The notes under the pieces: generated by a model
What the model saw: the letters and a program-made list of their open reading frames with translations, nothing else
Told to the model about the DNA's origin: nothing
Databases searched by the model: none
In this document: positions 1 through 45,699 of the stretch, in pieces
Numbering within the stretch: the first letter of the stretch is position 1
Layout: each line of letters begins with the position of its first letter
Made by a program: the position numbers and the translations under genes
From: a virus
Virus record (IMG/VR): IMGVR_UViG_3300030329_001912
Location: 1 to 45,699 of that record
Length of the DNA: 45,699 nt
Direction: 5' to 3' (one strand)

Positions 1-1119
1 AGCTTCTAATGTATTTTCAGATGCTAAATGTTGTTGCTTTTGCATTTCAGCTTGAATATTAGCTTGATATTTAACATTATCTTTATTAAAAGTATTTAAT
101 TTATTTTGCATAGCTGCTTGATAAGCAGAAATGTATGAATTTATTTTTTGTATTTGAGCAGCTGCTAATTCAGTATCTTCTTCATTTTGTATAAAATCTC
201 CAAGAACTTGAAACCATTTATTAACATTTACATTTTCATCATCAAAATCATAGTCAAGAGCAGTCCACGATGTATTATCCCAAGATGTTAAATCAACTGA
301 AGTAGAATTTGCTGGGCTATCTCCAGTAGGAATTTGAGGAGGAGTATAGGAAGGAACATCTCCACTAATATCACCTTTAGCAGTAGTTGTTACACCTGGG
401 GCAGATATTGTTATAGTAGGAGCTGATACACTAATAGTTAAAACACCTGGGTCACTATCTCCAAAATCTCCCAATGTCCAATAATCATTAAAGGCAACTC
501 TACTTGTTAAACTTGGTTTAGTATATGCAGGTGCGGTCGTACCAAAACTAACAGAACTAGATGTAAGGGTAGGTACATCTGGAGGAACTGCAGCTATTGA
601 TACAGTTGGCATTTCAGCTGAAGATAATTTAGAAAATTCACTAGAAGCTGCATGAAATACAACTGCATTTCTTAAATCACTATCATCATCTATCTTAGAA
701 GAATCTACATATAAAACTCTCGCAGTTGCAGAATCAGTTGGGTCAGGTTTAACTATAACTACTGTACCTTTATCAGTAACTGCATTATCAAGATAATACT
801 TTGGGTATGTAGCTGTTGCTAAATGTAAACTTGAAGAATTTCCTATAAAACCTTTCATACTATATGGAACTTCAGTTGCACTAAGTCCATTTCTAGATAC
901 ATCTAATATACTATCAGTCGCAGTAGGCATAACCACACTAGTCCCTTGTGAAGTATTTCCACCATGACTAGATGGAGTTGTAAGGGTAGCTGCCCATTTT
1001 AATAAATTCTTTGGAACACTAGATACTACAAACTTCTGAGCAGAAATAAGAAACTGTGCATTTGCAGTCCCTACTCCTGTTATATTTTGTATATCAGCTG
1101 CTATATTTGTTGTTGCCAT
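1..1119 (-). CDS. Virion (neck/tail-region) protein, 3' end cut by window edge
   Basis: The reading frame is open for 373 codons from the ATG at 1119 to base 1, beginning MATTNIAADIQNITGVGTAN. The N-terminal two thirds are rich in Thr, Ser, Val and Pro, as in beta-structured virion proteins; the last ~70 residues are Gln/Ala-rich and helical (AAAQIQKINSYISAYQAAMQ). It lies between the capsid/jelly-roll genes and the nozzle-like gene, so a connector, neck or tail role is inferred from position; I recognise no specific family. If the window is circular, the frame crosses to base 45699 and adds only Tyr before TGA, so the full protein would be 374 aa. A strong hairpin lies just upstream at 1140-1170. 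No strong ribosome-binding site is visible. Confidence 0.8.
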   Translation of the reverse strand, partial: MATTNIAADIQNITGVGTANAQFLISAQKFVVSSVPKNLLKWAATLTTPSSHGGNTSQGTSVVMPTATDSILDVSRNGLSATEVPYSMKGFIGNSSSLHLATATYPKYYLDNAVTDKGTVVIVKPDPTDSATARVLYVDSSKIDDDSDLRNAVVFHAASSEFSKLSSAEMPTVSIAAVPPDVPTLTSSSVSFGTTAPAYTKPSLTSRVAFNDYWTLGDFGDSDPGVLTISVSAPTITISAPGVTTTAKGDISGDVPSYTPPQIPTGDSPANSTSVDLTSWDNTSWTALDYDFDDENVNVNKWFQVLGDFIQNEEDTELAAAQIQKINSYISAYQAAMQNKLNTFNKDNVKYQANIQAEMQKQQHLASENTLEA

Positions 1120-1139
1120 TTTTTCATTTCTATTTTAGT

Positions 1140-1170
1140 AGTATAGGGAGGTATCGAGCCTCCCTATACT
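1140..1170 (-). terminator. 12-bp perfect hairpin after the capsid genes
   Basis: AGTATAGGGAGG (1140-1151) pairs perfectly with CCTCCCTATACT (1159-1170) around a 7-base loop. It lies between the jelly-roll gene and the next late gene. On the transcribed minus strand the stem is followed by ACTAAAATAG rather than a U-tract, so it is not a textbook intrinsic terminator. A partial attenuator, an RNase processing site or a 3'-end stabiliser for capsid mRNA is equally possible. On the plus strand it is followed by TTTAATC. Confidence 0.6.
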
Positions 1171-1216
1171 TTAATCTATATATGACGCTATTACCCCGTC
1201 AATTTAAGACTATTTA

Positions 1217-2038
1217 TTAACTAGGTGGGTCGCCTTGGTCATCCAATACTCCAGTTTCAAGCTGTTCCAATATAACATCGCAAGCAGCTGCGCTAGAGTG
1301 AAGCATGAACATGAAAGGAGTGAAAACGTCACCAGTGTCAAAAGTCACATCAGCAGTTGGAGATGTTGTAACTGCTCTACCATCTAATCGGTAAGAAGCA
1401 ACTCCAGCTTTTGAAATGCGAATTTCTACTGTGTGAGATTCTCCATCTCCCCAGTTGTCTGTTGTATCAGTAGTAACTGTAGTAGCATTATTTAAAATGC
1501 TTTCTACTTTAATGTCGCCACTAATAGCATTAAGGCAAGCCACATCAGTATAGTTATCTAATGCTGCATTTGAAGCTTGTGATTTTAATCTAAAACCAAA
1601 AGCGCAATCATCAGTAATACTAACATCTTGGATAGAATACCTAAGTTTAGCATAGAAACCAGCAGTTCCGACTGTAAAAGAATCAACACCTTCGATTCCT
1701 TTAGTGCCAGGATAGCTCATTGCCCATTGAAAACCTTCGTCATCTGCTGCATCACCTTCGTAATTCATTCCAGTAGATGCTACAGAAGGGCCATCAATAG
1801 CTTGAGTTCCATTATAAGATGCAGCTAACTGCAATCCATATATAGAACCAGCTCCTGCTGGATATTGATGCAAGACTACATCTTGAGCAGTACCATCAGC
1901 AAGCTTTTGAGCTCCGCCGAGAACGCCATCATCAAGTATCAATGGAGGTCTATCAAATGTCCAAACATTCTTTTTATTAATAAGAACGTCATCTATTATG
2001 CCACCTTGTCTGTTTTGTCCGTATAGAGGAATACCCAT
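1217..2038 (-). CDS. Jelly-roll/lectin-like capsid-associated protein
   Basis: 273 aa, starting MGIPLYGQNRQGGIIDD. The central part has alternating polar/hydrophobic strands such as FYAKLRYSIQDVSITDDCAF, followed by HTVEIRISKAGVASYRLDGR. Such patterns are seen in concanavalin/LamG-like beta sandwiches that decorate phage heads. It starts 12 bases after the major capsid gene stop, with a GGAGGTAAT-type site upstream, so it should be highly expressed with the capsid. Decoration or head-fibre function is inferred from position and fold-like pattern only. Its 3' side is marked by the hairpin at 1140-1170. Confidence 0.75.
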   Translation of the reverse strand: MGIPLYGQNRQGGIIDDVLINKKNVWTFDRPPLILDDGVLGGAQKLADGTAQDVVLHQYPAGAGSIYGLQLAASYNGTQAIDGPSVASTGMNYEGDAADDEGFQWAMSYPGTKGIEGVDSFTVGTAGFYAKLRYSIQDVSITDDCAFGFRLKSQASNAALDNYTDVACLNAISGDIKVESILNNATTVTTDTTDNWGDGESHTVEIRISKAGVASYRLDGRAVTTSPTADVTFDTGDVFTPFMFMLHSSAAACDVILEQLETGVLDDQGDPPS

Positions 2039-2050
2039 TTATATTACCTC

Positions 2051-3652
2051 CTATTTCCAGACGGCATGGGCTTCAGGCATCTGCCATTCCATACCGGCTT
2101 CGGTTTGAATTAAGTCAACTCTACGGTCAACACCACTATTTTCTAATGTTTGAACACCAACATAAATCGCAGTATCACGATTTAGTCCATTTCCAACTAG
2201 AGGTCTGTATTTACAATGACTCATATTAACGCCAAGCATCTTTATTTGAGTGCCATCTAAGTGTACATTACGAGCAATATTCATAACACCATAAGGAGTT
2301 GAAATTTGAGTAATATCTACACCAAATACATTCTTTTTGCCACCAATACTAAAATCAGCTCTACCAGCCATATTGCTAGCTCCAGCTGTTTTTCTCATAT
2401 TAGCAGTAAAGTATCCACTTAGCTTATGAAGCCAGTTGTATACATCTGTTGAAACCATGAACAATGTCGCATTTGCATTATTGTGTCGTGGGTCTAGGAA
2501 TTGTGACATATCGTCAAGGAAGTCATCTTGTGCTTTTGTTCCTGTTCCACCCATTCCAGAGCCATCAAAAATATTCCCATAATTAAGAATAAAATCAACA
2601 GCACCTTGAGTGTACTGAGTTCCATCAACAGAAGCTTGAGAACCAAATAACAATGAAGTCTCAATATCCCATTTGTGTTCAATCAGCTTTTCACGCCAGA
2701 TTCGAGCAAACTCATTTGGTTCGTACTTAAGTACTGTTGCACGAGTGGTATTATCCATAGCAAGTGCAGTTTTCCAAATTTGAGTTAATCCAAAACCGGT
2801 TGAGAAAGGCTGGTCTTTCCATGTTTCAGGGTAGCCTGTTCCTTGGCCGTGAGCAGTTCCCACAACGTATGACCTAGCTTTTTCAAGCACATTAGCTATA
2901 TTAGCACTTGAGACAGTTCCAAGTGGGTCATCCCCACAATAACTAGCTAAATACTTAATAGTAGTTGCGCTTGTAGCTTTAACAATTGTTCCTGTAATAG
3001 GAGTCCAATATGCTGTTCTTGCTCCATCGTCTTCTGCAGCTCCATCAGATAAATCATGAAAAGTTACAGAACCGCTCTCATTAGAGTGAACGGTATCGAT
3101 TCGGACAAGAATATAATCATCTACGTCATTAGATGTAACTGCCGCTCCAGATGTCATACCACCAGCATCAGTATTACTTAAATTAACTTTAAGTACCTGG
3201 TCTTTAAGTAAGAATCCAGGCTGAGTGCCAGATTGTCCAACTAGAACATCATTACTAGTGTTATTGTTAACACTTCCAATATTACCACTTGACTTATAGT
3301 CAGTAGCCATTAGAAGCTTAACTTGTTGTCCTGATGATGTTGTTAAAGAAGCATTTCCAGTTGTTTTCAACTCAGCTTCAGTAAAAACATTAGAACCACT
3401 ATTGTATCCAATTACATATGCATAACGCTTATGATAAGACGGTCTACGTTCTGTGAATTTAAACTCAGGGTCATCGGTAGGCTTTTTGGCGACTTTAGAT
3501 ACAAATCGGAAGAAAGGGTCTTGAGCTATCGAAAGCTCAGAAACTCTATCACCGAAACTGTATTTCCGTCTAAGGTCACCTGTGTCTTTTGAAGTACCAT
3601 CAGACCATGTTGCCACATCTGAATATGTACTTGAGCCAAATACATCAGCCAT
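2051..3652 (-). CDS. Major capsid protein (probable)
   Basis: 533 aa. The gene follows portal and scaffold-like genes in the usual head-module order. The sequence is typical of large podovirus-type coat proteins: an N-terminal helical part (RKYSFGDRVSELSIAQDP), a long middle, then KYEPNEFARIWREKLIEHKW and a C-terminal beta-rich segment ending AGMEWQMPEAHAVWK. The length suggests an HK97-fold protein with an insertion domain; residues about 95-240 are Ser/Thr/Gly-rich and could be that insertion. No catalytic motif is expected or seen. The assignment rests on gene order, size and composition, since I cannot run a structure search. Confidence 0.8.
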   Translation of the reverse strand: MADVFGSSTYSDVATWSDGTSKDTGDLRRKYSFGDRVSELSIAQDPFFRFVSKVAKKPTDDPEFKFTERRPSYHKRYAYVIGYNSGSNVFTEAELKTTGNASLTTSSGQQVKLLMATDYKSSGNIGSVNNNTSNDVLVGQSGTQPGFLLKDQVLKVNLSNTDAGGMTSGAAVTSNDVDDYILVRIDTVHSNESGSVTFHDLSDGAAEDDGARTAYWTPITGTIVKATSATTIKYLASYCGDDPLGTVSSANIANVLEKARSYVVGTAHGQGTGYPETWKDQPFSTGFGLTQIWKTALAMDNTTRATVLKYEPNEFARIWREKLIEHKWDIETSLLFGSQASVDGTQYTQGAVDFILNYGNIFDGSGMGGTGTKAQDDFLDDMSQFLDPRHNNANATLFMVSTDVYNWLHKLSGYFTANMRKTAGASNMAGRADFSIGGKKNVFGVDITQISTPYGVMNIARNVHLDGTQIKMLGVNMSHCKYRPLVGNGLNRDTAIYVGVQTLENSGVDRRVDLIQTEAGMEWQMPEAHAVWK

Positions 3653-3708
3653 ATTATCACCTTTTTTGTTTAAGGGTTACGGCTTAGAGTATTCTCGATT
3701 AAGAAATT

Positions 3709-4602
3709 TTAAATACTAAAAGCCTTTTCTAGTTCACCTTCAGAACCTAAAAGGGCATCAAATATCTTATCGTCAGGAGATTGTTCCACTACTGCGCCTC
3801 CCTTAGTAGCTAAGGAATTTGGAATTTCTTGTACTTCACGCATTTTTTCTCGCATCTCATCCCTTGTTTTTGTGGCTATTTTATTATCACGATTCTTACG
3901 ATTCATTAAATAGTAAATATCCTCAAGTTCGAGAGACTTAGATTTCGCAAAGTCTACAAACTCTGCCCACTCATCATCATTCAGCTCATGCTGTTGACGA
4001 AAAGCGGCTTCTTTAGCTAACCTGTGATTTTCAGAGCGTTGTCCTTGTAAAGCTTTTCCAAGTCTACGTTGGACAATGCCATCAATGGTTGCGCCAAGGA
4101 CTTTTGCAGAATCCGATTCGGGAGTTCCAAAAGCATCCTCAGCATCAAACACGAAATCTTCGGGAAGATTAAGTTGTTGTGCCATATTTTCAGGTGTCTG
4201 ACCACCACCCTCAAAATAATTTCTCACATGAGTAATTAAATTGGGGTCGTCTCGCATAGCATCTAGGATTGGCATATAAGGTTCAAGCTCTTGGAGCTTT
4301 CCATTTAACCTTTTAGCTTCTCTACTAGAATCGCTATACCTTTTTTGCATTGTATCCACATCAACCACTTCTGGATTTGTTTCAACATGCTCTTGACCTT
4401 CACTAGGGCTCGTAAGTGTGTTATCACTAATAGAATCCGAGGTTAGCTGCGAAGAATCGTCTAATATCCCACCGTTAACACTTTCATCTAAGGCTTCGAA
4501 AAAATTATCGCTTCCTCCAATTAATGCGTCAACTGCTTCAGGGTTAGGATTAGTATTCTCTTGTTCGGGGGCCATAACGGCGTTGCCTTGTTCTTGAGTC
4601 AT
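3709..4602 (-). CDS. Scaffolding-like head assembly protein
   Basis: 297 aa, strongly acidic and Asn/Gln/Ser-rich at the N-terminus (MTQEQGNAVMAPEQ). A helical middle follows (MQKRYSDSSREAKRLNGKLQ, then a YMPILDAMRDDPN segment of the kind common in scaffold proteins), and the C-terminus is charged (KTRDEMREKMREVQEIP). Position directly between portal and capsid genes, high charge, predicted helices and lack of aromatic beta segments all fit a phage scaffold, which assembles with the coat protein and is lost on maturation. I see no Ser-His-Asp protease signature, so a protease-scaffold fusion is unlikely. The start is supported by a GGAGAAAAATGT context. Confidence 0.7.
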   Translation of the reverse strand: MTQEQGNAVMAPEQENTNPNPEAVDALIGGSDNFFEALDESVNGGILDDSSQLTSDSISDNTLTSPSEGQEHVETNPEVVDVDTMQKRYSDSSREAKRLNGKLQELEPYMPILDAMRDDPNLITHVRNYFEGGGQTPENMAQQLNLPEDFVFDAEDAFGTPESDSAKVLGATIDGIVQRRLGKALQGQRSENHRLAKEAAFRQQHELNDDEWAEFVDFAKSKSLELEDIYYLMNRKNRDNKIATKTRDEMREKMREVQEIPNSLATKGGAVVEQSPDDKIFDALLGSEGELEKAFSI

Positions 4603-4660
4603 ACATTTTTCTCCATTTTATTAATTTGACAAATTAGGAATTTTAATAGAATAGTTACAA

Positions 4661-6913
4661 CTATTCTTTTTCATCCTTTTCTTTGTCTTGTTTTAAGTCA
4701 TTTCTCATTTCATCTCTTAGTCTTTCAAACTCAACTTTCAACATTCCTTTTAGTAATTTCTGTTGAGCTTGTGTATCTATAACGTCTTTTCTAATTTCGT
4801 TAGATGCTTGACCAACCTGCATCTTGATACCTGCTTGTACTAATTGACGCTCCAAAGTCTCAATAGTTCCATCTTTATCTTTAACGGCTTCTTCCATAGA
4901 TTGTAATTGACTTTGAAGTTGTGAGTACATTGATTTTCTTTCAACAATTCCTTCTTTATTTCTAATATCGGTTTCAGCTATCATCGCAATATCATCAATC
5001 AATCCAGCTTGGAACCATCTGAAATATTCTTCTAATAATGCCCATCTATTTACAGGCATTGTAGCTCCTGCTATTACTCTTACGTCAAATCTTGCAGTTG
5101 CATAATCTTTAAATTTACCAATCGCTTCTCCATAATCATTGTAAACTGGAATATTAATAGCAACTTCTTTTTCTTGGTCTGGAGTTTGACCTGCTTCAGG
5201 TTGTACAATTCTAAATACTTTTTCAATTGAATAATGTCTTTGAGCCATCATTTGGAAACATCTACCTAAATGTTCTAATGCAGGTTCTACAATACTACCC
5301 ATCCATGCTTTAAGTCTTCTTGTTCCAAATTCATCATTCGCAAGTAATCCTCTATAAGTCTCAGGCTGTTCTTGTGTAAATCCCATCATCGCAGAAGGAA
5401 CTCCACTAATATATTCTGCATCTGACTTACCTTCTTGAACTACAGAGTAAAATGCATTATTAATTGGAGCGGGAAGAACAGGAGTTGGAGCTGCAAATCC
5501 TTGACGATATTTCAATAAAGCCCCAGGTGAAGATGAATACTGTTCCCATTCTTCTTCTGGAACAGAGCCTTCTTCGTACATCCATCTTAGATTAGATGCT
5601 AGGTTTGCATTATGTAACATAATCTGATGAGCTTTATTAATCTCTTGTTGTTTACCAATCAAAGGAACAACTGCACTCATTGGATATGGTGTTCCGCTAT
5701 ACATATAAGAAATTGGAACAATAGGATAATCTTTAATACCGGGTATTGTATATTCATATAAGAATACTTCATCTCCAACTGTACAAGTTAATACAATTCT
5801 ATTTTCATAAAACTTTATTGCATCAACAATATTCTTTTTTGCATCACTATTCATTAATAATTGATAATCAGATTCACTCATTACTTGCTGAGTAATTGTA
5901 GTTGCAGCTTCTTGAGCTTCTGACATCAATTGGATTCTTTGTTCTTCTATTGCCTGAGCAGCCATCTTTTGAGCTTTTTCTAATTCTAACTGTGCTCTCT
6001 CAGGTATCATCTCTCCAGCTTCTACAGCTTGTTGTAATTGTAATTCTTTTTCGATTATTCCTACTTCAATCTCTTTCTGAAATTCTTCTATTTTTTCTTC
6101 TACTTGCCTTTGAATTAAATCTAATTCAGCAGGGCTTGGCTTTACTCTTATATATACATTACGATAAGGAAATTTCTTTTTAGAATATGTTTCATAATAT
6201 GCTACAATGTCATCATCTTCAGCATCAAGATTAACTCCCATAGTAATATCTTCTGGTTGAATCGTAAATGATTCTTCTGTATCTCTTTGAGAATAAGATA
6301 CTACTTCGTTACTACGAGCAACTTTTTTAATCTTAGCTGCATGCTCTGGTAACATATTCATTAAAGTAGAACGAGAAAGATTCTTTCTAATTGTTATAAA
6401 TGTAGCATCTCTAAATAAGAAATCTCTACTTGCAGGGTCTACATATACATCATAAGGGTCAACTCTTTTAAAGACCACTTCTCCTAATCCATTATCTTCA
6501 TCTCTATCTACATCTACTAGAAAATATCCAATACCTTTTGTAAGACTATCTAATACTACTTGACTATATAATGATTTACCATTTGATAAATACCAACAAT
6601 AATCTGCTATATCAGAATGAACTTGTGCAGCTTCTACATCATCACCAGTTGCTCCTACAGCTTTCCATCTTGGATTATTAGCCGTAACAAAGTATTTCAT
6701 AATCTCTACAATAGGAGTTACCCTATTAATAGTAAATGTTGGCATACCAGCTTCTTCTAAAGAATCAACCTCTGCTTTTGATAATTGTTCATTTAAATAA
6801 AAATCAAAACCTTTTTGACTAAGTGTTTGCCATCTTTGTCTATGACTATTATTTGCTTTCTCCCAAAGTTGTTTATTGGTTTGAGCTCTTTTCTTATTTG
6901 TCATTCTAGCCAT
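4661..6913 (-). CDS. Portal protein
   Basis: 750 aa, within the range of large podovirus (P22-like) portals. It has the usual features: a helical N-terminus, a core containing DSLTKGIGYFLVDVDRDEDN and DPYDVYVDPASRDFLFRDAT (the 'VDPASR' segment is common in P22-type portals), a long coiled coil around residues 260-345 (EEKIEEFQKEIEVGIIEKEL), then QQEINKAHQIMLHNANLASN. The C-terminal ~110 residues are highly charged and coiled (LQSQLQSMEEAVKDKDGTIE), like a barrel or crown extension. The dodecameric portal forms the DNA entry vertex and docks the terminase. The start shares one base with the stop-side neighbour, indicating translational coupling in the late operon. Confidence 0.88.
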   Translation of the reverse strand: MARMTNKKRAQTNKQLWEKANNSHRQRWQTLSQKGFDFYLNEQLSKAEVDSLEEAGMPTFTINRVTPIVEIMKYFVTANNPRWKAVGATGDDVEAAQVHSDIADYCWYLSNGKSLYSQVVLDSLTKGIGYFLVDVDRDEDNGLGEVVFKRVDPYDVYVDPASRDFLFRDATFITIRKNLSRSTLMNMLPEHAAKIKKVARSNEVVSYSQRDTEESFTIQPEDITMGVNLDAEDDDIVAYYETYSKKKFPYRNVYIRVKPSPAELDLIQRQVEEKIEEFQKEIEVGIIEKELQLQQAVEAGEMIPERAQLELEKAQKMAAQAIEEQRIQLMSEAQEAATTITQQVMSESDYQLLMNSDAKKNIVDAIKFYENRIVLTCTVGDEVFLYEYTIPGIKDYPIVPISYMYSGTPYPMSAVVPLIGKQQEINKAHQIMLHNANLASNLRWMYEEGSVPEEEWEQYSSSPGALLKYRQGFAAPTPVLPAPINNAFYSVVQEGKSDAEYISGVPSAMMGFTQEQPETYRGLLANDEFGTRRLKAWMGSIVEPALEHLGRCFQMMAQRHYSIEKVFRIVQPEAGQTPDQEKEVAINIPVYNDYGEAIGKFKDYATARFDVRVIAGATMPVNRWALLEEYFRWFQAGLIDDIAMIAETDIRNKEGIVERKSMYSQLQSQLQSMEEAVKDKDGTIETLERQLVQAGIKMQVGQASNEIRKDVIDTQAQQKLLKGMLKVEFERLRDEMRNDLKQDKEKDEKE

Positions 6914-7641
6914 TAATATCTCCCTAACTCTGGTAATTTACTTCTAATAATTTCTCTTGAAGGAGTAATATTTTTAATATAATCAACTGGTATTGATTTT
7001 TTTATTTGTATTTCTCTTGCCCCAGGCAATAGTTCCCCTCTACTCCATCCTTCTCTGACACTTGGCCAATATCCCCCAAATCTTCCATATTGTTTCCACA
7101 TAGGGCCTCCCACTGCATATTGTTCCATAAAACTTGGGTCAATATCAAATTCAATTAAGTCTCCTCTGCCAGGTATAGGTCTATTCATAAAATCATCAGG
7201 AGCCCATCCTGCTCCAGCAACATGCTTTTCAGCAATTTTCCCATGATGTTTACTTTGTTGGTATCCACTTGCAATAAAAGGACTTTGTTGTCCAAAAATA
7301 TCTCCTTCATAATCAGGGCTTCCTTTTAATCTACCACCTTGTATCATAGTTTTTGCAGGTTTTGTAACTCCTCTAAACATTTGTACACCAGCAGGTCTTC
7401 CTATTAGCAATGTAAGAGCATACATAACTGCATCTGTCTTTGCTTTACCAGAAGTTTGTGGAATTAATCCATATAAAGAACGAACATTTTGCCTTGAAGA
7501 TTCATATTTACTTTCCCAATTATCTCCATACTTATCTTTAAAAAATTGTTCATCTACTCCCCAAAGATTTTCCTCAGCGTAATCACCTATTCTATCAGCT
7601 AAACTATCCCACATTGTTTTCTTCTGTTCTTTAGGAGGCAT
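6913..7641 (-). CDS. Possible ADP-ribosyltransferase-like protein
   Basis: 242 aa between lysin-like and portal genes. Residues 87-92 (QMFRGV) resemble the first Arg/Tyr-Arg-Gly motif of ADP-ribosyltransferase folds. The middle (PFIASGYQQSKHHGKIAEKH, about 121-140) and the later beta-like segment GDLIEFDIDPSFMEQ (about 160-174) sit where such proteins carry the second strand and 'value-in-beta' elements. Phage structural operons often encode such enzymes as cargo that modifies host proteins. I do not see an unambiguous R-S-E or H-Y-E triad, so function is unproven; it could be an ordinary head-associated protein. The N-terminal 70 residues are charged and have no recognised domain. Confidence 0.4.
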   Translation of the reverse strand: MPPKEQKKTMWDSLADRIGDYAEENLWGVDEQFFKDKYGDNWESKYESSRQNVRSLYGLIPQTSGKAKTDAVMYALTLLIGRPAGVQMFRGVTKPAKTMIQGGRLKGSPDYEGDIFGQQSPFIASGYQQSKHHGKIAEKHVAGAGWAPDDFMNRPIPGRGDLIEFDIDPSFMEQYAVGGPMWKQYGRFGGYWPSVREGWSRGELLPGAREIQIKKSIPVDYIKNITPSREIIRSKLPELGRY

Positions 7642-7644
7642 TTA

Positions 7645-8133
7645 CTATCTTAACCACTTCTTTACAACTTCAACAAAATGCTCTGGGTCACCCTTCCCTA
7701 ACTCAGAATTATAATATTTCTTCCAATAATCTGCTTGACCTTCTATACTACTAGGCATTTTCTTAGGAACTCTCCAATACTTTAAACGACAATGAATAAT
7801 CCCTGCCGCTATATTCTTTTCTAATATATCTGCCCATAATTTTTCATCAAAATTTTGCCAATGCTTTAAATCAACCATACTAGCTTCAGCGCATTTCCCC
7901 ATTAATTTTTTTCTATGTTTAAGATAGTGAGCTAGATTATCTACACAGGTTGCAGGCTCTACTTGCCAGAAACTTCTCGCGGGGCCGTCTCCCATTTGTC
8001 TAATATACTCATATCGTGATTCAACAATCCCAGTAGCAAGTACTAAGTCAACTGCACTTTCACTTGCAAACTTCTCTCCCATCTTTTCACAAGTATCAGA
8101 TATCAATGAACGCATTTGTTTTACACTAATCAT
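7645..8133 (-). CDS. Lytic transglycosylase/lysozyme-like protein
   Basis: 162 aa with the segment GIVESRYEYIRQMGDGPARS followed by FWQVEP. This matches the pattern E-S-x...G-x-G-x-A-x-x-x-x-Q-x-E-P of phage goose-type/SLT-like muramidases. Glu38 is the likely catalytic acid, and the QVEP motif is the substrate-groove strand. A helical C-terminus follows with LKYWRVPKKMPSSIEGQADY, typical of this family. There is no signal peptide or membrane segment. It could be the endolysin, released by the holin-like protein at 13274-13435, or a virion-associated peptidoglycan hydrolase. It sits one base from the large terminase gene stop, in the late operon. Confidence 0.65.
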   Translation of the reverse strand: MISVKQMRSLISDTCEKMGEKFASESAVDLVLATGIVESRYEYIRQMGDGPARSFWQVEPATCVDNLAHYLKHRKKLMGKCAEASMVDLKHWQNFDEKLWADILEKNIAAGIIHCRLKYWRVPKKMPSSIEGQADYWKKYYNSELGKGDPEHFVEVVKKWLR

Positions 8134-8134
8134 A

Positions 8135-9700
8135 TTAAGCCACTATCCAACTTTTTGCCTTCTTCTTTGGTTTGAACCATATTTTTTTCTCCTTATCTTT
8201 CTTCATATTTGGCGGAAACGAATGTATTTGAGAGTAGTAAAGGCTCTCTATGGTATCGTCATGAGCCATTTTGGGGCCAAAAGTAATGATTTCGTTGATT
8301 AAATCAAACATATTTTTCCTCAAAAAGACCGTTCCTGTACTAAAACGAGCTGAAAGACCACTATAAATACGATTACGCTTGTTAGTTCCACCTGGTTTCT
8401 CTGGAATAACTGATATATCGAACCTATTTAATCGTCTTCTTTCATCATTTAATGCCTGAAATATAGACCTATTCATAGCAACATCCTCTACTGTGGAGGA
8501 TATGCAATTATATTTTTGATGTAATTCTAATATATAATCAACTACACCTTTCTTTCCTATAATCTCTCCTGTCTCTGGAGACTTGCTTCCAATAGTAGGT
8601 ACACTTCTATGTCTTTCATATTCTAATACATATAATTCATTATTTGCATCAATAGCAATTACCATTATTACTGAAAAGTCAGCATGCTTAGTATCTATGT
8701 CTGTAGCTGGGTCACATCCTATAAATGTATTAACAGGAATCTCATCTCCATCTTTAACAATATAGCTTACTCCATCCTCATATTTATAATATCCATCCCA
8801 ATATCTTGTATGTTGTCTTGTCCATACTGCGTCTTCATCACTCATTACTTCCATCATATATTCTTGGAAAAACTTTTGAGGTTGTCCAGAATCTTGATAG
8901 AATTTCTTTTTTTCTTGTAATTTCTTTTTACTGAAGAATGAAGGCCATAAAGTATTATTATCGTCAGTAAGAGCTTTATATGTAATTACATTCCAAGCAA
9001 AGTCATCATTATTTTTTTTAGCTTTCGCATGGCTAGTAAGAAGATTATTAATAAAGGAATCATAATGTACGGGAGTGCCATTAACACGCAACCGGCCAGT
9101 ATGAGGCTCAAGCGCGGGATAAACGACAGCAGTGACGAGGTTTGCATTTTTTTCTCTTGCTTCTCTTGTAATTGTATTTGCTTCATGTTCAAAATCATCC
9201 AATACTATCAAATCATATCTTTTATGTAGTTTTGCTCCACCACGAATACCAGATACATTTGATTTACTAATTAATTTACATCCATTTGTCAATTCTACAT
9301 CTTCCTCTGTCCACTTAGTTCCTCTCATATTCCCAAAATAATACTTTATTTTATCATTAAATTCAATATGATGTTTAATATAATCCATATTTCCTACTGA
9401 TAACTTCTGAGTAGCTGATACCCATGCATAGAATAAGAAATCATCTTTTGGACAAAAAACAAAATCTTTTAATATTGATGCTTTAGTAAGTACGGTCTTA
9501 CCATGACCTCTAGGAATAATAATTGCTACTTGTTTTACTTCCTTATTATCTATAACATCAGCAATCTCGTAATGAAAGAAAGGAGTTTCACTACGCATAA
9601 AATCATCTGATAAAAATAATTTGCCAAATGATATCAAGTCTTTATTTGCAAGTCTTAAAGCTTCTTCAGCTTCACTTACATTCTGACTATTTATATTCAA
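8135..9700 (-). CDS. terL: Terminase large subunit
   Basis: 521 aa. ATPase motor: Walker A IIIPRGHGKT (about 60-69), Walker B DLIVLDDFE (about 163-171) and the GTP coupling motif (208-210). RNase H-like nuclease: first acidic residue in IGCDPATDID (Asp330), a middle acidic segment SSTVEDVAMNRS (about 401-412) and a final pair HDDTIES (about 480-486). Both the packaging motor and the headful/site-cutting nuclease are therefore intact. The enzyme pumps DNA through the portal and cuts the concatemer. The small subunit is about 2.6 kb upstream in the same operon, separated by several accessory genes, which is unusual. Confidence 0.95.
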   Translation of the reverse strand: MNINSQNVSEAEEALRLANKDLISFGKLFLSDDFMRSETPFFHYEIADVIDNKEVKQVAIIIPRGHGKTVLTKASILKDFVFCPKDDFLFYAWVSATQKLSVGNMDYIKHHIEFNDKIKYYFGNMRGTKWTEEDVELTNGCKLISKSNVSGIRGGAKLHKRYDLIVLDDFEHEANTITREAREKNANLVTAVVYPALEPHTGRLRVNGTPVHYDSFINNLLTSHAKAKKNNDDFAWNVITYKALTDDNNTLWPSFFSKKKLQEKKKFYQDSGQPQKFFQEYMMEVMSDEDAVWTRQHTRYWDGYYKYEDGVSYIVKDGDEIPVNTFIGCDPATDIDTKHADFSVIMVIAIDANNELYVLEYERHRSVPTIGSKSPETGEIIGKKGVVDYILELHQKYNCISSTVEDVAMNRSIFQALNDERRRLNRFDISVIPEKPGGTNKRNRIYSGLSARFSTGTVFLRKNMFDLINEIITFGPKMAHDDTIESLYYSQIHSFPPNMKKDKEKKIWFKPKKKAKSWIVA

Positions 9701-9706
9701 ATTATT

Positions 9707-11056
9707 TTACCAATGTTTTGCTTTTATTTTTTCACCAAGAAAATCTTTTGATGGCTTTTTAAATTCTTGAGCCTGAGCTCTATACTTAGCTGGGTGATAT
9801 TTCTTTTTTGCAATTCTATATTTAGTAACCATATCTAATATTTGTTCTGTTGAATACCCAGCTCCATGTTTTAATTCTTTAAATGCTTTAATATTTTTAG
9901 CAGACGAAATATTTTTATCTCCAAATGCTGAAATTTCTTCTATTCTTGCTTCAACCTCTATAGGTCGTTGAAAATACTCTTTACCATGTTTTGGCTTTGC
10001 TGTTCCAAAAACTGGAGTATCCCATTCTGTATATTCCTTATACCATCTAATATATTTATTAGCATATTTCTCACCATGTTTTTTTGCTTCTTTTTTAAAA
10101 ACTTTGTAAGGATGCTCTGGGAGTCCTTGTTTATTAATATATTCAAGAGAAACAGCAGGATACGGATTTCTAGGCTTTGGTATTTCTATTAATGTAGAAA
10201 ATGGAGTAGTTCCCTCTCCTCCATAGGTTCTATCAGCTGGATATCCATACCCATAATCCTTCCCTTTAGGAGTTTCAACATGAGGAGACTTATGCCCATA
10301 GATGCGTTCTATAGGACTTTCTCCTTTCCCTGCCCCATGAGCAACCTCTACTCTTTTCATTCCTTCTACGTTCTGCATATAATGACGAGATTCATGTCGT
10401 ACAGTACCTTCTGCCCAATCTCTTGTAGTAAATAATTGTGGAACTTTTGGATATTTCCCATGACCAAGACTAAGTAATTCTCCTAATGTTCTTTCTGCAA
10501 GATGAATTGATGGTACTTGATGATAAAAAGGATAATTTGGATACAATTCCTTATGTCTTCTAGAAAGACCTACATCTGAATGATAACTCCCAAGTATTCC
10601 CTGTCTCCTTGCTTCCGCAGCGTCAATAAATTTAACTTCTTTAGAATAATCAATATCAGCAAACATAGGGTCTTTTGACGCAGATTCCATTCCTTTTCTA
10701 TAAGCTCGTCTTGATAAATATGCTCCACCTTTAACATTAACAGCTCTAGCCGCACTAGGCCCATATCTTGAAGCTGCAATACTTCCAGCAATAGCTAATC
10801 TAGGGTCTACTCCTTCTGCGTGAGCCAATCCAGTTGCCAAAGTTTCAAAAGCTAAATCCAAAGGACTTATAGGCATAAGTGGAGTAATTCCACCTCCTTG
10901 AGGCATTTCTGCTAAATTTCTTCTTAATTGCATTCTTCCAACAATGCTACTACCTTCTTCACCTGGAATTTTCCCAGCGAGCATTAAATCTAATTCCATT
11001 CCTTTTAGGATGTTTTCTACATTAAACTTCTGGATTTTCTTTTTCTTTTTTGGCAT
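9707..11056 (-). CDS. HExxH metallopeptidase-like protein
   Basis: 449 aa. The lysine-rich start MPKKKKKIQKFNVENIL is followed by an Ala/Gly-rich helical region (about 60-110). The segment TVRHESRHYMQ carries HESRH (221-225), matching the HExxH zinc-binding motif of zincins. About 140 residues later RPIEVEARIEE (364-374) resembles the 'P-x-E-x-E-A-R' helix that supplies a third ligand or packs on the site in many phage-encoded zincin-like domains. The spacing is long because of a Gly/Tyr/Pro-rich insert (about 240-300). Peptidase activity is inferred from the motif only. It may be a virion cargo or a prohead protease-like protein. It overlaps its upstream neighbour by 35 bases. Confidence 0.5.
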   Translation of the reverse strand: MPKKKKKIQKFNVENILKGMELDLMLAGKIPGEEGSSIVGRMQLRRNLAEMPQGGGITPLMPISPLDLAFETLATGLAHAEGVDPRLAIAGSIAASRYGPSAARAVNVKGGAYLSRRAYRKGMESASKDPMFADIDYSKEVKFIDAAEARRQGILGSYHSDVGLSRRHKELYPNYPFYHQVPSIHLAERTLGELLSLGHGKYPKVPQLFTTRDWAEGTVRHESRHYMQNVEGMKRVEVAHGAGKGESPIERIYGHKSPHVETPKGKDYGYGYPADRTYGGEGTTPFSTLIEIPKPRNPYPAVSLEYINKQGLPEHPYKVFKKEAKKHGEKYANKYIRWYKEYTEWDTPVFGTAKPKHGKEYFQRPIEVEARIEEISAFGDKNISSAKNIKAFKELKHGAGYSTEQILDMVTKYRIAKKKYHPAKYRAQAQEFKKPSKDFLGEKIKAKHW

Positions 11057-11219
11057 CTAAAAACTTTTCAAATTTCTTTTCATGCTTGTTCATTTCAACA
11101 TATAGTTGAAAAACTTTCTCTAAAGTTAACAATCTTTGCGACAACATTGAAACAACTATTCTTGTGCTTTCAAGCTCTCTCCTTAAATCATGTTTTGAAT
11201 AAGTTTTTTTCTTCTTCAT
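11022..11219 (-). CDS. Small coiled-coil protein
   Basis: 65 aa, highly charged and helical throughout (SMLSQRLLTLEKVFQLYVEM with heptad-like Leu/Val spacing), Lys-rich at both ends. It overlaps the neighbouring genes on both sides (4 bases with the upstream gene, 35 with the HExxH gene), as expected for coupled translation. No family recognised. Location between terminase genes suggests a packaging or head accessory role, but this is only positional. Confidence 0.6.
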   Translation of the reverse strand: MKKKKTYSKHDLRRELESTRIVVSMLSQRLLTLEKVFQLYVEMNKHEKKFEKFLDAKKEKENPEV

Positions 11220-11413
11220 TTTATCTCCTCGACTTCAAACTCTTTTAATAATTTATCTTCTTCAGCATCTTTTGTAAATGAAACAACTGCGTCTACAAAT
11301 CCTTGAATATAAGATTTAGCCTCTATCATTGTATCAAAAGACCTCATCAATGCATCGGTTTTATCGTCTTTAGCTTCTTTCCACCTTACTAAATACTTCC
11401 CTCCATATATCAT
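11216..11413 (-). CDS. Small protein of unknown function
   Basis: 65 aa, starting MIYGGKYLVRWKEAKDDKTD. A short beta-like N-terminus is followed by a helix (TMIEAKSYIQGFVDAVVSFT) and an acidic tail. No recognised domain. It starts three bases after the metallophosphoesterase stop and overlaps the next gene by ATGA. Confidence 0.6.
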   Translation of the reverse strand: MIYGGKYLVRWKEAKDDKTDALMRSFDTMIEAKSYIQGFVDAVVSFTKDAEEDKLLKEFEVEEIK

Positions 11414-11416
11414 TTT

Positions 11417-12298
11417 TTAATTCTCCCAGCATTTTACTTTATCTTGAGAGAACTCCATCGTTACCCATCCTGTTCTTATAATTGGATACATGGAATATCT
11501 AGCGTATGCAGCGTATCTTAAAAAAGAGCCTCCTCTTATATACCAACGACGCTTAAGAGCTTCTTCATCGCCATCAACCCTAATCGAATCAACTGGTTTT
11601 GCATATAATTGGTGATTGTGGCCGAGTAAGAATACATCACCTTCTGAGTAAACGGATGCAAGTTTATCCAACTCGAGGTCGCCATTTTTTGCACCACTCT
11701 TACCATGACCACTAACTAAATACCAATCCTTATCTTTAACTGTTATACGAGAATAGCCTGGATATTGAAAGTATGGAACATTCAATTCAGCCGCCAAAGT
11801 CTTACAAACATCAAAATCCAGTATATTAAAGCTACGAAGAAAGTCATGATTCCCACCACGAATAAATAAGCATTTATCTTTAATAGGGGCAACTAGTTGT
11901 AGAAAAGAAAGATACTGTTCATCTGGTGGTATTGATTGTCCTCTTTGAGATATTTTATAATTTGGAGGTATCAATTCTAGTAAATCACCATTACCAAACC
12001 ATACAGCATTCTTATCTTTAACAATCGCAGATACAGCTTCAGAAAATTTCTTTAAATCAAATTCTTCTGCACCTACATGAACATCAGTAAGACAATGGAC
12101 TCTTACAACATTGTCAGATTTATATGAATATATCTCACCTGGGTCTACAGATAAATTATATTCTTTTACTTCTGTATCTATTGGTATACTAAAATATTTT
12201 CTACATGAATTACAATAGTACTGTTGAGAAATTCCTTTTTTTCTTTTCTTTTTACCATCTTTTTTTGTGTACATAGATGTACAATGTGGACATACCAT
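11417..12298 (-). CDS. Zinc ribbon-calcineurin-like phosphoesterase fusion
   Basis: 293 aa with two parts. Residues 1-40 form a zinc ribbon, CPHC (3-6) and CNSC (29-32), similar to the N-terminal finger of transposase/InsA-type proteins. From about 65 the calcineurin-like metallophosphoesterase motifs appear in order: DVH (72-74), GNGDLLE with Asp105, GGNHD (148-152), a histidine in VSGHGKSG (His198) and GHNH (226-229). All metal ligands of the dimetal centre are present, so activity on phosphoester or nucleic acid is likely. The fused DNA-binding finger points to a nucleic acid substrate. It lies directly after the small terminase subunit, so it could act in DNA processing at packaging; the true substrate is unknown. 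Confidence 0.8.
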   Translation of the reverse strand: MVCPHCTSMYTKKDGKKKRKKGISQQYYCNSCRKYFSIPIDTEVKEYNLSVDPGEIYSYKSDNVVRVHCLTDVHVGAEEFDLKKFSEAVSAIVKDKNAVWFGNGDLLELIPPNYKISQRGQSIPPDEQYLSFLQLVAPIKDKCLFIRGGNHDFLRSFNILDFDVCKTLAAELNVPYFQYPGYSRITVKDKDWYLVSGHGKSGAKNGDLELDKLASVYSEGDVFLLGHNHQLYAKPVDSIRVDGDEEALKRRWYIRGGSFLRYAAYARYSMYPIIRTGWVTMEFSQDKVKCWEN

Positions 12299-13081
12299 TT
12301 ATTCTCCTTCCGAATTTGGTGCTTCTATTTGTTTCTGCTCTCTCGTAGCTCCTTCTATCTCATCTGGAGAGAACCCTTGAAAGACTCCAAGTAATCCTAC
12401 GTCTCTTTGTTTAACTGTATTACCTGCAGTTCCTACTATCTTACCTAATTCTTTTGTAGACTGAAGTACAATATTATCATCTTCACTATAATCTGCGAGA
12501 GTTTTTAGTTTACCAAGAACATATTCATGGTCAATACCAAGACCCTTAGCTACATCTAATACTGATTTTTCTATTTCTTTCATAACTCTATCCTGTTTTA
12601 ATAATATAGTTGCTTTCTTCCTCGCACTATTATCGGACATTTCCTTATATGCCTTTTTATATGCATCAACAGCTCCCATACCTACGACTATATTTGTTGC
12701 AAATTCTTTTTCTTTCCTTGTTACATTCTCTCTTTCTTTTACTCTCCTACCTGAATTATTAATCTTTTTACTAAATGTATATCTATTAGGATGAGAACTA
12801 AAATCTGTATCCATCTTTACATTTGGTCTATTGATAAAACTACCTACTACTGTTCTTACCCACCCTTTTGCATACTTATAATTCTTCCTATCGCCAGGAT
12901 GTTTAACTGACTTACTTACTTTAAGCAGCTGTATTATTCTACCATCATCGCTCCACACCCAATCGCCTTCATTAGCTTCACGCCAATCTTCAACAGGGGT
13001 TTCGTCTGGATGGTCATTGTAAAATTCACTTATGTGGTCATACACATAATGAGTTTTATTCTTTATTGATTTTTTTTCCAA
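12299..13081 (-). CDS. terS: Terminase small subunit
   Basis: 260 aa. Residues about 120-180 match the small-subunit pattern: RKEKEFATNIVVGMGAVDAY, then KKAYKEMSDNSARKKATILL with a 'V-x-x-x-I' helix end (VMKEIEKSVLDVAKG). This is the N-terminal helix-turn-helix of Terminase_2-type proteins, which recognises packaging DNA. Here it is preceded by ~115 extra residues with several Trp (EDWREANEGDWVWSDDGRII), an atypical N-terminal extension. The C-terminus (FQGFSPDEIEGA) is acidic, as is usual for docking to the large subunit. It overlaps the upstream small gene by 26 bases and abuts the phosphoesterase gene. Confidence 0.75.
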   Translation of the reverse strand: MEKKSIKNKTHYVYDHISEFYNDHPDETPVEDWREANEGDWVWSDDGRIIQLLKVSKSVKHPGDRKNYKYAKGWVRTVVGSFINRPNVKMDTDFSSHPNRYTFSKKINNSGRRVKERENVTRKEKEFATNIVVGMGAVDAYKKAYKEMSDNSARKKATILLKQDRVMKEIEKSVLDVAKGLGIDHEYVLGKLKTLADYSEDDNIVLQSTKELGKIVGTAGNTVKQRDVGLLGVFQGFSPDEIEGATREQKQIEAPNSEGE

Positions 13082-13256
13082 GTTTTAAATCTTGTAACTC
13101 TATAAATAAGTTATCTATTAATGCATTTACTTCTTGTGGTATCATAAATACCTCTCCATTTATCTCAATTGGATTATACTCATGAGACATATTATTTAAA
13201 ATAAACTCTTGTTCTTCGATTGGAAGGTTAGTTAATTCTTTTATTACTTCTGCCAT
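13056..13256 (-). CDS. Small acidic protein of unknown function
   Basis: 66 aa, MAEVIKELTNLPIEEQEFIL..., acidic and mostly helical with a short beta segment (EINGEVFMIPQEVNALIDNL). No family recognised. It overlaps the small terminase gene by 26 bases. Such small genes upstream of the small terminase subunit are common in phages, but the role is unknown. Confidence 0.6.
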   Translation of the reverse strand: MAEVIKELTNLPIEEQEFILNNMSHEYNPIEINGEVFMIPQEVNALIDNLFIELQDLKLGKKINKE

Positions 13257-13273
13257 AACAGAATATAAGAAAA

Positions 13274-13435
13274 CTATTTACGAATTGATATATTTAACTT
13301 GTACAGCGCTCCCCATAGTAGTACTGCACATATTACATAGAAAGTAGTAGGAGATAGATGTTTTATTGGCATTATAAGGAATACCGCTACTAAGTACGAT
13401 ATTATTAATTTTGCCCAAAATTGTTTTATTCTCAT
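13274..13435 (-). CDS. Small two-helix membrane protein (holin-like)
   Basis: 53 aa, starting MRIKQFWAKLIISYLVAVFL. Two hydrophobic segments, about residues 8-22 (KLIISYLVAVFLIMP) and 31-46 (TFYVICAVLLWGALYK), are separated by a short loop. The basic N-terminus and the C-terminal NISIRK are hydrophilic. This is the usual build of small class II holins, which open the inner membrane for the endolysin. It is the first gene of the late block. It lies within a longer overlapping frame (13278-13463) that gives a low-complexity, non-membrane protein. An AGGGAGG ribosome-binding-like tract at 13471-13477 precedes that longer frame's ATG, and the holin ATG itself has no good site, so translation coupling is possible. 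Confidence 0.55.
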   Translation of the reverse strand: MRIKQFWAKLIISYLVAVFLIMPIKHLSPTTFYVICAVLLWGALYKLNISIRK

Positions 13436-13589
13436 TATTCTTATTCATAAAAAACTTATACATTTATTTATTCCCTCCCTACCACCCAATAATTTAAACA
13501 TTTGTCAACTATAAAGAAACTACTATTTGCCCAAGTCCTTTCCTAAAAAAATATACCATTTTGATATGTAGCCTTTTTCACCTATGTAT

Positions 13590-13607
13590 CCCCCTATCGG
13601 GGGTTTT
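13590..13607 (+). terminator. GC hairpin plus T-run
   Basis: CCCCC (13590-13594) pairs with GGGGG (13599-13603) around TATC, followed by TTTT. On the plus strand this is a short intrinsic terminator. It lies upstream of the first early gene, so it would stop plus-strand read-through arriving from the late region or attenuate a more distal promoter. Confidence 0.55.
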
Positions 13608-13631
13608 CGTAAAACGAATTTACGTTATTTT
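13608..13631 (+). terminator. Second tandem hairpin with T-rich tail
   Basis: CGTAAA (13608-13613) pairs with TTTACG (13619-13624) around ACGAA, followed by TTATTTTT. It directly follows the GC hairpin and could be a second terminator or a protein-binding inverted repeat. It is weaker than the first. Confidence 0.35.
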
Positions 13632-13639
13632 TGAATTTA

Positions 13640-13680
13640 TATAATTATATTAGAAATTATTAACTAATAAAACAAAGGAG
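13640..13680 (+). promoter_or_regulatory. Candidate early promoter -10 and strong ribosome-binding site
   Basis: TATAAT at 13640-13645 is a perfect -10 box. A weak -35 match, TTTACG, lies 15 bases upstream and is part of the preceding hairpin. AAGGAG at 13675-13680 sits six bases before the ATG at 13687. The region between is A/T-rich. Promoter assignment is by consensus only. Confidence 0.4.
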
Positions 13681-13686
13681 AAAGCT

Positions 13687-13950
13687 ATGACTTTCAGTTA
13701 TGAAACCCGTAATGACCTTGTTAAAGAAGCTAAGCGTATCCTAGCCAATATGCATGCACAAGTATGTAAGGCTGGCGTGAAGCGTGAGTGGAACAGGTTC
13801 ATTGGTAGTATTCCTAGTAAGAATGATGTCAAGCGTGCTGCAGTACAGAACTTGCAGTCATTGAATGATATCTGCACCTTTCACGGTTGGGAGCCAGTCT
13901 ACAAAGATGAAGACGAAGCACCAGTATCAGTGGGGCAAGCGGTTGATTAG
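13687..13950 (+). CDS. First early protein, unknown function
   Basis: 87 aa, MTFSYETRNDLVKEAKRILA..., with a helical basic first half (KAGVKREWNRFIGSIPSKND) and an acidic tail. No family recognised. It has the best ribosome-binding site in the window and its own terminator directly after the stop, so it is probably transcribed strongly as a separate unit immediately after infection. Its codon use (CGT, GCC, CTT, GGC) is less AT-biased than the rest of the early block, consistent with selection for high expression or with recent acquisition. Confidence 0.8.
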   Translation: MTFSYETRNDLVKEAKRILANMHAQVCKAGVKREWNRFIGSIPSKNDVKRAAVQNLQSLNDICTFHGWEPVYKDEDEAPVSVGQAVD

Positions 13951-13968
13951 GGGGTAACACCCCTTTTT
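13950..13968 (+). terminator. Intrinsic terminator of first early gene
   Basis: GGGGT (13951-13955) pairs with ACCCC (13959-13963) around a three-base loop and is followed by TTTTT (13964-13968). It overlaps the stop codon region of the gene at 13687-13950, separating it from the downstream early genes. Confidence 0.8.
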
Positions 13969-13982
13969 GTTGTGTGTTTGTT

Positions 13983-14014
13983 GGGCTTGTGCTGTAATAA
14001 TGCAACATAAGCTC
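13983..14014 (+). ncRNA. Stem-loop following the terminator
   Basis: GGGCTTGTG (13983-13991) pairs with CATAAGCTC (14006-14014) over nine base pairs with two G-U wobbles, closing a 14-base loop. Flanking GTGTG (about 13972) and CACAC repeats (14015-14024) could extend the stem outward. It is part of the 131-base gap 13951-14081. It may be a leader structure for the next gene or a separate small RNA; no class recognised. Confidence 0.4.
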
Positions 14015-14027
14015 ACACTCACACTAT

Positions 14028-14047
14028 TTGTATAAATATTTGTACAA
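14028..14047. promoter_or_regulatory. 20-bp near-perfect palindrome, operator-like
   Basis: TTGTATAAATATTTGTACAA reads the same on both strands apart from one symmetric mismatch (T against G). With no loop it is better suited to a dimeric DNA-binding protein than to an RNA hairpin. It lies 34 bases before the start of the gene at 14082. Confidence 0.4.
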
Positions 14048-14081
14048 CTTGGGCAATAACTTTAATAAAGGATAAATAACT

Positions 14082-14213
14082 ATGACTGCTATATCTATGA
14101 TAATATCTGAATGTATGAACTATGGTAAGAAGCTGTCTGAAACTAAAAAAACAATAACATACCAATCTAGAAATGGATTGCGTGTTGTCATATCCAAAAG
14201 GAGGAACAAATGA
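14082..14213 (+). CDS. Tiny basic protein of unknown function
   Basis: 43 aa, MTAISMIISECMNYGKKLSE..., ending VVISKRRNK. The start has an AAAGGATAAATAACT leader. The stop overlaps the next start as ATGA, which supports it being translated as the first gene of a coupled string. No family recognised. Confidence 0.55.
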   Translation: MTAISMIISECMNYGKKLSETKKTITYQSRNGLRVVISKRRNK

Positions 14214-14494
14214 CAATTATAATACAATCTCATACATATACTATCAATCTTGATAATGTATGCTATTTTCGTGCAACTGATTTCGACCAAACTATCTTCA
14301 CAACTAATGTTGGTAGGAAAATTCGAATAACATGTCCTTATGAGGATGTTGTTCAACAGATTAAAGATGCAATATTTGATAGAAAGATGGACAATGCTAA
14401 TTACAATACGACTTCACCTATCTTTATTCAGTTAGATTATCCAGTGAGAGATGTGTTAGATATTGTGGAAGACATACCGGTGATAGCAGAATGA
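14210..14494 (+). CDS. Early protein of unknown function
   Basis: 94 aa, MTIIIQSHTYTINLDNVCYF.... An N-terminal beta-rich half (SHTYTINLDNVCYFRATDF, then GRKIRITCPYEDVVQQIKDA) looks like a small beta sheet with a helix. A preceding AAAGGAGG site within the upstream gene gives a strong ribosome-binding site. It overlaps both neighbours by four bases. Confidence 0.7.
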   Translation: MTIIIQSHTYTINLDNVCYFRATDFDQTIFTTNVGRKIRITCPYEDVVQQIKDAIFDRKMDNANYNTTSPIFIQLDYPVRDVLDIVEDIPVIAE

Positions 14495-14664
14495 GAAAAC
14501 ACACATTTAAAATATCTGCAGGTCTCAAATCTAAAATAGTATCAGTTGAAGGTACTAAAGAGTATGCTCTGTCTTATGTTGCTGGGTATATTCAAGCGAT
14601 GCGTGATAAGATGAACTTAGGTGAGCTTGTAAAGATTGATGTACATGAGATAGAAAATAAATAA
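14491..14664 (+). CDS. Small early protein of unknown function
   Basis: 57 aa, MRKHTFKISAGLKSKIVSVE..., ending LVKIDVHEIENK. Predicted beta-helix-beta order; no family recognised. Start overlaps the upstream stop (ATGA). It ends five bases before the tRNA gene. Confidence 0.6.
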   Translation: MRKHTFKISAGLKSKIVSVEGTKEYALSYVAGYIQAMRDKMNLGELVKIDVHEIENK

Positions 14665-14669
14665 CATAT

Positions 14670-14742
14670 TGCAGGGTGGAGCAGTGGTCAGCTCGTCAGG
14701 CTCATAACCTGAAGGTCGGAGGTTCGAATCCTCTCCCTGCGA
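14670..14742 (+). tRNA. Initiator-type tRNA-Met (anticodon CAT)
   Basis: All arms fold: acceptor TGCAGGG/CCCTGCG (first pair U-G), D-stem GAGC/GCTC, anticodon stem TCAGG/CCTGA with loop CTCATAA, and T-stem GGAGG/CCTCT with loop TTCGAAT; discriminator A at 14742. Bacterial initiator features are present: A11-U24 in the D-stem and a weak 1-72 pair. Overall similarity to bacterial fMet tRNA is strong (GGGTGGAGCAG...AGCTCGTC). The anticodon stem has A29-U41 instead of the first of the usual three G-C pairs. CCA is not encoded. It may supply initiator tRNA during the phage takeover of translation. Confidence 0.93.
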
Positions 14743-14746
14743 CAAA

Positions 14747-14870
14747 ATTGCTGTTAGTATATTCTAAGCATAGACGTATGTTGAAGCTGTGGCTCGCTGC
14801 AATACGAGGTTCGAATCCTCAACCTTAACCGATGTTGTAGGTAAATCGGGGCTGAAGTATTAACAGCAAT
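14747..14870 (+). ncRNA. Structured tRNA-like element, long closing stem
   Basis: ATTGCTGTTAGTAT (14747-14760) pairs with GTATTAACAGCAAT (14857-14870): 14 bp with two G-U pairs. Inside are a hairpin AGCATA/TATGTT (about 14768-14783), a T-arm-like hairpin GAGG-TTCGAAT-CCTC (14806-14820) and a stem CCGAT/ATCGG (14829-14849). The 15-base string GAGGTTCGAATCCTC also occurs in the adjacent tRNA. No normal acceptor, D or anticodon arm can be built, so it is not an ordinary tRNA. It could be a decayed tRNA captured in a larger RNA, or a functional tRNA mimic. Confidence 0.55.
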
Positions 14871-14892
14871 AAATTTAAAATAAGGACAAACA

Positions 14893-15021
14893 ATGCCAAA
14901 TAAACAAGCTAAGACTAATAAAAGAAATAGAATATTACTAAACAAGAAACTTAATAGAGAAGGCAGAACGCCTGCTCAAATTGCTAGAAAGAAACGTAAA
15001 GCAGAAAGGAAAGCATCATAA
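14893..15021 (+). CDS. Tiny highly basic protein
   Basis: 42 aa, MPNKQAKTNKRNRILLNKKL..., ending KKRKAERKAS. About 40% Lys/Arg. It may bind nucleic acid or ribosomes; such short basic proteins are frequent beside phage tRNA genes. A TAAGGA site lies upstream, and the stop overlaps the next start as TAATG, which supports it being real. Confidence 0.6.
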   Translation: MPNKQAKTNKRNRILLNKKLNREGRTPAQIARKKRKAERKAS

Positions 15022-15407
15022 TGTGGATAAAGATACACGATGATTTATATAATTTAGACCATGTAACACAAATAAGTATTGATAAGAATAAATATAATCC
15101 ATTTTCGCCTTGGATAATTTATTTATATCATGACAAACAGACCAAAAAGACTGGTTCAGTTACTCAAATAGAATTTACAAAAGAGAAAGAGATGATGTTT
15201 GTCTATGAAAATATACTTCAAAAGGTTGGATGCCCTATGTTTCAAGTGAACGCAGAAGACATGGAAAGATTTGATGAGATGGCAGATGAATTTGATAAAG
15301 ATGGTGATGATTTGATGGACTTATATGAAGAATATAAGGAGATGGATAATGAAAGAGAATCTAAAGAAACTGCATCATATGATTTAGGGAAAGGTAAGAT
15401 GAAATGA
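15021..15407 (+). CDS. Early protein with acidic C-terminus
   Basis: 128 aa, MWIKIHDDLYNLDHVTQISI.... The N-terminal half is a beta-rich fold (WIIYLYHDKQTKKTGSVTQI) resembling small PH-like or split-barrel proteins found in phages. The second half is a strongly acidic helix (FDEMADEFDKDGDDLMDLYE). Function unknown. Coupled to both neighbours by TAATG and ATGA overlaps. Confidence 0.7.
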   Translation: MWIKIHDDLYNLDHVTQISIDKNKYNPFSPWIIYLYHDKQTKKTGSVTQIEFTKEKEMMFVYENILQKVGCPMFQVNAEDMERFDEMADEFDKDGDDLMDLYEEYKEMDNERESKETASYDLGKGKMK

Positions 15408-15589
15408 TGAGATGTAGTATTTGTGCAGGAAAAATAGATAAACATATAAATCAAAATGGAGAAGTATATTGGGATAAAGGTCACAATGCAGAGCCAATAA
15501 ACGATGGTAGGTGCTGTGATAAATGTAATACTCAAGTTGTTATAACTAAAAGAATAGAAAATTACTTTAATAAACATAAGAAAGGATAA
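15404..15589 (+). CDS. Small zinc-ribbon protein
   Basis: 61 aa, with CSIC (about 5-8) and CCDKC (about 37-41) as likely zinc ligands. The arrangement C-x2-C...G-x-N-A-x-P...G-x-C-C-x-x-C-N is a common phage/bacterial small zinc-ribbon pattern. The substrate is unknown; DNA, RNA or a protein partner are all possible. The start overlaps the upstream stop; the second ATG at 15407 is an alternative. Confidence 0.65.
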   Translation: MMRCSICAGKIDKHINQNGEVYWDKGHNAEPINDGRCCDKCNTQVVITKRIENYFNKHKKG

Positions 15590-15593
15590 TATT

Positions 15594-16169
15594 ATGTCAA
15601 GCTCATTAAAACCTCTTTATAAACAAACAGAAAAAGAAAAAACTGAAATTTTAAATTATAATAAAGAACAATATAAACTTTGGAAAAGTGAAAAAGAATC
15701 TGCTAAGAAACTTCAAGTTCATTTTAAGACTGATAATTTATTTCATATACTTCCTATAATTATTTATGGTAATGGAGTTGAAGAAGAAAGAGAATCATTT
15801 TACTATTGTGGATATGTTGGAGTGCCTAGAGGACATTATTATTTTGGAGCTCAATACGATGATAGTGGAGCAATGAATTTATATGCTCATGGTGGATTAA
15901 CATTTTCAGGAAGACATTATTTAATACCTGGCTATTGGTTTCTTGGATTTGATTGCGCTCATGCTAATGATTTTACAATTAAGAGTGATAAAGATGATAC
16001 ATATGGAAAAAGAAAGTTTCATACAAAGGAAGATGTATTGAATATTTGTATGGGATTAGCCTCTTCTATAAGTCAAGATGAAGAAAATTTTAAAAAGAAA
16101 GCATACGTTAAAAGCTATCAGGCTAAGAATAAAGCTTCTACATTAATAGGAAATGAGACTGTAAAATGA
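15594..16169 (+). CDS. Conserved phage protein of unknown function
   Basis: 191 aa. The central part (YYCGYVGVPRGHYYFGAQYD, then LYAHGGLTFSGRH and WFLGFDCAHANDF) matches a pattern found in many phage and bacterial proteins: G-Y-V-G-V-P-x-G-H, HGGLT-Y/F-S, GFDCAHxxD. The conserved His, Cys and Asp residues suggest a metal or catalytic site, but no activity is established that I know of. The N-terminal 45 residues are a charged helix (KEKTEILNYNKEQYKLWKSE). Confidence 0.75.
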   Translation: MSSSLKPLYKQTEKEKTEILNYNKEQYKLWKSEKESAKKLQVHFKTDNLFHILPIIIYGNGVEEERESFYYCGYVGVPRGHYYFGAQYDDSGAMNLYAHGGLTFSGRHYLIPGYWFLGFDCAHANDFTIKSDKDDTYGKRKFHTKEDVLNICMGLASSISQDEENFKKKAYVKSYQAKNKASTLIGNETVK

Positions 16170-16291
16170 AAAGTGCAAATATAATTGGAGAATCTCAAAT
16201 AAAGGCTCATGTAGTTTTAAGTGCTTGGCACAATTATTGCATGACATCGAAAATATTTAGAATATTGAGGTTCTTTGGATTAAGAAAATAA
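16166..16291 (+). CDS. Tiny protein of unknown function
   Basis: 41 aa, MKSANIIGESQIKAHVVLSA..., ending FRILRFFGLRK. An amphipathic, basic C-terminal helix could associate with membranes. ATGA overlap with the upstream stop supports coupled translation, but no other evidence is available. Confidence 0.4.
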   Translation: MKSANIIGESQIKAHVVLSAWHNYCMTSKIFRILRFFGLRK

Positions 16292-16296
16292 AATTT

Positions 16297-16445
16297 CGAG
16301 GCTCTAGAGGTTCGTTGTAGGTGTTTTTTTGTTTTTTTAAACGCCTGTCCTTTCTGCCTCATTCTCATGGGAGTCTCACAAGGCTGCTGTCATGTCTGTT
16401 CTATTGTGCATGTGAACAACCTCGGTTATCAATGGCGGCAGCCTA
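16297..16445 (+). ncRNA. Structured intergenic RNA with two stems
   Basis: The 190-base gap 16292-16481 contains no gene. AGGTGTTT (16319-16326) pairs with AAACGCCT (16339-16346) with one G-U pair across a T-rich loop. Further on, AGGCTGC (16381-16387) pairs perfectly with GCAGCCT (16438-16444), and CAT/ATG may continue the stem inward after an internal loop. Inside it, TGTTC/GAACA and AACC/GGTT hairpins are possible. GC content is higher than in the surrounding genes. The next gene has a separate AGGAG site. It may be a leader or a small RNA; class unknown. Confidence 0.4.
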
Positions 16446-16481
16446 TAATTAATAATAAACATACCAAACATAGGAGATAAA

Positions 16482-16763
16482 ATGTTATATAAATCAAGAG
16501 AAGATAAATTGGAATTAATGGCAATGTTAGCTAAACTAGTAGGAAGAACTATGGAACAGTTTATAAAGCTTGGAGCGCCTAGAGAATATATAAGAGATAC
16601 TGCAGATATATTTGCTCTACTCACTAGTGTAATAGCAGATAGTTTAATTCCAGATTTAAACCCAGAAGAAATACAAAAATCATTAGAAAATGTAGATAAG
16701 AAATATGAACAATTTGTAGCTCAATCTTATTACAATAAAACAAATACAAATATTCCTAATTAA
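16482..16763 (+). CDS. Helical early protein of unknown function
   Basis: 93 aa, MLYKSREDKLELMAMLAKLV.... Mostly alpha-helical with alternating hydrophobic residues (EYIRDTADIFALLTSVIADS). No family recognised. An ATAGGAG site precedes the start. Ten bases separate it from the ParB-like gene, suggesting shared transcription. Confidence 0.7.
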   Translation: MLYKSREDKLELMAMLAKLVGRTMEQFIKLGAPREYIRDTADIFALLTSVIADSLIPDLNPEEIQKSLENVDKKYEQFVAQSYYNKTNTNIPN

Positions 16764-16773
16764 GGAGGAAAAA

Positions 16774-17583
16774 ATGGTTACAAGAATAAAAGAAACTAAT
16801 AATTATAAAGAATTTACTCTAATAGATGTCAATAATGGACACAACATGTCAAATAGACCAATTGATATGAATAAAATTGCTAGAATGAGACCTATCATCA
16901 GAGCAAATAACAGAACTAATACATGGGAAATAATTGTTAATAGTAAAGAAGCTTCTGAAGAAAGATATGGAACTGATGGAACACAATATGCTATAGTTGA
17001 TGGTCAACATAGATTTGTTAGTTGTCAATTAGAAGAATTACCATTTTGGTATAAGGTAGATGACACCATTAACTTACAGGACATACCAAAGGCTCACAGT
17101 ATGAACACAGGTTGGAGTTTAAAGATGCAACTAGACCATCATGCTTCAAATAAGAATTGTAAGAATCAAAAAGAATACAAAGCATTTAAAGGATATATGG
17201 AAAAGAATGGATTGCCACCAGCAGTTACTCTAGTAGTATTATATGGAAATAGAAACAGAGGTGCTGTAAGAGAGTTTGCCAATGGAAATTTTATTGTGAA
17301 AAGAGACTGGTCATTTGCTAATGATTTCGCAGATGCAGTCCATGATATTGGTAAATTTATACCATTCAATAAACATTCAAGATTTGTTGAAGCTCTATTA
17401 ATTGCATTTGGACATGAAGAATATGACCATAATAGAATGATGACTAAGGTAGAGTTTAATGCTAACAGAATACGAAGATGTGCAGATACTAAGATGCATT
17501 TAGAACAGCTTGAAGAAATATATAATTGGAACTCAAGAAATAAAGTAAGATTAAACCTATTAAGAGATATGGACTTAATGTAA
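16774..17583 (+). CDS. ParB/DGQHR-type protein
   Basis: 269 aa. The segment RPIDMNKIARMRPIIRANNR, then TWEIIVNSKEA, then YAIVDGQHRFVSCQLEELPF (with DGQHR at 76-80) matches the ParB/sulfiredoxin-like fold, in which this motif binds nucleotide or forms a nuclease site. The C-terminal two thirds is helical, basic and unclassified (KLYGNRNRGAVREFA-like region about 165-185). In phages such proteins act in DNA binding, nicking or partition-like regulation, so DNA processing is a reasonable but unproven role. A strong TAAGGAGG precedes the ATG. Confidence 0.7.
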   Translation: MVTRIKETNNYKEFTLIDVNNGHNMSNRPIDMNKIARMRPIIRANNRTNTWEIIVNSKEASEERYGTDGTQYAIVDGQHRFVSCQLEELPFWYKVDDTINLQDIPKAHSMNTGWSLKMQLDHHASNKNCKNQKEYKAFKGYMEKNGLPPAVTLVVLYGNRNRGAVREFANGNFIVKRDWSFANDFADAVHDIGKFIPFNKHSRFVEALLIAFGHEEYDHNRMMTKVEFNANRIRRCADTKMHLEQLEEIYNWNSRNKVRLNLLRDMDLM

Positions 17584-17744
17584 TGATAGAAACGATAGAT
17601 ATTCCAGACGGAGACTATAACTTAACACAATTAACAATAAAAGAGTTTATAGATAAATACCCAGATAAAATTGTTGATGTAGTCAACAGAAAAAAAGATG
17701 TGGTAATTATTCTTGATACTTGTAAAATAATAATGAGGAAATAA
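17583..17744 (+). CDS. Tiny early protein of unknown function
   Basis: 53 aa, MIETIDIPDGDYNLTQLTIK..., ending VVIILDTCKIIMRK. It has a plausible helix-strand arrangement. Both ends are TAATG overlaps with neighbours, so it is very likely translated as part of a coupled chain. Confidence 0.6.
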   Translation: MIETIDIPDGDYNLTQLTIKEFIDKYPDKIVDVVNRKKDVVIILDTCKIIMRK

Positions 17745-18004
17745 TGCCAAAGGTAAAAGTAAAATTGGATGTAAATAGATATGATAGAGAAAAAAAGATA
17801 AAAGGTAATTGCATTAAAGAAGAATTAGTAATCTCATGTGGAGAAAGATTTCTTGATATGGGATTTTATAATGATAAATTAAAAGAGTATATTACTTTTA
17901 ATATAGAATCAATTCCTAAAATTGTAGACACATTATTATATGTTCATAATATGGTAACAAGACTTAATAAAGAGGAGACTTCAAATGCCAAATTGGTGCA
18001 GTAA
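17744..18004 (+). CDS. Early protein of unknown function
   Basis: 86 aa, MPKVKVKLDVNRYDREKKIK.... N-terminal beta strands, C-terminal helix (IPKIVDTLLYVHNMVTRLNK). Overlaps the next gene by 20 bases. No family recognised. Confidence 0.65.
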   Translation: MPKVKVKLDVNRYDREKKIKGNCIKEELVISCGERFLDMGFYNDKLKEYITFNIESIPKIVDTLLYVHNMVTRLNKEETSNAKLVQ

Positions 18005-18356
18005 CGAAGTAGTAATATCTGGTGATAAAGAAGAAATAAAAAAGTTGAAAGATAAAGCTTTTAAAAAGGATAAAGATGGAGCAGAAATATTTCAATTTAA
18101 CAATGTTATTCCGAGACCAAAAGAAGAAGAAAAAAATTGGTACAATTGGAACATCAATAATTGGGGAACAAAATGGGATGTTGAAGCTATGACTCACTAT
18201 GAAGATGAAACACTTATAGAAATGGAATTTGAAACAGCTTGGGGGCCACCAGCAGGAGTGTTTTATCAAATAAAAAATGAATTTCCAAATCTTCAAATAT
18301 CATGGTTTTATCATGAACCAATGATGGAATTAGCTGGATATTTACAAGATGAATAA
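17985..18356 (+). CDS. Api92/YubB-like ferredoxin-fold protein
   Basis: 123 aa. MPNWCSNEVVISGDKEEIKK is the characteristic start (MPNWCxNxLxIxG) of phage and plasmid YubB/Api92-type proteins with a ferredoxin-like fold. The later ETAWGPPAGVFYQIKNEFPN, then ISWFYHEPMMELAGY also fits: this family has an aromatic W-x-P-P...Y-x-E-P/G motif. The biochemical role is unknown. A GAGGAGACTTCAA site lies within the upstream gene. The 62-base gap that follows holds a small TTGGA/TCCAA hairpin and a GGAG site for the nuclease gene. Confidence 0.75.
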   Translation: MPNWCSNEVVISGDKEEIKKLKDKAFKKDKDGAEIFQFNNVIPRPKEEEKNWYNWNINNWGTKWDVEAMTHYEDETLIEMEFETAWGPPAGVFYQIKNEFPNLQISWFYHEPMMELAGYLQDE

Positions 18357-18418
18357 CAATAGCATTTGGATATAAGTCCAATTATTATTAAATTTAGGGG
18401 AGATTAGGAGAAATAAAT

Positions 18419-19165
18419 ATGAACATAGAATCAGCATATAATGATTATCTTGTTCACCTTGAAAGCAAGAGGGAGAGAACCAAAAATAAATTCCATGCAT
18501 CTTCAGCAGGTAGCTGTTTTAGAAAACAGATGTATAATTATTTTGAATTTCCACAATCTGTAAAAGATAATAAGTCTTATAGATTACTAAGACTTGGTAC
18601 TATAATTCATGAAGATATAGAAAATGCTATTATGCATTCTCAAAATTCAATAGAAGGAAGAGTTTATATTGAAAATGAAATAGAAATACCAGAATTAAAT
18701 TTAGTAGGAACATATGATTTAGGACAATTTATTAAAGATGATAATGGACATACGACATTTAATTTATATGATATAAAAAGTGCAGCTATGTATACATGGC
18801 AAAAAATGTTTGGACAAATAAAAAATAGAAAGCCAGGAACAGATGATAATTATAAAATGCAACTAGCTACCTATGCTTTAGCAATCAATGAAGAATTATC
18901 ACCAGATAAGATGAATATGTATCTTGTTTGGTATAAAAAGAATGATAGTCATTTAAAAGAAGTATTAGTAAGTCCTGATTGGATTGAAAAAGCAATAGAG
19001 TATTGGACAGAATTAAATAGTATATTAGAAGATTGTGGAGAATCATTTGAAGAAGATTTAATTCCAGAATACTGGGATGGAGTTCCATTTAAACAATGGG
19101 AATGCTCATATTGTCCTTATTATGATTTATGCCCTAGCACAATTGCAGATAAAAGGAGAAAATAA
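18419..19165 (+). CDS. Cas4/RecB-type PD-(D/E)XK nuclease, Fe-S
   Basis: 248 aa with every signature of the Cas4/AddB-like exonuclease group. Cys33 in AGSCFRKQ and Cys229, Cys232, Cys238 in WECSYCPYYDLCPS form a likely 4Fe-4S cluster. Motif I is His64 in GTIIHEDIE, motif II Asp100 in VGTYDLGQF, motif III Asp118-x-Lys120 in YDIKSAAM, and Gln148 follows in YKMQLATYA. The active site is complete. It lies two genes upstream of a Rad52-like annealing protein, so it probably resects double-strand ends to supply single strands for annealing. Confidence 0.85.
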   Translation: MNIESAYNDYLVHLESKRERTKNKFHASSAGSCFRKQMYNYFEFPQSVKDNKSYRLLRLGTIIHEDIENAIMHSQNSIEGRVYIENEIEIPELNLVGTYDLGQFIKDDNGHTTFNLYDIKSAAMYTWQKMFGQIKNRKPGTDDNYKMQLATYALAINEELSPDKMNMYLVWYKKNDSHLKEVLVSPDWIEKAIEYWTELNSILEDCGESFEEDLIPEYWDGVPFKQWECSYCPYYDLCPSTIADKRRK

Positions 19166-19320
19166 TGGGAGAAATAATTTCAAATAATATATTATTACCG
19201 CTAATGTATTTATTAGTGGATGTTGCTATTACACTAGGAATAATTGTATTATTCTTAATGGTAATAGAAAAAATCTTAGATAGTACAATCATAAAAACAA
19301 TAATGGAGAAAATAAGATGA
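19165..19320 (+). CDS. Small single-span membrane protein
   Basis: 51 aa. One hydrophobic segment (LLPLMYLLVDVAITLGIIVL, about residues 10-29, extending to about 34) is followed by a charged helix (EKILDSTIIKTIMEKIR). TAATG and ATGA overlaps with both neighbours support expression. It may be an early inner-membrane protein, such as a superinfection or membrane-anchoring factor; this is a guess from topology only. Confidence 0.6.
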   Translation: MGEIISNNILLPLMYLLVDVAITLGIIVLFLMVIEKILDSTIIKTIMEKIR

Positions 19321-19943
19321 GTAAAAACAAACCAAATGGAGTAGTTGTTTACGATGACAGCCTTACATCCATAACTGAAAATGTAAGAAAAGCTATTACA
19401 GCTAAACACAAAAAAGTTTCTGACATGGAAACTCCTCAACATTTTGTAAAAAAGAAAATGGGAATGGATTATTGTGAAATATCTTATATGAGAGAAATGG
19501 CTGAAAAAGAATATCCAGGCTGGAGTTGGACAATCATAAGCACAGAAGTATTAGGCTCTGAAGCATATGTAGTACATGGTAGATTAAAATGGTATGATGA
19601 AGGAGTGTGGAGAGAAGGTGATATGGTAGCTGCTCATAGAGTACAAAAAAAGAGAGGAACTGGAGAATTTGTAGACATTGGTAATGATGTTAAAGCATCA
19701 AATACAGACTGCTTAAAGAAAGCTTTGAATATGTATTTAAATATTGCTGATGATGTTTATAGAAATCAAGTAGAAGACTTAGAATTAAATGAAGAAAAGA
19801 AAGATGCCATACTTGAAATAGCTGGCCAATGTAGTAAGATGAGATTAGAAGAAATAAAAAAGTTAATTGATAATCATACAATAAATAATGCTAACTATAA
19901 TGCATCATACGCTAAATTACAAAGAGAGGTAGATTCAAAATGA
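19317..19943 (+). CDS. Rad52-like single-strand annealing protein
   Basis: 208 aa. The core (YPGWSWTIISTEVLGSEAYV, then VVHGRLKWYDEGVWREGDMV, then FVDIGNDVKASNTDCLKKAL) resembles phage Rad52/Sak-type annealases: a beta-sheet with a conserved aromatic pair, followed by a helix with 'xASNTDCLKKAL', similar to 'GAAETDALKRAL' of Rad52. Such proteins form rings that coat single strands and pair homologous DNA. The C-terminal ~70 residues are helical and probably interact with the exonuclease or SSB-like partner. Confidence is moderate because the N-terminal 40 residues and exact family cannot be checked here. Confidence 0.6.
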   Translation: MSKNKPNGVVVYDDSLTSITENVRKAITAKHKKVSDMETPQHFVKKKMGMDYCEISYMREMAEKEYPGWSWTIISTEVLGSEAYVVHGRLKWYDEGVWREGDMVAAHRVQKKRGTGEFVDIGNDVKASNTDCLKKALNMYLNIADDVYRNQVEDLELNEEKKDAILEIAGQCSKMRLEEIKKLIDNHTINNANYNASYAKLQREVDSK

Positions 19944-20101
19944 ATGAGCTATTAAAAGAAGTAGAATTTCTTAAAAATTTAAATGTTAGCGTATTAAAAG
20001 TACAAAAACATTTAGATAAAGTAAGTAAATCTCTTTATGAAAAATCAGAACAGAAAATAAAAGAAGTTGAAAAATTTGAAAAGGAAATGATAAATGATTA
20101 A
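19940..20101 (+). CDS. Small coiled-coil protein
   Basis: 53 aa, MNELLKEVEFLKNLNVSVLK..., with Leu/Val heptads throughout and a Lys/Glu-rich C-terminus (SEQKIKEVEKFEKEMIND). ATGA overlap at the start and an 8-base overlap with the next gene. Possibly an accessory to the annealing protein; no direct evidence. Confidence 0.6.
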   Translation: MNELLKEVEFLKNLNVSVLKVQKHLDKVSKSLYEKSEQKIKEVEKFEKEMIND

Positions 20102-20324
20102 CACAAGTATTTCTTATGATGATGGTTTATTAAAAGAAGATGATGAATATAGTATTGGGACTAATGACGGAAAAGAATTTAGAAGTGTAGTTTATAAAGG
20201 AACTAAGCTTTTAAATGGTAAACCAATGATGGTCTTTGAAACAAAGGATTCTGAAAGGTTAACTATAAACCCTTCATTTCACACATTCACTATAACAAAC
20301 AATAAAGGAGAAGATAATGGGTAA
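20094..20324 (+). CDS. Early protein of unknown function
   Basis: 76 aa, MINTSISYDDGLLKEDDEYS.... It is beta-rich and Gly/Asp-containing, like small barrel proteins. It overlaps both neighbours by 8 bases. No family recognised. Confidence 0.65.
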   Translation: MINTSISYDDGLLKEDDEYSIGTNDGKEFRSVVYKGTKLLNGKPMMVFETKDSERLTINPSFHTFTITNNKGEDNG

Positions 20325-20589
20325 ATTATCAGCTAAAGCTAGAGATGCTTTGCTAGCAAGTGGAACATTAACACAAGCATCTGTTGAAGAGTTGCAAAAA
20401 GATGGGCATATAAGCAAAGCAAAACAAGTAGTCAAGAGATTTATTAAGACTGCTGATGGTAAATGGGTAGAACCTAAACTCTATTTTAGAGGAGGTAAAA
20501 ATGTTCAGAGAAGTAAGAAGATGGAATCTTTTATTTCTGATTACAATAACCTATTAGATAAATACACTATAACTCGTAATAATAAGTAA
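20317..20589 (+). CDS. Basic early protein of unknown function
   Basis: 90 aa, MGKLSAKARDALLASGTLTQ..., then EELQKDGHISKAKQVVKRFI. The N-terminal half resembles a short helix-turn-helix followed by a basic segment (YFRGGKNVQRSKKMESFISD). DNA binding is plausible. An AAAGGAGAAG site precedes the start. Confidence 0.65.
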   Translation: MGKLSAKARDALLASGTLTQASVEELQKDGHISKAKQVVKRFIKTADGKWVEPKLYFRGGKNVQRSKKMESFISDYNNLLDKYTITRNNK

Positions 20590-20599
20590 GGAGTAAATA

Positions 20600-21235
20600 A
20601 TGGCAAAAACACTAGATGCCACATTTGACCCTTCTAGTCAATGGAAACCTATTGAAGAAGGTGTCTATCCTGCTCATATAAAATCTCTTGAAACAAAAGA
20701 GGTTAATACAAGAGCTGGAGAAGCTATCGTAGTTAACATGAGATATAAAGTAGCTGATGAAGTCGCTGAATACACTCAACCCGTATGGGAAATGGATGGC
20801 TATGAATATGTTACAGATAAAGATAATAATAAATTACCTGTAACAAACGGAGATGGAGAACAAGCAACTATGACTTGTGAACATCTAAAAGGTAGAGAGC
20901 TACAAGACAATGGATTCTTTGTATTTACCGACAGTGGTTCAAGTAGTAAAAATCGTAGATATTTTGAATTACTTGACAATCTACAAATAAAATGCACAGA
21001 AGCTAATGTAGACGGAAAGAAAGTAAAGAAACTTGTACTTCTTGAAGAAGAAGATGTTGTTGGTAAACCAGTAATGGTTACATTAAAGCGACAAGAGTTT
21101 GTTACTTATGAAACGAAACACCTTCCACCTGACCAACAAGAGCGTCGTTCAACATTTAAAGTTAATAATGTTAAGATTTGGGAAAATGGTGAACCAATAG
21201 CTGCAGCTGAATTAGAAGAGGACGTACCCTTCTAG
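20600..21235 (+). CDS. SSB-like single-stranded DNA-binding protein
   Basis: 211 aa. A beta-rich body (GVYPAHIKSLETKEVNTRAG, then IVVNMRYKVADEVAEYTQPV) resembles OB-fold/DUF669-type phage proteins. The C-terminus, AAAELEEDVPF, is an acidic tail ending in D-V-P-F, nearly the bacterial SSB tail D-D-I-P-F that binds replication and recombination partners. Its place after a Cas4-type nuclease and a Rad52-like annealase supports single-strand DNA protection. I see no second OB domain. The start has a TAAGGAG site. A 346-base structured gap follows. Confidence 0.65.
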   Translation: MAKTLDATFDPSSQWKPIEEGVYPAHIKSLETKEVNTRAGEAIVVNMRYKVADEVAEYTQPVWEMDGYEYVTDKDNNKLPVTNGDGEQATMTCEHLKGRELQDNGFFVFTDSGSSSKNRRYFELLDNLQIKCTEANVDGKKVKKLVLLEEEDVVGKPVMVTLKRQEFVTYETKHLPPDQQERRSTFKVNNVKIWENGEPIAAAELEEDVPF

Positions 21236-21248
21236 AGTAAGTTAAAGT

Positions 21249-21341
21249 ATAAGACTGGGTATTGCCAGCAGTTAGTTAATTCTTCTAGAATGACGATTTG
21301 TTACCGCAATAAAAAAAACTGTGCTATGGCTCCAGTCTTAT
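21249..21341 (+). ncRNA. Pseudoknotted structured RNA (element B)
   Basis: P1: ATAAGACTGG (21249-21258) with CCAGTCTTAT (21332-21341), 10 perfect pairs. P2: TATTGC (21260-21265) with GCAATA (21306-21311). P3: ATTCT/AGAAT (21279-21283/21287-21291). A possible pseudoknot joins CAGTT (21269-21273) inside the P2 loop to AACTG (21317-21321) between P2 and P1. It starts 14 bases after the SSB-like gene stop. No match to a known riboswitch or ribozyme that I recall. Confidence 0.55.
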
Positions 21342-21345
21342 TTAA

Positions 21346-21431
21346 TTTAAGGTGTTGAAGCGCGTAATTCCAGACGTGGTTGGAACAACTTAATGAACTC
21401 AAAAGTTAGCATGCGCAGAGTTCGCCTTAAA
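21346..21431 (+). ncRNA. Compact pseudoknotted RNA (element C)
   Basis: P1: TTTAAGGTG (21346-21354) with CGCCTTAAA (21423-21431), one G-U pair. P2: GCGCGT (21360-21365) with ATGCGC (21411-21416), one G-U pair. P3: TTCCA (21368-21372) with TGGAA (21381-21385). P4: AACTT (21387-21391) with AAGTT (21403-21407). The P4 loop has GAACTC (21395-21400), which pairs perfectly with GAGTTC (21418-21423) between P2 and P1. Almost every base is used, which makes a functional fold likely. Starts five bases after element B and has a similar architecture. Confidence 0.65.
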
Positions 21432-21459
21432 ATATTAATAAAAAGTATTTTTTAAATAA

Positions 21460-21465
21460 TATAAT
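21460..21465 (+). promoter_or_regulatory. Candidate -10 box before element E
   Basis: TATAAT lies in an AT-rich linker after element C. Transcription starting about seven bases downstream would begin right before the first helix of element E (21477). No good -35 is visible, so this is tentative. Confidence 0.3.
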
Positions 21466-21476
21466 AATCATAAATT

Positions 21477-21558
21477 AGAGATGAGGGCGGTGGTTTCTTA
21501 TTAGTTTTTCTTCTTCCTCCTCATCTCTCTCCTAACTACCTCGGAGAAGCCGCCCTCA
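21477..21558 (+). promoter_or_regulatory. Leader RNA with mutually exclusive helices (element E)
   Basis: Helix 1: AGAGATGAGG (21477-21486) with CCTCATCTCT (21519-21528), 10 perfect pairs. Helix 2: TGAGGGCGG (21482-21490) with CCGCCCTCA (21550-21558), 9 perfect pairs. They share bases 21482-21486, so both cannot form fully. In addition, TCTCCT (21528-21533) can pair with the ribosome-binding site AGGAGA (21571-21576) of the gene at 21582. The arrangement resembles an expression switch. The loop side is a long pyrimidine tract (about 21496-21533). Confidence 0.5.
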
Positions 21559-21581
21559 AATCTTTAAATAAGGAGAAAGAC

Positions 21582-21932
21582 ATGTTAGCAGTTTACACAG
21601 ATATAAATGGTAGAAAAACATTTCTTGGAAAACACATAGATAATGAAATAGTTCGTGAATTTCCTTTTACTAAAGCTGTCTTATGGCAGGATAAAAACTT
21701 AGGTTTTGATAAAAGATTGCTTAAATATGCTAAAGAAAATAACGTAAAATCTTTTATATTTTCTGACCCCATAAAAGGAATTAGTCTTAAAATTGGGATA
21801 AAAGCGGCTATATCAAATGGCAAACAAAATGAATTTGGACAAGGCCAACAATGGTATATGCCAAAATCAATAATGAAAAGATTAGAAATATATAGGAAAA
21901 CGCCCTATGTCAAGAAAGAAGTAATAATATGA
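21582..21932 (+). CDS. Early protein of unknown function
   Basis: 116 aa, MLAVYTDINGRKTFLGKHID.... Alternating beta strands and basic helices, with NEFGQGQQWYMPKSIMKRLE and a basic C-terminus. No family recognised. A strong AAGGAG site (21570-21575) lies seven bases before the ATG and could be masked by element E, so translation may be regulated. Overlaps the next start by ATGA. Confidence 0.7.
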   Translation: MLAVYTDINGRKTFLGKHIDNEIVREFPFTKAVLWQDKNLGFDKRLLKYAKENNVKSFIFSDPIKGISLKIGIKAAISNGKQNEFGQGQQWYMPKSIMKRLEIYRKTPYVKKEVII

Positions 21933-22195
21933 GTGGAGAACCAACAGCAGTAATTAAATTAACTAAATCAGAAGTAAATAAAGTCATAAGGTCTTTAGTA
22001 TTATCTACTAAAACAGCAGAAATGTTTGATTATAATAACGATAATGGCGATAAAGAATCTTTTATGAGACTTAAAGAAGATTTTATTAAAATACAAAATC
22101 AATTAACAGAGGGAGAGAGGCAGGTATCAGTAAATGGCACTAAACCGAACGGGGAAACGACTTACCAAGCGGCAAATTGCGACACTTGTGAGTAA
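21929..22195 (+). CDS. Early protein of unknown function
   Basis: 88 aa, MSGEPTAVIKLTKSEVNKVI..., helical and charged, ending QAANCDTCE with a CxxC pair. It overlaps the following gene by 62 bases in another frame, an unusually long overlap for this genome; one of the two boundaries may be shorter in reality. Confidence 0.55.
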   Translation: MSGEPTAVIKLTKSEVNKVIRSLVLSTKTAEMFDYNNDNGDKESFMRLKEDFIKIQNQLTEGERQVSVNGTKPNGETTYQAANCDTCE

Positions 22196-22433
22196 AGCAT
22201 TAAAAGATAAACCAGAAGTATTCCCATCTAAAGGCTATAAATATTTAAAAGACTTAGATGTAGGTTCTTTGTTTGAAACACAAAGTGGCATGAGAGGAGT
22301 TTTAATTAATTCTGAAATAAATGCAAGCGTAGTAATAACAAATGTTAAAAATGTTAGTCCAGAAGATAAAAATTATTATCTAGGAAAACAGACAATTTCT
22401 GCGTATACTGAAGTTAAAGAGGTTGTCAATTGA
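22134..22433 (+). CDS. Early protein of unknown function
   Basis: 99 aa, MALNRTGKRLTKRQIATLVS.... The first 45 residues are basic and helix-forming (LTKRQIATLVSKALKDKPEV), then a beta-rich half (VGSLFETQSGMRGVLINSEI). It may be a small DNA-binding or anti-host protein. A GGGAGAGAGG tract precedes the ATG but at a long distance. Confidence 0.6.
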   Translation: MALNRTGKRLTKRQIATLVSKALKDKPEVFPSKGYKYLKDLDVGSLFETQSGMRGVLINSEINASVVITNVKNVSPEDKNYYLGKQTISAYTEVKEVVN

Positions 22434-22453
22434 AAAAGTGACGACTGTTGGCA

Positions 22454-22516
22454 AGGGCTTAGTTGTTCTGTAACAGGTATGTGGCGGACAGCGAGTTAAC
22501 GCCTACGCTAAGCCCT
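22454..22516 (+). ncRNA. Structured RNA with possible kissing loops (element D)
   Basis: The 117-base gap 22434-22550 has no gene. AGGGCTTAG (22454-22462) pairs perfectly with CTAAGCCCT (22508-22516). Inside are the hairpin TGTT-CTGT-AACA (about 22465-22476) and a stem GTGGCG/CGCC(T)AC (22481-22486/22500-22506). The CTGT loop (22468-22471) can pair with ACAG (22488-22491) in the second loop, giving a kissing contact. GC content is much higher than nearby genes. Class unknown; not a terminator because no T-run follows. Confidence 0.5.
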
Positions 22517-22550
22517 AAATAATTTATAAACATAAGAGATGAGGAATTTT

Positions 22551-22724
22551 ATGGATAAACAAGATATAAAATGGATAACCGAAGCGTTAAATACAATTGG
22601 GTTACCTATGATTGTATTAGATGAATTAAAACATTCTGAAATAGAACGATTATGGAATGTATTAAGTAGATTTTTTGGAGATGTAACAACAGCAGATGAA
22701 TATAACAAACTTAAAGAGGAATAA
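22551..22724 (+). CDS. Small early protein of unknown function
   Basis: 57 aa, MDKQDIKWITEALNTIGLPM..., acidic and helical. I start it at 22551 because GAGGA (22541-22545) lies five bases upstream; an in-frame ATG at 22539 would add only MRNF and lacks a site. No family recognised. Confidence 0.65.
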   Translation: MDKQDIKWITEALNTIGLPMIVLDELKHSEIERLWNVLSRFFGDVTTADEYNKLKEE

Positions 22725-22726
22725 TT

Positions 22727-22915
22727 ATGCCTGATAAATATGATATGGAGCTTGATGCTAGACCAACAGCTCAAGAAATATGTGTACATGAAAATATGGA
22801 ATATCAAGCATTTGAAGCTGATACAAACGTATGTGAAGACTATTATTGCTTAGATTGTGGTAAGCAGTTTGATATACCTGAACCTGATGAAGATGAATTT
22901 AGAGGTGAAAGATGA
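22727..22915 (+). CDS. Small zinc-finger-like protein
   Basis: 62 aa, with Cys/His pattern C-V-H (19-21), C (36), C-L-D-C (41-44). A single zinc site is likely. The ends are very acidic (PEPDEDEFRGER). Possibly a host-protein inhibitor or a mimic, but no evidence beyond composition. Confidence 0.6.
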   Translation: MPDKYDMELDARPTAQEICVHENMEYQAFEADTNVCEDYYCLDCGKQFDIPEPDEDEFRGER

Positions 22916-23145
22916 TTGTAGTAAATAAAATATATCCTTACTTGTGTAAACTTGCTTCTTGTATGGATAGAGCTGATTATGAATTTACAGATGCTAAAAC
23001 AGTAAAGAGCGAACAAGAAGATGGATTAATAAAAGAAGAAATAAAAACAATAATACTTGGACATGCTTGTTTTAATCATGTCGAAGAAGTAAATAAAATG
23101 TTAAAGGAGATACATAATGGGAACAAGAAGTCTGACAATATTTAA
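22912..23145 (+). CDS. Early protein of unknown function
   Basis: 77 aa, MIVVNKIYPYLCKLASCMDR.... Mixed helix and strand. Start overlaps the upstream stop; its end overlaps the next gene by 29 bases. No family recognised. Confidence 0.6.
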   Translation: MIVVNKIYPYLCKLASCMDRADYEFTDAKTVKSEQEDGLIKEEIKTIILGHACFNHVEEVNKMLKEIHNGNKKSDNI

Positions 23146-23518
23146 TGATACATGGAACGATGAAGAAATAGCTGTATTTTATAGACAATTTGATGGTTAT
23201 CCAGAAGGGCATGGAAATGACTTGCTCGATTTTTTAAATGGTATGAATATAGTAAATGGGATTAGCGGTAAAGAAAACAGAAAGATAGCAAATGGTATGG
23301 ATTGTTTAGCTGCTCAAATAGTTGCTTACTTTAAAGATGGGCCAGGAAATTTCTATTTACATTCAGCAGGTACAAGAGATGTTGGTGAAGAGTTTATATA
23401 TACATTATATTATGATGGCTCAAATTTAAAAATAAAAGTTCAAGATACATATGATGATGGTCATGATTTATTTGATGGAAATATAGAAGAATATGATTCA
23501 TGGATAAAAAAAAGATGA
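23117..23518 (+). CDS. MGTRSLT-type conserved protein of unknown function
   Basis: 133 aa. MGTRSLTIFNDTWNDEEIAV, then FYRQFDGYPEGHGNDLLDFL is the signature of a widespread bacterial and phage family with conserved R-Q-F-D-G-Y-P-x-G-H-G. The function is not known to me; conserved Arg, Asp and His suggest an enzymatic or ligand pocket. The C-terminal half is beta-rich with an aromatic pattern (EFIYTLYYDGSNLKIKV). AAGGAG precedes the ATG. Confidence 0.75.
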   Translation: MGTRSLTIFNDTWNDEEIAVFYRQFDGYPEGHGNDLLDFLNGMNIVNGISGKENRKIANGMDCLAAQIVAYFKDGPGNFYLHSAGTRDVGEEFIYTLYYDGSNLKIKVQDTYDDGHDLFDGNIEEYDSWIKKR

Positions 23519-23589
23519 AACGTAAATCTTACGAAAGAAATAGAAAATTTGCACCTGGATTTAAACAAAAACCATTAAGGAGGAAGAAA

Positions 23590-23772
23590 ATGGGTAAGAT
23601 GTCTGAAATAGCAATGTTATTAGAACAAGGAGACGAAAAAGGATTGGTAGAATTTTTCGGTAAACAAGGATGGAGAAAGTCTGTTTCTGAAATAGGTGGA
23701 CAAGAGTTCTTAAAAGCATTTGATGAAATGAAAGAAGAAGTTAAAGCAAAAGGTAAGAATAAAGATGAGTAA
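23590..23772 (+). CDS. Small early protein, start set by ribosome-binding site
   Basis: 60 aa, MGKMSEIAMLLEQGDEKGLV..., ending EEVKAKGKNKDE; a helical protein with a short glycine-rich turn. I choose ATG 23590 because AAGGAGGA lies immediately before it. An in-frame ATG at 23515 overlaps the upstream stop (ATGA) and would add a 25-residue Lys/Arg-rich extension (MKRKSYERNRKFAPGFKQKP), so both forms may be made. Function unknown. Confidence 0.6.
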   Translation: MGKMSEIAMLLEQGDEKGLVEFFGKQGWRKSVSEIGGQEFLKAFDEMKEEVKAKGKNKDE

Positions 23773-24142
23773 ATGTCCTGCTTGTGGATATAATCTTAAT
23801 AAGCCTTATAATCTTTCTCCAGAAATAAGCAAGATGTTAAAACAAAGAAATACAAAAACTAGAAGATATCTTAATAAAATAGCAACTGAGATAACAAAAA
23901 ATGTTCCTTCAGAAAGTAGATTAAGTTATTTTCAATTTTTATATGCATTAAAAGACATTGAAGACAATGTAATTGATTGGGCAATAGAACAATTCTTTCA
24001 ATCTAAACATTATTTACATGGAAAAGGATTTGCTTATTTAAGAAGTATTGCTCAAAATCGTAATAAGAATATAGATAAAATAAAAGAAAACGAGAGGAGA
24101 TTACTAGGTAGTGCTCCTCCTGTAATTGAAACAGAAAACTAA
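23765..24142 (+). CDS. Helical protein with zinc knuckle, possible replication accessory
   Basis: 125 aa. CPACG at residues 4-8 is one half of a zinc site. The remainder is helical, with ENDW-like segment DNVIDWAIEQFFQSKHYLHG followed by KGFAYLRSIAQNRNKNIDKI. The last part looks somewhat like DnaD/helicase-loader C-terminal motifs, and the gene lies upstream of the DnaB-type helicase, but the evidence is thin. AAGGTAAGAATAAAG precedes the start. Confidence 0.5.
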   Translation: MSKCPACGYNLNKPYNLSPEISKMLKQRNTKTRRYLNKIATEITKNVPSESRLSYFQFLYALKDIEDNVIDWAIEQFFQSKHYLHGKGFAYLRSIAQNRNKNIDKIKENERRLLGSAPPVIETEN

Positions 24143-24152
24143 GGAGAGTAAA

Positions 24153-24944
24153 ATGAGTCAATTAAATGATGTAATGTTCCCTGTAATAGAAGTACCTGCG
24201 ATAGGAAAATTTCCTAAAAATCCAAATTATTCAGATGAGGTTACTAAATCAACTGGATTTAAGTTTATAATGAGAGAAGATACAGGTCAAATACTTAGTT
24301 GTATGACTAATGATTATAAATTAGTAACTAATGAAACAGTATTAAAATATGCTAGTCCTATTATAAAGAAAAATGGTGGCAGAGTTAAAGAAGTAAAGTC
24401 TTTAAATGGTGGCACTAAATCTATTATGACATGGAACTTCCCTAAAGAAAAAGTTAACATTGGTAAAAACGATGACCTAACGCCTGAAATAATTATTAAG
24501 AATAGTTATGATGGAACAATAGGATTAAACATTCTTGCTGGTGCATTTAGGTTAGTATGTAGTAATGGAGCAATCGTAGGAATTGTAGCAGAAGACTATA
24601 AAAATAAACATAGTGTGTATAATGTGGCGTTAAATGATATAAAATCTGTAATAAAACAAACAATAGAGAAAACAAAAATAATCTTTAAAGATGAATTTCC
24701 AATTCTTAAAGATAATAAAATCTCTGAAAGAGATATTGTTAGTTTCTTAAAATTGTTTCCATTACAAGCAAATGAAATAGTAACGCAAAGACTAATTGCC
24801 GATAAACCTAAAACATATTGGGATTTATTTAATGTAGGAACAAACGTATTAACACATAATATGAACAGAAATACTGAATCTACTCATAATATTGAAAGTT
24901 CATTATATAATACAGTTAAGAAATGGGCTCTAGCCAGTGCCTAG
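24153..24944 (+). CDS. DUF932-family protein
   Basis: 263 aa. The segments TGFKFIMREDTGQILSCMTN, then IIIKNSYDGTIGLNILAGAF and RLVCSNGAIVGIVAEDYKNK match the DUF932 (phage/plasmid-like protein) pattern: N-S-Y/H-D-G-x-x-x-x-x...F-R-L-V-C-x-N-G. Members are common next to recombination and replication genes and are suspected to assist DNA handling, but no activity is firmly assigned. I start at 24153 because AAGGAG (24141-24146) lies just upstream; a start at 24126 would add MKQKTKESK. Confidence 0.8.
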   Translation: MSQLNDVMFPVIEVPAIGKFPKNPNYSDEVTKSTGFKFIMREDTGQILSCMTNDYKLVTNETVLKYASPIIKKNGGRVKEVKSLNGGTKSIMTWNFPKEKVNIGKNDDLTPEIIIKNSYDGTIGLNILAGAFRLVCSNGAIVGIVAEDYKNKHSVYNVALNDIKSVIKQTIEKTKIIFKDEFPILKDNKISERDIVSFLKLFPLQANEIVTQRLIADKPKTYWDLFNVGTNVLTHNMNRNTESTHNIESSLYNTVKKWALASA

Positions 24945-25767
24945 TTTAGATTGGTATGACTGTCCTATAGTAATACCTTATTATGGTGGTAAGTATGAGT
25001 TGAGCAAGATACTTGTTCCTCTCATACCCCATCATGAGAGATATTTTGAAGTCTTTTCTGGCGGTCTATCAATGTTCTTTAGAAAAGATAGAGCTAAATG
25101 GAATGTTTTAAATGACATAGATAATAATATAATAAATTTATATATGTGTGTCATAGAAAAACATGATGAACTAGTAAAAAACTTATTTTGGCTTCCCAAA
25201 TCTCGGAAATTATTCTTAGATTTCAGAGAGGAAATTAAAGTAAATAAAGAGATTGAGATACCAGACCCAGTACAAGCAGCTAAATACTTTTACTGTATTA
25301 GGTATAGTTTCAATAAATTAATACACACACCTTTTTCTATGCAAAAAGATTTGAATAAAAATTGGGATGAAGAATTGAAATATTCAAGAGAATATATTAA
25401 AGGCGCAACTATAGAAAATCTAGATTTTGAAACTTTATTTGATAAATATGAACCAAGAAAAGGAGATTATTGGTATCTTGACCCTCCATATATAGTAGCA
25501 ACAGAAAAAGGAAGTTATTATATGAACAATTTTACTATTGAAGACCACACAAGATTAAGAGATTGTGTTAACAGAATAGATAAAAATGGAGGATTATTTA
25601 TGGTAAGCTATGATTATAGAGATGAAGTAAAAGAATTGTATAAAGATTATAATATAAAAACTTTAGATTTAAAATATAGTGGAGCCACCGATAAGGCAAG
25701 AGATAAGGAAAGAAAAGAATATATAATAATGAACTATGAACCTGTATCACAGGTCGAGATGTTCTAA
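24937..25767 (+). CDS. Dam-type (D12 class) DNA adenine methylase
   Basis: 276 aa. Motif X/I: PYYGGKYELSKILVPLIPHH (about 14-33) with FEVFSGGLSMFFRK (37-50) binds S-adenosylmethionine. The catalytic DPPY is at 182-185 in YWYLDPPYI. The order of motifs and the size fit the D12/Dam group that makes N6-methyladenine. It probably protects phage DNA from host restriction or marks it for packaging. The start codon is GTG, overlapping the DUF932 stop; no upstream in-frame ATG is available. Its target site cannot be read from sequence alone. Confidence 0.9.
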   Translation: MPSLDWYDCPIVIPYYGGKYELSKILVPLIPHHERYFEVFSGGLSMFFRKDRAKWNVLNDIDNNIINLYMCVIEKHDELVKNLFWLPKSRKLFLDFREEIKVNKEIEIPDPVQAAKYFYCIRYSFNKLIHTPFSMQKDLNKNWDEELKYSREYIKGATIENLDFETLFDKYEPRKGDYWYLDPPYIVATEKGSYYMNNFTIEDHTRLRDCVNRIDKNGGLFMVSYDYRDEVKELYKDYNIKTLDLKYSGATDKARDKERKEYIIMNYEPVSQVEMF

Positions 25768-25776
25768 GGAGGAATA

Positions 25777-27117
25777 ATGAATAATGGAACTAAAGAGCAA
25801 CCTGAAGCAAAAGTACCTCCAAGTTCTGAAGAAGCTGAACAAGCTTTACTTGGATGTATCATAACAGGCGGAGAAAGAGAACAAGAAATAGGATTAGCAT
25901 GGATAAGAGATGAAAATGCTTTTTATTTTGAAGATAATAAAATTATATGGAAGGCATTTACAGAACTATATAAAGACAATATAACTATAGATTTCATTAC
26001 AATTAATGATAAAGTAAAAGATATGACTGGGAAAGGAATGGCATATTATATAACTGGATTGTCAGAATCTATACCAACTAAGGTAAATGTACAGCAGTAT
26101 GCTAAAATAGTATGGGAAAAATATATACAAAGAGAAACTGCTAAATCAGCTTATGAATTATATAATGCAAGTCATGAAAATTATAAAGAAGTAAATAATA
26201 TATTAGAGAATCATACTAAACTTGTATCAGAGCTAAGAGAAATACAACCATCTAAAGAAAGAAAAATAGAAGACCTCGTAGATGAAATGATAGAAGTTGT
26301 AGAAGAAGACACAAATTTAATACCATTTAACTTAGCACATTTAGATATGTTTGCAGGTGGAATGACTAGAAAAGAAATAACTGTTCTTGGTGGAAGGCCA
26401 GGACATGGTAAGACAACTCTTGTTATAAACATGATACGAGGTTTATTAAAGCAAGGATTTACTGTCATGTTATTCAATCGAGAAATGAGTAACACAGAAA
26501 TGTTGAAGAAGATGGTGGTTATGGAAAGTAAATCCCTAGAATACGCAAATATAAGACGAAATGACCTATCTGAGACAGATAAGAAGGAGTTTGAATCAAC
26601 ATCTAACGTAATAAAGAAAGAATATGGAAATTTATTAATGTATGATGGAGTTAGAAACCTTGAAGATTCACTAAGAGAAATAGCAAAACATAAACCAGAT
26701 GTAGTAATAGATGATTATATACAATTAATTAATGTAAGCAACGTAAGAGAAGGTAGAAGATTCGAAATTGAAAAGATAATGCAAGAATATAAATGGATAT
26801 GCAAAACAGAAAACTGTAGTGCAATATTAGTATCCCAATTAAATAGAGAAATAGAGAAAAGACTAGACCCTAGACCAAGAATGAGTGACTATGCTGAATC
26901 TGGAGTGATAGAACAAACTGCAGAGTCAGCTATGTTTGTATTTTATGGACATAATTTTGATAATGAAAGATATTCTCCATATAAAAGTGAAATAATAGTA
27001 TCTAAAAGTCGATATGGTAAAATAGGAACACATAAAGTAGGATTTAATGGCGGTAGATGTAAGTTTTATATGAACTCAGATATGGCACAAGGAGACAGTC
27101 ACAAAAATGGTGCGTGA
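25777..27117 (+). CDS. DnaB-type replicative helicase
   Basis: 446 aa. Residues about 10-110 resemble the DnaB N-terminal domain (EEAEQALLGCIITGGEREQE). The RecA-like ATPase has Walker A GGRPGHGKTT (205-214), Walker B VVIDDYIQL (309-317) and a sensor/arginine region LVSQLNREIEKR (about 351-362), followed by DYAESGVIEQTAESAM typical of DnaB helicases. It unwinds the fork on the lagging strand. There is no primase domain and no primase gene nearby, so priming, like polymerisation, is probably done by the host. AAGGAGG precedes the ATG. Confidence 0.92.
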   Translation: MNNGTKEQPEAKVPPSSEEAEQALLGCIITGGEREQEIGLAWIRDENAFYFEDNKIIWKAFTELYKDNITIDFITINDKVKDMTGKGMAYYITGLSESIPTKVNVQQYAKIVWEKYIQRETAKSAYELYNASHENYKEVNNILENHTKLVSELREIQPSKERKIEDLVDEMIEVVEEDTNLIPFNLAHLDMFAGGMTRKEITVLGGRPGHGKTTLVINMIRGLLKQGFTVMLFNREMSNTEMLKKMVVMESKSLEYANIRRNDLSETDKKEFESTSNVIKKEYGNLLMYDGVRNLEDSLREIAKHKPDVVIDDYIQLINVSNVREGRRFEIEKIMQEYKWICKTENCSAILVSQLNREIEKRLDPRPRMSDYAESGVIEQTAESAMFVFYGHNFDNERYSPYKSEIIVSKSRYGKIGTHKVGFNGGRCKFYMNSDMAQGDSHKNGA

Positions 27118-27317
27118 TTGTAGAAAGCAAAATAAAAAGCTGTAAAGGTTGTTCATTATATAAAGATGGTTACTGTCATTGGTTTGACAGACCTAAATCA
27201 GTGCCACTCGAAGTAATAAATAAAGGATGTAAATATAGAACTCCTTTATATAGTAAAATAGATACGACAAAAACAGTCGCATATGTGATTGATAAATTTG
27301 ATGGAGAGATTTGTTAA
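27114..27317 (+). CDS. Small zinc-binding protein (GTG start)
   Basis: 67 aa, starting at GTG 27114 that overlaps the helicase stop (GTGA). CKGC (about 10-13), Cys21 and a later Cys39 (KGCKY) could form one zinc site. The pattern C-x2-C-x7-C...G-C is seen in small phage zinc proteins of unknown role. Confidence 0.6.
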   Translation: MIVESKIKSCKGCSLYKDGYCHWFDRPKSVPLEVINKGCKYRTPLYSKIDTTKTVAYVIDKFDGEIC

Positions 27318-27511
27318 TGAAAAAAATAGAAAAACTTGGGAATTGGAAACATTGTCCAAGTAAAGGATGGCCGTATGAAGGAGATGCTCCAGATGACCCT
27401 GAATATTTAAAAGATAGAAATAAGATATTTAAAGAGAATGGTAATGGATGGTGGTGGCATCAAGGATTTCATGTATGGAAAAAAATAGAGAGGGAAAATA
27501 AGAGAAGATGA
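27317..27511 (+). CDS. Small Trp/Gly-rich protein
   Basis: 64 aa, MKKIEKLGNWKHCPSKGWPY..., with GNGWWWHQGFHVW, many Trp and a basic end. No family recognised. The ATG at 27317 is preferred over TTG 27311 because it forms a TAATG overlap with the upstream stop. Confidence 0.5.
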   Translation: MKKIEKLGNWKHCPSKGWPYEGDAPDDPEYLKDRNKIFKENGNGWWWHQGFHVWKKIERENKRR

Positions 27512-27625
27512 GCAAAAAAGAAGAAAGTGACCAAGTGGAGGTATAAAATATAGATATTTCTCAGAATTGACTTTTAGCTTAACTTCTGAAAGTTGAATCA
27601 AGAATAAAAAGAATTTTCGTTATAA
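27512..27625 (+). other. Short gap before the resolvase gene
   Basis: It holds a possible 12-codon ORF (MSKKEESDQVEV from ATG 27508) that is too short to call, and a small hairpin AACTT-CTGA-AAGTT (27581-27594) within repeats of TTGA/TCAA. A TTGACT (27567-27572) resembles a -35 box but has no good -10. No further feature seen. Confidence 0.35.
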
Positions 27626-28087
27626 ATGAATATAATAGGAATAGACCCAGGTAAGAGTGGCGCAATAGCCATATGGAATAAAGGCATAGACAGAATAGTC
27701 AAATGTCCTCCCAATGTAATTAAAATGGCAGATGAGATAAGAAAAATAAAAGATAAAAGAAATACAATAGCATACATAGAAAAGGTTCATGCATTTCCTA
27801 CTGATGCTAGGTCATCAGCATTTAAATTTGGAATGAACTATGGGGAATGGCTTGGAATACTAGGAGCGATGAGGATTGAAACTGTTCTAGTACCTCCACA
27901 AACATGGATGAAATACTTTAAAGATAAACTTAAAATTAAACTACCTAAAGAAAAACCTAAGAGAAAAAGAAAATTAAAAGAGATAGCATCACAATATACT
28001 GACAAGTCAGTAACATTATATAATTCAGATGCTATATTAATATCAGTATATGGATTCATTCAAGAAACAAAAAGAAAGGAGAAATGA
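27626..28087 (+). CDS. RuvC-like Holliday junction resolvase
   Basis: 153 aa. RNase H-fold motifs are present: IGIDPGKSGAIAIW with Asp7, IAYIEKVHAFP with Glu52 and LYNSDAILIS with Asp135. These match RuvC/phage resolvases that cut four-way junctions. A Lys/Arg-rich segment (about 99-118: KDKLKIKLPKEKPKRKRKLK) could bind DNA. In this phage it would resolve junctions and branched concatemers before packaging. No strong ribosome-binding site precedes the ATG. Confidence 0.85.
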   Translation: MNIIGIDPGKSGAIAIWNKGIDRIVKCPPNVIKMADEIRKIKDKRNTIAYIEKVHAFPTDARSSAFKFGMNYGEWLGILGAMRIETVLVPPQTWMKYFKDKLKIKLPKEKPKRKRKLKEIASQYTDKSVTLYNSDAILISVYGFIQETKRKEK

Positions 28088-28281
28088 TGTCCAACAAAGA
28101 ATTACAAGAACTAGATGTAGTTATACAAGCATTAGAAGCCAATCTTCAGGTATTTAAAACAATACAAAATGAATTAAATGATAAACAAAGAAAAGAAGTT
28201 TTATATCCAATGATGGTAGAGCTGAGGAATTTATGCGATGTATGTATCCCAGCTTTTAAGCCAACAGACAGTCTATCTTGA
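28084..28281 (+). CDS. Small helical protein, last early gene
   Basis: 65 aa, MMSNKELQELDVVIQALEAN..., a coiled-coil-like sequence ending CIPAFKPTDSLS. The last gene of the early block. Its stop codon overlaps the end of the opposite late gene by nine bases. Start overlaps the resolvase stop as ATGA. Confidence 0.65.
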   Translation: MMSNKELQELDVVIQALEANLQVFKTIQNELNDKQRKEVLYPMMVELRNLCDVCIPAFKPTDSLS

Positions 28282-31077
28282 CTGTTCCAATCTCTTTAAT
28301 GCTTGCTCAATCTCTGGAGGGAGAATTTGTTTCCTAACTTTAGCAACCTTTTTCTGAGCTTTTCTAGCTTCAGCTGTAGGATATAATCCAAATTCAGACT
28401 GGATAGCCCATCCTATTCTACCTTGTTTAAGTTGTGGGATGTGTCTTTCAAATGTTCTACCAGCAAATGTATTTAAGATGCGAATCTTTTTAGTTACATC
28501 ACTTGATTGTGCATATGGGTCGTATTGTTCTAAACCAGTGATGAGAGTTAATAAACTTTGTTCATCTAAATCTACTAAATCTAACATCATACCTATCTCA
28601 AGTATGTCTGATGTGATTGGGCCTCCAAAGGTAGATATGAGTGGCCCCTTACCATAAAATGCTTCTTGCACTTGTTCTTCATCTCCGAGCATCAAAGTAG
28701 ACCACTGCTTTAACCTTTGTGCAGTATCATGTTCTACAATATTGCTCCAGTCTACACCACTATAGACAGATGCAAGGACAGGTGCCAAGAAGTAAAGAAA
28801 AGACATTCTATATGCTTGAGCTAATCCTTGAGCATCCTTGCCTGGCATTAACTTACCAGATAAAACATCATATTTAGATTCTCTAAGTATCTTCTGATTC
28901 CTTTCAAAGAACTCAAAAGTATAATGTTGGAACTGACCAAGAAATCTACCTACTTTACTTCTTAAAGCTGGAGACTTTGCATAATCAGCATAATCAAAAT
29001 GATTCATTACAACCATCCTTATTGCATAGTTTTCTGCAGCTCTCCTAATAGCGGCATCAGCTTGAGCGGATGACTTTCCTTCTTCAGCTAATTTAGCTCT
29101 GTAATCTGATGTATTTAAATTCTTATGTAATTGTGCATATGCAACTCTAAATGTATGTTTTCTATTAGAGTTCTCAGCTTTTCTATGAAGCCAAGATGAT
29201 TTACCAGCTACAGTAGATATACCATCTGCAACTTTTTCAATTCTAGATTTCTTTACAGCTTCAAATTTTCCTGTACCATCATTCCATTCAATAATTTTAA
29301 AAGCAGAAGCTGGAGCTTTTAATTGACTTTCTAAATATTCAGGAGATACTTCTTCAAATAATAATCCATTCTTCTTTAGTACATTATCAATATAGTTTTC
29401 TCCCTGTACATCTCCAACTTTTCCTAAACTAATAGTCTTTAAATAATCTTTGGAATTTTTTACTTGCACAGGCCCCCAAGTTACATAATCTAATAGTCTC
29501 TGAAACCAGTTCCTAGCGCCAGCCCTTGGATTATAACCTAACTTCGAAATAAATTCAAATCCTAATACACTTCTCATCCATGCTCTTGTTTTGTTACTAA
29601 TATTAGGGTCACCATTTGTTGCTCTATGCATATCAGATATATAATCCACTAAATTCTGAGCATATCCTTTAGCTCCTCCTTCTGTTTTATATATACGTTC
29701 AACTGATGTAAGTCCATCAAGCATATAACTATCCATAAAAGATATATAATTAAATCTATTCACATCACTAACATAATTATTTACAGAATTAAAGAAGTTT
29801 CTACTATAGTCATATCCAAATTTAGCTGTTGCTCTATCTTTTACTTGAGGTTTAGCATGACCATCAATCCAAAAACTCATATCTTGTACTATCTCTCTAA
29901 TGCTTTTGCCTTTTTCTTTACCATGACTATTAGATGCTAATTGTAAATTATCAAAACTCTCCATTAACTTATTCATAAATGGAGCATTTAAATCTCTAAC
30001 ATAATGAGGGAAAAATCCTTCTTCATAGTTTGGAGAGTACTTCTCTCTCATTTTAGTTTTTATATCATTTAATGCAGCTTCATCATTTGGGTCTAACTTA
30101 CCTAAATATTTCATCCTATCAATAACTGAATCAATTCTTTTATTAACACCATTTCTAAGTGTATAGTACATTCTATCCATAAGCTCAACATATGATGTAA
30201 TAGCGCTCCTCATTTCATTAGTTAATCGAGAGCCATCTGGCATCCTAATGTACATACCAATATCATTACTATCTAATTTTAATGTAGCATCTCCTTTAAC
30301 TATATCACCTAGTAATTTTGCTTTACTTTTATTAAGTACTTTTTGCTTACCTTTTTTAGTAGTTGTATAAGCTTCTTTTTTTAATTGTTCAAATTTTTGT
30401 TTAAGACCATCTCTCATTCCTATCTCTATCATAGTAATCATATCATCATATACTTGTAAATGACTTTTCTGAGTAAGAGTATCAATTTGTCTTTTTATAT
30501 CCAACATCTTTTCATTAGCTGCTTGTCTACCTGCCATATCATTATTCTTTTCAGCAGTTTTATAATCAGCCATGGCTTGTATCCATTGTTCGTCTAATCT
30601 AAATGATTCTTTTTCAGCTCTTGACATACTAGATTTTTGGAATCCTCTATTAATAGCTTCCGCTCTTAAATCAGAATGTATACCTTTAATTAATGTTCTA
30701 TCTTGTACTTCATTTGCATGAAATTTAAATTGTGAAGCTTGCATATCATTTAATAGATTACCAACTACAGGGTCTTTTGCCCCATAATGAGAACTTTGAT
30801 ACATAAATTTAGCAAAGCTATTATCAAGGTCTCCTCCTTTAACCTTAGTAGTTAGCTCAGTTAACCTTGCTAGATAAGATTTAACTTGACCTTCCGTTAA
30901 GTCTTTAGCATATCTTAAATGTTTTAATTCCATATTGAAATTAGTCTTGATAAGCTTCATAGCAGCTTCATGAGGGTCATTAAATATTTTCTTTGTTCTT
31001 TCTGATTCAGCCCAAAGTTGAATACCAGATGTTAAAGCTCTGAAATTTTTAGATAGAAGACCGCAATTAGTAGCCAA
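28273..31077 (-). CDS. Large ejection-type internal virion protein
   Basis: 934 aa. Long alpha-helical, charged protein typical of phage internal proteins ejected with DNA, such as T7 gp15/gp16 or large polyvalent proteins. The C-terminal third includes AAENYAIRMVVMNHFDYADY, then KSPALRSKVGRFLGQFQHYT: a segment resembling the C-terminal 'A-Y/D-x-x-x-x-S-P-x-x-x-x-x-x-x-x-Q-F' motif of large polyvalent proteins. One hydrophobic stretch (MSFLYFLAPVLASVYSG) could insert into membrane. It is the last gene of the late block and immediately follows the giant gene. Enzymatic function not visible. Confidence 0.7.
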   Translation of the reverse strand: MATNCGLLSKNFRALTSGIQLWAESERTKKIFNDPHEAAMKLIKTNFNMELKHLRYAKDLTEGQVKSYLARLTELTTKVKGGDLDNSFAKFMYQSSHYGAKDPVVGNLLNDMQASQFKFHANEVQDRTLIKGIHSDLRAEAINRGFQKSSMSRAEKESFRLDEQWIQAMADYKTAEKNNDMAGRQAANEKMLDIKRQIDTLTQKSHLQVYDDMITMIEIGMRDGLKQKFEQLKKEAYTTTKKGKQKVLNKSKAKLLGDIVKGDATLKLDSNDIGMYIRMPDGSRLTNEMRSAITSYVELMDRMYYTLRNGVNKRIDSVIDRMKYLGKLDPNDEAALNDIKTKMREKYSPNYEEGFFPHYVRDLNAPFMNKLMESFDNLQLASNSHGKEKGKSIREIVQDMSFWIDGHAKPQVKDRATAKFGYDYSRNFFNSVNNYVSDVNRFNYISFMDSYMLDGLTSVERIYKTEGGAKGYAQNLVDYISDMHRATNGDPNISNKTRAWMRSVLGFEFISKLGYNPRAGARNWFQRLLDYVTWGPVQVKNSKDYLKTISLGKVGDVQGENYIDNVLKKNGLLFEEVSPEYLESQLKAPASAFKIIEWNDGTGKFEAVKKSRIEKVADGISTVAGKSSWLHRKAENSNRKHTFRVAYAQLHKNLNTSDYRAKLAEEGKSSAQADAAIRRAAENYAIRMVVMNHFDYADYAKSPALRSKVGRFLGQFQHYTFEFFERNQKILRESKYDVLSGKLMPGKDAQGLAQAYRMSFLYFLAPVLASVYSGVDWSNIVEHDTAQRLKQWSTLMLGDEEQVQEAFYGKGPLISTFGGPITSDILEIGMMLDLVDLDEQSLLTLITGLEQYDPYAQSSDVTKKIRILNTFAGRTFERHIPQLKQGRIGWAIQSEFGLYPTAEARKAQKKVAKVRKQILPPEIEQALKRLEQSR

Positions 31078-31089
31078 TGTTATACTCCT

Positions 31090-34000
31090 TTAGCAATTAA
31101 GAATCTCTTGAAATTCTGCCTTAGATTCAGACATATTTGGATTCAAATTGTTCTTGATTTCTCGTATTGATTCATGCATATCTTTTAATTCTCTTAACTT
31201 TTCAACATTAAACTGAGGAGTTCTCTCTAAAGATACACCTCTTTCATAATATTTACTACCACCCATTAAAGTATACACAGGACTATTTACTATACTCTCA
31301 GCAATTGGATTACCTTTTGCTAACTCTTTCTTTAATCTTCCTCCTATAAATATATCACCAGCAATTTGTCTTACTTCAGCATCAATATTTTGTCTTAATG
31401 ATAAGTATTTCATTGGGTCTATTATATTATTACCCATCATCTCAGCATCCATTACACTCATCTTCTCTAGATAAGAATCAAACTGACCTTCTTTACCAGC
31501 TAGTCTCATTACATTCCTATAGAAATCTATTAAATGGTCATTCATTAATCCAAATCCACTTGACATTCTATTAGAATCTCTTTGCCATTGTACTGACCTA
31601 AAGTCACTAAACAATCTTGTAAAGTCTTGATTAAAATCTGGAAGTCTTAAATGATTATACATTACCATTTTACCTGCTTTACCTATTGCACCTACATCTA
31701 AAAAGTCTCCCACTTCTTCACCAACTAACCATCTTTGGTCTACTCTTTTATTAAAGAATCTTGAAAAAGTAGATTCAATAAACTGTATTTGCTGTAATGA
31801 ACTTTTTGCTAGCTGTTGATTTTGAGCAACATCTTCAACAGTTTTTTGTGTTCCAGATGCAATCTCTGTAAGCAATCTAATACCCCTTCTATACTTAGAA
31901 GATGGGTCAAAGGTTTCAGTTGATTGATAAGGTACACTAACAGGTCTATTGTTAAATACACCAACCGCTTTCTTGTTCTGAGCAGGTTGCATAAATGAAT
32001 AAAGGAATGTAGGCCCATGTCTTTCATATCCTTCCATCAACAACTTCGTTTCTAATTGATAGAAAGTATTAAGGTCTGGGAATTTATTTATTAAATCTAT
32101 TTCTTGATTTGTTAGTAATGTCTTACCTCCAAACCTCATAAACTCTTTTAATCCAGTCCGATTTCCATAGAATAATCTTCTTATTTTCCGAATAAAATTT
32201 AAATCTTTTTTAGCAGTTGGACTTAACGACCATCCTCCCGGCAACATATTCTTAACATTTTCTAATGTTGCATAATAAATAGTACCATCAATCACATTCT
32301 TATCATCAGCAAATACTAATTCTATTTTATCTAAATCTTTTCCTTTTCTAGATTTTAAATATTCTTTAGGTAAGAAATCATATCCCATTTCTTTTTCTAA
32401 TTTAGTAATTAGTTTATTAAGCTTATCAATTGACTTCTGTTTAGCATCCCATCTTAACTTGCTATTTAAAATAGTGCCTATCTTTTTCTTTAAATTAGCA
32501 ACCAACTGTGCTTTACGATTATAATCTTGTAATCCTTTTTTAACTCCTCTAGTCAATCTATCAGCTGCAGTTTCAAGTTTATCTACTGATACTCCAGCTT
32601 CTATTGCTGACATACCTTCTCCACCGCCAAGTAATTCATTATACCATTGGTCAATTAATTCAGCAGTTCTAGTACCAACTGTCCTTGTAGTTGTTGCTCT
32701 AAATGGGTCAGCGTTATAAAATTGCCACAATATTCTATCTACTGGGGCTCCTCTTTCACCTCTAGCAAATTCTAAAGCATTTAGAGTTACATTTGGGTGT
32801 AAAATATTTTTTTCTGGTTGCCAATATCTCTGTTTTTTACCTTGAGCATCTTTAAATGTTTTTCCCTCTCTATCTACCCCAAAGTATTCATTAAAATCTT
32901 TATCACGCTTCCACGGCGTTTCTTCTTTTCCTTCATTACTACCCCATTTATTTCTTAATCTATAATAAAGACTCTTATTAATTGTCTTGTTAAAATTAAA
33001 GAATGATTCAGAGCCTGATATTACATCAGTGTATTCAGATTTTCTTTGTTCTCCAGTCTTTTCATAAACAGAATCATTAGTAACATTTAAAAGTTTACTA
33101 TATTCAGATAGTAATTGATTAAGAATTGCTCTATCTAACTGAGTTAAGTCTACTTCATTAAGACCTTCTGGAGTTCTAACAATCTTTCTAAAAATCCTTA
33201 CTCTATTACCATCAGAATTTCCTTTTGACCTTAAATCATTTATAAAACCTGCTTGATTTCTTCCTTTCATTTCATTAGGAACAACAGAATTATCCATACG
33301 AGGAAACATAAAATCTGGTCTCCAACTATAAATATCACTTGTAATATCTGGATTAAGTCTACCAGTTGCATCTAATATTAATTGAGTTTCTAAGGCAGCT
33401 CTTTGGAAATAATCTTTATTTTGATAATCCATAACTATCATAAAGTTTTGACCTTCGTTGCCACCTATTAAAATCTTAGCATCTTCTGTAAATCTTACAT
33501 TAGGTCTCTCTTGATTAAATCTTTCTACAAACGCATCTCCTTTTGCATCTACTCCTAATTTATCTCCATATCCTAACATTCTAGGAACTTTCTGAACAAG
33601 ACCAATACTTTTTTTATACACATTAGCATTAGCCATCATTTCATTCTTAGCTCTAGCTGCTTCTGTAGCATTCATACCTAAGTTATATGATATAGGTTTT
33701 TTATACATATCTGGATTAATTCCTTGTACAAAAAACTTAGAAGCTCTTCCAACATGCTCCCACATAGAAGGTCTATGAGCAAAAAAGAAATCTGCTTTAT
33801 CAAAATCATAATCTCCTTCTGCTACATTAGCAACATCCATAGAATTAACTACTACCGCATTACCATATGTCTTTTCTAAGAAACCTTTTAAAGCATACAA
33901 TCCAAAATCATTAGGTCTTGTTCTTGGATTTCTTCTAATCATTACACCAATACTAACATCATCTGGATAATATCCTTCGGATTTTAAAGATTCAAAATAT

Positions 34001-37000
34001 TGATGAAATGTACCTAAAGTCTGTGTACCAACTTTTTGCCAATCTTTAAAGAAAATTTTATCTCTATATTCAGGCGATACTAATTCATTCATAGCTTTAG
34101 TATCTAATACTTCTCCATTTCTAACAAATCTAATTCTATAACCTAGGTCATGTAATTCACTAAAACTTAAATCAGCTGCATAAGATGGTATCATAGCTTC
34201 ACCTTGCATTTGTACTTTTCCATCTCTGTCAACAAGTGTAGGTCTAAGTCTTTTACTTATCTCTGGTATCTGAATAATAGGAGCTTGCCCTCCATATCTA
34301 TGTGAATCTTCTGCATTATATTGATTGGTAGCAGACTTCAACCCATTTATAACATTATCAATATATATATTATATAATTTATTCTTTACCATTCTATCAC
34401 TATAGCTCATAGGATTAGCATCTGGAGATAAAGCTGAATAAATAGCCATGTTACTTACTGTCTTCATTCCTTCCCCAGCTTGTAAATCAGCTACTAAAGC
34501 ATCATCTCCAAGAGTTCTTAACATCCATCTATTTAAAGTAATTGGGTCTTGCATTACTTCAGCCATCTTTTCAATATTAGATTCAAGTATACCTGCGAAC
34601 TCTCTATCGAACATAAGTTTAGATTCAGCGTTATTCATAAAGTTAGCATCAGCCTGAGACTTTTTTGCTAATACAAAATCTGCATCTTTATTAGGCATTA
34701 GACCTACTGATTCTATTGATATCTTTCTAATCTTTTCAGATGTAAGTCTTTGATTGTTTAAATTTTCCCAACCAGTATTAATTAAACTAGCATCTTCCAT
34801 CCCTGGTTCACCAACACGATTATGAACTTTTGCTCCAGTTTTAGTAATCAATATATCAACTGCTTTATTTCCTTTAAAGAATCCATCTAATGATTCACTA
34901 TATACAAATAATGTTTTACCTAATAACAATGGAGATTCAGGGCCACCAGATGATATAACTGGTTTAATTGGATTAAAAGAAAGTGGGTCATGCCCCATTA
35001 AAGCGTGATATGCTCTCATCGTATCTCTTGATATAAATGCAATACTATCAAATGCAGATACATCTTCATGAGCTCTTCCAATAACAGTATCCCAATCCCA
35101 CTTAATCCTCTCCTTATCTACAAGAATTTTTACTTCATCTTTTATCTTAGCGTACTCAGCATCATTCCAAATAGCAACTCCGAATCCATCATTATTAATA
35201 ATTCTTCTCAATGCTCTAGCTGTATCTTTATCTCGTCTTCTTGTTGTAATCCCCTCTGGGTCTGCGCCAAACATATAAACATCAGCAACATCTTTTATAA
35301 ATGATTTATTATATCTTACATATTTTTTAGTATTAAATAATTTTATTCTTGATAATGTTTTCTCAGCATCTACTCCATTAACAAAACTCATAAACGCTCT
35401 ATCACCATCAGAACCAGTAAGCATTTGTTTTGCAACTAAATAAGTCATCATCTGTTCATACTCGGCTGGAGTCATTGGCTCATTTTTATCAATCTTTCTT
35501 TCTAGTTCTTCTAGCTGTTTTGTAGCTTGAGGGTCTATACCTTCTTTATTCTTATATTCAGTTATAAATTCTTTCCAAGGTTCTTTAAGTCTAGGTAAAT
35601 CTTTAGCTGCAACAACTATAGGGTCTGCACCAGGAGCAAGATTCATTAACCTTAATCCTCTCTCACCATCCTTACCTTCTAAATGCCAAATACCATCTTC
35701 AGGTTTAAATACAGAAGTCTCTTGTTCTATACTAGCTATAAACTCTGATTTATGTTTTCTTATCTCATCTTTTAATTTTCGACTTATTACAGTTGCATCA
35801 TCAAATATATTTATCTGTTTGTCTATATAATACTTTCCATTAGCAGACATTTCAGTTATATTCATTCTTCCGTCAACTATCATATAAGGAATTTCTAACC
35901 CATCAGTTAAATATTCATGTAATCTTGTTAACTGTATTACTTCTGGTGTCTTTTGGTAGTCACCATTTTTATAACTTAAAACATTGACATTTATTTGAGC
36001 TCTTTGAGAACCTAAAAGACCAATTAAATCTTCTCTTATTTGAGGAAGTCTTTCTCTTTGCTCTGAATCACTTAAGCTTCTATATCTTTTCCAATCATTA
36101 TCTACTTTTACATCAATTCTATCTAATACTTTTCGAACTGCATTTGTATCTAATACTCTAGTTTCTGTTCCAGTGCCAGGAACATATACTAATGATTCAA
36201 AGTTTGAATACTTAGTTGCTGAATCAAGATTTGTTACATCCTTACCATCAATTCTATACCTTTCATAAAAAGTATTTAAATCAATATGTTTAACTTGTCC
36301 TCTTTCAGTAGAGTCCTCAATAAAATTATCTCTAGCCTTTTGCTCAAGAATCTCATATCTTTCTTTAGCATATTCTGGAGTATATCCAAAGGTAGACATT
36401 TTCTTTTCCATCTGCATTTTTAATAAATCAGTAAACTTTTCTACATCAACATCATAATCTCTTTGATTCTCTTTAGGCTTAATTACACCAGCTTCCCCTA
36501 ACCATTGTAGAACATTAAGCTCATTACCTGGTCTTGAGTTCAAGAAATCCTTTAACTGTTGTCTAAAAGATGCATATCCTCTTTTCTGAGTAGATAGTAA
36601 TGACATAAATTCAGAAAGTGTTGACTTAGCAGCCATTGAAGATTCACCTTGAATCTGAATACTTCTATCTAAGGCTTCCATGTATGTTCTATCGAGAACA
36701 GTTATTCTATCTGCATCTTCTACAACAAGACCTTTACTATCCTCAATAATTCTTCTCATTGTCTTATTATAGTCACTTGCCATTTCTATAACTACTGATT
36801 CTGGATGTCCTTTCATCCTTGCTTCATCTATTAGTTTAACTCTAAACCCTGCAGCCTTACCTTCTGCAGCTGCTTCAAACTTAACTGCCCCAGTTCCAGA
36901 TAGATTAAACAATGCATCTACTTGATTTAATTTTAAATCTGTACCTTTAATTCTTTCTTGAAAAGCATAATTAACTAATTGAGACTGTAACCAAGGTTGC

Positions 37001-39711
37001 ATAGAATCAATATTAAGTTTCATATTATTAAAATAATTTCTTAACGCTTCTACTTTACCATGTGATACTTCTATAGGATTATTTGGGTCTACTTCATACC
37101 CTCTATATCCACCAACTGCAGATTGTAATGTTAATACTCTACTTAAAAATCTTATATCTCTAGCAGTTGTTTCTGAATCAGCTCCTGTAACTTTTACTTT
37201 AGGTCTTCCATTCTCAGAAGTAATCGCATCAACTACAAGAGCTTCACTTATATTTCCTGGGCTATATAAAACACCAGCATCAACAAGCAATCCTATAAGC
37301 CTATCTCTGTCTGCATAGTCCCTTTTAAATATTGATGTAGCTTCTTCACTAACTCTTATACCATGATTACGCTGAAGAAGACCTATATAATCTCTAAAAG
37401 AATCTGCTATGCTAAATGGTTCAGCCATCGGAGAATTGTCTGGAAATTGTCTTTCTACATTACGTTCAAAAGAAGAAACTCTTTCATATATTTGCTTGAA
37501 TAAAGATTCTGAATTAATATCTTTCTTAGGAGCAACTGGATTTACTTCAGCATAATTTAATAAATTAACTGTTGCCAAAGCTGAGTTAAAACTATCTGAC
37601 TTTTCATATAATAAATCTAATGCTTCTTCACCTTTTAAAACTTCTCCCTTTGCATTTACTAACCATGTTAATTCACCATCTATTGCTTTTTGTTTTATTT
37701 CTTCCCCTATTGTAATCTTCTGAGGTATTATTAATCTTCTACTACCATCCTTTGTGTTAGATTCTACTGAAATACCAAGTATATTCTGAGGGTCTTCTAT
37801 TGTTTCAATAAGATGTTTAAATGATTCTTCAAAATTCTTCTGAGTTTTAAGAAATGTTCTTTCTAATGCTTCTTCACTTCCTATAGTAGTTTCAAATCTT
37901 TTGTCTGCTTTTAATATTAAATCACCAATTGTCTTAGCATCTTCTTTAGATATATTATCTAATGGCTTTGTCCATGTCTTTAATCCTTTCATATATGAAT
38001 ACATTCTATTAAAAACTGGATTAGAACCTTCTGCTGTAGCTGCGCTTACCACATCAGGTGTTAATTCAACAGATGCAACTTCATTTGAATCAGTAATAAT
38101 TTCTAATTCTTCTAACTTCTGTCTAACTTCAGCAAACTTAGCATCTAGAAATGGATTCTCAAATCTACTTTGTTTAAACTCCCAAGTAGGAATTGCAGAA
38201 AATCTCTCAGGGCTTATACCAAGAACTGTAAGATTCTGTCTTAACTGATTCATTTGTTTATGGTCAAGGTCAAACTTAGCAGGATTAGAACGTCTTTGCA
38301 CATAAGCACCAATCAAGAAACTTGGCAATACATCATTAACATCTGGTTCTAAATCATGAGCATATGTATCATAAAATGTATGAGCATTAAAGAATAATCC
38401 ACCTAACATCATCCTTCTCCAGTTTGCACCTATATTAGCAAGCTCTTGTTTAGATGCCCACTTCATCATATCACGACCAAATTGTCCACGCCTTTGCTCT
38501 AGCATCCTAACCATAGCTCTATTAGCATCTTTACCCCAAACCTTTTCTACATCATCAAATATACTTTCAGAACTAAGGTTTACTTTACTTGTCTTTCCTT
38601 TAAATGTATGAGTAACTATAGAAGATTGACCATTTGCTTCAGCTAATCCTCCTAATAATGAAGACCTTTTAATTAACTGCTCTCTTGTCATATCATCAAA
38701 TGCGCCTTTTCTTTGGAAAGTAGCTTTCAATCCTGCCATAAAATCTGGTTTAAATGCAGCTGCTTTACCTCTAGGTTTCAACCAACTAAGCTGTCCAAAC
38801 AATGCACCAGTTCCAGCTCCCCACAATGGAGCAGTCCAATCAAAATTCTTATCTTCTACCATTGATACACCTTCAAATATTGTATCAATTGAACCAAACA
38901 TTACAGCATCGTCTATGCTATGACCTATTACTTTTGCTAATCTTGGATTAGTTTCAGCCAATCCTCTTAGTTTCATTAATCCTTTAAAATCTTGCAGAGG
39001 TCTTTTGAATACATTATTTGCAAACATATCTCTTACAGCTTGAGCTTGAGTAGCATCTAATACACCATCATCTAATCCTCGTTGTACATATTCTTCTAAA
39101 TATTCTTTTGCAACTCTACTAAATTCTGCTCCTTGAAGTTTAGGGTCTACAGCTGCTTGTCTAGCAAGAGTTCTATATCCTTTAGTAACTTCTTTTACTG
39201 CTCCTCTAGAAAGACCTCCTTCAAGACCTCTTTCTTTCATCCCCTTTACTACTTGTTCTACACTTTCTTTACCAGCTTCTTTTAATTGTTTTCTTGCTAG
39301 TGTACCAAATCCTTTATGTAGAATTTTAGCACCAACTTTTAATGGAGCACCTGCAACGAATCCTGCGAATCCACCAATAGCTCCAGTCCATTTAGCAACA
39401 GGGTCTTCATATTCTAAATACTTTTCTTCTTCTACAAGAGCACCAGGTACTCCAAACAATGCAGTATCAACAAAACTCCATAGACCAACACCGACAGCAT
39501 TCATTAAACCAGCTTCTGGAGAATCCTCTACTGATGGTTGATACCATTCTGGGTACTCATCTGCACCCATTACATCCCAAATATTTCCTTGTTGTTGTGG
39601 AGCTGCTATAGGAGATATAGCAGTTGTAGCTGCGGTATCACTTATTCCTAATGATTCACGAGCTTGTTGTCTATATTTATTATAATACTTATCGAAATTG
39701 CTTTGAGGCAT
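31090..39711 (-). CDS. Giant virion protein, possible single-chain RNA polymerase
   Basis: 2,873 aa. Residues 71-92 and 107-125 are glycine/alanine-rich hydrophobic segments (GLWSFVDTALFGVPGAL; WTGAIGGFAGFVAGA), as in ejected proteins that pass membranes. The middle contains VMIRRNPRTRPNDFGLYALK, then NAVVVNSMDVANVAEGDYDF-DK, with DYDFD at 1967-1971. This layout recalls the beta-prime segment NRxPT...AI...NADFDGD of RNA polymerases. Upstream, GKTLFVYSESLDGFFKGNKA and DILITKTGAK place lysines at 1599 and 1628, as expected for the partner double-psi barrel of YonO/QDE-1/crAss-like single-chain enzymes. The glycine of DxDGD is replaced by Phe. Alternatively this is a large polyvalent ejection protein with no polymerase. 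It is about 19% of the genome. Confidence 0.6.
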   Translation of the reverse strand: MPQSNFDKYYNKYRQQARESLGISDTAATTAISPIAAPQQQGNIWDVMGADEYPEWYQPSVEDSPEAGLMNAVGVGLWSFVDTALFGVPGALVEEEKYLEYEDPVAKWTGAIGGFAGFVAGAPLKVGAKILHKGFGTLARKQLKEAGKESVEQVVKGMKERGLEGGLSRGAVKEVTKGYRTLARQAAVDPKLQGAEFSRVAKEYLEEYVQRGLDDGVLDATQAQAVRDMFANNVFKRPLQDFKGLMKLRGLAETNPRLAKVIGHSIDDAVMFGSIDTIFEGVSMVEDKNFDWTAPLWGAGTGALFGQLSWLKPRGKAAAFKPDFMAGLKATFQRKGAFDDMTREQLIKRSSLLGGLAEANGQSSIVTHTFKGKTSKVNLSSESIFDDVEKVWGKDANRAMVRMLEQRRGQFGRDMMKWASKQELANIGANWRRMMLGGLFFNAHTFYDTYAHDLEPDVNDVLPSFLIGAYVQRRSNPAKFDLDHKQMNQLRQNLTVLGISPERFSAIPTWEFKQSRFENPFLDAKFAEVRQKLEELEIITDSNEVASVELTPDVVSAATAEGSNPVFNRMYSYMKGLKTWTKPLDNISKEDAKTIGDLILKADKRFETTIGSEEALERTFLKTQKNFEESFKHLIETIEDPQNILGISVESNTKDGSRRLIIPQKITIGEEIKQKAIDGELTWLVNAKGEVLKGEEALDLLYEKSDSFNSALATVNLLNYAEVNPVAPKKDINSESLFKQIYERVSSFERNVERQFPDNSPMAEPFSIADSFRDYIGLLQRNHGIRVSEEATSIFKRDYADRDRLIGLLVDAGVLYSPGNISEALVVDAITSENGRPKVKVTGADSETTARDIRFLSRVLTLQSAVGGYRGYEVDPNNPIEVSHGKVEALRNYFNNMKLNIDSMQPWLQSQLVNYAFQERIKGTDLKLNQVDALFNLSGTGAVKFEAAAEGKAAGFRVKLIDEARMKGHPESVVIEMASDYNKTMRRIIEDSKGLVVEDADRITVLDRTYMEALDRSIQIQGESSMAAKSTLSEFMSLLSTQKRGYASFRQQLKDFLNSRPGNELNVLQWLGEAGVIKPKENQRDYDVDVEKFTDLLKMQMEKKMSTFGYTPEYAKERYEILEQKARDNFIEDSTERGQVKHIDLNTFYERYRIDGKDVTNLDSATKYSNFESLVYVPGTGTETRVLDTNAVRKVLDRIDVKVDNDWKRYRSLSDSEQRERLPQIREDLIGLLGSQRAQINVNVLSYKNGDYQKTPEVIQLTRLHEYLTDGLEIPYMIVDGRMNITEMSANGKYYIDKQINIFDDATVISRKLKDEIRKHKSEFIASIEQETSVFKPEDGIWHLEGKDGERGLRLMNLAPGADPIVVAAKDLPRLKEPWKEFITEYKNKEGIDPQATKQLEELERKIDKNEPMTPAEYEQMMTYLVAKQMLTGSDGDRAFMSFVNGVDAEKTLSRIKLFNTKKYVRYNKSFIKDVADVYMFGADPEGITTRRRDKDTARALRRIINNDGFGVAIWNDAEYAKIKDEVKILVDKERIKWDWDTVIGRAHEDVSAFDSIAFISRDTMRAYHALMGHDPLSFNPIKPVISSGGPESPLLLGKTLFVYSESLDGFFKGNKAVDILITKTGAKVHNRVGEPGMEDASLINTGWENLNNQRLTSEKIRKISIESVGLMPNKDADFVLAKKSQADANFMNNAESKLMFDREFAGILESNIEKMAEVMQDPITLNRWMLRTLGDDALVADLQAGEGMKTVSNMAIYSALSPDANPMSYSDRMVKNKLYNIYIDNVINGLKSATNQYNAEDSHRYGGQAPIIQIPEISKRLRPTLVDRDGKVQMQGEAMIPSYAADLSFSELHDLGYRIRFVRNGEVLDTKAMNELVSPEYRDKIFFKDWQKVGTQTLGTFHQYFESLKSEGYYPDDVSIGVMIRRNPRTRPNDFGLYALKGFLEKTYGNAVVVNSMDVANVAEGDYDFDKADFFFAHRPSMWEHVGRASKFFVQGINPDMYKKPISYNLGMNATEAARAKNEMMANANVYKKSIGLVQKVPRMLGYGDKLGVDAKGDAFVERFNQERPNVRFTEDAKILIGGNEGQNFMIVMDYQNKDYFQRAALETQLILDATGRLNPDITSDIYSWRPDFMFPRMDNSVVPNEMKGRNQAGFINDLRSKGNSDGNRVRIFRKIVRTPEGLNEVDLTQLDRAILNQLLSEYSKLLNVTNDSVYEKTGEQRKSEYTDVISGSESFFNFNKTINKSLYYRLRNKWGSNEGKEETPWKRDKDFNEYFGVDREGKTFKDAQGKKQRYWQPEKNILHPNVTLNALEFARGERGAPVDRILWQFYNADPFRATTTRTVGTRTAELIDQWYNELLGGGEGMSAIEAGVSVDKLETAADRLTRGVKKGLQDYNRKAQLVANLKKKIGTILNSKLRWDAKQKSIDKLNKLITKLEKEMGYDFLPKEYLKSRKGKDLDKIELVFADDKNVIDGTIYYATLENVKNMLPGGWSLSPTAKKDLNFIRKIRRLFYGNRTGLKEFMRFGGKTLLTNQEIDLINKFPDLNTFYQLETKLLMEGYERHGPTFLYSFMQPAQNKKAVGVFNNRPVSVPYQSTETFDPSSKYRRGIRLLTEIASGTQKTVEDVAQNQQLAKSSLQQIQFIESTFSRFFNKRVDQRWLVGEEVGDFLDVGAIGKAGKMVMYNHLRLPDFNQDFTRLFSDFRSVQWQRDSNRMSSGFGLMNDHLIDFYRNVMRLAGKEGQFDSYLEKMSVMDAEMMGNNIIDPMKYLSLRQNIDAEVRQIAGDIFIGGRLKKELAKGNPIAESIVNSPVYTLMGGSKYYERGVSLERTPQFNVEKLRELKDMHESIREIKNNLNPNMSESKAEFQEILNC

Positions 39712-40916
39712 TATCTCATCCTGCCAGGAATAAGACCCTGTCTTCTTCTTGCTCTTTCTTGCTGATACCTTTTAATATCTTCAATAGGAATACCAGTTAA
39801 TTCAGAAGTTCTTTCTAATTCTTCATCAATCCTTTCTTGTTCCATTTCTTGTCTCATACCTAAGACAGCTTGGTTACGTTGTATTTTTTGTTCTGTAAGA
39901 ACCCTTTTTAGTTTTATAAATTCAGGCATACCAGAGAGACCAGCTTTTCTATAAGCCTCTACTTTTTCTTCCGTATCATCAATTTTACTATCCATATCTT
40001 CTTGAAATTCACCAGTAGAATCATACAAATCTAATCTTAATTGCTTAATAACACTTGGTAATGCTAGATATTCTTCCATTTCATCTTCAGTTGCAACTCC
40101 AGCATTTGTTTTCTTTTCTAAAGATTCATACTTAAGTCTAGCCTTATCTAAAGCATCTCTTGTTTCTGCAACAGACACAGAAGATGGGGGAGGTGGAGGA
40201 GGAGGTGGAGGTTTAATATCCATTACAGTCTCTGGAATATCTGCATAAATACCTATAGGGCTTTGTATTTCATAATCTCCTTGTAAGAACTCAGAATATT
40301 CTTTACTAATATTAGCTTCAGATATTTTTGCTTTCTTAGCTAATTGAGATATTCCTGACAATTCTGCAGTTGCTCCTAGTCTTTTAAATGCCTCAAACAT
40401 TTTCTTTTGTTTATTAGTAGCTGTTCCTTCATTAATAGCCATAGAAGCATCATATAAACTACTTGCCATATTAACCATAGTTTCAGCATCTTTAGCATTA
40501 TAATAATTAAATACTGCTCCAGCTATTTCATTTGCTTGTTCATCATATCCTTTGCCCATTTGTTTTCTAAGAGCTTTTGCCATATCAGTAATTGCATCAT
40601 CGGCCATTTCACCTTCTTCTATCTCTTGATAATATCTGAATATACCAGTTGACTCCCCAAAAGCTGAAGCAATCTTTGGCTTTTCAGTTTCTAATAATTT
40701 TAAAGATGTTTGTAAATTAGATTGAGTTAATGCAATATCTTGCATCCTTTTGGTTTGAGCAAATTGTTGTTCTTGAAGCGTAGCTCTTCTCGCAGATTCT
40801 TCTTTTGAAGCTGCTAACTGCATCATAGCAAGAGCAGTATCAACTTTACTTTGCTCTCTACGTTCACCACTTCTTAATATTTCTGTGATTGACCTTAATA
40901 CATTTCCATTAGCCAT
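39711..40916 (-). CDS. Coiled-coil virion protein with polyproline tract
   Basis: 401 aa. Long coiled coils (about 1-90 and 240-390) flank a polyproline tract of nine prolines (PPPPPPPPPSS, about 240). Such helical proteins with proline hinges are typical of internal virion components that form a tube with gp14-16-like partners. The stop overlaps the giant gene's start as TAATG, so the two are made together. No catalytic motif seen. Confidence 0.65.
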   Translation of the reverse strand: MANGNVLRSITEILRSGERREQSKVDTALAMMQLAASKEESARRATLQEQQFAQTKRMQDIALTQSNLQTSLKLLETEKPKIASAFGESTGIFRYYQEIEEGEMADDAITDMAKALRKQMGKGYDEQANEIAGAVFNYYNAKDAETMVNMASSLYDASMAINEGTATNKQKKMFEAFKRLGATAELSGISQLAKKAKISEANISKEYSEFLQGDYEIQSPIGIYADIPETVMDIKPPPPPPPPPSSVSVAETRDALDKARLKYESLEKKTNAGVATEDEMEEYLALPSVIKQLRLDLYDSTGEFQEDMDSKIDDTEEKVEAYRKAGLSGMPEFIKLKRVLTEQKIQRNQAVLGMRQEMEQERIDEELERTSELTGIPIEDIKRYQQERARRRQGLIPGRMR

Positions 40917-40938
40917 AACTATACTCTACTATCCATAA

Positions 40939-41718
40939 TTAACCAAAGACCGCTCTTCCTAATTTCCCAATATTCTTACCTAAATACCAAGAGCCTCTTC
41001 TCTTTTCAGCGGCTCTTCTAGTTGCCTCTAATTTACCTTTTTCTGTTTCTAACCTTGCCATTTCTGATTCATACTTACCTTCTATTTCGCCCATCCTCTT
41101 TCCTAAGTCTCCTAATAAACTATCACCTTTCATGCTCCATCTATCTCTTATTCTATTCCAAGCAAGAGATGATTGTTCCTCAACACTTCCAGCTTTTACA
41201 AGATTGCTTTGTTGTAATGCTTTTGCAGTTCCTTGAAATAAATCTTCTTTTTGCATTCCAGTCTTAAAAGATTCAGTTTCTACAGCTTGTCCATAATCAG
41301 CCATAACAGCAGCTCTACCTTTTGTAGTAGATTGTTCAAGTCTTTGTATAGCATCTTCAATACTTTTTAGGCCTACATCAGCAGTATCTCTTTCAGATTC
41401 AGCTTGCAACTCCCCTGACCTACCTGATTTATATCCACTTATAGCTCCAATAGCAGTTCCAGCTGCAGCCCAGAAAGCAGGATTTGCTAAAAAAGCCCAC
41501 TTTTCCTCTAATCCAGTCTCTGGATTTGTTGTTCCAGAACCAATAGCATCTACCATTCTTTCACCTTCCATACCATACATATCCATTAAAGATTTCTCTT
41601 GTGGATTTACATGCCACAATTCACCTGTTGATGTACGAGCTATTTCTGTATCACCATATCTACCTTTCGCAGCTAACTTTGAAAGATGATTATTTGCCAT
41701 TGTTCCTTTTATCGCCAT
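40939..41718 (-). CDS. Internal virion protein with membrane segment
   Basis: 259 aa. WAFLANPAFWAAAGTAIGAI (about 94-113), followed by SGYKSGRSGELQAES, forms a small-residue-rich hydrophobic segment followed by long helices, like T7 gp14-type or P22 gp7-type ejected proteins that insert into the outer membrane. The C-terminal helix is basic (EATRRAAEKRRGSWYLGKNI). Adjacent genes encode other helical virion proteins. The start overlaps the next upstream gene by 10 bases; MAIKGTM or a later Met may be used. Confidence 0.65.
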   Translation of the reverse strand: MAIKGTMANNHLSKLAAKGRYGDTEIARTSTGELWHVNPQEKSLMDMYGMEGERMVDAIGSGTTNPETGLEEKWAFLANPAFWAAAGTAIGAISGYKSGRSGELQAESERDTADVGLKSIEDAIQRLEQSTTKGRAAVMADYGQAVETESFKTGMQKEDLFQGTAKALQQSNLVKAGSVEEQSSLAWNRIRDRWSMKGDSLLGDLGKRMGEIEGKYESEMARLETEKGKLEATRRAAEKRRGSWYLGKNIGKLGRAVFG

Positions 41719-42515
41719 TTCTTTAAATTTTCATCCCATCCAAGTTGTTTCGCAGCTTTCATTAATTCTGATTGCCCAGAAGCCCAGTCTGCATATAGAG
41801 GGACTTGATTCCTTTGTTTAAATCCTTGCGCAGATTTAGTAAAATCAAACCCTGTAGTAGTTGTTCCTTTGCCAGGTGTAGTAGTCTTTTGTTGCGCAGG
41901 TTTTGGAGGAGCAGTTGGAGGTACTATTGGAGATTGAGCTCCAGTGGCCTCACTATATAAACTTGTTTTAAATGCTTCTATTTTAGGAACCATTCCAATC
42001 TTTGAAAATTGACTAATCCCCATTACATCTGATTTTTTAAAAGCAAACCCTACTTCATCTCCACCAAATCTATATAAAGGCTTTTCCCATAACTTTTCTA
42101 ATGTGTTATAAGTATCCCATTGTTTACCAGCAGCTCCAACTTTTACAGGTTTAAACTTTGAAATCCAATCAGATTGAGAACTCTTATCTAATTCTTCCCA
42201 AGTAGAAGCTCCCTCAACTCCTTCAATTGATTTTAAATATTCTTGTCTTGCAATCTCTTTTTGCACCGCAGGTAAATCTGATGTTTCAAATTCTTCTTGA
42301 GCTTGTTTTCCTCCAAAGTATTGAGCTCCAAGTTCAGTAGCTGCAGTTAATGTATCTAAAGTCTCTCCAATCCTTTGTTGCTCAAACGCTAAGTCCTCTC
42401 TACTTTGTCCAATCTCATCCCATATCCCACCAATAGCAGCTTTTGAAGCTTCATATTCACCAGCAGATTCACCAGCTTCGAAATAAACATCATATATTGA
42501 TTTGCCGTTTGCCAT
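41709..42515 (-). CDS. Virion protein with Pro/Thr-rich linker
   Basis: 268 aa. The N-terminal helical part (YDVYFEAGESAGEYEASKAA) is followed by a compact middle and a Pro/Thr/Lys linker (PPTAPPKPAQQKTTTPGKGT, about 198-217). The C-terminus has short aromatic motifs (YADWASGQSELMKAAKQLGW). Possibly an internal head or tail-tip protein. No family recognised. It lies between the small nozzle-adjacent gene and the membrane-segment protein. Confidence 0.6.
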   Translation of the reverse strand: MANGKSIYDVYFEAGESAGEYEASKAAIGGIWDEIGQSREDLAFEQQRIGETLDTLTAATELGAQYFGGKQAQEEFETSDLPAVQKEIARQEYLKSIEGVEGASTWEELDKSSQSDWISKFKPVKVGAAGKQWDTYNTLEKLWEKPLYRFGGDEVGFAFKKSDVMGISQFSKIGMVPKIEAFKTSLYSEATGAQSPIVPPTAPPKPAQQKTTTPGKGTTTTGFDFTKSAQGFKQRNQVPLYADWASGQSELMKAAKQLGWDENLKKWR

Positions 42516-42559
42516 TTTATACCTAATTTACTAACAATCTATATTCTTATATAGCATTA

Positions 42560-42832
42560 TTATTTTACAATTCCTACATCTTTTAATGCTAATAATATAG
42601 CATTTATCTTTGTTGCTAAAGATGATACAGCATTTACAAATTCTTCATCAGTTGGATAAGTACCACCAGCGGCATCTGTAAGGTCATCACTAATTGTTCC
42701 ACCAGTCCTGTCTCTTAATAAAGAAATAGATTTAGCTGGTATAACATTATCATCTTTAAATGCTTGTTTAACACTATCAATTCTATATTGTTTTTTCTGA
42801 GAGTTAACCCTCTCTTGTCTTGTCATAGCCAT
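42560..42832 (-). CDS. Small virion-module protein
   Basis: 90 aa starting MAMTRQERVNSQKKQYRIDS. I start it at ATG 42832, two bases after the nozzle gene's stop (TAATATG); a longer frame from 42874 would overlap that gene by 41 bases and lacks support. The C-terminal helix (EFVNAVSSLATKINAILLAL) is hydrophobic and may form a coiled coil or trimer. It may be a small tail or head-completion protein; unknown. Confidence 0.6.
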   Translation of the reverse strand: MAMTRQERVNSQKKQYRIDSVKQAFKDDNVIPAKSISLLRDRTGGTISDDLTDAAGGTYPTDEEFVNAVSSLATKINAILLALKDVGIVK

Positions 42833-42833
42833 A

Positions 42834-45689
42834 TTATCGAACCGGTTTCCCTCTATAGATACATGAAATATCATTAATCTTAAATCCAGCTGGAACAGTT
42901 CCTGCTGTTGAAAATTTTAAAGCAAATGATTTTATATTATTAGCTTGAGAAGATGTAGTAGGTTTTAATTCAGCAACTTGCCATCCATCAGCAGAACCTA
43001 AAACATTAGAGGAAAAATTAGTACCATCAGCAAAAGTTTTATCAAAAGTAGTTGTTCCATTAGTATCATAGTTTACAGTTACAACCGAAGCTACACTACC
43101 TGAAGCAGCTGTTGTATATGTAATTAACACTTTATATAATTTTTTATTTCTTCCAGGTTCGCCAAAATCTATATCTTTTGTTGTAAGAACAACACCCCCT
43201 TTAGCAGCACTACCATCACTCCACATAGTCATTGTACCAGTATCAGATGTATGAGCCCATACTAAATCTCCATTAGAGTCGTTAACAAAGTTTGTATGTT
43301 CTTCACTATCTGTAAGAGCAGAATTTCCTTGCACCCAGCTTTGTGTTACCATATCATAAAGATAAATATCTCCATGACTTGAACCAGAACAATCTTTTAA
43401 TACTAATAATTGTCTCTTTTTTGGGATATATCCAATAATAGAATTATCAGTTGTAAAACTAAGCCAATCACTTTCTTTTATCATCTGCCTACCTCCTTTC
43501 TCAAGTAAATTAATAACTTGTTTACCATCATATAAATAGCAACCAAGTCTATTTACCCAAGCGCAACCATAATCTGTTTTACATACAGCAGCTGGAATAA
43601 GTACTCCTTTATATTTATATACATCTTCAAGAAACTCTATATCCTGTGATACATTTATTATATATAATGTTTCTTCTTTAAATTGCAGTATCCTATCAGC
43701 AAATTCTTCAAGAGCTGTTATAGATTCACCATCATTTATAGCAGCTTCTACAGTTGATTTGACAGGAAAAGTATCAAATCTATTTACAGGAGATTTTAAC
43801 ATAGCATCTCCCTTGATTTCAGTAGTTCCATCTTCATTAATAATTTTTACATTACCTATATACATTCTTCTTCCAACTTGAACAGCAGTTTTATACCTAG
43901 CTGTTATAGATTCATTATCTTCTGAGAATCCATTTCTACTACGATATGTATCAACTTGATTAGGTTGTAATAAATATTCTTGGTCAACATCAAAATTAAG
44001 TTCACCTGTAGCCGCATTCTTTGTTGCTGTAAATTCTTTACCACTAGCTAATACCTTAGACGTAGCATTCACAAAATTGTACTCTACTTGACCCCACCAT
44101 TTAGATGGAACATCTCCAGAAATATCCCTTACATACCAAACAGCTCCTGTTAATCTTGGATTCCATGTATCATCATATTTAATACTAATTCTAGTGTCTG
44201 GAGAATATGTAGCATCTGTTACTGCTTGTTCGTATGTGTAATTTAATGTAGAGCCATCAGTATCAGTTGATGTTGTCGTAACATCCTTCACCCTTCTAAC
44301 TAAAGATTCTTGAGTACCATCATATATAAAAGTAAATCCATGTTCCCATTTTCTATCCCACCCTATAGCTGTTCCAGCAGCAGGAGCTGAAAAATTAAAT
44401 TCACCAAATATATCTGAGTTTGATATAGCTGTACCTCCTGCTCCGCTATGAGCTGAACCACTAGTGCTTCCAGCTTCCTGTACTTGCACTGTATGAATAC
44501 TTACTGAAGTTACATCACTACCTATAGTTACTCCATCAAGCAAAACTCTTACTCCAGCTGTAGTTGCTCCAGATGTTAAAGGTGTATTTGTAGCTGGGTC
44601 TGAGAATGTAAATACATGAGTTTCTGTAACTACGTCTCCACCTTCAGAGGTTCCCAAGTCGGATGATGTAGTAGATTTATAATTTGTACCAAGACTACCT
44701 GCGAAAGTAGTACTATTTGTAGCATCTCCACCAGTTAGTGTGTAATCCCAAAATGCATCAGTAACATCTGAATAAGCAATCTGAACTTGAACAGTTAATT
44801 TATATATATTTGCTACAGTCCCAGTAGCCGCAGCCCAAACTGCATCTGATTCAAAGTAATATTGACTACCACCACTACTTGTTACACCTGAATTATTATC
44901 AGCAGCGTCTACCTCACCACTTGTTCTTGTTTCTGTATCGCCAGGTGTAACACCAGTTGATGCTATAGTTTGGTCAAATGCTGAATTTGAATTTGGAGTT
45001 GCTATATATTGTGACTGAGTTGTCCAATAATCATAGGTTACTTCATCACCAGATAAAGAAGATAGAAATATTTTATCTACATAACCATGCCACTTATTTT
45101 CATTAGTGTTCCTAAACTCAGCATCACATATTCTTAAATTTCCATCAACTGCATAAAAAACATCCTTACGAGTTCCTCCAGTTTGGTCACTTTGTCCAAT
45201 AATAGGAGAATCCCATGAATCACTGCCCATTCCATATATCATTACAGTCCCAGTGGAATCTGCATCAGAAAAAGATAAATAACTTTCTCCAGTTGTAGGA
45301 ATATCTGTAATTTTATATGCATCATTAGACGCATCATCCCAGCTATTATCAGAACCTCCAGTTAAAGAACCTACTGTAATAGTTGTAGCATTATTATCTG
45401 TAATTACTCCAGAACTACCATCTGTAGTATTATTAATAGTAGCTCCAATTAAAGCATCTATTGGAAAACTAGCTGATGAATCTGTCATAACAGTATCATG
45501 GTCACCACCTGTATGAGTGCCAGTATAGTCAGATATTCTATTTTGAGCAGCTGTTCTATCAGATTTCCATGCAAACAATCCATAACCAGGTGTAATCTCA
45601 TTTGCATGCGCAGTAGAGCCAGCCCCTGTTTCAGATGGATGAGCTGTTGTTCCCCCTAATGTCCTTATAGTCCCAAGTTCATCTACCAT
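42834..45689 (-). CDS. Tail nozzle/stabilisation-like beta protein
   Basis: 951 aa, starting MVDELGTIRTLGGTTAHPSE. The first ~450 residues are Ser/Thr/Gly/Asp-rich repeats of short strands with DxDG-like turns (DSSASFPIDALIGATINNTT; GTHTGGDHDTVMTD). The last ~300 carry propeller-like blades, for example VNRLGCYLYDGKQVINLLEK and KRQLLVLKDCSGSSHGDIYL followed by YDMVTQSWVQGNS, as in P22 gp10/T7 gp12-type nozzle or stabilisation proteins that close the tail tube. A C-terminal beta domain follows. In the circular model an in-frame TAG across the junction fixes ATG 45689 as the start; the left-edge gene would stop four bases before it. Confidence 0.65.
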   Translation of the reverse strand: MVDELGTIRTLGGTTAHPSETGAGSTAHANEITPGYGLFAWKSDRTAAQNRISDYTGTHTGGDHDTVMTDSSASFPIDALIGATINNTTDGSSGVITDNNATTITVGSLTGGSDNSWDDASNDAYKITDIPTTGESYLSFSDADSTGTVMIYGMGSDSWDSPIIGQSDQTGGTRKDVFYAVDGNLRICDAEFRNTNENKWHGYVDKIFLSSLSGDEVTYDYWTTQSQYIATPNSNSAFDQTIASTGVTPGDTETRTSGEVDAADNNSGVTSSGGSQYYFESDAVWAAATGTVANIYKLTVQVQIAYSDVTDAFWDYTLTGGDATNSTTFAGSLGTNYKSTTSSDLGTSEGGDVVTETHVFTFSDPATNTPLTSGATTAGVRVLLDGVTIGSDVTSVSIHTVQVQEAGSTSGSAHSGAGGTAISNSDIFGEFNFSAPAAGTAIGWDRKWEHGFTFIYDGTQESLVRRVKDVTTTSTDTDGSTLNYTYEQAVTDATYSPDTRISIKYDDTWNPRLTGAVWYVRDISGDVPSKWWGQVEYNFVNATSKVLASGKEFTATKNAATGELNFDVDQEYLLQPNQVDTYRSRNGFSEDNESITARYKTAVQVGRRMYIGNVKIINEDGTTEIKGDAMLKSPVNRFDTFPVKSTVEAAINDGESITALEEFADRILQFKEETLYIINVSQDIEFLEDVYKYKGVLIPAAVCKTDYGCAWVNRLGCYLYDGKQVINLLEKGGRQMIKESDWLSFTTDNSIIGYIPKKRQLLVLKDCSGSSHGDIYLYDMVTQSWVQGNSALTDSEEHTNFVNDSNGDLVWAHTSDTGTMTMWSDGSAAKGGVVLTTKDIDFGEPGRNKKLYKVLITYTTAASGSVASVVTVNYDTNGTTTFDKTFADGTNFSSNVLGSADGWQVAELKPTTSSQANNIKSFALKFSTAGTVPAGFKINDISCIYRGKPVR

Positions 45690-45699
45690 TACATCAGTA

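Follow-up and report, generated by a model that had tools for sequence, protein, structure and literature searches.

What kind of RNA, if any, is encoded at positions 14747 to 14870 of a metagenomic virus record, directly downstream of a tRNA gene? The window analyzed here is an IMG/VR virus record in its full length (45,699 bases, 33% GC). Its genes include those for a terminase, a DnaB-like helicase, a ParB-like protein, a Cas4-like nuclease and a DUF932 protein, and judged by these genes, the virus is a tailed phage. A preliminary description of the locus had reported a 14-bp stem enclosing three hairpins, one of which repeats the 15-base T-arm of the neighboring tRNA, in an element that does not fold as a tRNA or tmRNA. 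We report below that these features are present and that homologues in other viruses reveal an arrangement of tRNA parts that the description had not recognized.

The element and the neighboring tRNA

The 14-bp outer stem (P1 in Table 1) is present as described, and the folding of the element beats that of 200 out of 200 dinucleotide shuffles (z = -3.5). Stems of 14 bp are not rare in the window, where 11 start/end combinations were found at about seven distinct places on the plus strand. What sets the observation apart from chance is the conservation of the element and not the stem or the repeated T-arm. Comparison of homologues bears out the count of three enclosed hairpins, although the window sequence, folded by itself at minimum energy, has a different interior. 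Homologues taken one by one each fold differently, and single-sequence minimum-energy folds are misleading for this element.

ARAGORN and Rfam detected only the neighboring tRNA, in agreement with the view that the element is neither a tRNA nor a tmRNA. A cloverleaf with acceptor and anticodon stems is absent from the element by both tools; for tmRNA (a tRNA-like domain plus a tag open reading frame), ARAGORN made no call and Rfam gave no tmRNA match to the window element. No other Rfam family was matched by the element, and promoter and terminator scans around it returned nothing usefully above chance.

The neighbor was identified by ARAGORN as tRNA-Met(CAT). Its earlier designation as an initiator fits the body of the molecule, which is initiator-like, but not its G1-C72 pair or its anticodon stem, which lacks the GGG/CCC pairs; no CCA is encoded. 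The sequence GAGGTTCGAATCCTC is present both in this tRNA (14719-14733) and in the T-arm of the element, as had been reported, and the repeat common to the two spans 20 nt at 90% identity. The repeat is mostly universal T-arm sequence: because 11 of the 15 shared T-arm bases are those of the standard tRNA T-arm, GGTTCGAATCC, the match is weak evidence of a link between the element and its neighbor.

Table 1. Coordinates of the element, its parts and the adjoining tRNA in the window
Feature	Coordinates	Strand	Basis or remark
Neighboring tRNA-Met(CAT), initiator-like, probably outside the element	14670..14743	+	Missing beside most relatives' elements
Whole element, type A with inserted hairpin	14747..14870	+	Six-sequence alignment A2
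P1 5' strand, outer 14-bp stem	14747..14760	+	Pairs with 14857-14870, including two G-U pairs; sequence varies among viruses, pairing kept
P1b 5' strand UUC, partner GAA 14854-14856	14762..14764	+	Fold and alignment
P2 hairpin AGCAUA-GACG-UAUGUU	14767..14782	+	Insertion in type A only, not type B
P3 5' strand, closes core, partner 14850-14853	14785..14788	+	Both-sided changes in 4 of 4 pairs
Conserved core, 65 model positions, covariance model R1	14785..14853	+	85.5 bits in the window
Conserved 17-nt strand NUGGNUCRYURYAAYNC 5' of T-arm	14789..14805	+	Consensus unpaired; nearly invariant (n = 11)
T-arm, 4-bp stem and 7-nt loop UUCGANU	14806..14820	+	T-loop near-invariant
Linker AACCUUAA, at the acceptor-stem place of tRNA/YrlA	14821..14828	+	Identical in 11 of 11 cores
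D-arm-like hairpin, 5-bp stem, loop with invariant GGUA	14829..14849	+	Both-sided changes in 4 of 5 pairs
P3 3' strand	14850..14853	+	Homologue alignment
P1b 3' strand GAA	14854..14856	+	Alignment
P1 3' strand	14857..14870	+	Fold and alignment

Homologues and the conserved fold

Exact and degenerate pattern scans of viral contigs recovered 12 other full copies of the element, which, with that of the window, fall into two types. In type A (the window, L002, L004, L005, L033, L035 and L036), an additional hairpin, P2, is inserted between P1 and P3, whereas in type B (L009 to L013 and L032), P1 continues directly into P3. The covariance model of the core, R1, scored 80 to 91 bits in these 13 virus records, with one copy per record; the next best score in these loci was 18 bits, apart from 27.9 bits for a cut-off copy, L014. 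That partial copy lies at a contig end in a MAG labeled Euryarchaeota and was the one real match among 17 found by the degenerate pattern in GTDB contigs, the other 16 being chance matches by their surrounding sequence.

Elsewhere, R1 scores did not exceed 31 bits in 369 gammaproteobacterial genomes; the weaker matches in that sample run over the T-arm and the bases preceding it, and the six that were checked are tRNA-Gln genes. A covariance search of samples of about 800 Pseudomonadota and Bacteroidota genomes and six of another phylum found no copy at an E value of 1e-9 (R1 E values are rough). Annotated phages and plasmids gave no nucleotide match to the element, phage matches being weak or to the tRNA part. 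The viral scans also returned three chance matches (L008, L031 and L034), and L003 was set aside as a weak T-arm match. The latter, a GC-rich viral contig, has at 1400-1447 a CGAGGTTCGAATCCTCAACC T-arm and a possible long variable region, with no ARAGORN tRNA call.

Core identity between viruses ranges from 67 to 99%, whereas the immediate flanks are about 50% identical, the level of shuffled sequence, which argues that the RNA itself is under selection. Several carrier viruses are only distantly related to the window virus, and L002 and L004 have just the element in common; in L006, a close relative of the window, no element was found in the sequence examined. Every member comes from a metagenomic virus record, and most of these records are fragments. 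Judged by these comparisons, the element is a real, conserved member of an RNA family. The family apparently consists of undescribed small structured phage RNAs known from metagenomic records alone, and we found no earlier description of such a phage RNA in the literature searched, coverage of which was partial.

Applied to 11 distinct cores, RNAalifold found exactly three helices unaided: P3 (4 bp), the T-arm (4 bp with a 7-nt loop) and the D-arm-like hairpin (5 bp with the invariant GGUA). Nine of the 13 core pairs have changed on both sides, 96.5% of cells are paired across the 11 cores (100% in the D-arm-like hairpin), and the covariation score of 0.66 compares with 0.22 after shuffling and at most 0.10 after sliding. 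The first pair of the T-arm is A-U, G-C or U-A, depending on the virus. In the six sequences of alignment A2, both-sided changes affect 15 of 36 pairs, with a covariation score of 0.42 (0.22 shuffled, at most 0.11 slid). The sequence of P1 varies strongly between viruses, and its pairing is retained in both type A and type B, so the alignment of homologues that had been proposed as a check shows the outer stem kept in relatives despite sequence change. P2 has one both-sided change, in L002, and L004 is divergent there. Two type B loci have a further stem outside P1, AAAGGGA/TCCCTTT in L012 (approximately 4215-4330) and GGAATC/GATTCC in L032 (approximately 865-975).

The near-invariant UUCGANU and the invariant GGUA together constitute an elbow signature at the sequence level. 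Read along the strand, the order closing stem, T-arm, D-arm, closing stem is that of a tRNA that has been circularly permuted, with the opening in its anticodon stem. The preliminary description thus had the three hairpins but overlooked the D-arm-like identity of one of them and the circularly permuted order. On sequence comparison, we take the family, its structure, the permuted order, the lack of an acceptor and the independence from a tRNA to be established.

The last of these points follows from the relatives. No tRNA was found in the DNA fetched around the 12 other full copies, some pieces of which were short, and this makes it unlikely that the element is a processing signal for the tRNA, as had been suggested, or a copy of it. 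The partial copy L014 does have a tRNA (6011-6085) about five bases upstream, with the body of the window tRNA and the anticodon GAU instead of CAU; the T-stem there (TAGG) is a different one, which shows that the T-arm sharing seen in the window is no rule. The T-stem of the element is GAGG, AAGG or TAGG in different viruses, whatever the neighbor, and origin from the adjacent tRNA is therefore not supported. What survives of the idea of a rebuilt tRNA relic is a new RNA with tRNA parts, conserved and covarying.

An origin in another tRNA is suggested by the 20 nt before the T-loop. Compared with 112 tRNAs of many isotypes, this stretch was closest, or tied closest, to tRNA-Gln in six of seven elements, and CCAAGCGGUAA of the tRNA-Gln D-arm is present in the D-like arm of L002 and L004 but not in other members. 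The lead of tRNA-Gln over the next isotype was one or two bases at most, and because such margins are small, descent from tRNA-Gln is only a hint, suggestive at best.

Genomic context and possible mechanisms

The window and L005 carry the element in an early-gene block, and in L012 and L032 two genes precede it, one of them related to the window gene at 19317-19940. In one clade (L009, L010 and L011), it is the last feature of a replication operon, at the 3' end, and faces a convergent gene. These three copies have no same-strand gene downstream and so should act in trans, and such a position at an operon end speaks against a riboswitch in a 5' leader. Beside the element, no partner gene is conserved, and the two proteins flanking it have no relatives in annotated phages. 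From the genomic context, we consider a trans-acting RNA likely, but neither a cis leader nor a signal for tRNA processing.

In L002 (4751-5425) and in the flanks of L033 and L036, stretches of several hundred bases next to the element appear to be noncoding; L033 and L036 also have a second T-loop-like stretch, GGGAGTTCGATT, some 100 nt downstream of the element. Upstream of the element in L004, a sigma-70-like TTGACT match follows a GGGGGG/CCCCCC hairpin, possibly a terminator.

The elbow of tRNA is built by the contacts G18-Psi55 and G19-C56. By the same rules, the T-loop (UUCGANU) of the element would dock with the GG of the D-like loop to build an elbow. We infer that a stable RNA is cut from an early or replication-gene transcript, has its ends sealed by P1 and acts in trans. 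Its elbow would be bound by a tRNA-handling factor such as a nuclease, the ribosome or an enzyme that modifies or processes tRNA; the elbow of tRNA is bound by many factors, including RNase P, RNase Z, TruB, Dus and the ribosome (PMC4810234). The factor might be either occupied, the RNA being a decoy, or tethered, as PNPase is tethered by the tRNA-like end of YrlA. Having neither an acceptor stem nor a CCA end, the element should not be aminoacylated.

The element probably imitates a tRNA and thereby docks onto tRNA-handling machinery, and we hold with moderate confidence that a trans-acting tRNA-elbow mimic bound by a tRNA-handling factor is the best explanation. The decoy for tRNA enzymes proposed in the preliminary description is possible and comes close to it. 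More tentatively, and with distinctly less confidence, we propose that this acceptor-less permuted elbow RNA is a minimal trans docking module, an RNA inhibitor or tether made of the elbow only, that captures a host tRNA-handling enzyme or an anti-phage tRNA nuclease during infection, independently of Ro60.

The element might instead stabilize or process mRNA, either as a nuclease-resistant block or as a substrate through which a tRNA-processing enzyme cuts the phage transcript. Polycistronic units contain it or end with it, in the window it lies directly 3' of a tRNA, and elbow mimicry can recruit RNase P (PMC4810234). However, such a structure would not obviously need the invariant 17-nt strand and the AACCUUAA linker, there is no acceptor helix for measuring a cleavage site, and most relatives have no adjoining tRNA; we regard this reading as unlikely. 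A cis-acting 5' leader or riboswitch, whose tRNA-like fold would control the next gene as in yjdF, could be expected where a gene starts shortly downstream, as it does in the window, L004, L012 and L032, and tRNA-like leaders are able to raise translation (PMC9142559). The downstream genes vary between viruses, though, and with the convergent genes described above, they make a leader quite improbable. A point against the elbow mimic itself is that RAGGUU (14806-14826 region) can pair instead with the AACCUU of the linker in 95.5% of cells, so that some of the conservation may be due to a second fold. In a two-state switch, RAGGUU would alternate between the T-arm and the invariant AACCUU, making the elbow conditional; the alternative helix appears in several minimum-energy folds. 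Against it, the only covarying pair in the RAGGUU strand (22-36) supports the T-arm, whereas the alternative pair 22-42 has no both-sided change and is lost in L033 and L036, and we consider a switch very unlikely.

The permuted arm order is shared with YrlA, a bacterial Y RNA, and phages have been reported or suspected to carry Y RNAs (PMC7765460, PMC12282133). The element could accordingly be a divergent true YrlA, with an outer stem that binds host Ro60/Rsr and a tRNA-like end that binds PNPase. The YrlA model RF02553, which detected YrlA in a gammaproteobacterial sample, had no match at E values up to 10 in 11 virus records, and Rfam scans of the element loci matched neither YrlA nor yjdF. 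Conversely, R1 scored only about 10 to 11 bits on YrlA loci, over little beyond the T-arm. A search for a Ro60/TROVE gene, positive in its Deinobacterium control, found none in the 11 virus records, which are mostly fragments. The acceptor hairpin is missing, and the outer-stem sequence is not conserved. With no acceptor-like hairpin, no YrlA match and no TROVE gene in these records, the element probably works like a Y RNA, and we judge a true YrlA to be rather improbable.

If the elbow mimic is real, DNA phages carry a conserved mimic of the elbow alone, outside Rfam, and this would show that they employ tRNA decoys or tethers in the form of free-standing RNAs. Being small and strict in its core, the RNA would then be a clean means of finding out which proteins recognize nothing but the elbow, and whether such RNAs help phages against tRNA-targeting defenses or serve to redirect host RNA decay.

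Comparison with known systems

Like the element, YrlA (RF02553; PDB 6CU1) is a small RNA in which a long stem joins the 5' and 3' ends, and in the RF02553-aligned gammaproteobacterial YrlA, the order is likewise closing stem, T-arm, D-arm, stem. The published account of YrlA is that of a circularly permuted tRNA (PMC11472068); it is modified by tRNA enzymes and tethers PNPase to Rsr, the Ro60 orthologue, its tRNA-like part being the PNPase-binding part (PMC8394870). Between T-arm and D-arm, however, YrlA has a 6-bp acceptor-like hairpin where the element has the invariant 8-nt linker; its outer-stem sequence is conserved, while that of the element is free; and it lacks the conserved 17-nt strand added before the T-arm of the element. 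The yjdF riboswitch is also a non-tRNA RNA with a D-loop/T-loop elbow (PMC9142559), but it keeps the unpermuted tRNA order and occurs in mRNA leaders, whereas the element is permuted and not bound to one downstream gene.

The element shares a T-arm with tRNA, which differs from it in having an acceptor stem and an anticodon stem-loop in unpermuted order. As in permuted tRNA genes, the 3' half precedes the 5' half in the sequence. Processing of permuted tRNA genes yields ordinary tRNAs that have acceptor stems, whereas the element has no acceptor strands. The stable RNAs C and D of T4 are small stable non-tRNA RNAs located in the T4 tRNA cluster, by the phage tRNAs, and we claim no relation between them and the element. 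Mimicry of tRNA is well known from RNA viruses and YrlA.

Follow-up and report, generated by a model that had tools for sequence, protein, structure and literature searches.

The window, the whole 45,699-nucleotide stretch analysed here, is an IMG/VR virus record with genes like those for terminase, portal, major head protein, DNA methyltransferase and ParB, together with a DnaB-type helicase-like gene. A minus-strand open reading frame of 2873 aa occupies positions 31090–39711, and near it are reading frames of 934 and 951 aa with no PHROG match. The leader element described here lies on the plus strand between two genes. The upstream gene (20600–21235, +) encodes a protein of 211 aa with the C-terminal tip EEDVPF, which is alike across 13 aligned sequences. 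No Pfam, PHROG or convincing PDB-sequence match was obtained for this protein. Its AlphaFold model (mean pLDDT 82) has several single-stranded-DNA-binding (SSB) proteins among its top matches in the PDB, where none of 338 matches reached E<=0.001. The model weakly resembles SSBs and we call the product SSB-like. Comparison with one genome per bacterial and archaeal species gave 34 pattern matches and no relatives of this protein. The downstream gene (21582–21932, +) encodes a protein of 116 aa belonging to a family of unknown function, with relatives 51–90% identical. In many relatives other genes take the place of this downstream gene, so that the first downstream gene varies between clades. 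Neither the window DNA nor the two flanking proteins matched anything among 50,697 phage records (named phages).

Analysis of the leader confirms the arrangement which a first-pass annotation had described from the letters alone, namely a pair of helices, each excluding the other, next to a ribosome-binding site (RBS). Helix A joins AGAGATGAGG (21477–21486) to CCTCATCTCT (21519–21528) by 10 bp with 100% complementarity, and helix B joins TGAGGGCGG (21482–21490) to CCGCCCTCA (21550–21558) by 9 bp. Because positions 21482–21486 are common to both 5' arms, the full helices A and B exclude each other. The 5' arm of helix B pairs with CCGCCCTC, and GAGGGCGG matches the window exactly at two places, the two arms of helix B. 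Complementarity together with comparison of relatives (see below) delimits the 5' arm of A to 21477–21487 and the 3' arms A' (UCCUCAUCUCU) and B' (GCCGCCCUCA) to 21518–21528 and 21549–21558, while comparison places the 5' arm of B at 21482–21491 (all +). The Shine-Dalgarno sequence (SD) AGGAGA (21571–21576, +) is complementary to TCTCCT at 21528–21533, as had also been noted. This TCTCCT opens a stretch, called here U' or the anti-SD stretch (21528–21541, +), whose limits are based on swap tests, duplexes and SD complementarity. TCTCC (21528–21532) and GGAGA (21543–21547) can form a small hairpin (21528–21547, +), which offers the anti-SD stretch an alternative partner in the clade of the window; the minimum-energy structure of the leader includes a hairpin of this region. 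Folding energy of the single sequence is not unusual (z = -0.74, with 48 of 200 shuffles as good), and the larger stretch 21236–21600 gives a z of -2.36. Since the leader of the window alone folds no better than its shuffles, relatives were sought, and the support beyond chance is comparative.

Relatives were sought by the downstream protein, by the upstream SSB-like protein and by DNA pattern. The element is present in 67 further virus records, 68 in total. The main set consists of 64 records including the window, which reduce to 51 unique elements in 20 clades at 72% identity. It derives from 74 loci of the SSB-like protein, 71 of which were considered (L123–L125, with a partial protein match ending there, were left out) and 61 analysed, to which the window, L038 and L042 were added. 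L054, L055 and L088 were left out because their sequence stops before or inside the element. In L071 and L075–L077 the element lies further downstream; these four are later finds and stand outside the covariance model and the main statistics. L117, L119 and L120 lack the element behind the upstream gene, and their records contain no strong match to the model. The covariance model pairs helix B only, yet the letters of all 81 positions went into it. Over 38 whole records it gave one strong sense-strand match (E<=7.6e-5) in 32, four of them the later finds L071, L075, L076 and L077, which are absent from the model; all other matches in these 32 records were weaker (E>0.003) or overlapped this place on the antisense strand. 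The six records without the element are L013–L015, fetched for their homologue of the downstream gene, and L117, L119 and L120, which carry the upstream gene. In L075 another gene separates the SSB-like gene from the element, and because of this and of the variable downstream gene the element is not linked to any particular protein. Of the 20 stretches given by a pattern scan for TAAATT, arm and B', 19 belong to records of this group, and the remaining one (L134) has surroundings that look unrelated by eye. At the gathering threshold, Rfam has no match in the window except a tRNA, and none in 17 loci.

Other structured-looking sequences lie near the leader. A cassette ATAAGACTGGGTATTGCCA...ATGGCTCCAGTCTTAT follows the SSB-like gene in the window (21249–21341) and also in L001, L002, L003, L030 and L031; its closing stem is compensatory among relatives (GACTGG/CCAGTC, GGCTAG/CTAGCC, GGATAG/CTATCC), GGYATTGCCA and ATGGCTC are conserved, the interior is variable and the tail T-rich. 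It is a candidate RNA or terminator. A second cassette of the window, AAGGTGTTGAAGCG...CGCAGAGTTCGCCTTAA (about 21346–21429), is also found in L003 and L012, with closing letters partly changed in L012, and its presence or absence differs between close relatives. Other long hairpin cassettes occupy the same spot in L002 (two), L083–L095, L071/L075–L077, L117, L119 and L120; examples downstream of the SSB-like gene are GGGGAGT...TTGGCG...ACTCCCC and CTGAGGAGCTGACCGAAGTATG...GGCTCCTCAG. L028/L088 have a consensus sigma-70-type promoter (TTGACA, 17 nt, TATATA) within a hairpin cassette upstream of the leader. The region that follows the SSB-like gene appears to be a hot spot for such small structured elements. 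A further intergenic stretch of the window (22434–22538) has a closing stem GGGCTTAG...CTAAGCCC and a structured-looking interior, with no Rfam match.

The comparison shows that helices A and B are real and that both are kept by selection. We used a default MAFFT alignment (A3) of 49 sequences with 42 distinct rows, L038 and L042 being left out of the 51, and a second alignment of all 51 unique elements anchored at AGGG and CCCT, in which the intervening pieces were aligned without structure. Helix B in A3 has 98.9% of its cells paired, 31 cells in which both sides have changed (0/500 shuffles) and four pairs with a double change vs 1.9 in shuffles (3/500). For helix A, 85.2% of cells are paired and 23 are double-changed (0/500 shuffles); the number of its pairs with a double change, 3 vs 2.2, is not above shuffles (178/500), and pair types are above shuffles for neither helix. 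Inspection by eye shows A' wrongly placed in A3 for some clades (L107, L108, L111 and the L083 group), and the A3 figures for A therefore probably understate this helix. In the anchored alignment, B (first nine pairs) is 99% paired vs 42–61% when slid, and A is 88% paired vs 57–75%. An alignment-free swap test over the 20 clade representatives gave p = 0.0005 for both A and B, which is the floor of its 2,000 permutations, and p = 0.70 for the negative control of SD against B'. In most representatives, A extends from about -7 to +3 and B from about -1 to +8, in positions relative to the first base of the invariant AGGG (21484 in the window).

The five shared positions are paired in 232/255 cells in A and in 253/255 in B (51 elements). 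Matched changes are found in L060 (GAGATAAGGG/CCCTTATCTC/CGCCCTT), L061 (GAGACAAGGG/CCCTTGTCTC), L074 (AAAGACGAG/CTCGTCTTT), L079 (AGGGTAG/CTACCCT), L096 (AGGGTACTC/GAGTACCCT) and L101 (AGGGTGGTG/CATCACCCT). A change of a shared G to A in L060 is matched by C to T in both A' and B'; among the three sequences with A for the shared G, L060 is the only one in which B' matches. G-T pairs outnumber A-C mismatches in both helices (77 vs 23 in A, 37 vs 2 in B), which argues that the element acts as RNA of the plus strand. The four later finds, recovered with a model that pairs B only, keep A and also the helix U described below with other letters; helix A is interrupted in L071, and these loci differ little among themselves (the arms of L075 and L076 are identical).

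Covariation was also scanned all against all, over 10,033 column pairs and with 60 tree-simulated alignments as the null. The four highest-ranked pairs were two of B (21488–21552 and 21489–21551), one of A (21482–21523) and one of U (columns 21444/21530), with E values of 0.067, 0.42, 1.15 and 1.68. Thus, none of the 10,033 pairs covaries at E<=0.05. When the scan is limited to the 19 pairs of the first-pass annotation, simple arithmetic gives E values of about 1e-4, 8e-4 and 2e-3 for the top three, which are significant. The significance of the helices rests on these pre-stated pairs and not on the blind scan: the covariation expected of a generic switch between mutually exclusive helices is there, the all-against-all E values nevertheless staying above 0.05.

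In part of the relatives outside the clade of the window, U', the sequence that immediately follows A', is paired with a further arm, U, which lies upstream. Examples of U/U' are ATACTAAGGA/TCCTTGGTAT in L060, GCACTA.GG with CC.TAGTGC in L062, TGTCGAGAGAGAA/TTCTCTCTCGGCA in L097, GCCGAGAGA/TCTCTCGGC in L107, GGTAGTA/TACTACC in L092 and AAAGAGATAA/TTATCTCTTT in L075. A' and U' adjoin on one strand, and together they make about 20 paired bases in clades such as L060. The swap test over 20 clades supports U (p = 0.0015), its top-ranked covarying pair is canonical in only 75%, and against shuffled A'U' the duplex reaches p<0.05 in 7/20 clade representatives and falls below the shuffled mean in 6/20. 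Judged by these sequences, U ranges from strong to not recognisable, depending on the clade; no convincing U arm was found in the window's own clade. Elements of the L062, L097 and L075 types have stronger upstream arms than the window. The pyrimidine-rich strand is also complementary to the SD beyond what its composition gives: the SD x A'U' duplex is above the shuffled-mean stability in 20/20 clade representatives (p<0.05 in 10/20), and the swap test of the SD against the middle stretch gives p = 0.0445 (20 clades). L071, L075 and L076 have a CTCCTT just after B' which can pair with the SD (AAGGAG) in a local hairpin, a different route to covering the RBS; L077 has CTCCTCCT at that place.

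Sequences preceding the invariant AGGG resemble a promoter. A hexamer TAnnTT stands before AGGG in 51/51 unique elements (query TA..TT or TA...T, 5–8 nt before AGGG), at a spacing of 7 nt in 36 and 6 nt in 15. In the window it is the -10-like TAAATT at 21471–21476 (+). The TATAAT which the first-pass annotation had pointed to just upstream is present at 21460–21465, but its position is not conserved. A T-rich region holds the -35-like position (21447–21452, +), 18 nt upstream of the -10-like hexamer; relatives have TTGATT, TTTTAT and similar sequences there, and the ATTTTT of the window is weak. The T 23 nt before the -10-like hexamer, which was not part of the query, is invariant (51/51), in line with the 18-nt spacer, and the four later finds all have TTGTAT-18-TAAATT. 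Compared with L107, the interval from U to the -10-like hexamer is shorter by about 20 nt in L109/L110/L115, and these still have TTGCAA-18-TAATTT or TAAGTT at the right distance. A generic consensus promoter scan lists no promoter at this place in the window. Because of the spacing from TAnnTT to AGGG, the predicted transcription start falls at 21483–21484 (+), the (G)AGGG inside the shared arm, which is also where the calculated probability of helix B is at its maximum. We infer a promoter that overlaps the arms of A and B and starts RNA at (G)AGGG. Such a transcript would open with the arm of B, and the upstream half of the A arm (present only in read-through RNA) and all of U would lie before its start. 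This upstream part of the A arm, taken alone, gives no clear signal in the swap test (p = 0.057 over 20 clades, 0.33 over 51 elements).

Calculated folds depend on where the RNA begins. RNA beginning at the base before AGGG forms A with a mean probability of 0.11 and B with 0.83 (20 clades), whereas with 60 nt of real upstream sequence the values are 0.73 and 0.21, and with shuffled upstream sequence (letters shuffled singly, 10 per sequence) 0.15 and 0.76. In 19/20 clades, real upstream sequence gives B a lower probability than shuffled sequence does. The preferred helix changes between starts at -6 and -5, and P(B) peaks at the predicted start and drops on either side; starts between -14 and -6 give 0.49–0.59 for A and 0.35–0.46 for B. 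For the window, local RNA has B at 1.00, read-through RNA from the end of the upstream gene has A at 0.64 and B at 0.35, and RNA with 60 nt upstream has A at only 0.03. Read-through RNA stays in B in the window relatives L052, L053, L056 and L058 and in L083, L085–L087, L089 and L093. Nine of these ten elements (not L058) have a long hairpin and T-rich sequence upstream, which may already stop read-through there. We considered whether A is being lost in clades whose leader is shielded by a terminator-like hairpin upstream, and this is a trend only (p = 0.13, 5 vs 17 clades).

Responses to temperature or a small ligand, both raised in the first-pass annotation, found no support. From 37 to 10 °C, the mean P(A)/P(B) moves only from 0.14/0.80 to 0.21/0.73 (51 elements, predicted +1), and mean SD exposure in local RNA, calculated at 10, 20 and 37 °C, rises from 0.44 at 10 to 0.55 at 37 °C, so we rejected an RNA thermometer. 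No conserved unpaired core exists: 10/95 columns are invariant, mostly in the AGGG and CCCT arms, and with no Rfam family matched a ligand riboswitch was also set aside. The same holds for an intrinsic terminator or attenuator after B, as B is followed by AAATCTTTAAAT with no U run and the terminator scan lists nothing there.

In the nested folding model, opening the RBS is dearer in read-through than in local RNA in 19/20 clades (4.1 vs 2.7 kcal/mol, Wilcoxon p = 6e-6). However, real and shuffled upstream sequence give 4.37 vs 4.42 kcal/mol, no specific effect, and this control removes specific closure of the RBS in read-through RNA as a candidate. Because the shuffled sequence gives the same value, the opening cost is not used as support. 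A crude pseudoknot estimate has the opposite sign, with the SD closing more readily in local than in read-through RNA in 19/20 clades. The SD-closed form is favoured in 15 local vs 5 read-through RNAs of 20 at a penalty of 9 kcal/mol and in 18 vs 9 at 7 kcal/mol, and at 5 kcal/mol there is little difference (20 vs 16). Of the translational switch proposed at first, exclusive and selected helices beside the RBS stand, while specific closure of the RBS in read-through RNA was not found.

We propose that promoter and leader form one module whose RNA fold reports the origin of the transcript, a switch dependent on the start site, and we hold this reading to be evenly balanced between right and wrong. 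The local promoter would start RNA at (G)AGGG, lacking U and the upstream half of the A arm. Folding predicts that this RNA would close its own 5' end in helix B and leave the pyrimidine-rich A'U' exposed, and that in read-through RNA from the upstream gene A'U' would pair with the 5' arm and U, leaving B' unpaired. Since the upstream half of the A arm precedes the predicted start, the choice between A and B would be set by where the RNA starts and not by a ligand acting on one RNA. The least certain step is that local RNA might close the RBS through a pseudoknot of loop and SD over helix B more easily than read-through RNA does, in which case translation of the operon would differ between the two RNAs. 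That the local RNA is the closed form, opposite to the T4 examples discussed below, is suggested tentatively by the pseudoknot estimate. With similar reserve, the element might represent a new RNA family in which the A'U' strand has rival partners, U and A in read-through RNA and the SD in local RNA, with B as the exclusive helix; promoter and 5' UTR would form a co-evolved device setting the translation of the operon, and the exposed strand would possibly be a landing site for the SSB-like protein.

The original idea of a switch within a single RNA requires a start upstream of the A arm, after which a protein (e.g. the SSB-like one), a metabolite or the speed of transcription would interconvert A and B and change access to the RBS. 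It would suit the conservation of two exclusive helices, a start site that is itself a prediction, and the similar probabilities of A and B for starts from -14 to -6. We regard it as unlikely, given the -10-like spacing that places the start within the arm, the weak dependence on temperature, and the lack of a conserved unpaired core or an Rfam family. A reading of about the same standing gives the helices two unconnected jobs and no part in translation, B being a 5'-terminal stem that protects local mRNA against decay and A with U a hairpin for processing or decay of read-through RNA. B does begin at the predicted 5' end, A' and U' adjoin with about 20 paired bases in some clades, and the upstream arms do not specifically affect RBS opening. 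This reading leaves aside, however, that the five shared bases remain complementary to both partners and that the SD is complementary to A'U' above composition in all 20 representatives. It is improbable that the leader is a static pseudoknot which never switches, in which A' is paired with the upstream half of the arm and B' simultaneously with the downstream half. Topology permits this (the order is arm, A', B') and the folding program cannot score pseudoknots, but A' is complementary to the shared GAGGG in 232/255 cells, with T opposite the invariant A in 50/51, which such a structure would not need, although the pyrimidine richness of A' explains part of this complementarity.

The start-site dependence could also have the opposite sign, as in T4 gene e and I-TevI, with read-through RNA repressed and local RNA translated, and the exposed pyrimidine strand of the B form perhaps helping ribosomes to bind. 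The layout, with the promoter in the 5' strand, is that of T4, the RBS is cheaper to open in local RNA in 19/20 clades, and clades with a terminator-like hairpin upstream tend to a weaker A, as if A served read-through only. Yet shuffled upstream sequence reproduces the RBS effect, the terminator trend is the one at p = 0.13, and the SD lies in neither A nor U, so we doubt this version about as much as the single-RNA switch. An operator, replication origin or cruciform acting as DNA is very improbable. Such an element would account for inverted repeats that overlap a promoter-like sequence and for a single strong sense-strand match per record in 32/38 records. Against it, the arms covary over a long distance in a fixed register upstream of an RBS, and the excess of G-T over A-C in both helices is what plus-strand RNA would give.

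No description of this element was found in the open-licence literature, as represented mostly by titles and the openings of abstracts. The switch dependent on the start site would be carried by a structured leader without an Rfam match, in DNA which, like its flanking proteins, is unmatched among the phage records searched. Excerpts of PMC2864571 describe the STAXI motif as a pseudoknot RNA near SSB genes; Rfam gives no STAXI match at E<=5 in the window between 21200 and 22600. The autogenous leader pseudoknot of T4 gene 32, which encodes an SSB, is named in the portions of PMC3014915 drawn on here. The present element is similar in that a possible pseudoknot leader lies next to an SSB-type gene, but it is downstream of that gene, and in L071 and L075–L077 further downstream still, past another gene in L075.

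Transposase mRNAs of IS10/IS50 are protected by a fold of read-through RNA which sequesters the SD. Read-through and internally initiated RNAs fold differently there, as they do in the folds calculated here, whereas SD sequestration specific to read-through RNA was not found in our leaders. In E. coli pyrC, the first transcribed base decides whether a 5'-terminal leader hairpin forms. The present leader is predicted to resemble pyrC in this respect, and it differs in that two helices with separate partners compete.

The closest comparison is with T4. In the parts of PMC3014915 and PMC2988022 that describe T4 e, soc, 49 and I-TevI, a helix in the long early transcripts takes in the SD and/or start codon, late promoters give short, translatable RNA for e and I-TevI, and mobE of phage Aeh1 has an inhibitory RNA structure in upstream-initiated transcripts. 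As far as those descriptions go, our element would share with these genes a promoter within or beside the 5' strand of a helix and a fold near the RBS that is decided by the origin of the RNA. In contrast to the T4 and Aeh1 helices, which hold the SD and/or start codon, neither A nor U does so here, and the effect on the RBS is unspecific; hence the element is not a member of the T4 gene e/I-TevI type, though by analogy it may work like that type in its dependence on the start site. The short transcripts of T4 and Aeh1, as described there, are merely without the helix, whereas here the short transcript would have its own competing and covarying helix B. If the start site does choose the fold, the T4 idea of a promoter in a hairpin would be extended to a two-sided device, a compact and testable part which separates read-through from local expression.

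Follow-up and report, generated by a model that had tools for sequence, protein, structure and literature searches.

A giant protein of uncultured marine phages very probably contains a divergent crAss-type single-chain RNA polymerase

The window analysed here, a 45,699-nt stretch of viral DNA taken in its entirety, carries on its minus strand an uninterrupted ATG-to-stop frame of 2,873 codons, and the question it raises is what so large a phage protein does. A preliminary description had proposed a divergent YonO/crAss-like single-chain RNA polymerase that is carried in the virion and ejected with the DNA. Two-barrel RNA polymerases bear lysines on a beta-like barrel, and R.P and DxDxD motifs on a beta-prime-like barrel; cellular enzymes have DxDGD, the glycine lying at the position that matches residue 1970 of the giant protein, and SPbeta YonO is a single-chain two-barrel RNA polymerase with DxDGD. 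The strings on which the proposal was built (RRxPRTxxN, AVVVN, DYDFD and two lysines) are indeed present: RRNPRTRPN begins at residue 1926 and AVVVN at 1952, DYDFD occupies 1967–1971, and residues 1599 and 1628 are lysines, 368 and 339 residues N-terminal to D1967, respectively. The parts of the gene are as follows.

31090–39711, minus strand: giant protein of 2,873 aa with the putative RNA polymerase module (open frame, homologues in more than 40 contigs, dN/dS 0.245)
32362–35694, minus strand: predicted single-chain two-barrel RNA polymerase core, residues 1340–2450 (AlphaFold, Foldseek, hhalign)
34819–34965, minus strand: beta-like barrel segment KPVISSGG..SPLLLGKTLFVY...VDIL...GAK, residues 1583–1631 (invariant K1599 and K1628)
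34915–34917, minus strand: codon of K1599 (Lys in 45 of 45 sequences)
34828–34830, minus strand: codon of K1628 (Lys in 45 of 45; pairs with the crAss-type VKVG lysine)
33778–33954, minus strand: beta-prime-like barrel segment RxPRTRPND...GN...VNSxDVxNxxEGDYDxDKAD, residues 1920–1978 (conservation; local hhalign E 7e-6)
33799–33813, minus strand: DYDFD, residues 1967–1971, predicted Mg2+-binding catalytic loop (all three Asp in 45 of 45)
33556–33669, minus strand: predicted 38-residue helix, residues 2015–2052, a candidate bridge helix (secondary structure of the model)
35695–39711, minus strand: N-terminal part, residues 1–1339, presumed to act in packaging and ejection
31093–32361, minus strand: C-terminal part, residues 2451–2873 (conserved between homologues)

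Compared singly with Pfam, PHROGs and the PDB (phmmer), or by tblastn with 50,697 annotated phage records, the giant protein has no meaningful match; in particular, a Pfam/PHROG scan of residues 1–1339 gave none, and no known match was found for residues 2451–2873. Its relatives are in IMG/VR. A 91% identical copy is present in contig L001, and 565 stretches encode relatives of the phage's large terminase subunit (TerL); the best 80 of these 565 (at least 84% identity) were kept, and their full records yielded two more giant proteins, one in G006 with 41% identity and a very remote one in G012. Iterated alignment-based searches for the giant protein raised the number of loci to 16 and then to 54, and a non-redundant set of 45 sequences from marine viral contigs, this phage included and down to about 16% identity, was used to measure conservation. 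The homologues are about 2,750–2,960 aa long. Pfam and PHROG scans of all 44 family members found no family match, hmmsearch of the PDB with profiles from three alignments (A4, A5 and A6) returned only weak matches at chance level, such as caspase-7, and two scans of GTDB genomes for the giant protein found no host-borne copy. The divergent homologues in L164 and L166 have AEADYDIDK in place of EGDYDxDK and a different context around the first lysine (KVGEGVLLGKTAIL); they may be a sub-branch of the family.

Only fourteen of the 2,873 positions never vary among the 45 sequences, and all of them fall within residues 1583–1971 (K1583, P1584, K1599, T1600, K1628, G1837, P1929, D1935, F1944, G1950, D1959, D1967, D1969 and D1971), so the motifs picked out in the preliminary description are kept far above chance; R1927 is arginine in all but one sequence (44/45). 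Conservation peaks in the blocks 1501–1700 and 1901–2000, and the gene is under purifying selection, with a dN/dS against the L001 homologue of 0.245 overall and 0.086 in residues 1581–1700. Position 1970, the fourth residue of DxDxD, is Ala in 22 sequences, Val in 10, Ile in 9, Phe in 2 and Tyr in 2, and Gly in none of the 45. At the same place the crAss-type enzyme phi14:2 gp66 reads DFDID and eight homologues of it have Val or Ile (DFDVD/DFDID). The preliminary description had treated the phenylalanine of this phage as an exceptional replacement of the DxDGD glycine, and this has to be given up: Phe is a minor variant, and a residue other than glycine is the rule both in the giant-protein family and in the crAss-type enzymes. 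The bulky residue might be read as the mark of a catalytically dead relic, in which the barrels persist within an ejection protein and make no RNA, but none of the 45 sequences has lost any of the three aspartates or either lysine, and crAss-type enzymes have Val or Ile at this place, the phi14:2 one being functional (PMC7886860); such a relic is very improbable. The 45 diverse sequences also provide material for the study of single-chain RNA polymerase evolution and of how the DxDxD loop accommodates Ala, Val, Ile, Phe or Tyr where Gly is usual.

The nearest relatives become visible when profiles are compared. A 44-sequence profile of residues 1340–2450 (A6) was aligned by hhalign with one of eight crAss-type enzymes (A8: phi14:2 gp66, six others from Crassvirales and that of Flavobacterium phage Fpv20), giving E 6e-6 over 395 columns and 2.9e-7 in the reverse direction. 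The real pair scores 61–71.5, column-shuffled targets at most 27 (40 trials) and the reversed one 20, and the barrel alone, aligned locally with the crAss-type profile, gives E 7e-6. In the A6–A8 alignment DYDFD lies opposite DFDID and the GAK lysine 1628 opposite the VKVG lysine of the crAss-type enzymes, FDSIAFIS is paired with TDAQxYIT and NPIKPV with QPxKP, and K1599 misses by one residue the lysine that is invariant in the crAss-type enzymes. Similarity to gp96 of phage P23-45 is not significant (E 0.26–0.37), nor is that to SPbeta YonO (E 0.81, a weak test with a single YonO sequence). The crAss-like half of the original "YonO/crAss-like" label is therefore borne out, and YonO is not the nearest relative. 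Fpv20 (L178), whose crAss-type polymerase has DYDID, has a taxonomy line in which Crassvirales is not named, so the crAss-type enzyme already has a carrier outside Crassvirales as classified.

The predicted fold leads to the same enzyme. An AlphaFold model of residues 1340–2450 built with 44 sequences has a pLDDT of 81.9 and a pTM of 0.79, and its best Foldseek match among 350,542 PDB chains is 6vr4, the virion RNA polymerase gp66 of phi14:2 (E 2.8e-9, probability 1.00). The other 49 of the 50 PDB matches listed are all two-barrel RNA polymerases, of phage, bacterial, archaeal or eukaryotic origin, at E 6e-3 and weaker. The preliminary description had named a structure without two double-psi barrels as its refutation, and the predicted fold does not refute it. 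The TM-scores to 6vr4 over the full chain are low (0.33/0.19) and the second-best match reaches only E 6e-3, so large parts of the two differ. An earlier model from 14 sequences was poor (pLDDT 60) and still ranked 6vr4 first. A 38-residue helix (model residues 676–713) follows DxDxD at a place that fits the bridge helix. Among predicted viral proteins (BFVD), two unnamed entries match the model best, A0A516M3R5 at E 2e-57 (23% identity, TM 0.72) and A0A516L9L2 at 1e-36 (17% identity, TM 0.65), and are apparently members of the same family already deposited without a name; proteins of crAss-like phages rank after them, from about 3e-11.

Two other explanations can be weighed at this point. The first is a chance likeness, in which the giant protein is a tail or ejection protein unrelated to polymerases and only its short motifs recall them. 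Short acidic strings do arise by chance, and a DxDxD string alone means little: the protein has another match to D-[YF]-D-x-D, DYDVD near residue 1085, that the 41% identical homologue has not kept; conservation, profile and fold, however, agree on the same residues and on the same nearest relative, and we reject chance likeness as having a negligible probability. The second is that the two-barrel enzyme makes a different product, as an RNA-templated or primer-making polymerase (QDE-1-like) or a PolD-like DNA polymerase. The crAss-like RNA polymerase and the eukaryotic RNA-interference polymerases are structurally related (PMC10770324, PMC7886860), and plant RDR2 was among the matches of the 14-sequence model, but the nearest relative by both profile and fold is the DNA-dependent phi14:2 enzyme and DNA polymerases are absent among the 50 best PDB matches, which makes a different product very improbable. 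That the giant protein is a polymerase of this kind is very probable. By the chemistry of that family, D1967, D1969 and D1971 on the beta-prime-like barrel would hold Mg2+, and K1599 and K1628 on the beta-like barrel would contact the RNA 3' end and the incoming NTP.

Single-chain two-barrel virion polymerases are already known as a kind. The giant protein resembles phi14:2 gp66 (6vr4) in being a single chain with the beta-like lysines followed by R.P and DxDxD in the same order, in having a residue other than glycine within DxDxD and in being encoded by the last gene or genes of the structural block. It differs in that identity in the fold alignment is only about 11%, in that the middle residue of DxDxD is mostly Ala, with some Phe or Tyr, and in that its parts outside the core are unrelated. 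In P23-45, a Thermus phage, gp96 is likewise a two-barrel polymerase within a giant virion protein, with a similar RNP...NAVVVN...DxDxD string, and is a precedent for the role proposed here (PMC10770324); unlike the protein described here, it has the canonical DFDGD and is fused to the tape measure protein. SPbeta YonO, by contrast, does not lie within a giant structural-block protein, and the multisubunit phage enzymes (phiKZ, AR9) and cellular beta-prime share the catalytic barrel fold and make up the remainder of the PDB matches listed, at E 6e-3 and weaker, but have their barrels on separate chains.

For the proposed packaging of the polymerase in the virion, the following features of the genomic context are relevant.

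1217–13081, minus strand: late block with SU10-type capsid, P22-type portal, TerL and small terminase subunit (Pfam PF17236, PF16510 and PF03592; TerL by tblastn to annotated terminases)
13687–28281, plus strand: block with DnaB, PD-(D/E)XK nuclease and Dam-type methylase, presumed early/middle genes
39711–42515, minus strand: three ORFs (401, 259 and 268 aa) of the late block directly upstream of the giant gene, presumed virion proteins (position, conservation)
28273–31077, minus strand: 934-aa ORF directly downstream of the giant gene, presumed virion/ejection protein (ORF list)

The giant gene lies at the downstream end of the minus-strand structural block. The three upstream ORFs are beside it also in L001, G006 and G012, and it is followed by a homologue of the 934-aa ORF in L001, and in G006 and G012 by ORFs that correspond in position. 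The major capsid protein (MCP) matches SU10_MCP and the portal P22_portal, whereas the phi14:2 MCP matches Crass_capsid, and BLASTP of TerL, MCP and portal against phi14:2 found no similarity; by these markers the phage is not a crassvirus, and membership in Crassvirales is rejected, the non-crassvirus capsid, portal and terminase being established for this one phage of the group. The N- and C-terminal parts of the giant protein have no similarity to phi14:2 gp66–gp71. Since neither these parts nor the phage markers are those of phi14:2, the shared part is a polymerase module in a different chassis. A T7/N4-type enzyme is rejected because PF00940 (T7-type RNA polymerase) has no match in the contig or in 13 relatives (T7 positive control, 9.9e-110), and as far as tested the earlier claim that no other RNA polymerase gene is present stands.

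Phage phi14:2 carries its enzyme in the virion; the polymerase enters the host together with the DNA and transcribes early genes (PMC7886860). Its gene, gp66, is annotated from virion mass spectrometry and ends the structural block there as well. From this precedent and from the position of the gene we infer that the giant protein would be made late and packaged in the virion, would enter the cell with the DNA and would transcribe the plus-strand early block, the host enzyme not being needed initially; the unrelated parts on either side of the core, some 1,340 N-terminal and 420 C-terminal residues, may serve packaging and ejection. Homology to a polymerase in itself says nothing about packaging, and P23-45 has both virion and non-virion enzymes of this fold (PMC10770324), so the same two-barrel polymerase could instead be made in the cell and transcribe middle or late genes, like P23-45 gp64 and SPbeta YonO. 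Against this, the gene is in the structural block and not among the replication genes, and some 1,760 additional residues are joined to the polymerase, an arrangement seen in virion-borne enzymes, while the non-virion YonO has only 840 codons; a non-virion enzyme is unlikely, though the least improbable of the alternatives. For the whole chain of the preferred reading, in which residues ~1340–2450 form a single-chain two-barrel polymerase belonging with phi14:2 gp66 to the crAss-type clade, and the protein is packaged in the virion and transcribes early genes, we estimate a probability of roughly 0.78. If it is virion-borne, small ocean phages begin transcription without the host enzyme.

The giant protein and its homologues form a family of crAss-type single-chain RNA polymerases that is new and unannotated, in an uncultured marine phage group, and in the open-access literature no description of the family, its phage group or its chassis was found. 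Single-chain virion polymerases of the crAss type have diverged so far that sequence libraries miss them. The present family, recognised by neither Pfam nor PHROGs, occurs in over 40 distinct contigs of a phage group that, by its number of TerL relatives in IMG/VR, is abundant in public viromes.

In the TerL-related lineage G025 (L093:3-7595) and in L182 a different giant protein occupies the corresponding late position. It has a GHKL ATPase domain (Pfam HATPase_c_3, 5e-12), an HExxH motif, GRWPVY...WIHPESAIGNLQADHDGD and a canonical DxDGD motif, QADHDGD; hhalign to the G025-type protein is not significant (E 0.04–0.15), with the motif in register. As a lead from sequence, it is possibly another polymerase in the same slot. 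Within one TerL-related group the same late position is taken by the crAss-type enzyme with DYD[A/V/I/F/Y]D, by a very distant DFDVD form (G012) or by the GHKL-domain protein. Tentatively, and with the odds somewhat against it, injectable two-barrel RNA polymerases may be a common exchangeable module of ocean phages (contigs mostly ~40–56 kb) that has repeatedly been acquired, replaced or diverged beyond recognition; if so, early transcription without help from the host would be widespread among ocean phages.

The genome had been thought apparently complete, which it is not. The leftmost ORF (1–1119) is truncated, both contig ends (1–1119 and 42834–45699) cut late genes, and in the 54-kb relative G006 about 8 kb of tail genes lie between the homologues of the two end ORFs; the contig lacks this stretch of tail and fibre genes between its ends, and G012 has it as well. 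A promoter search in the early block found no repeated element, and sigma-70-like sites are not in excess over shuffled sequences. Two terminator-like G+C-rich hairpins with T runs (13590–13603 and 13949–13965) lie on either side of the first plus-strand ORF, where the two gene blocks diverge, and both GC skew and AT skew change sign exactly at the switches in gene orientation (12–15 kb and 27–30 kb). A tRNA-Met is called at 14670–14743, and its T-arm sequence GAGGTTCGAATCCTC is repeated 87 bases downstream (14806–14825), where it is possibly part of a degenerate or unusual second tRNA.
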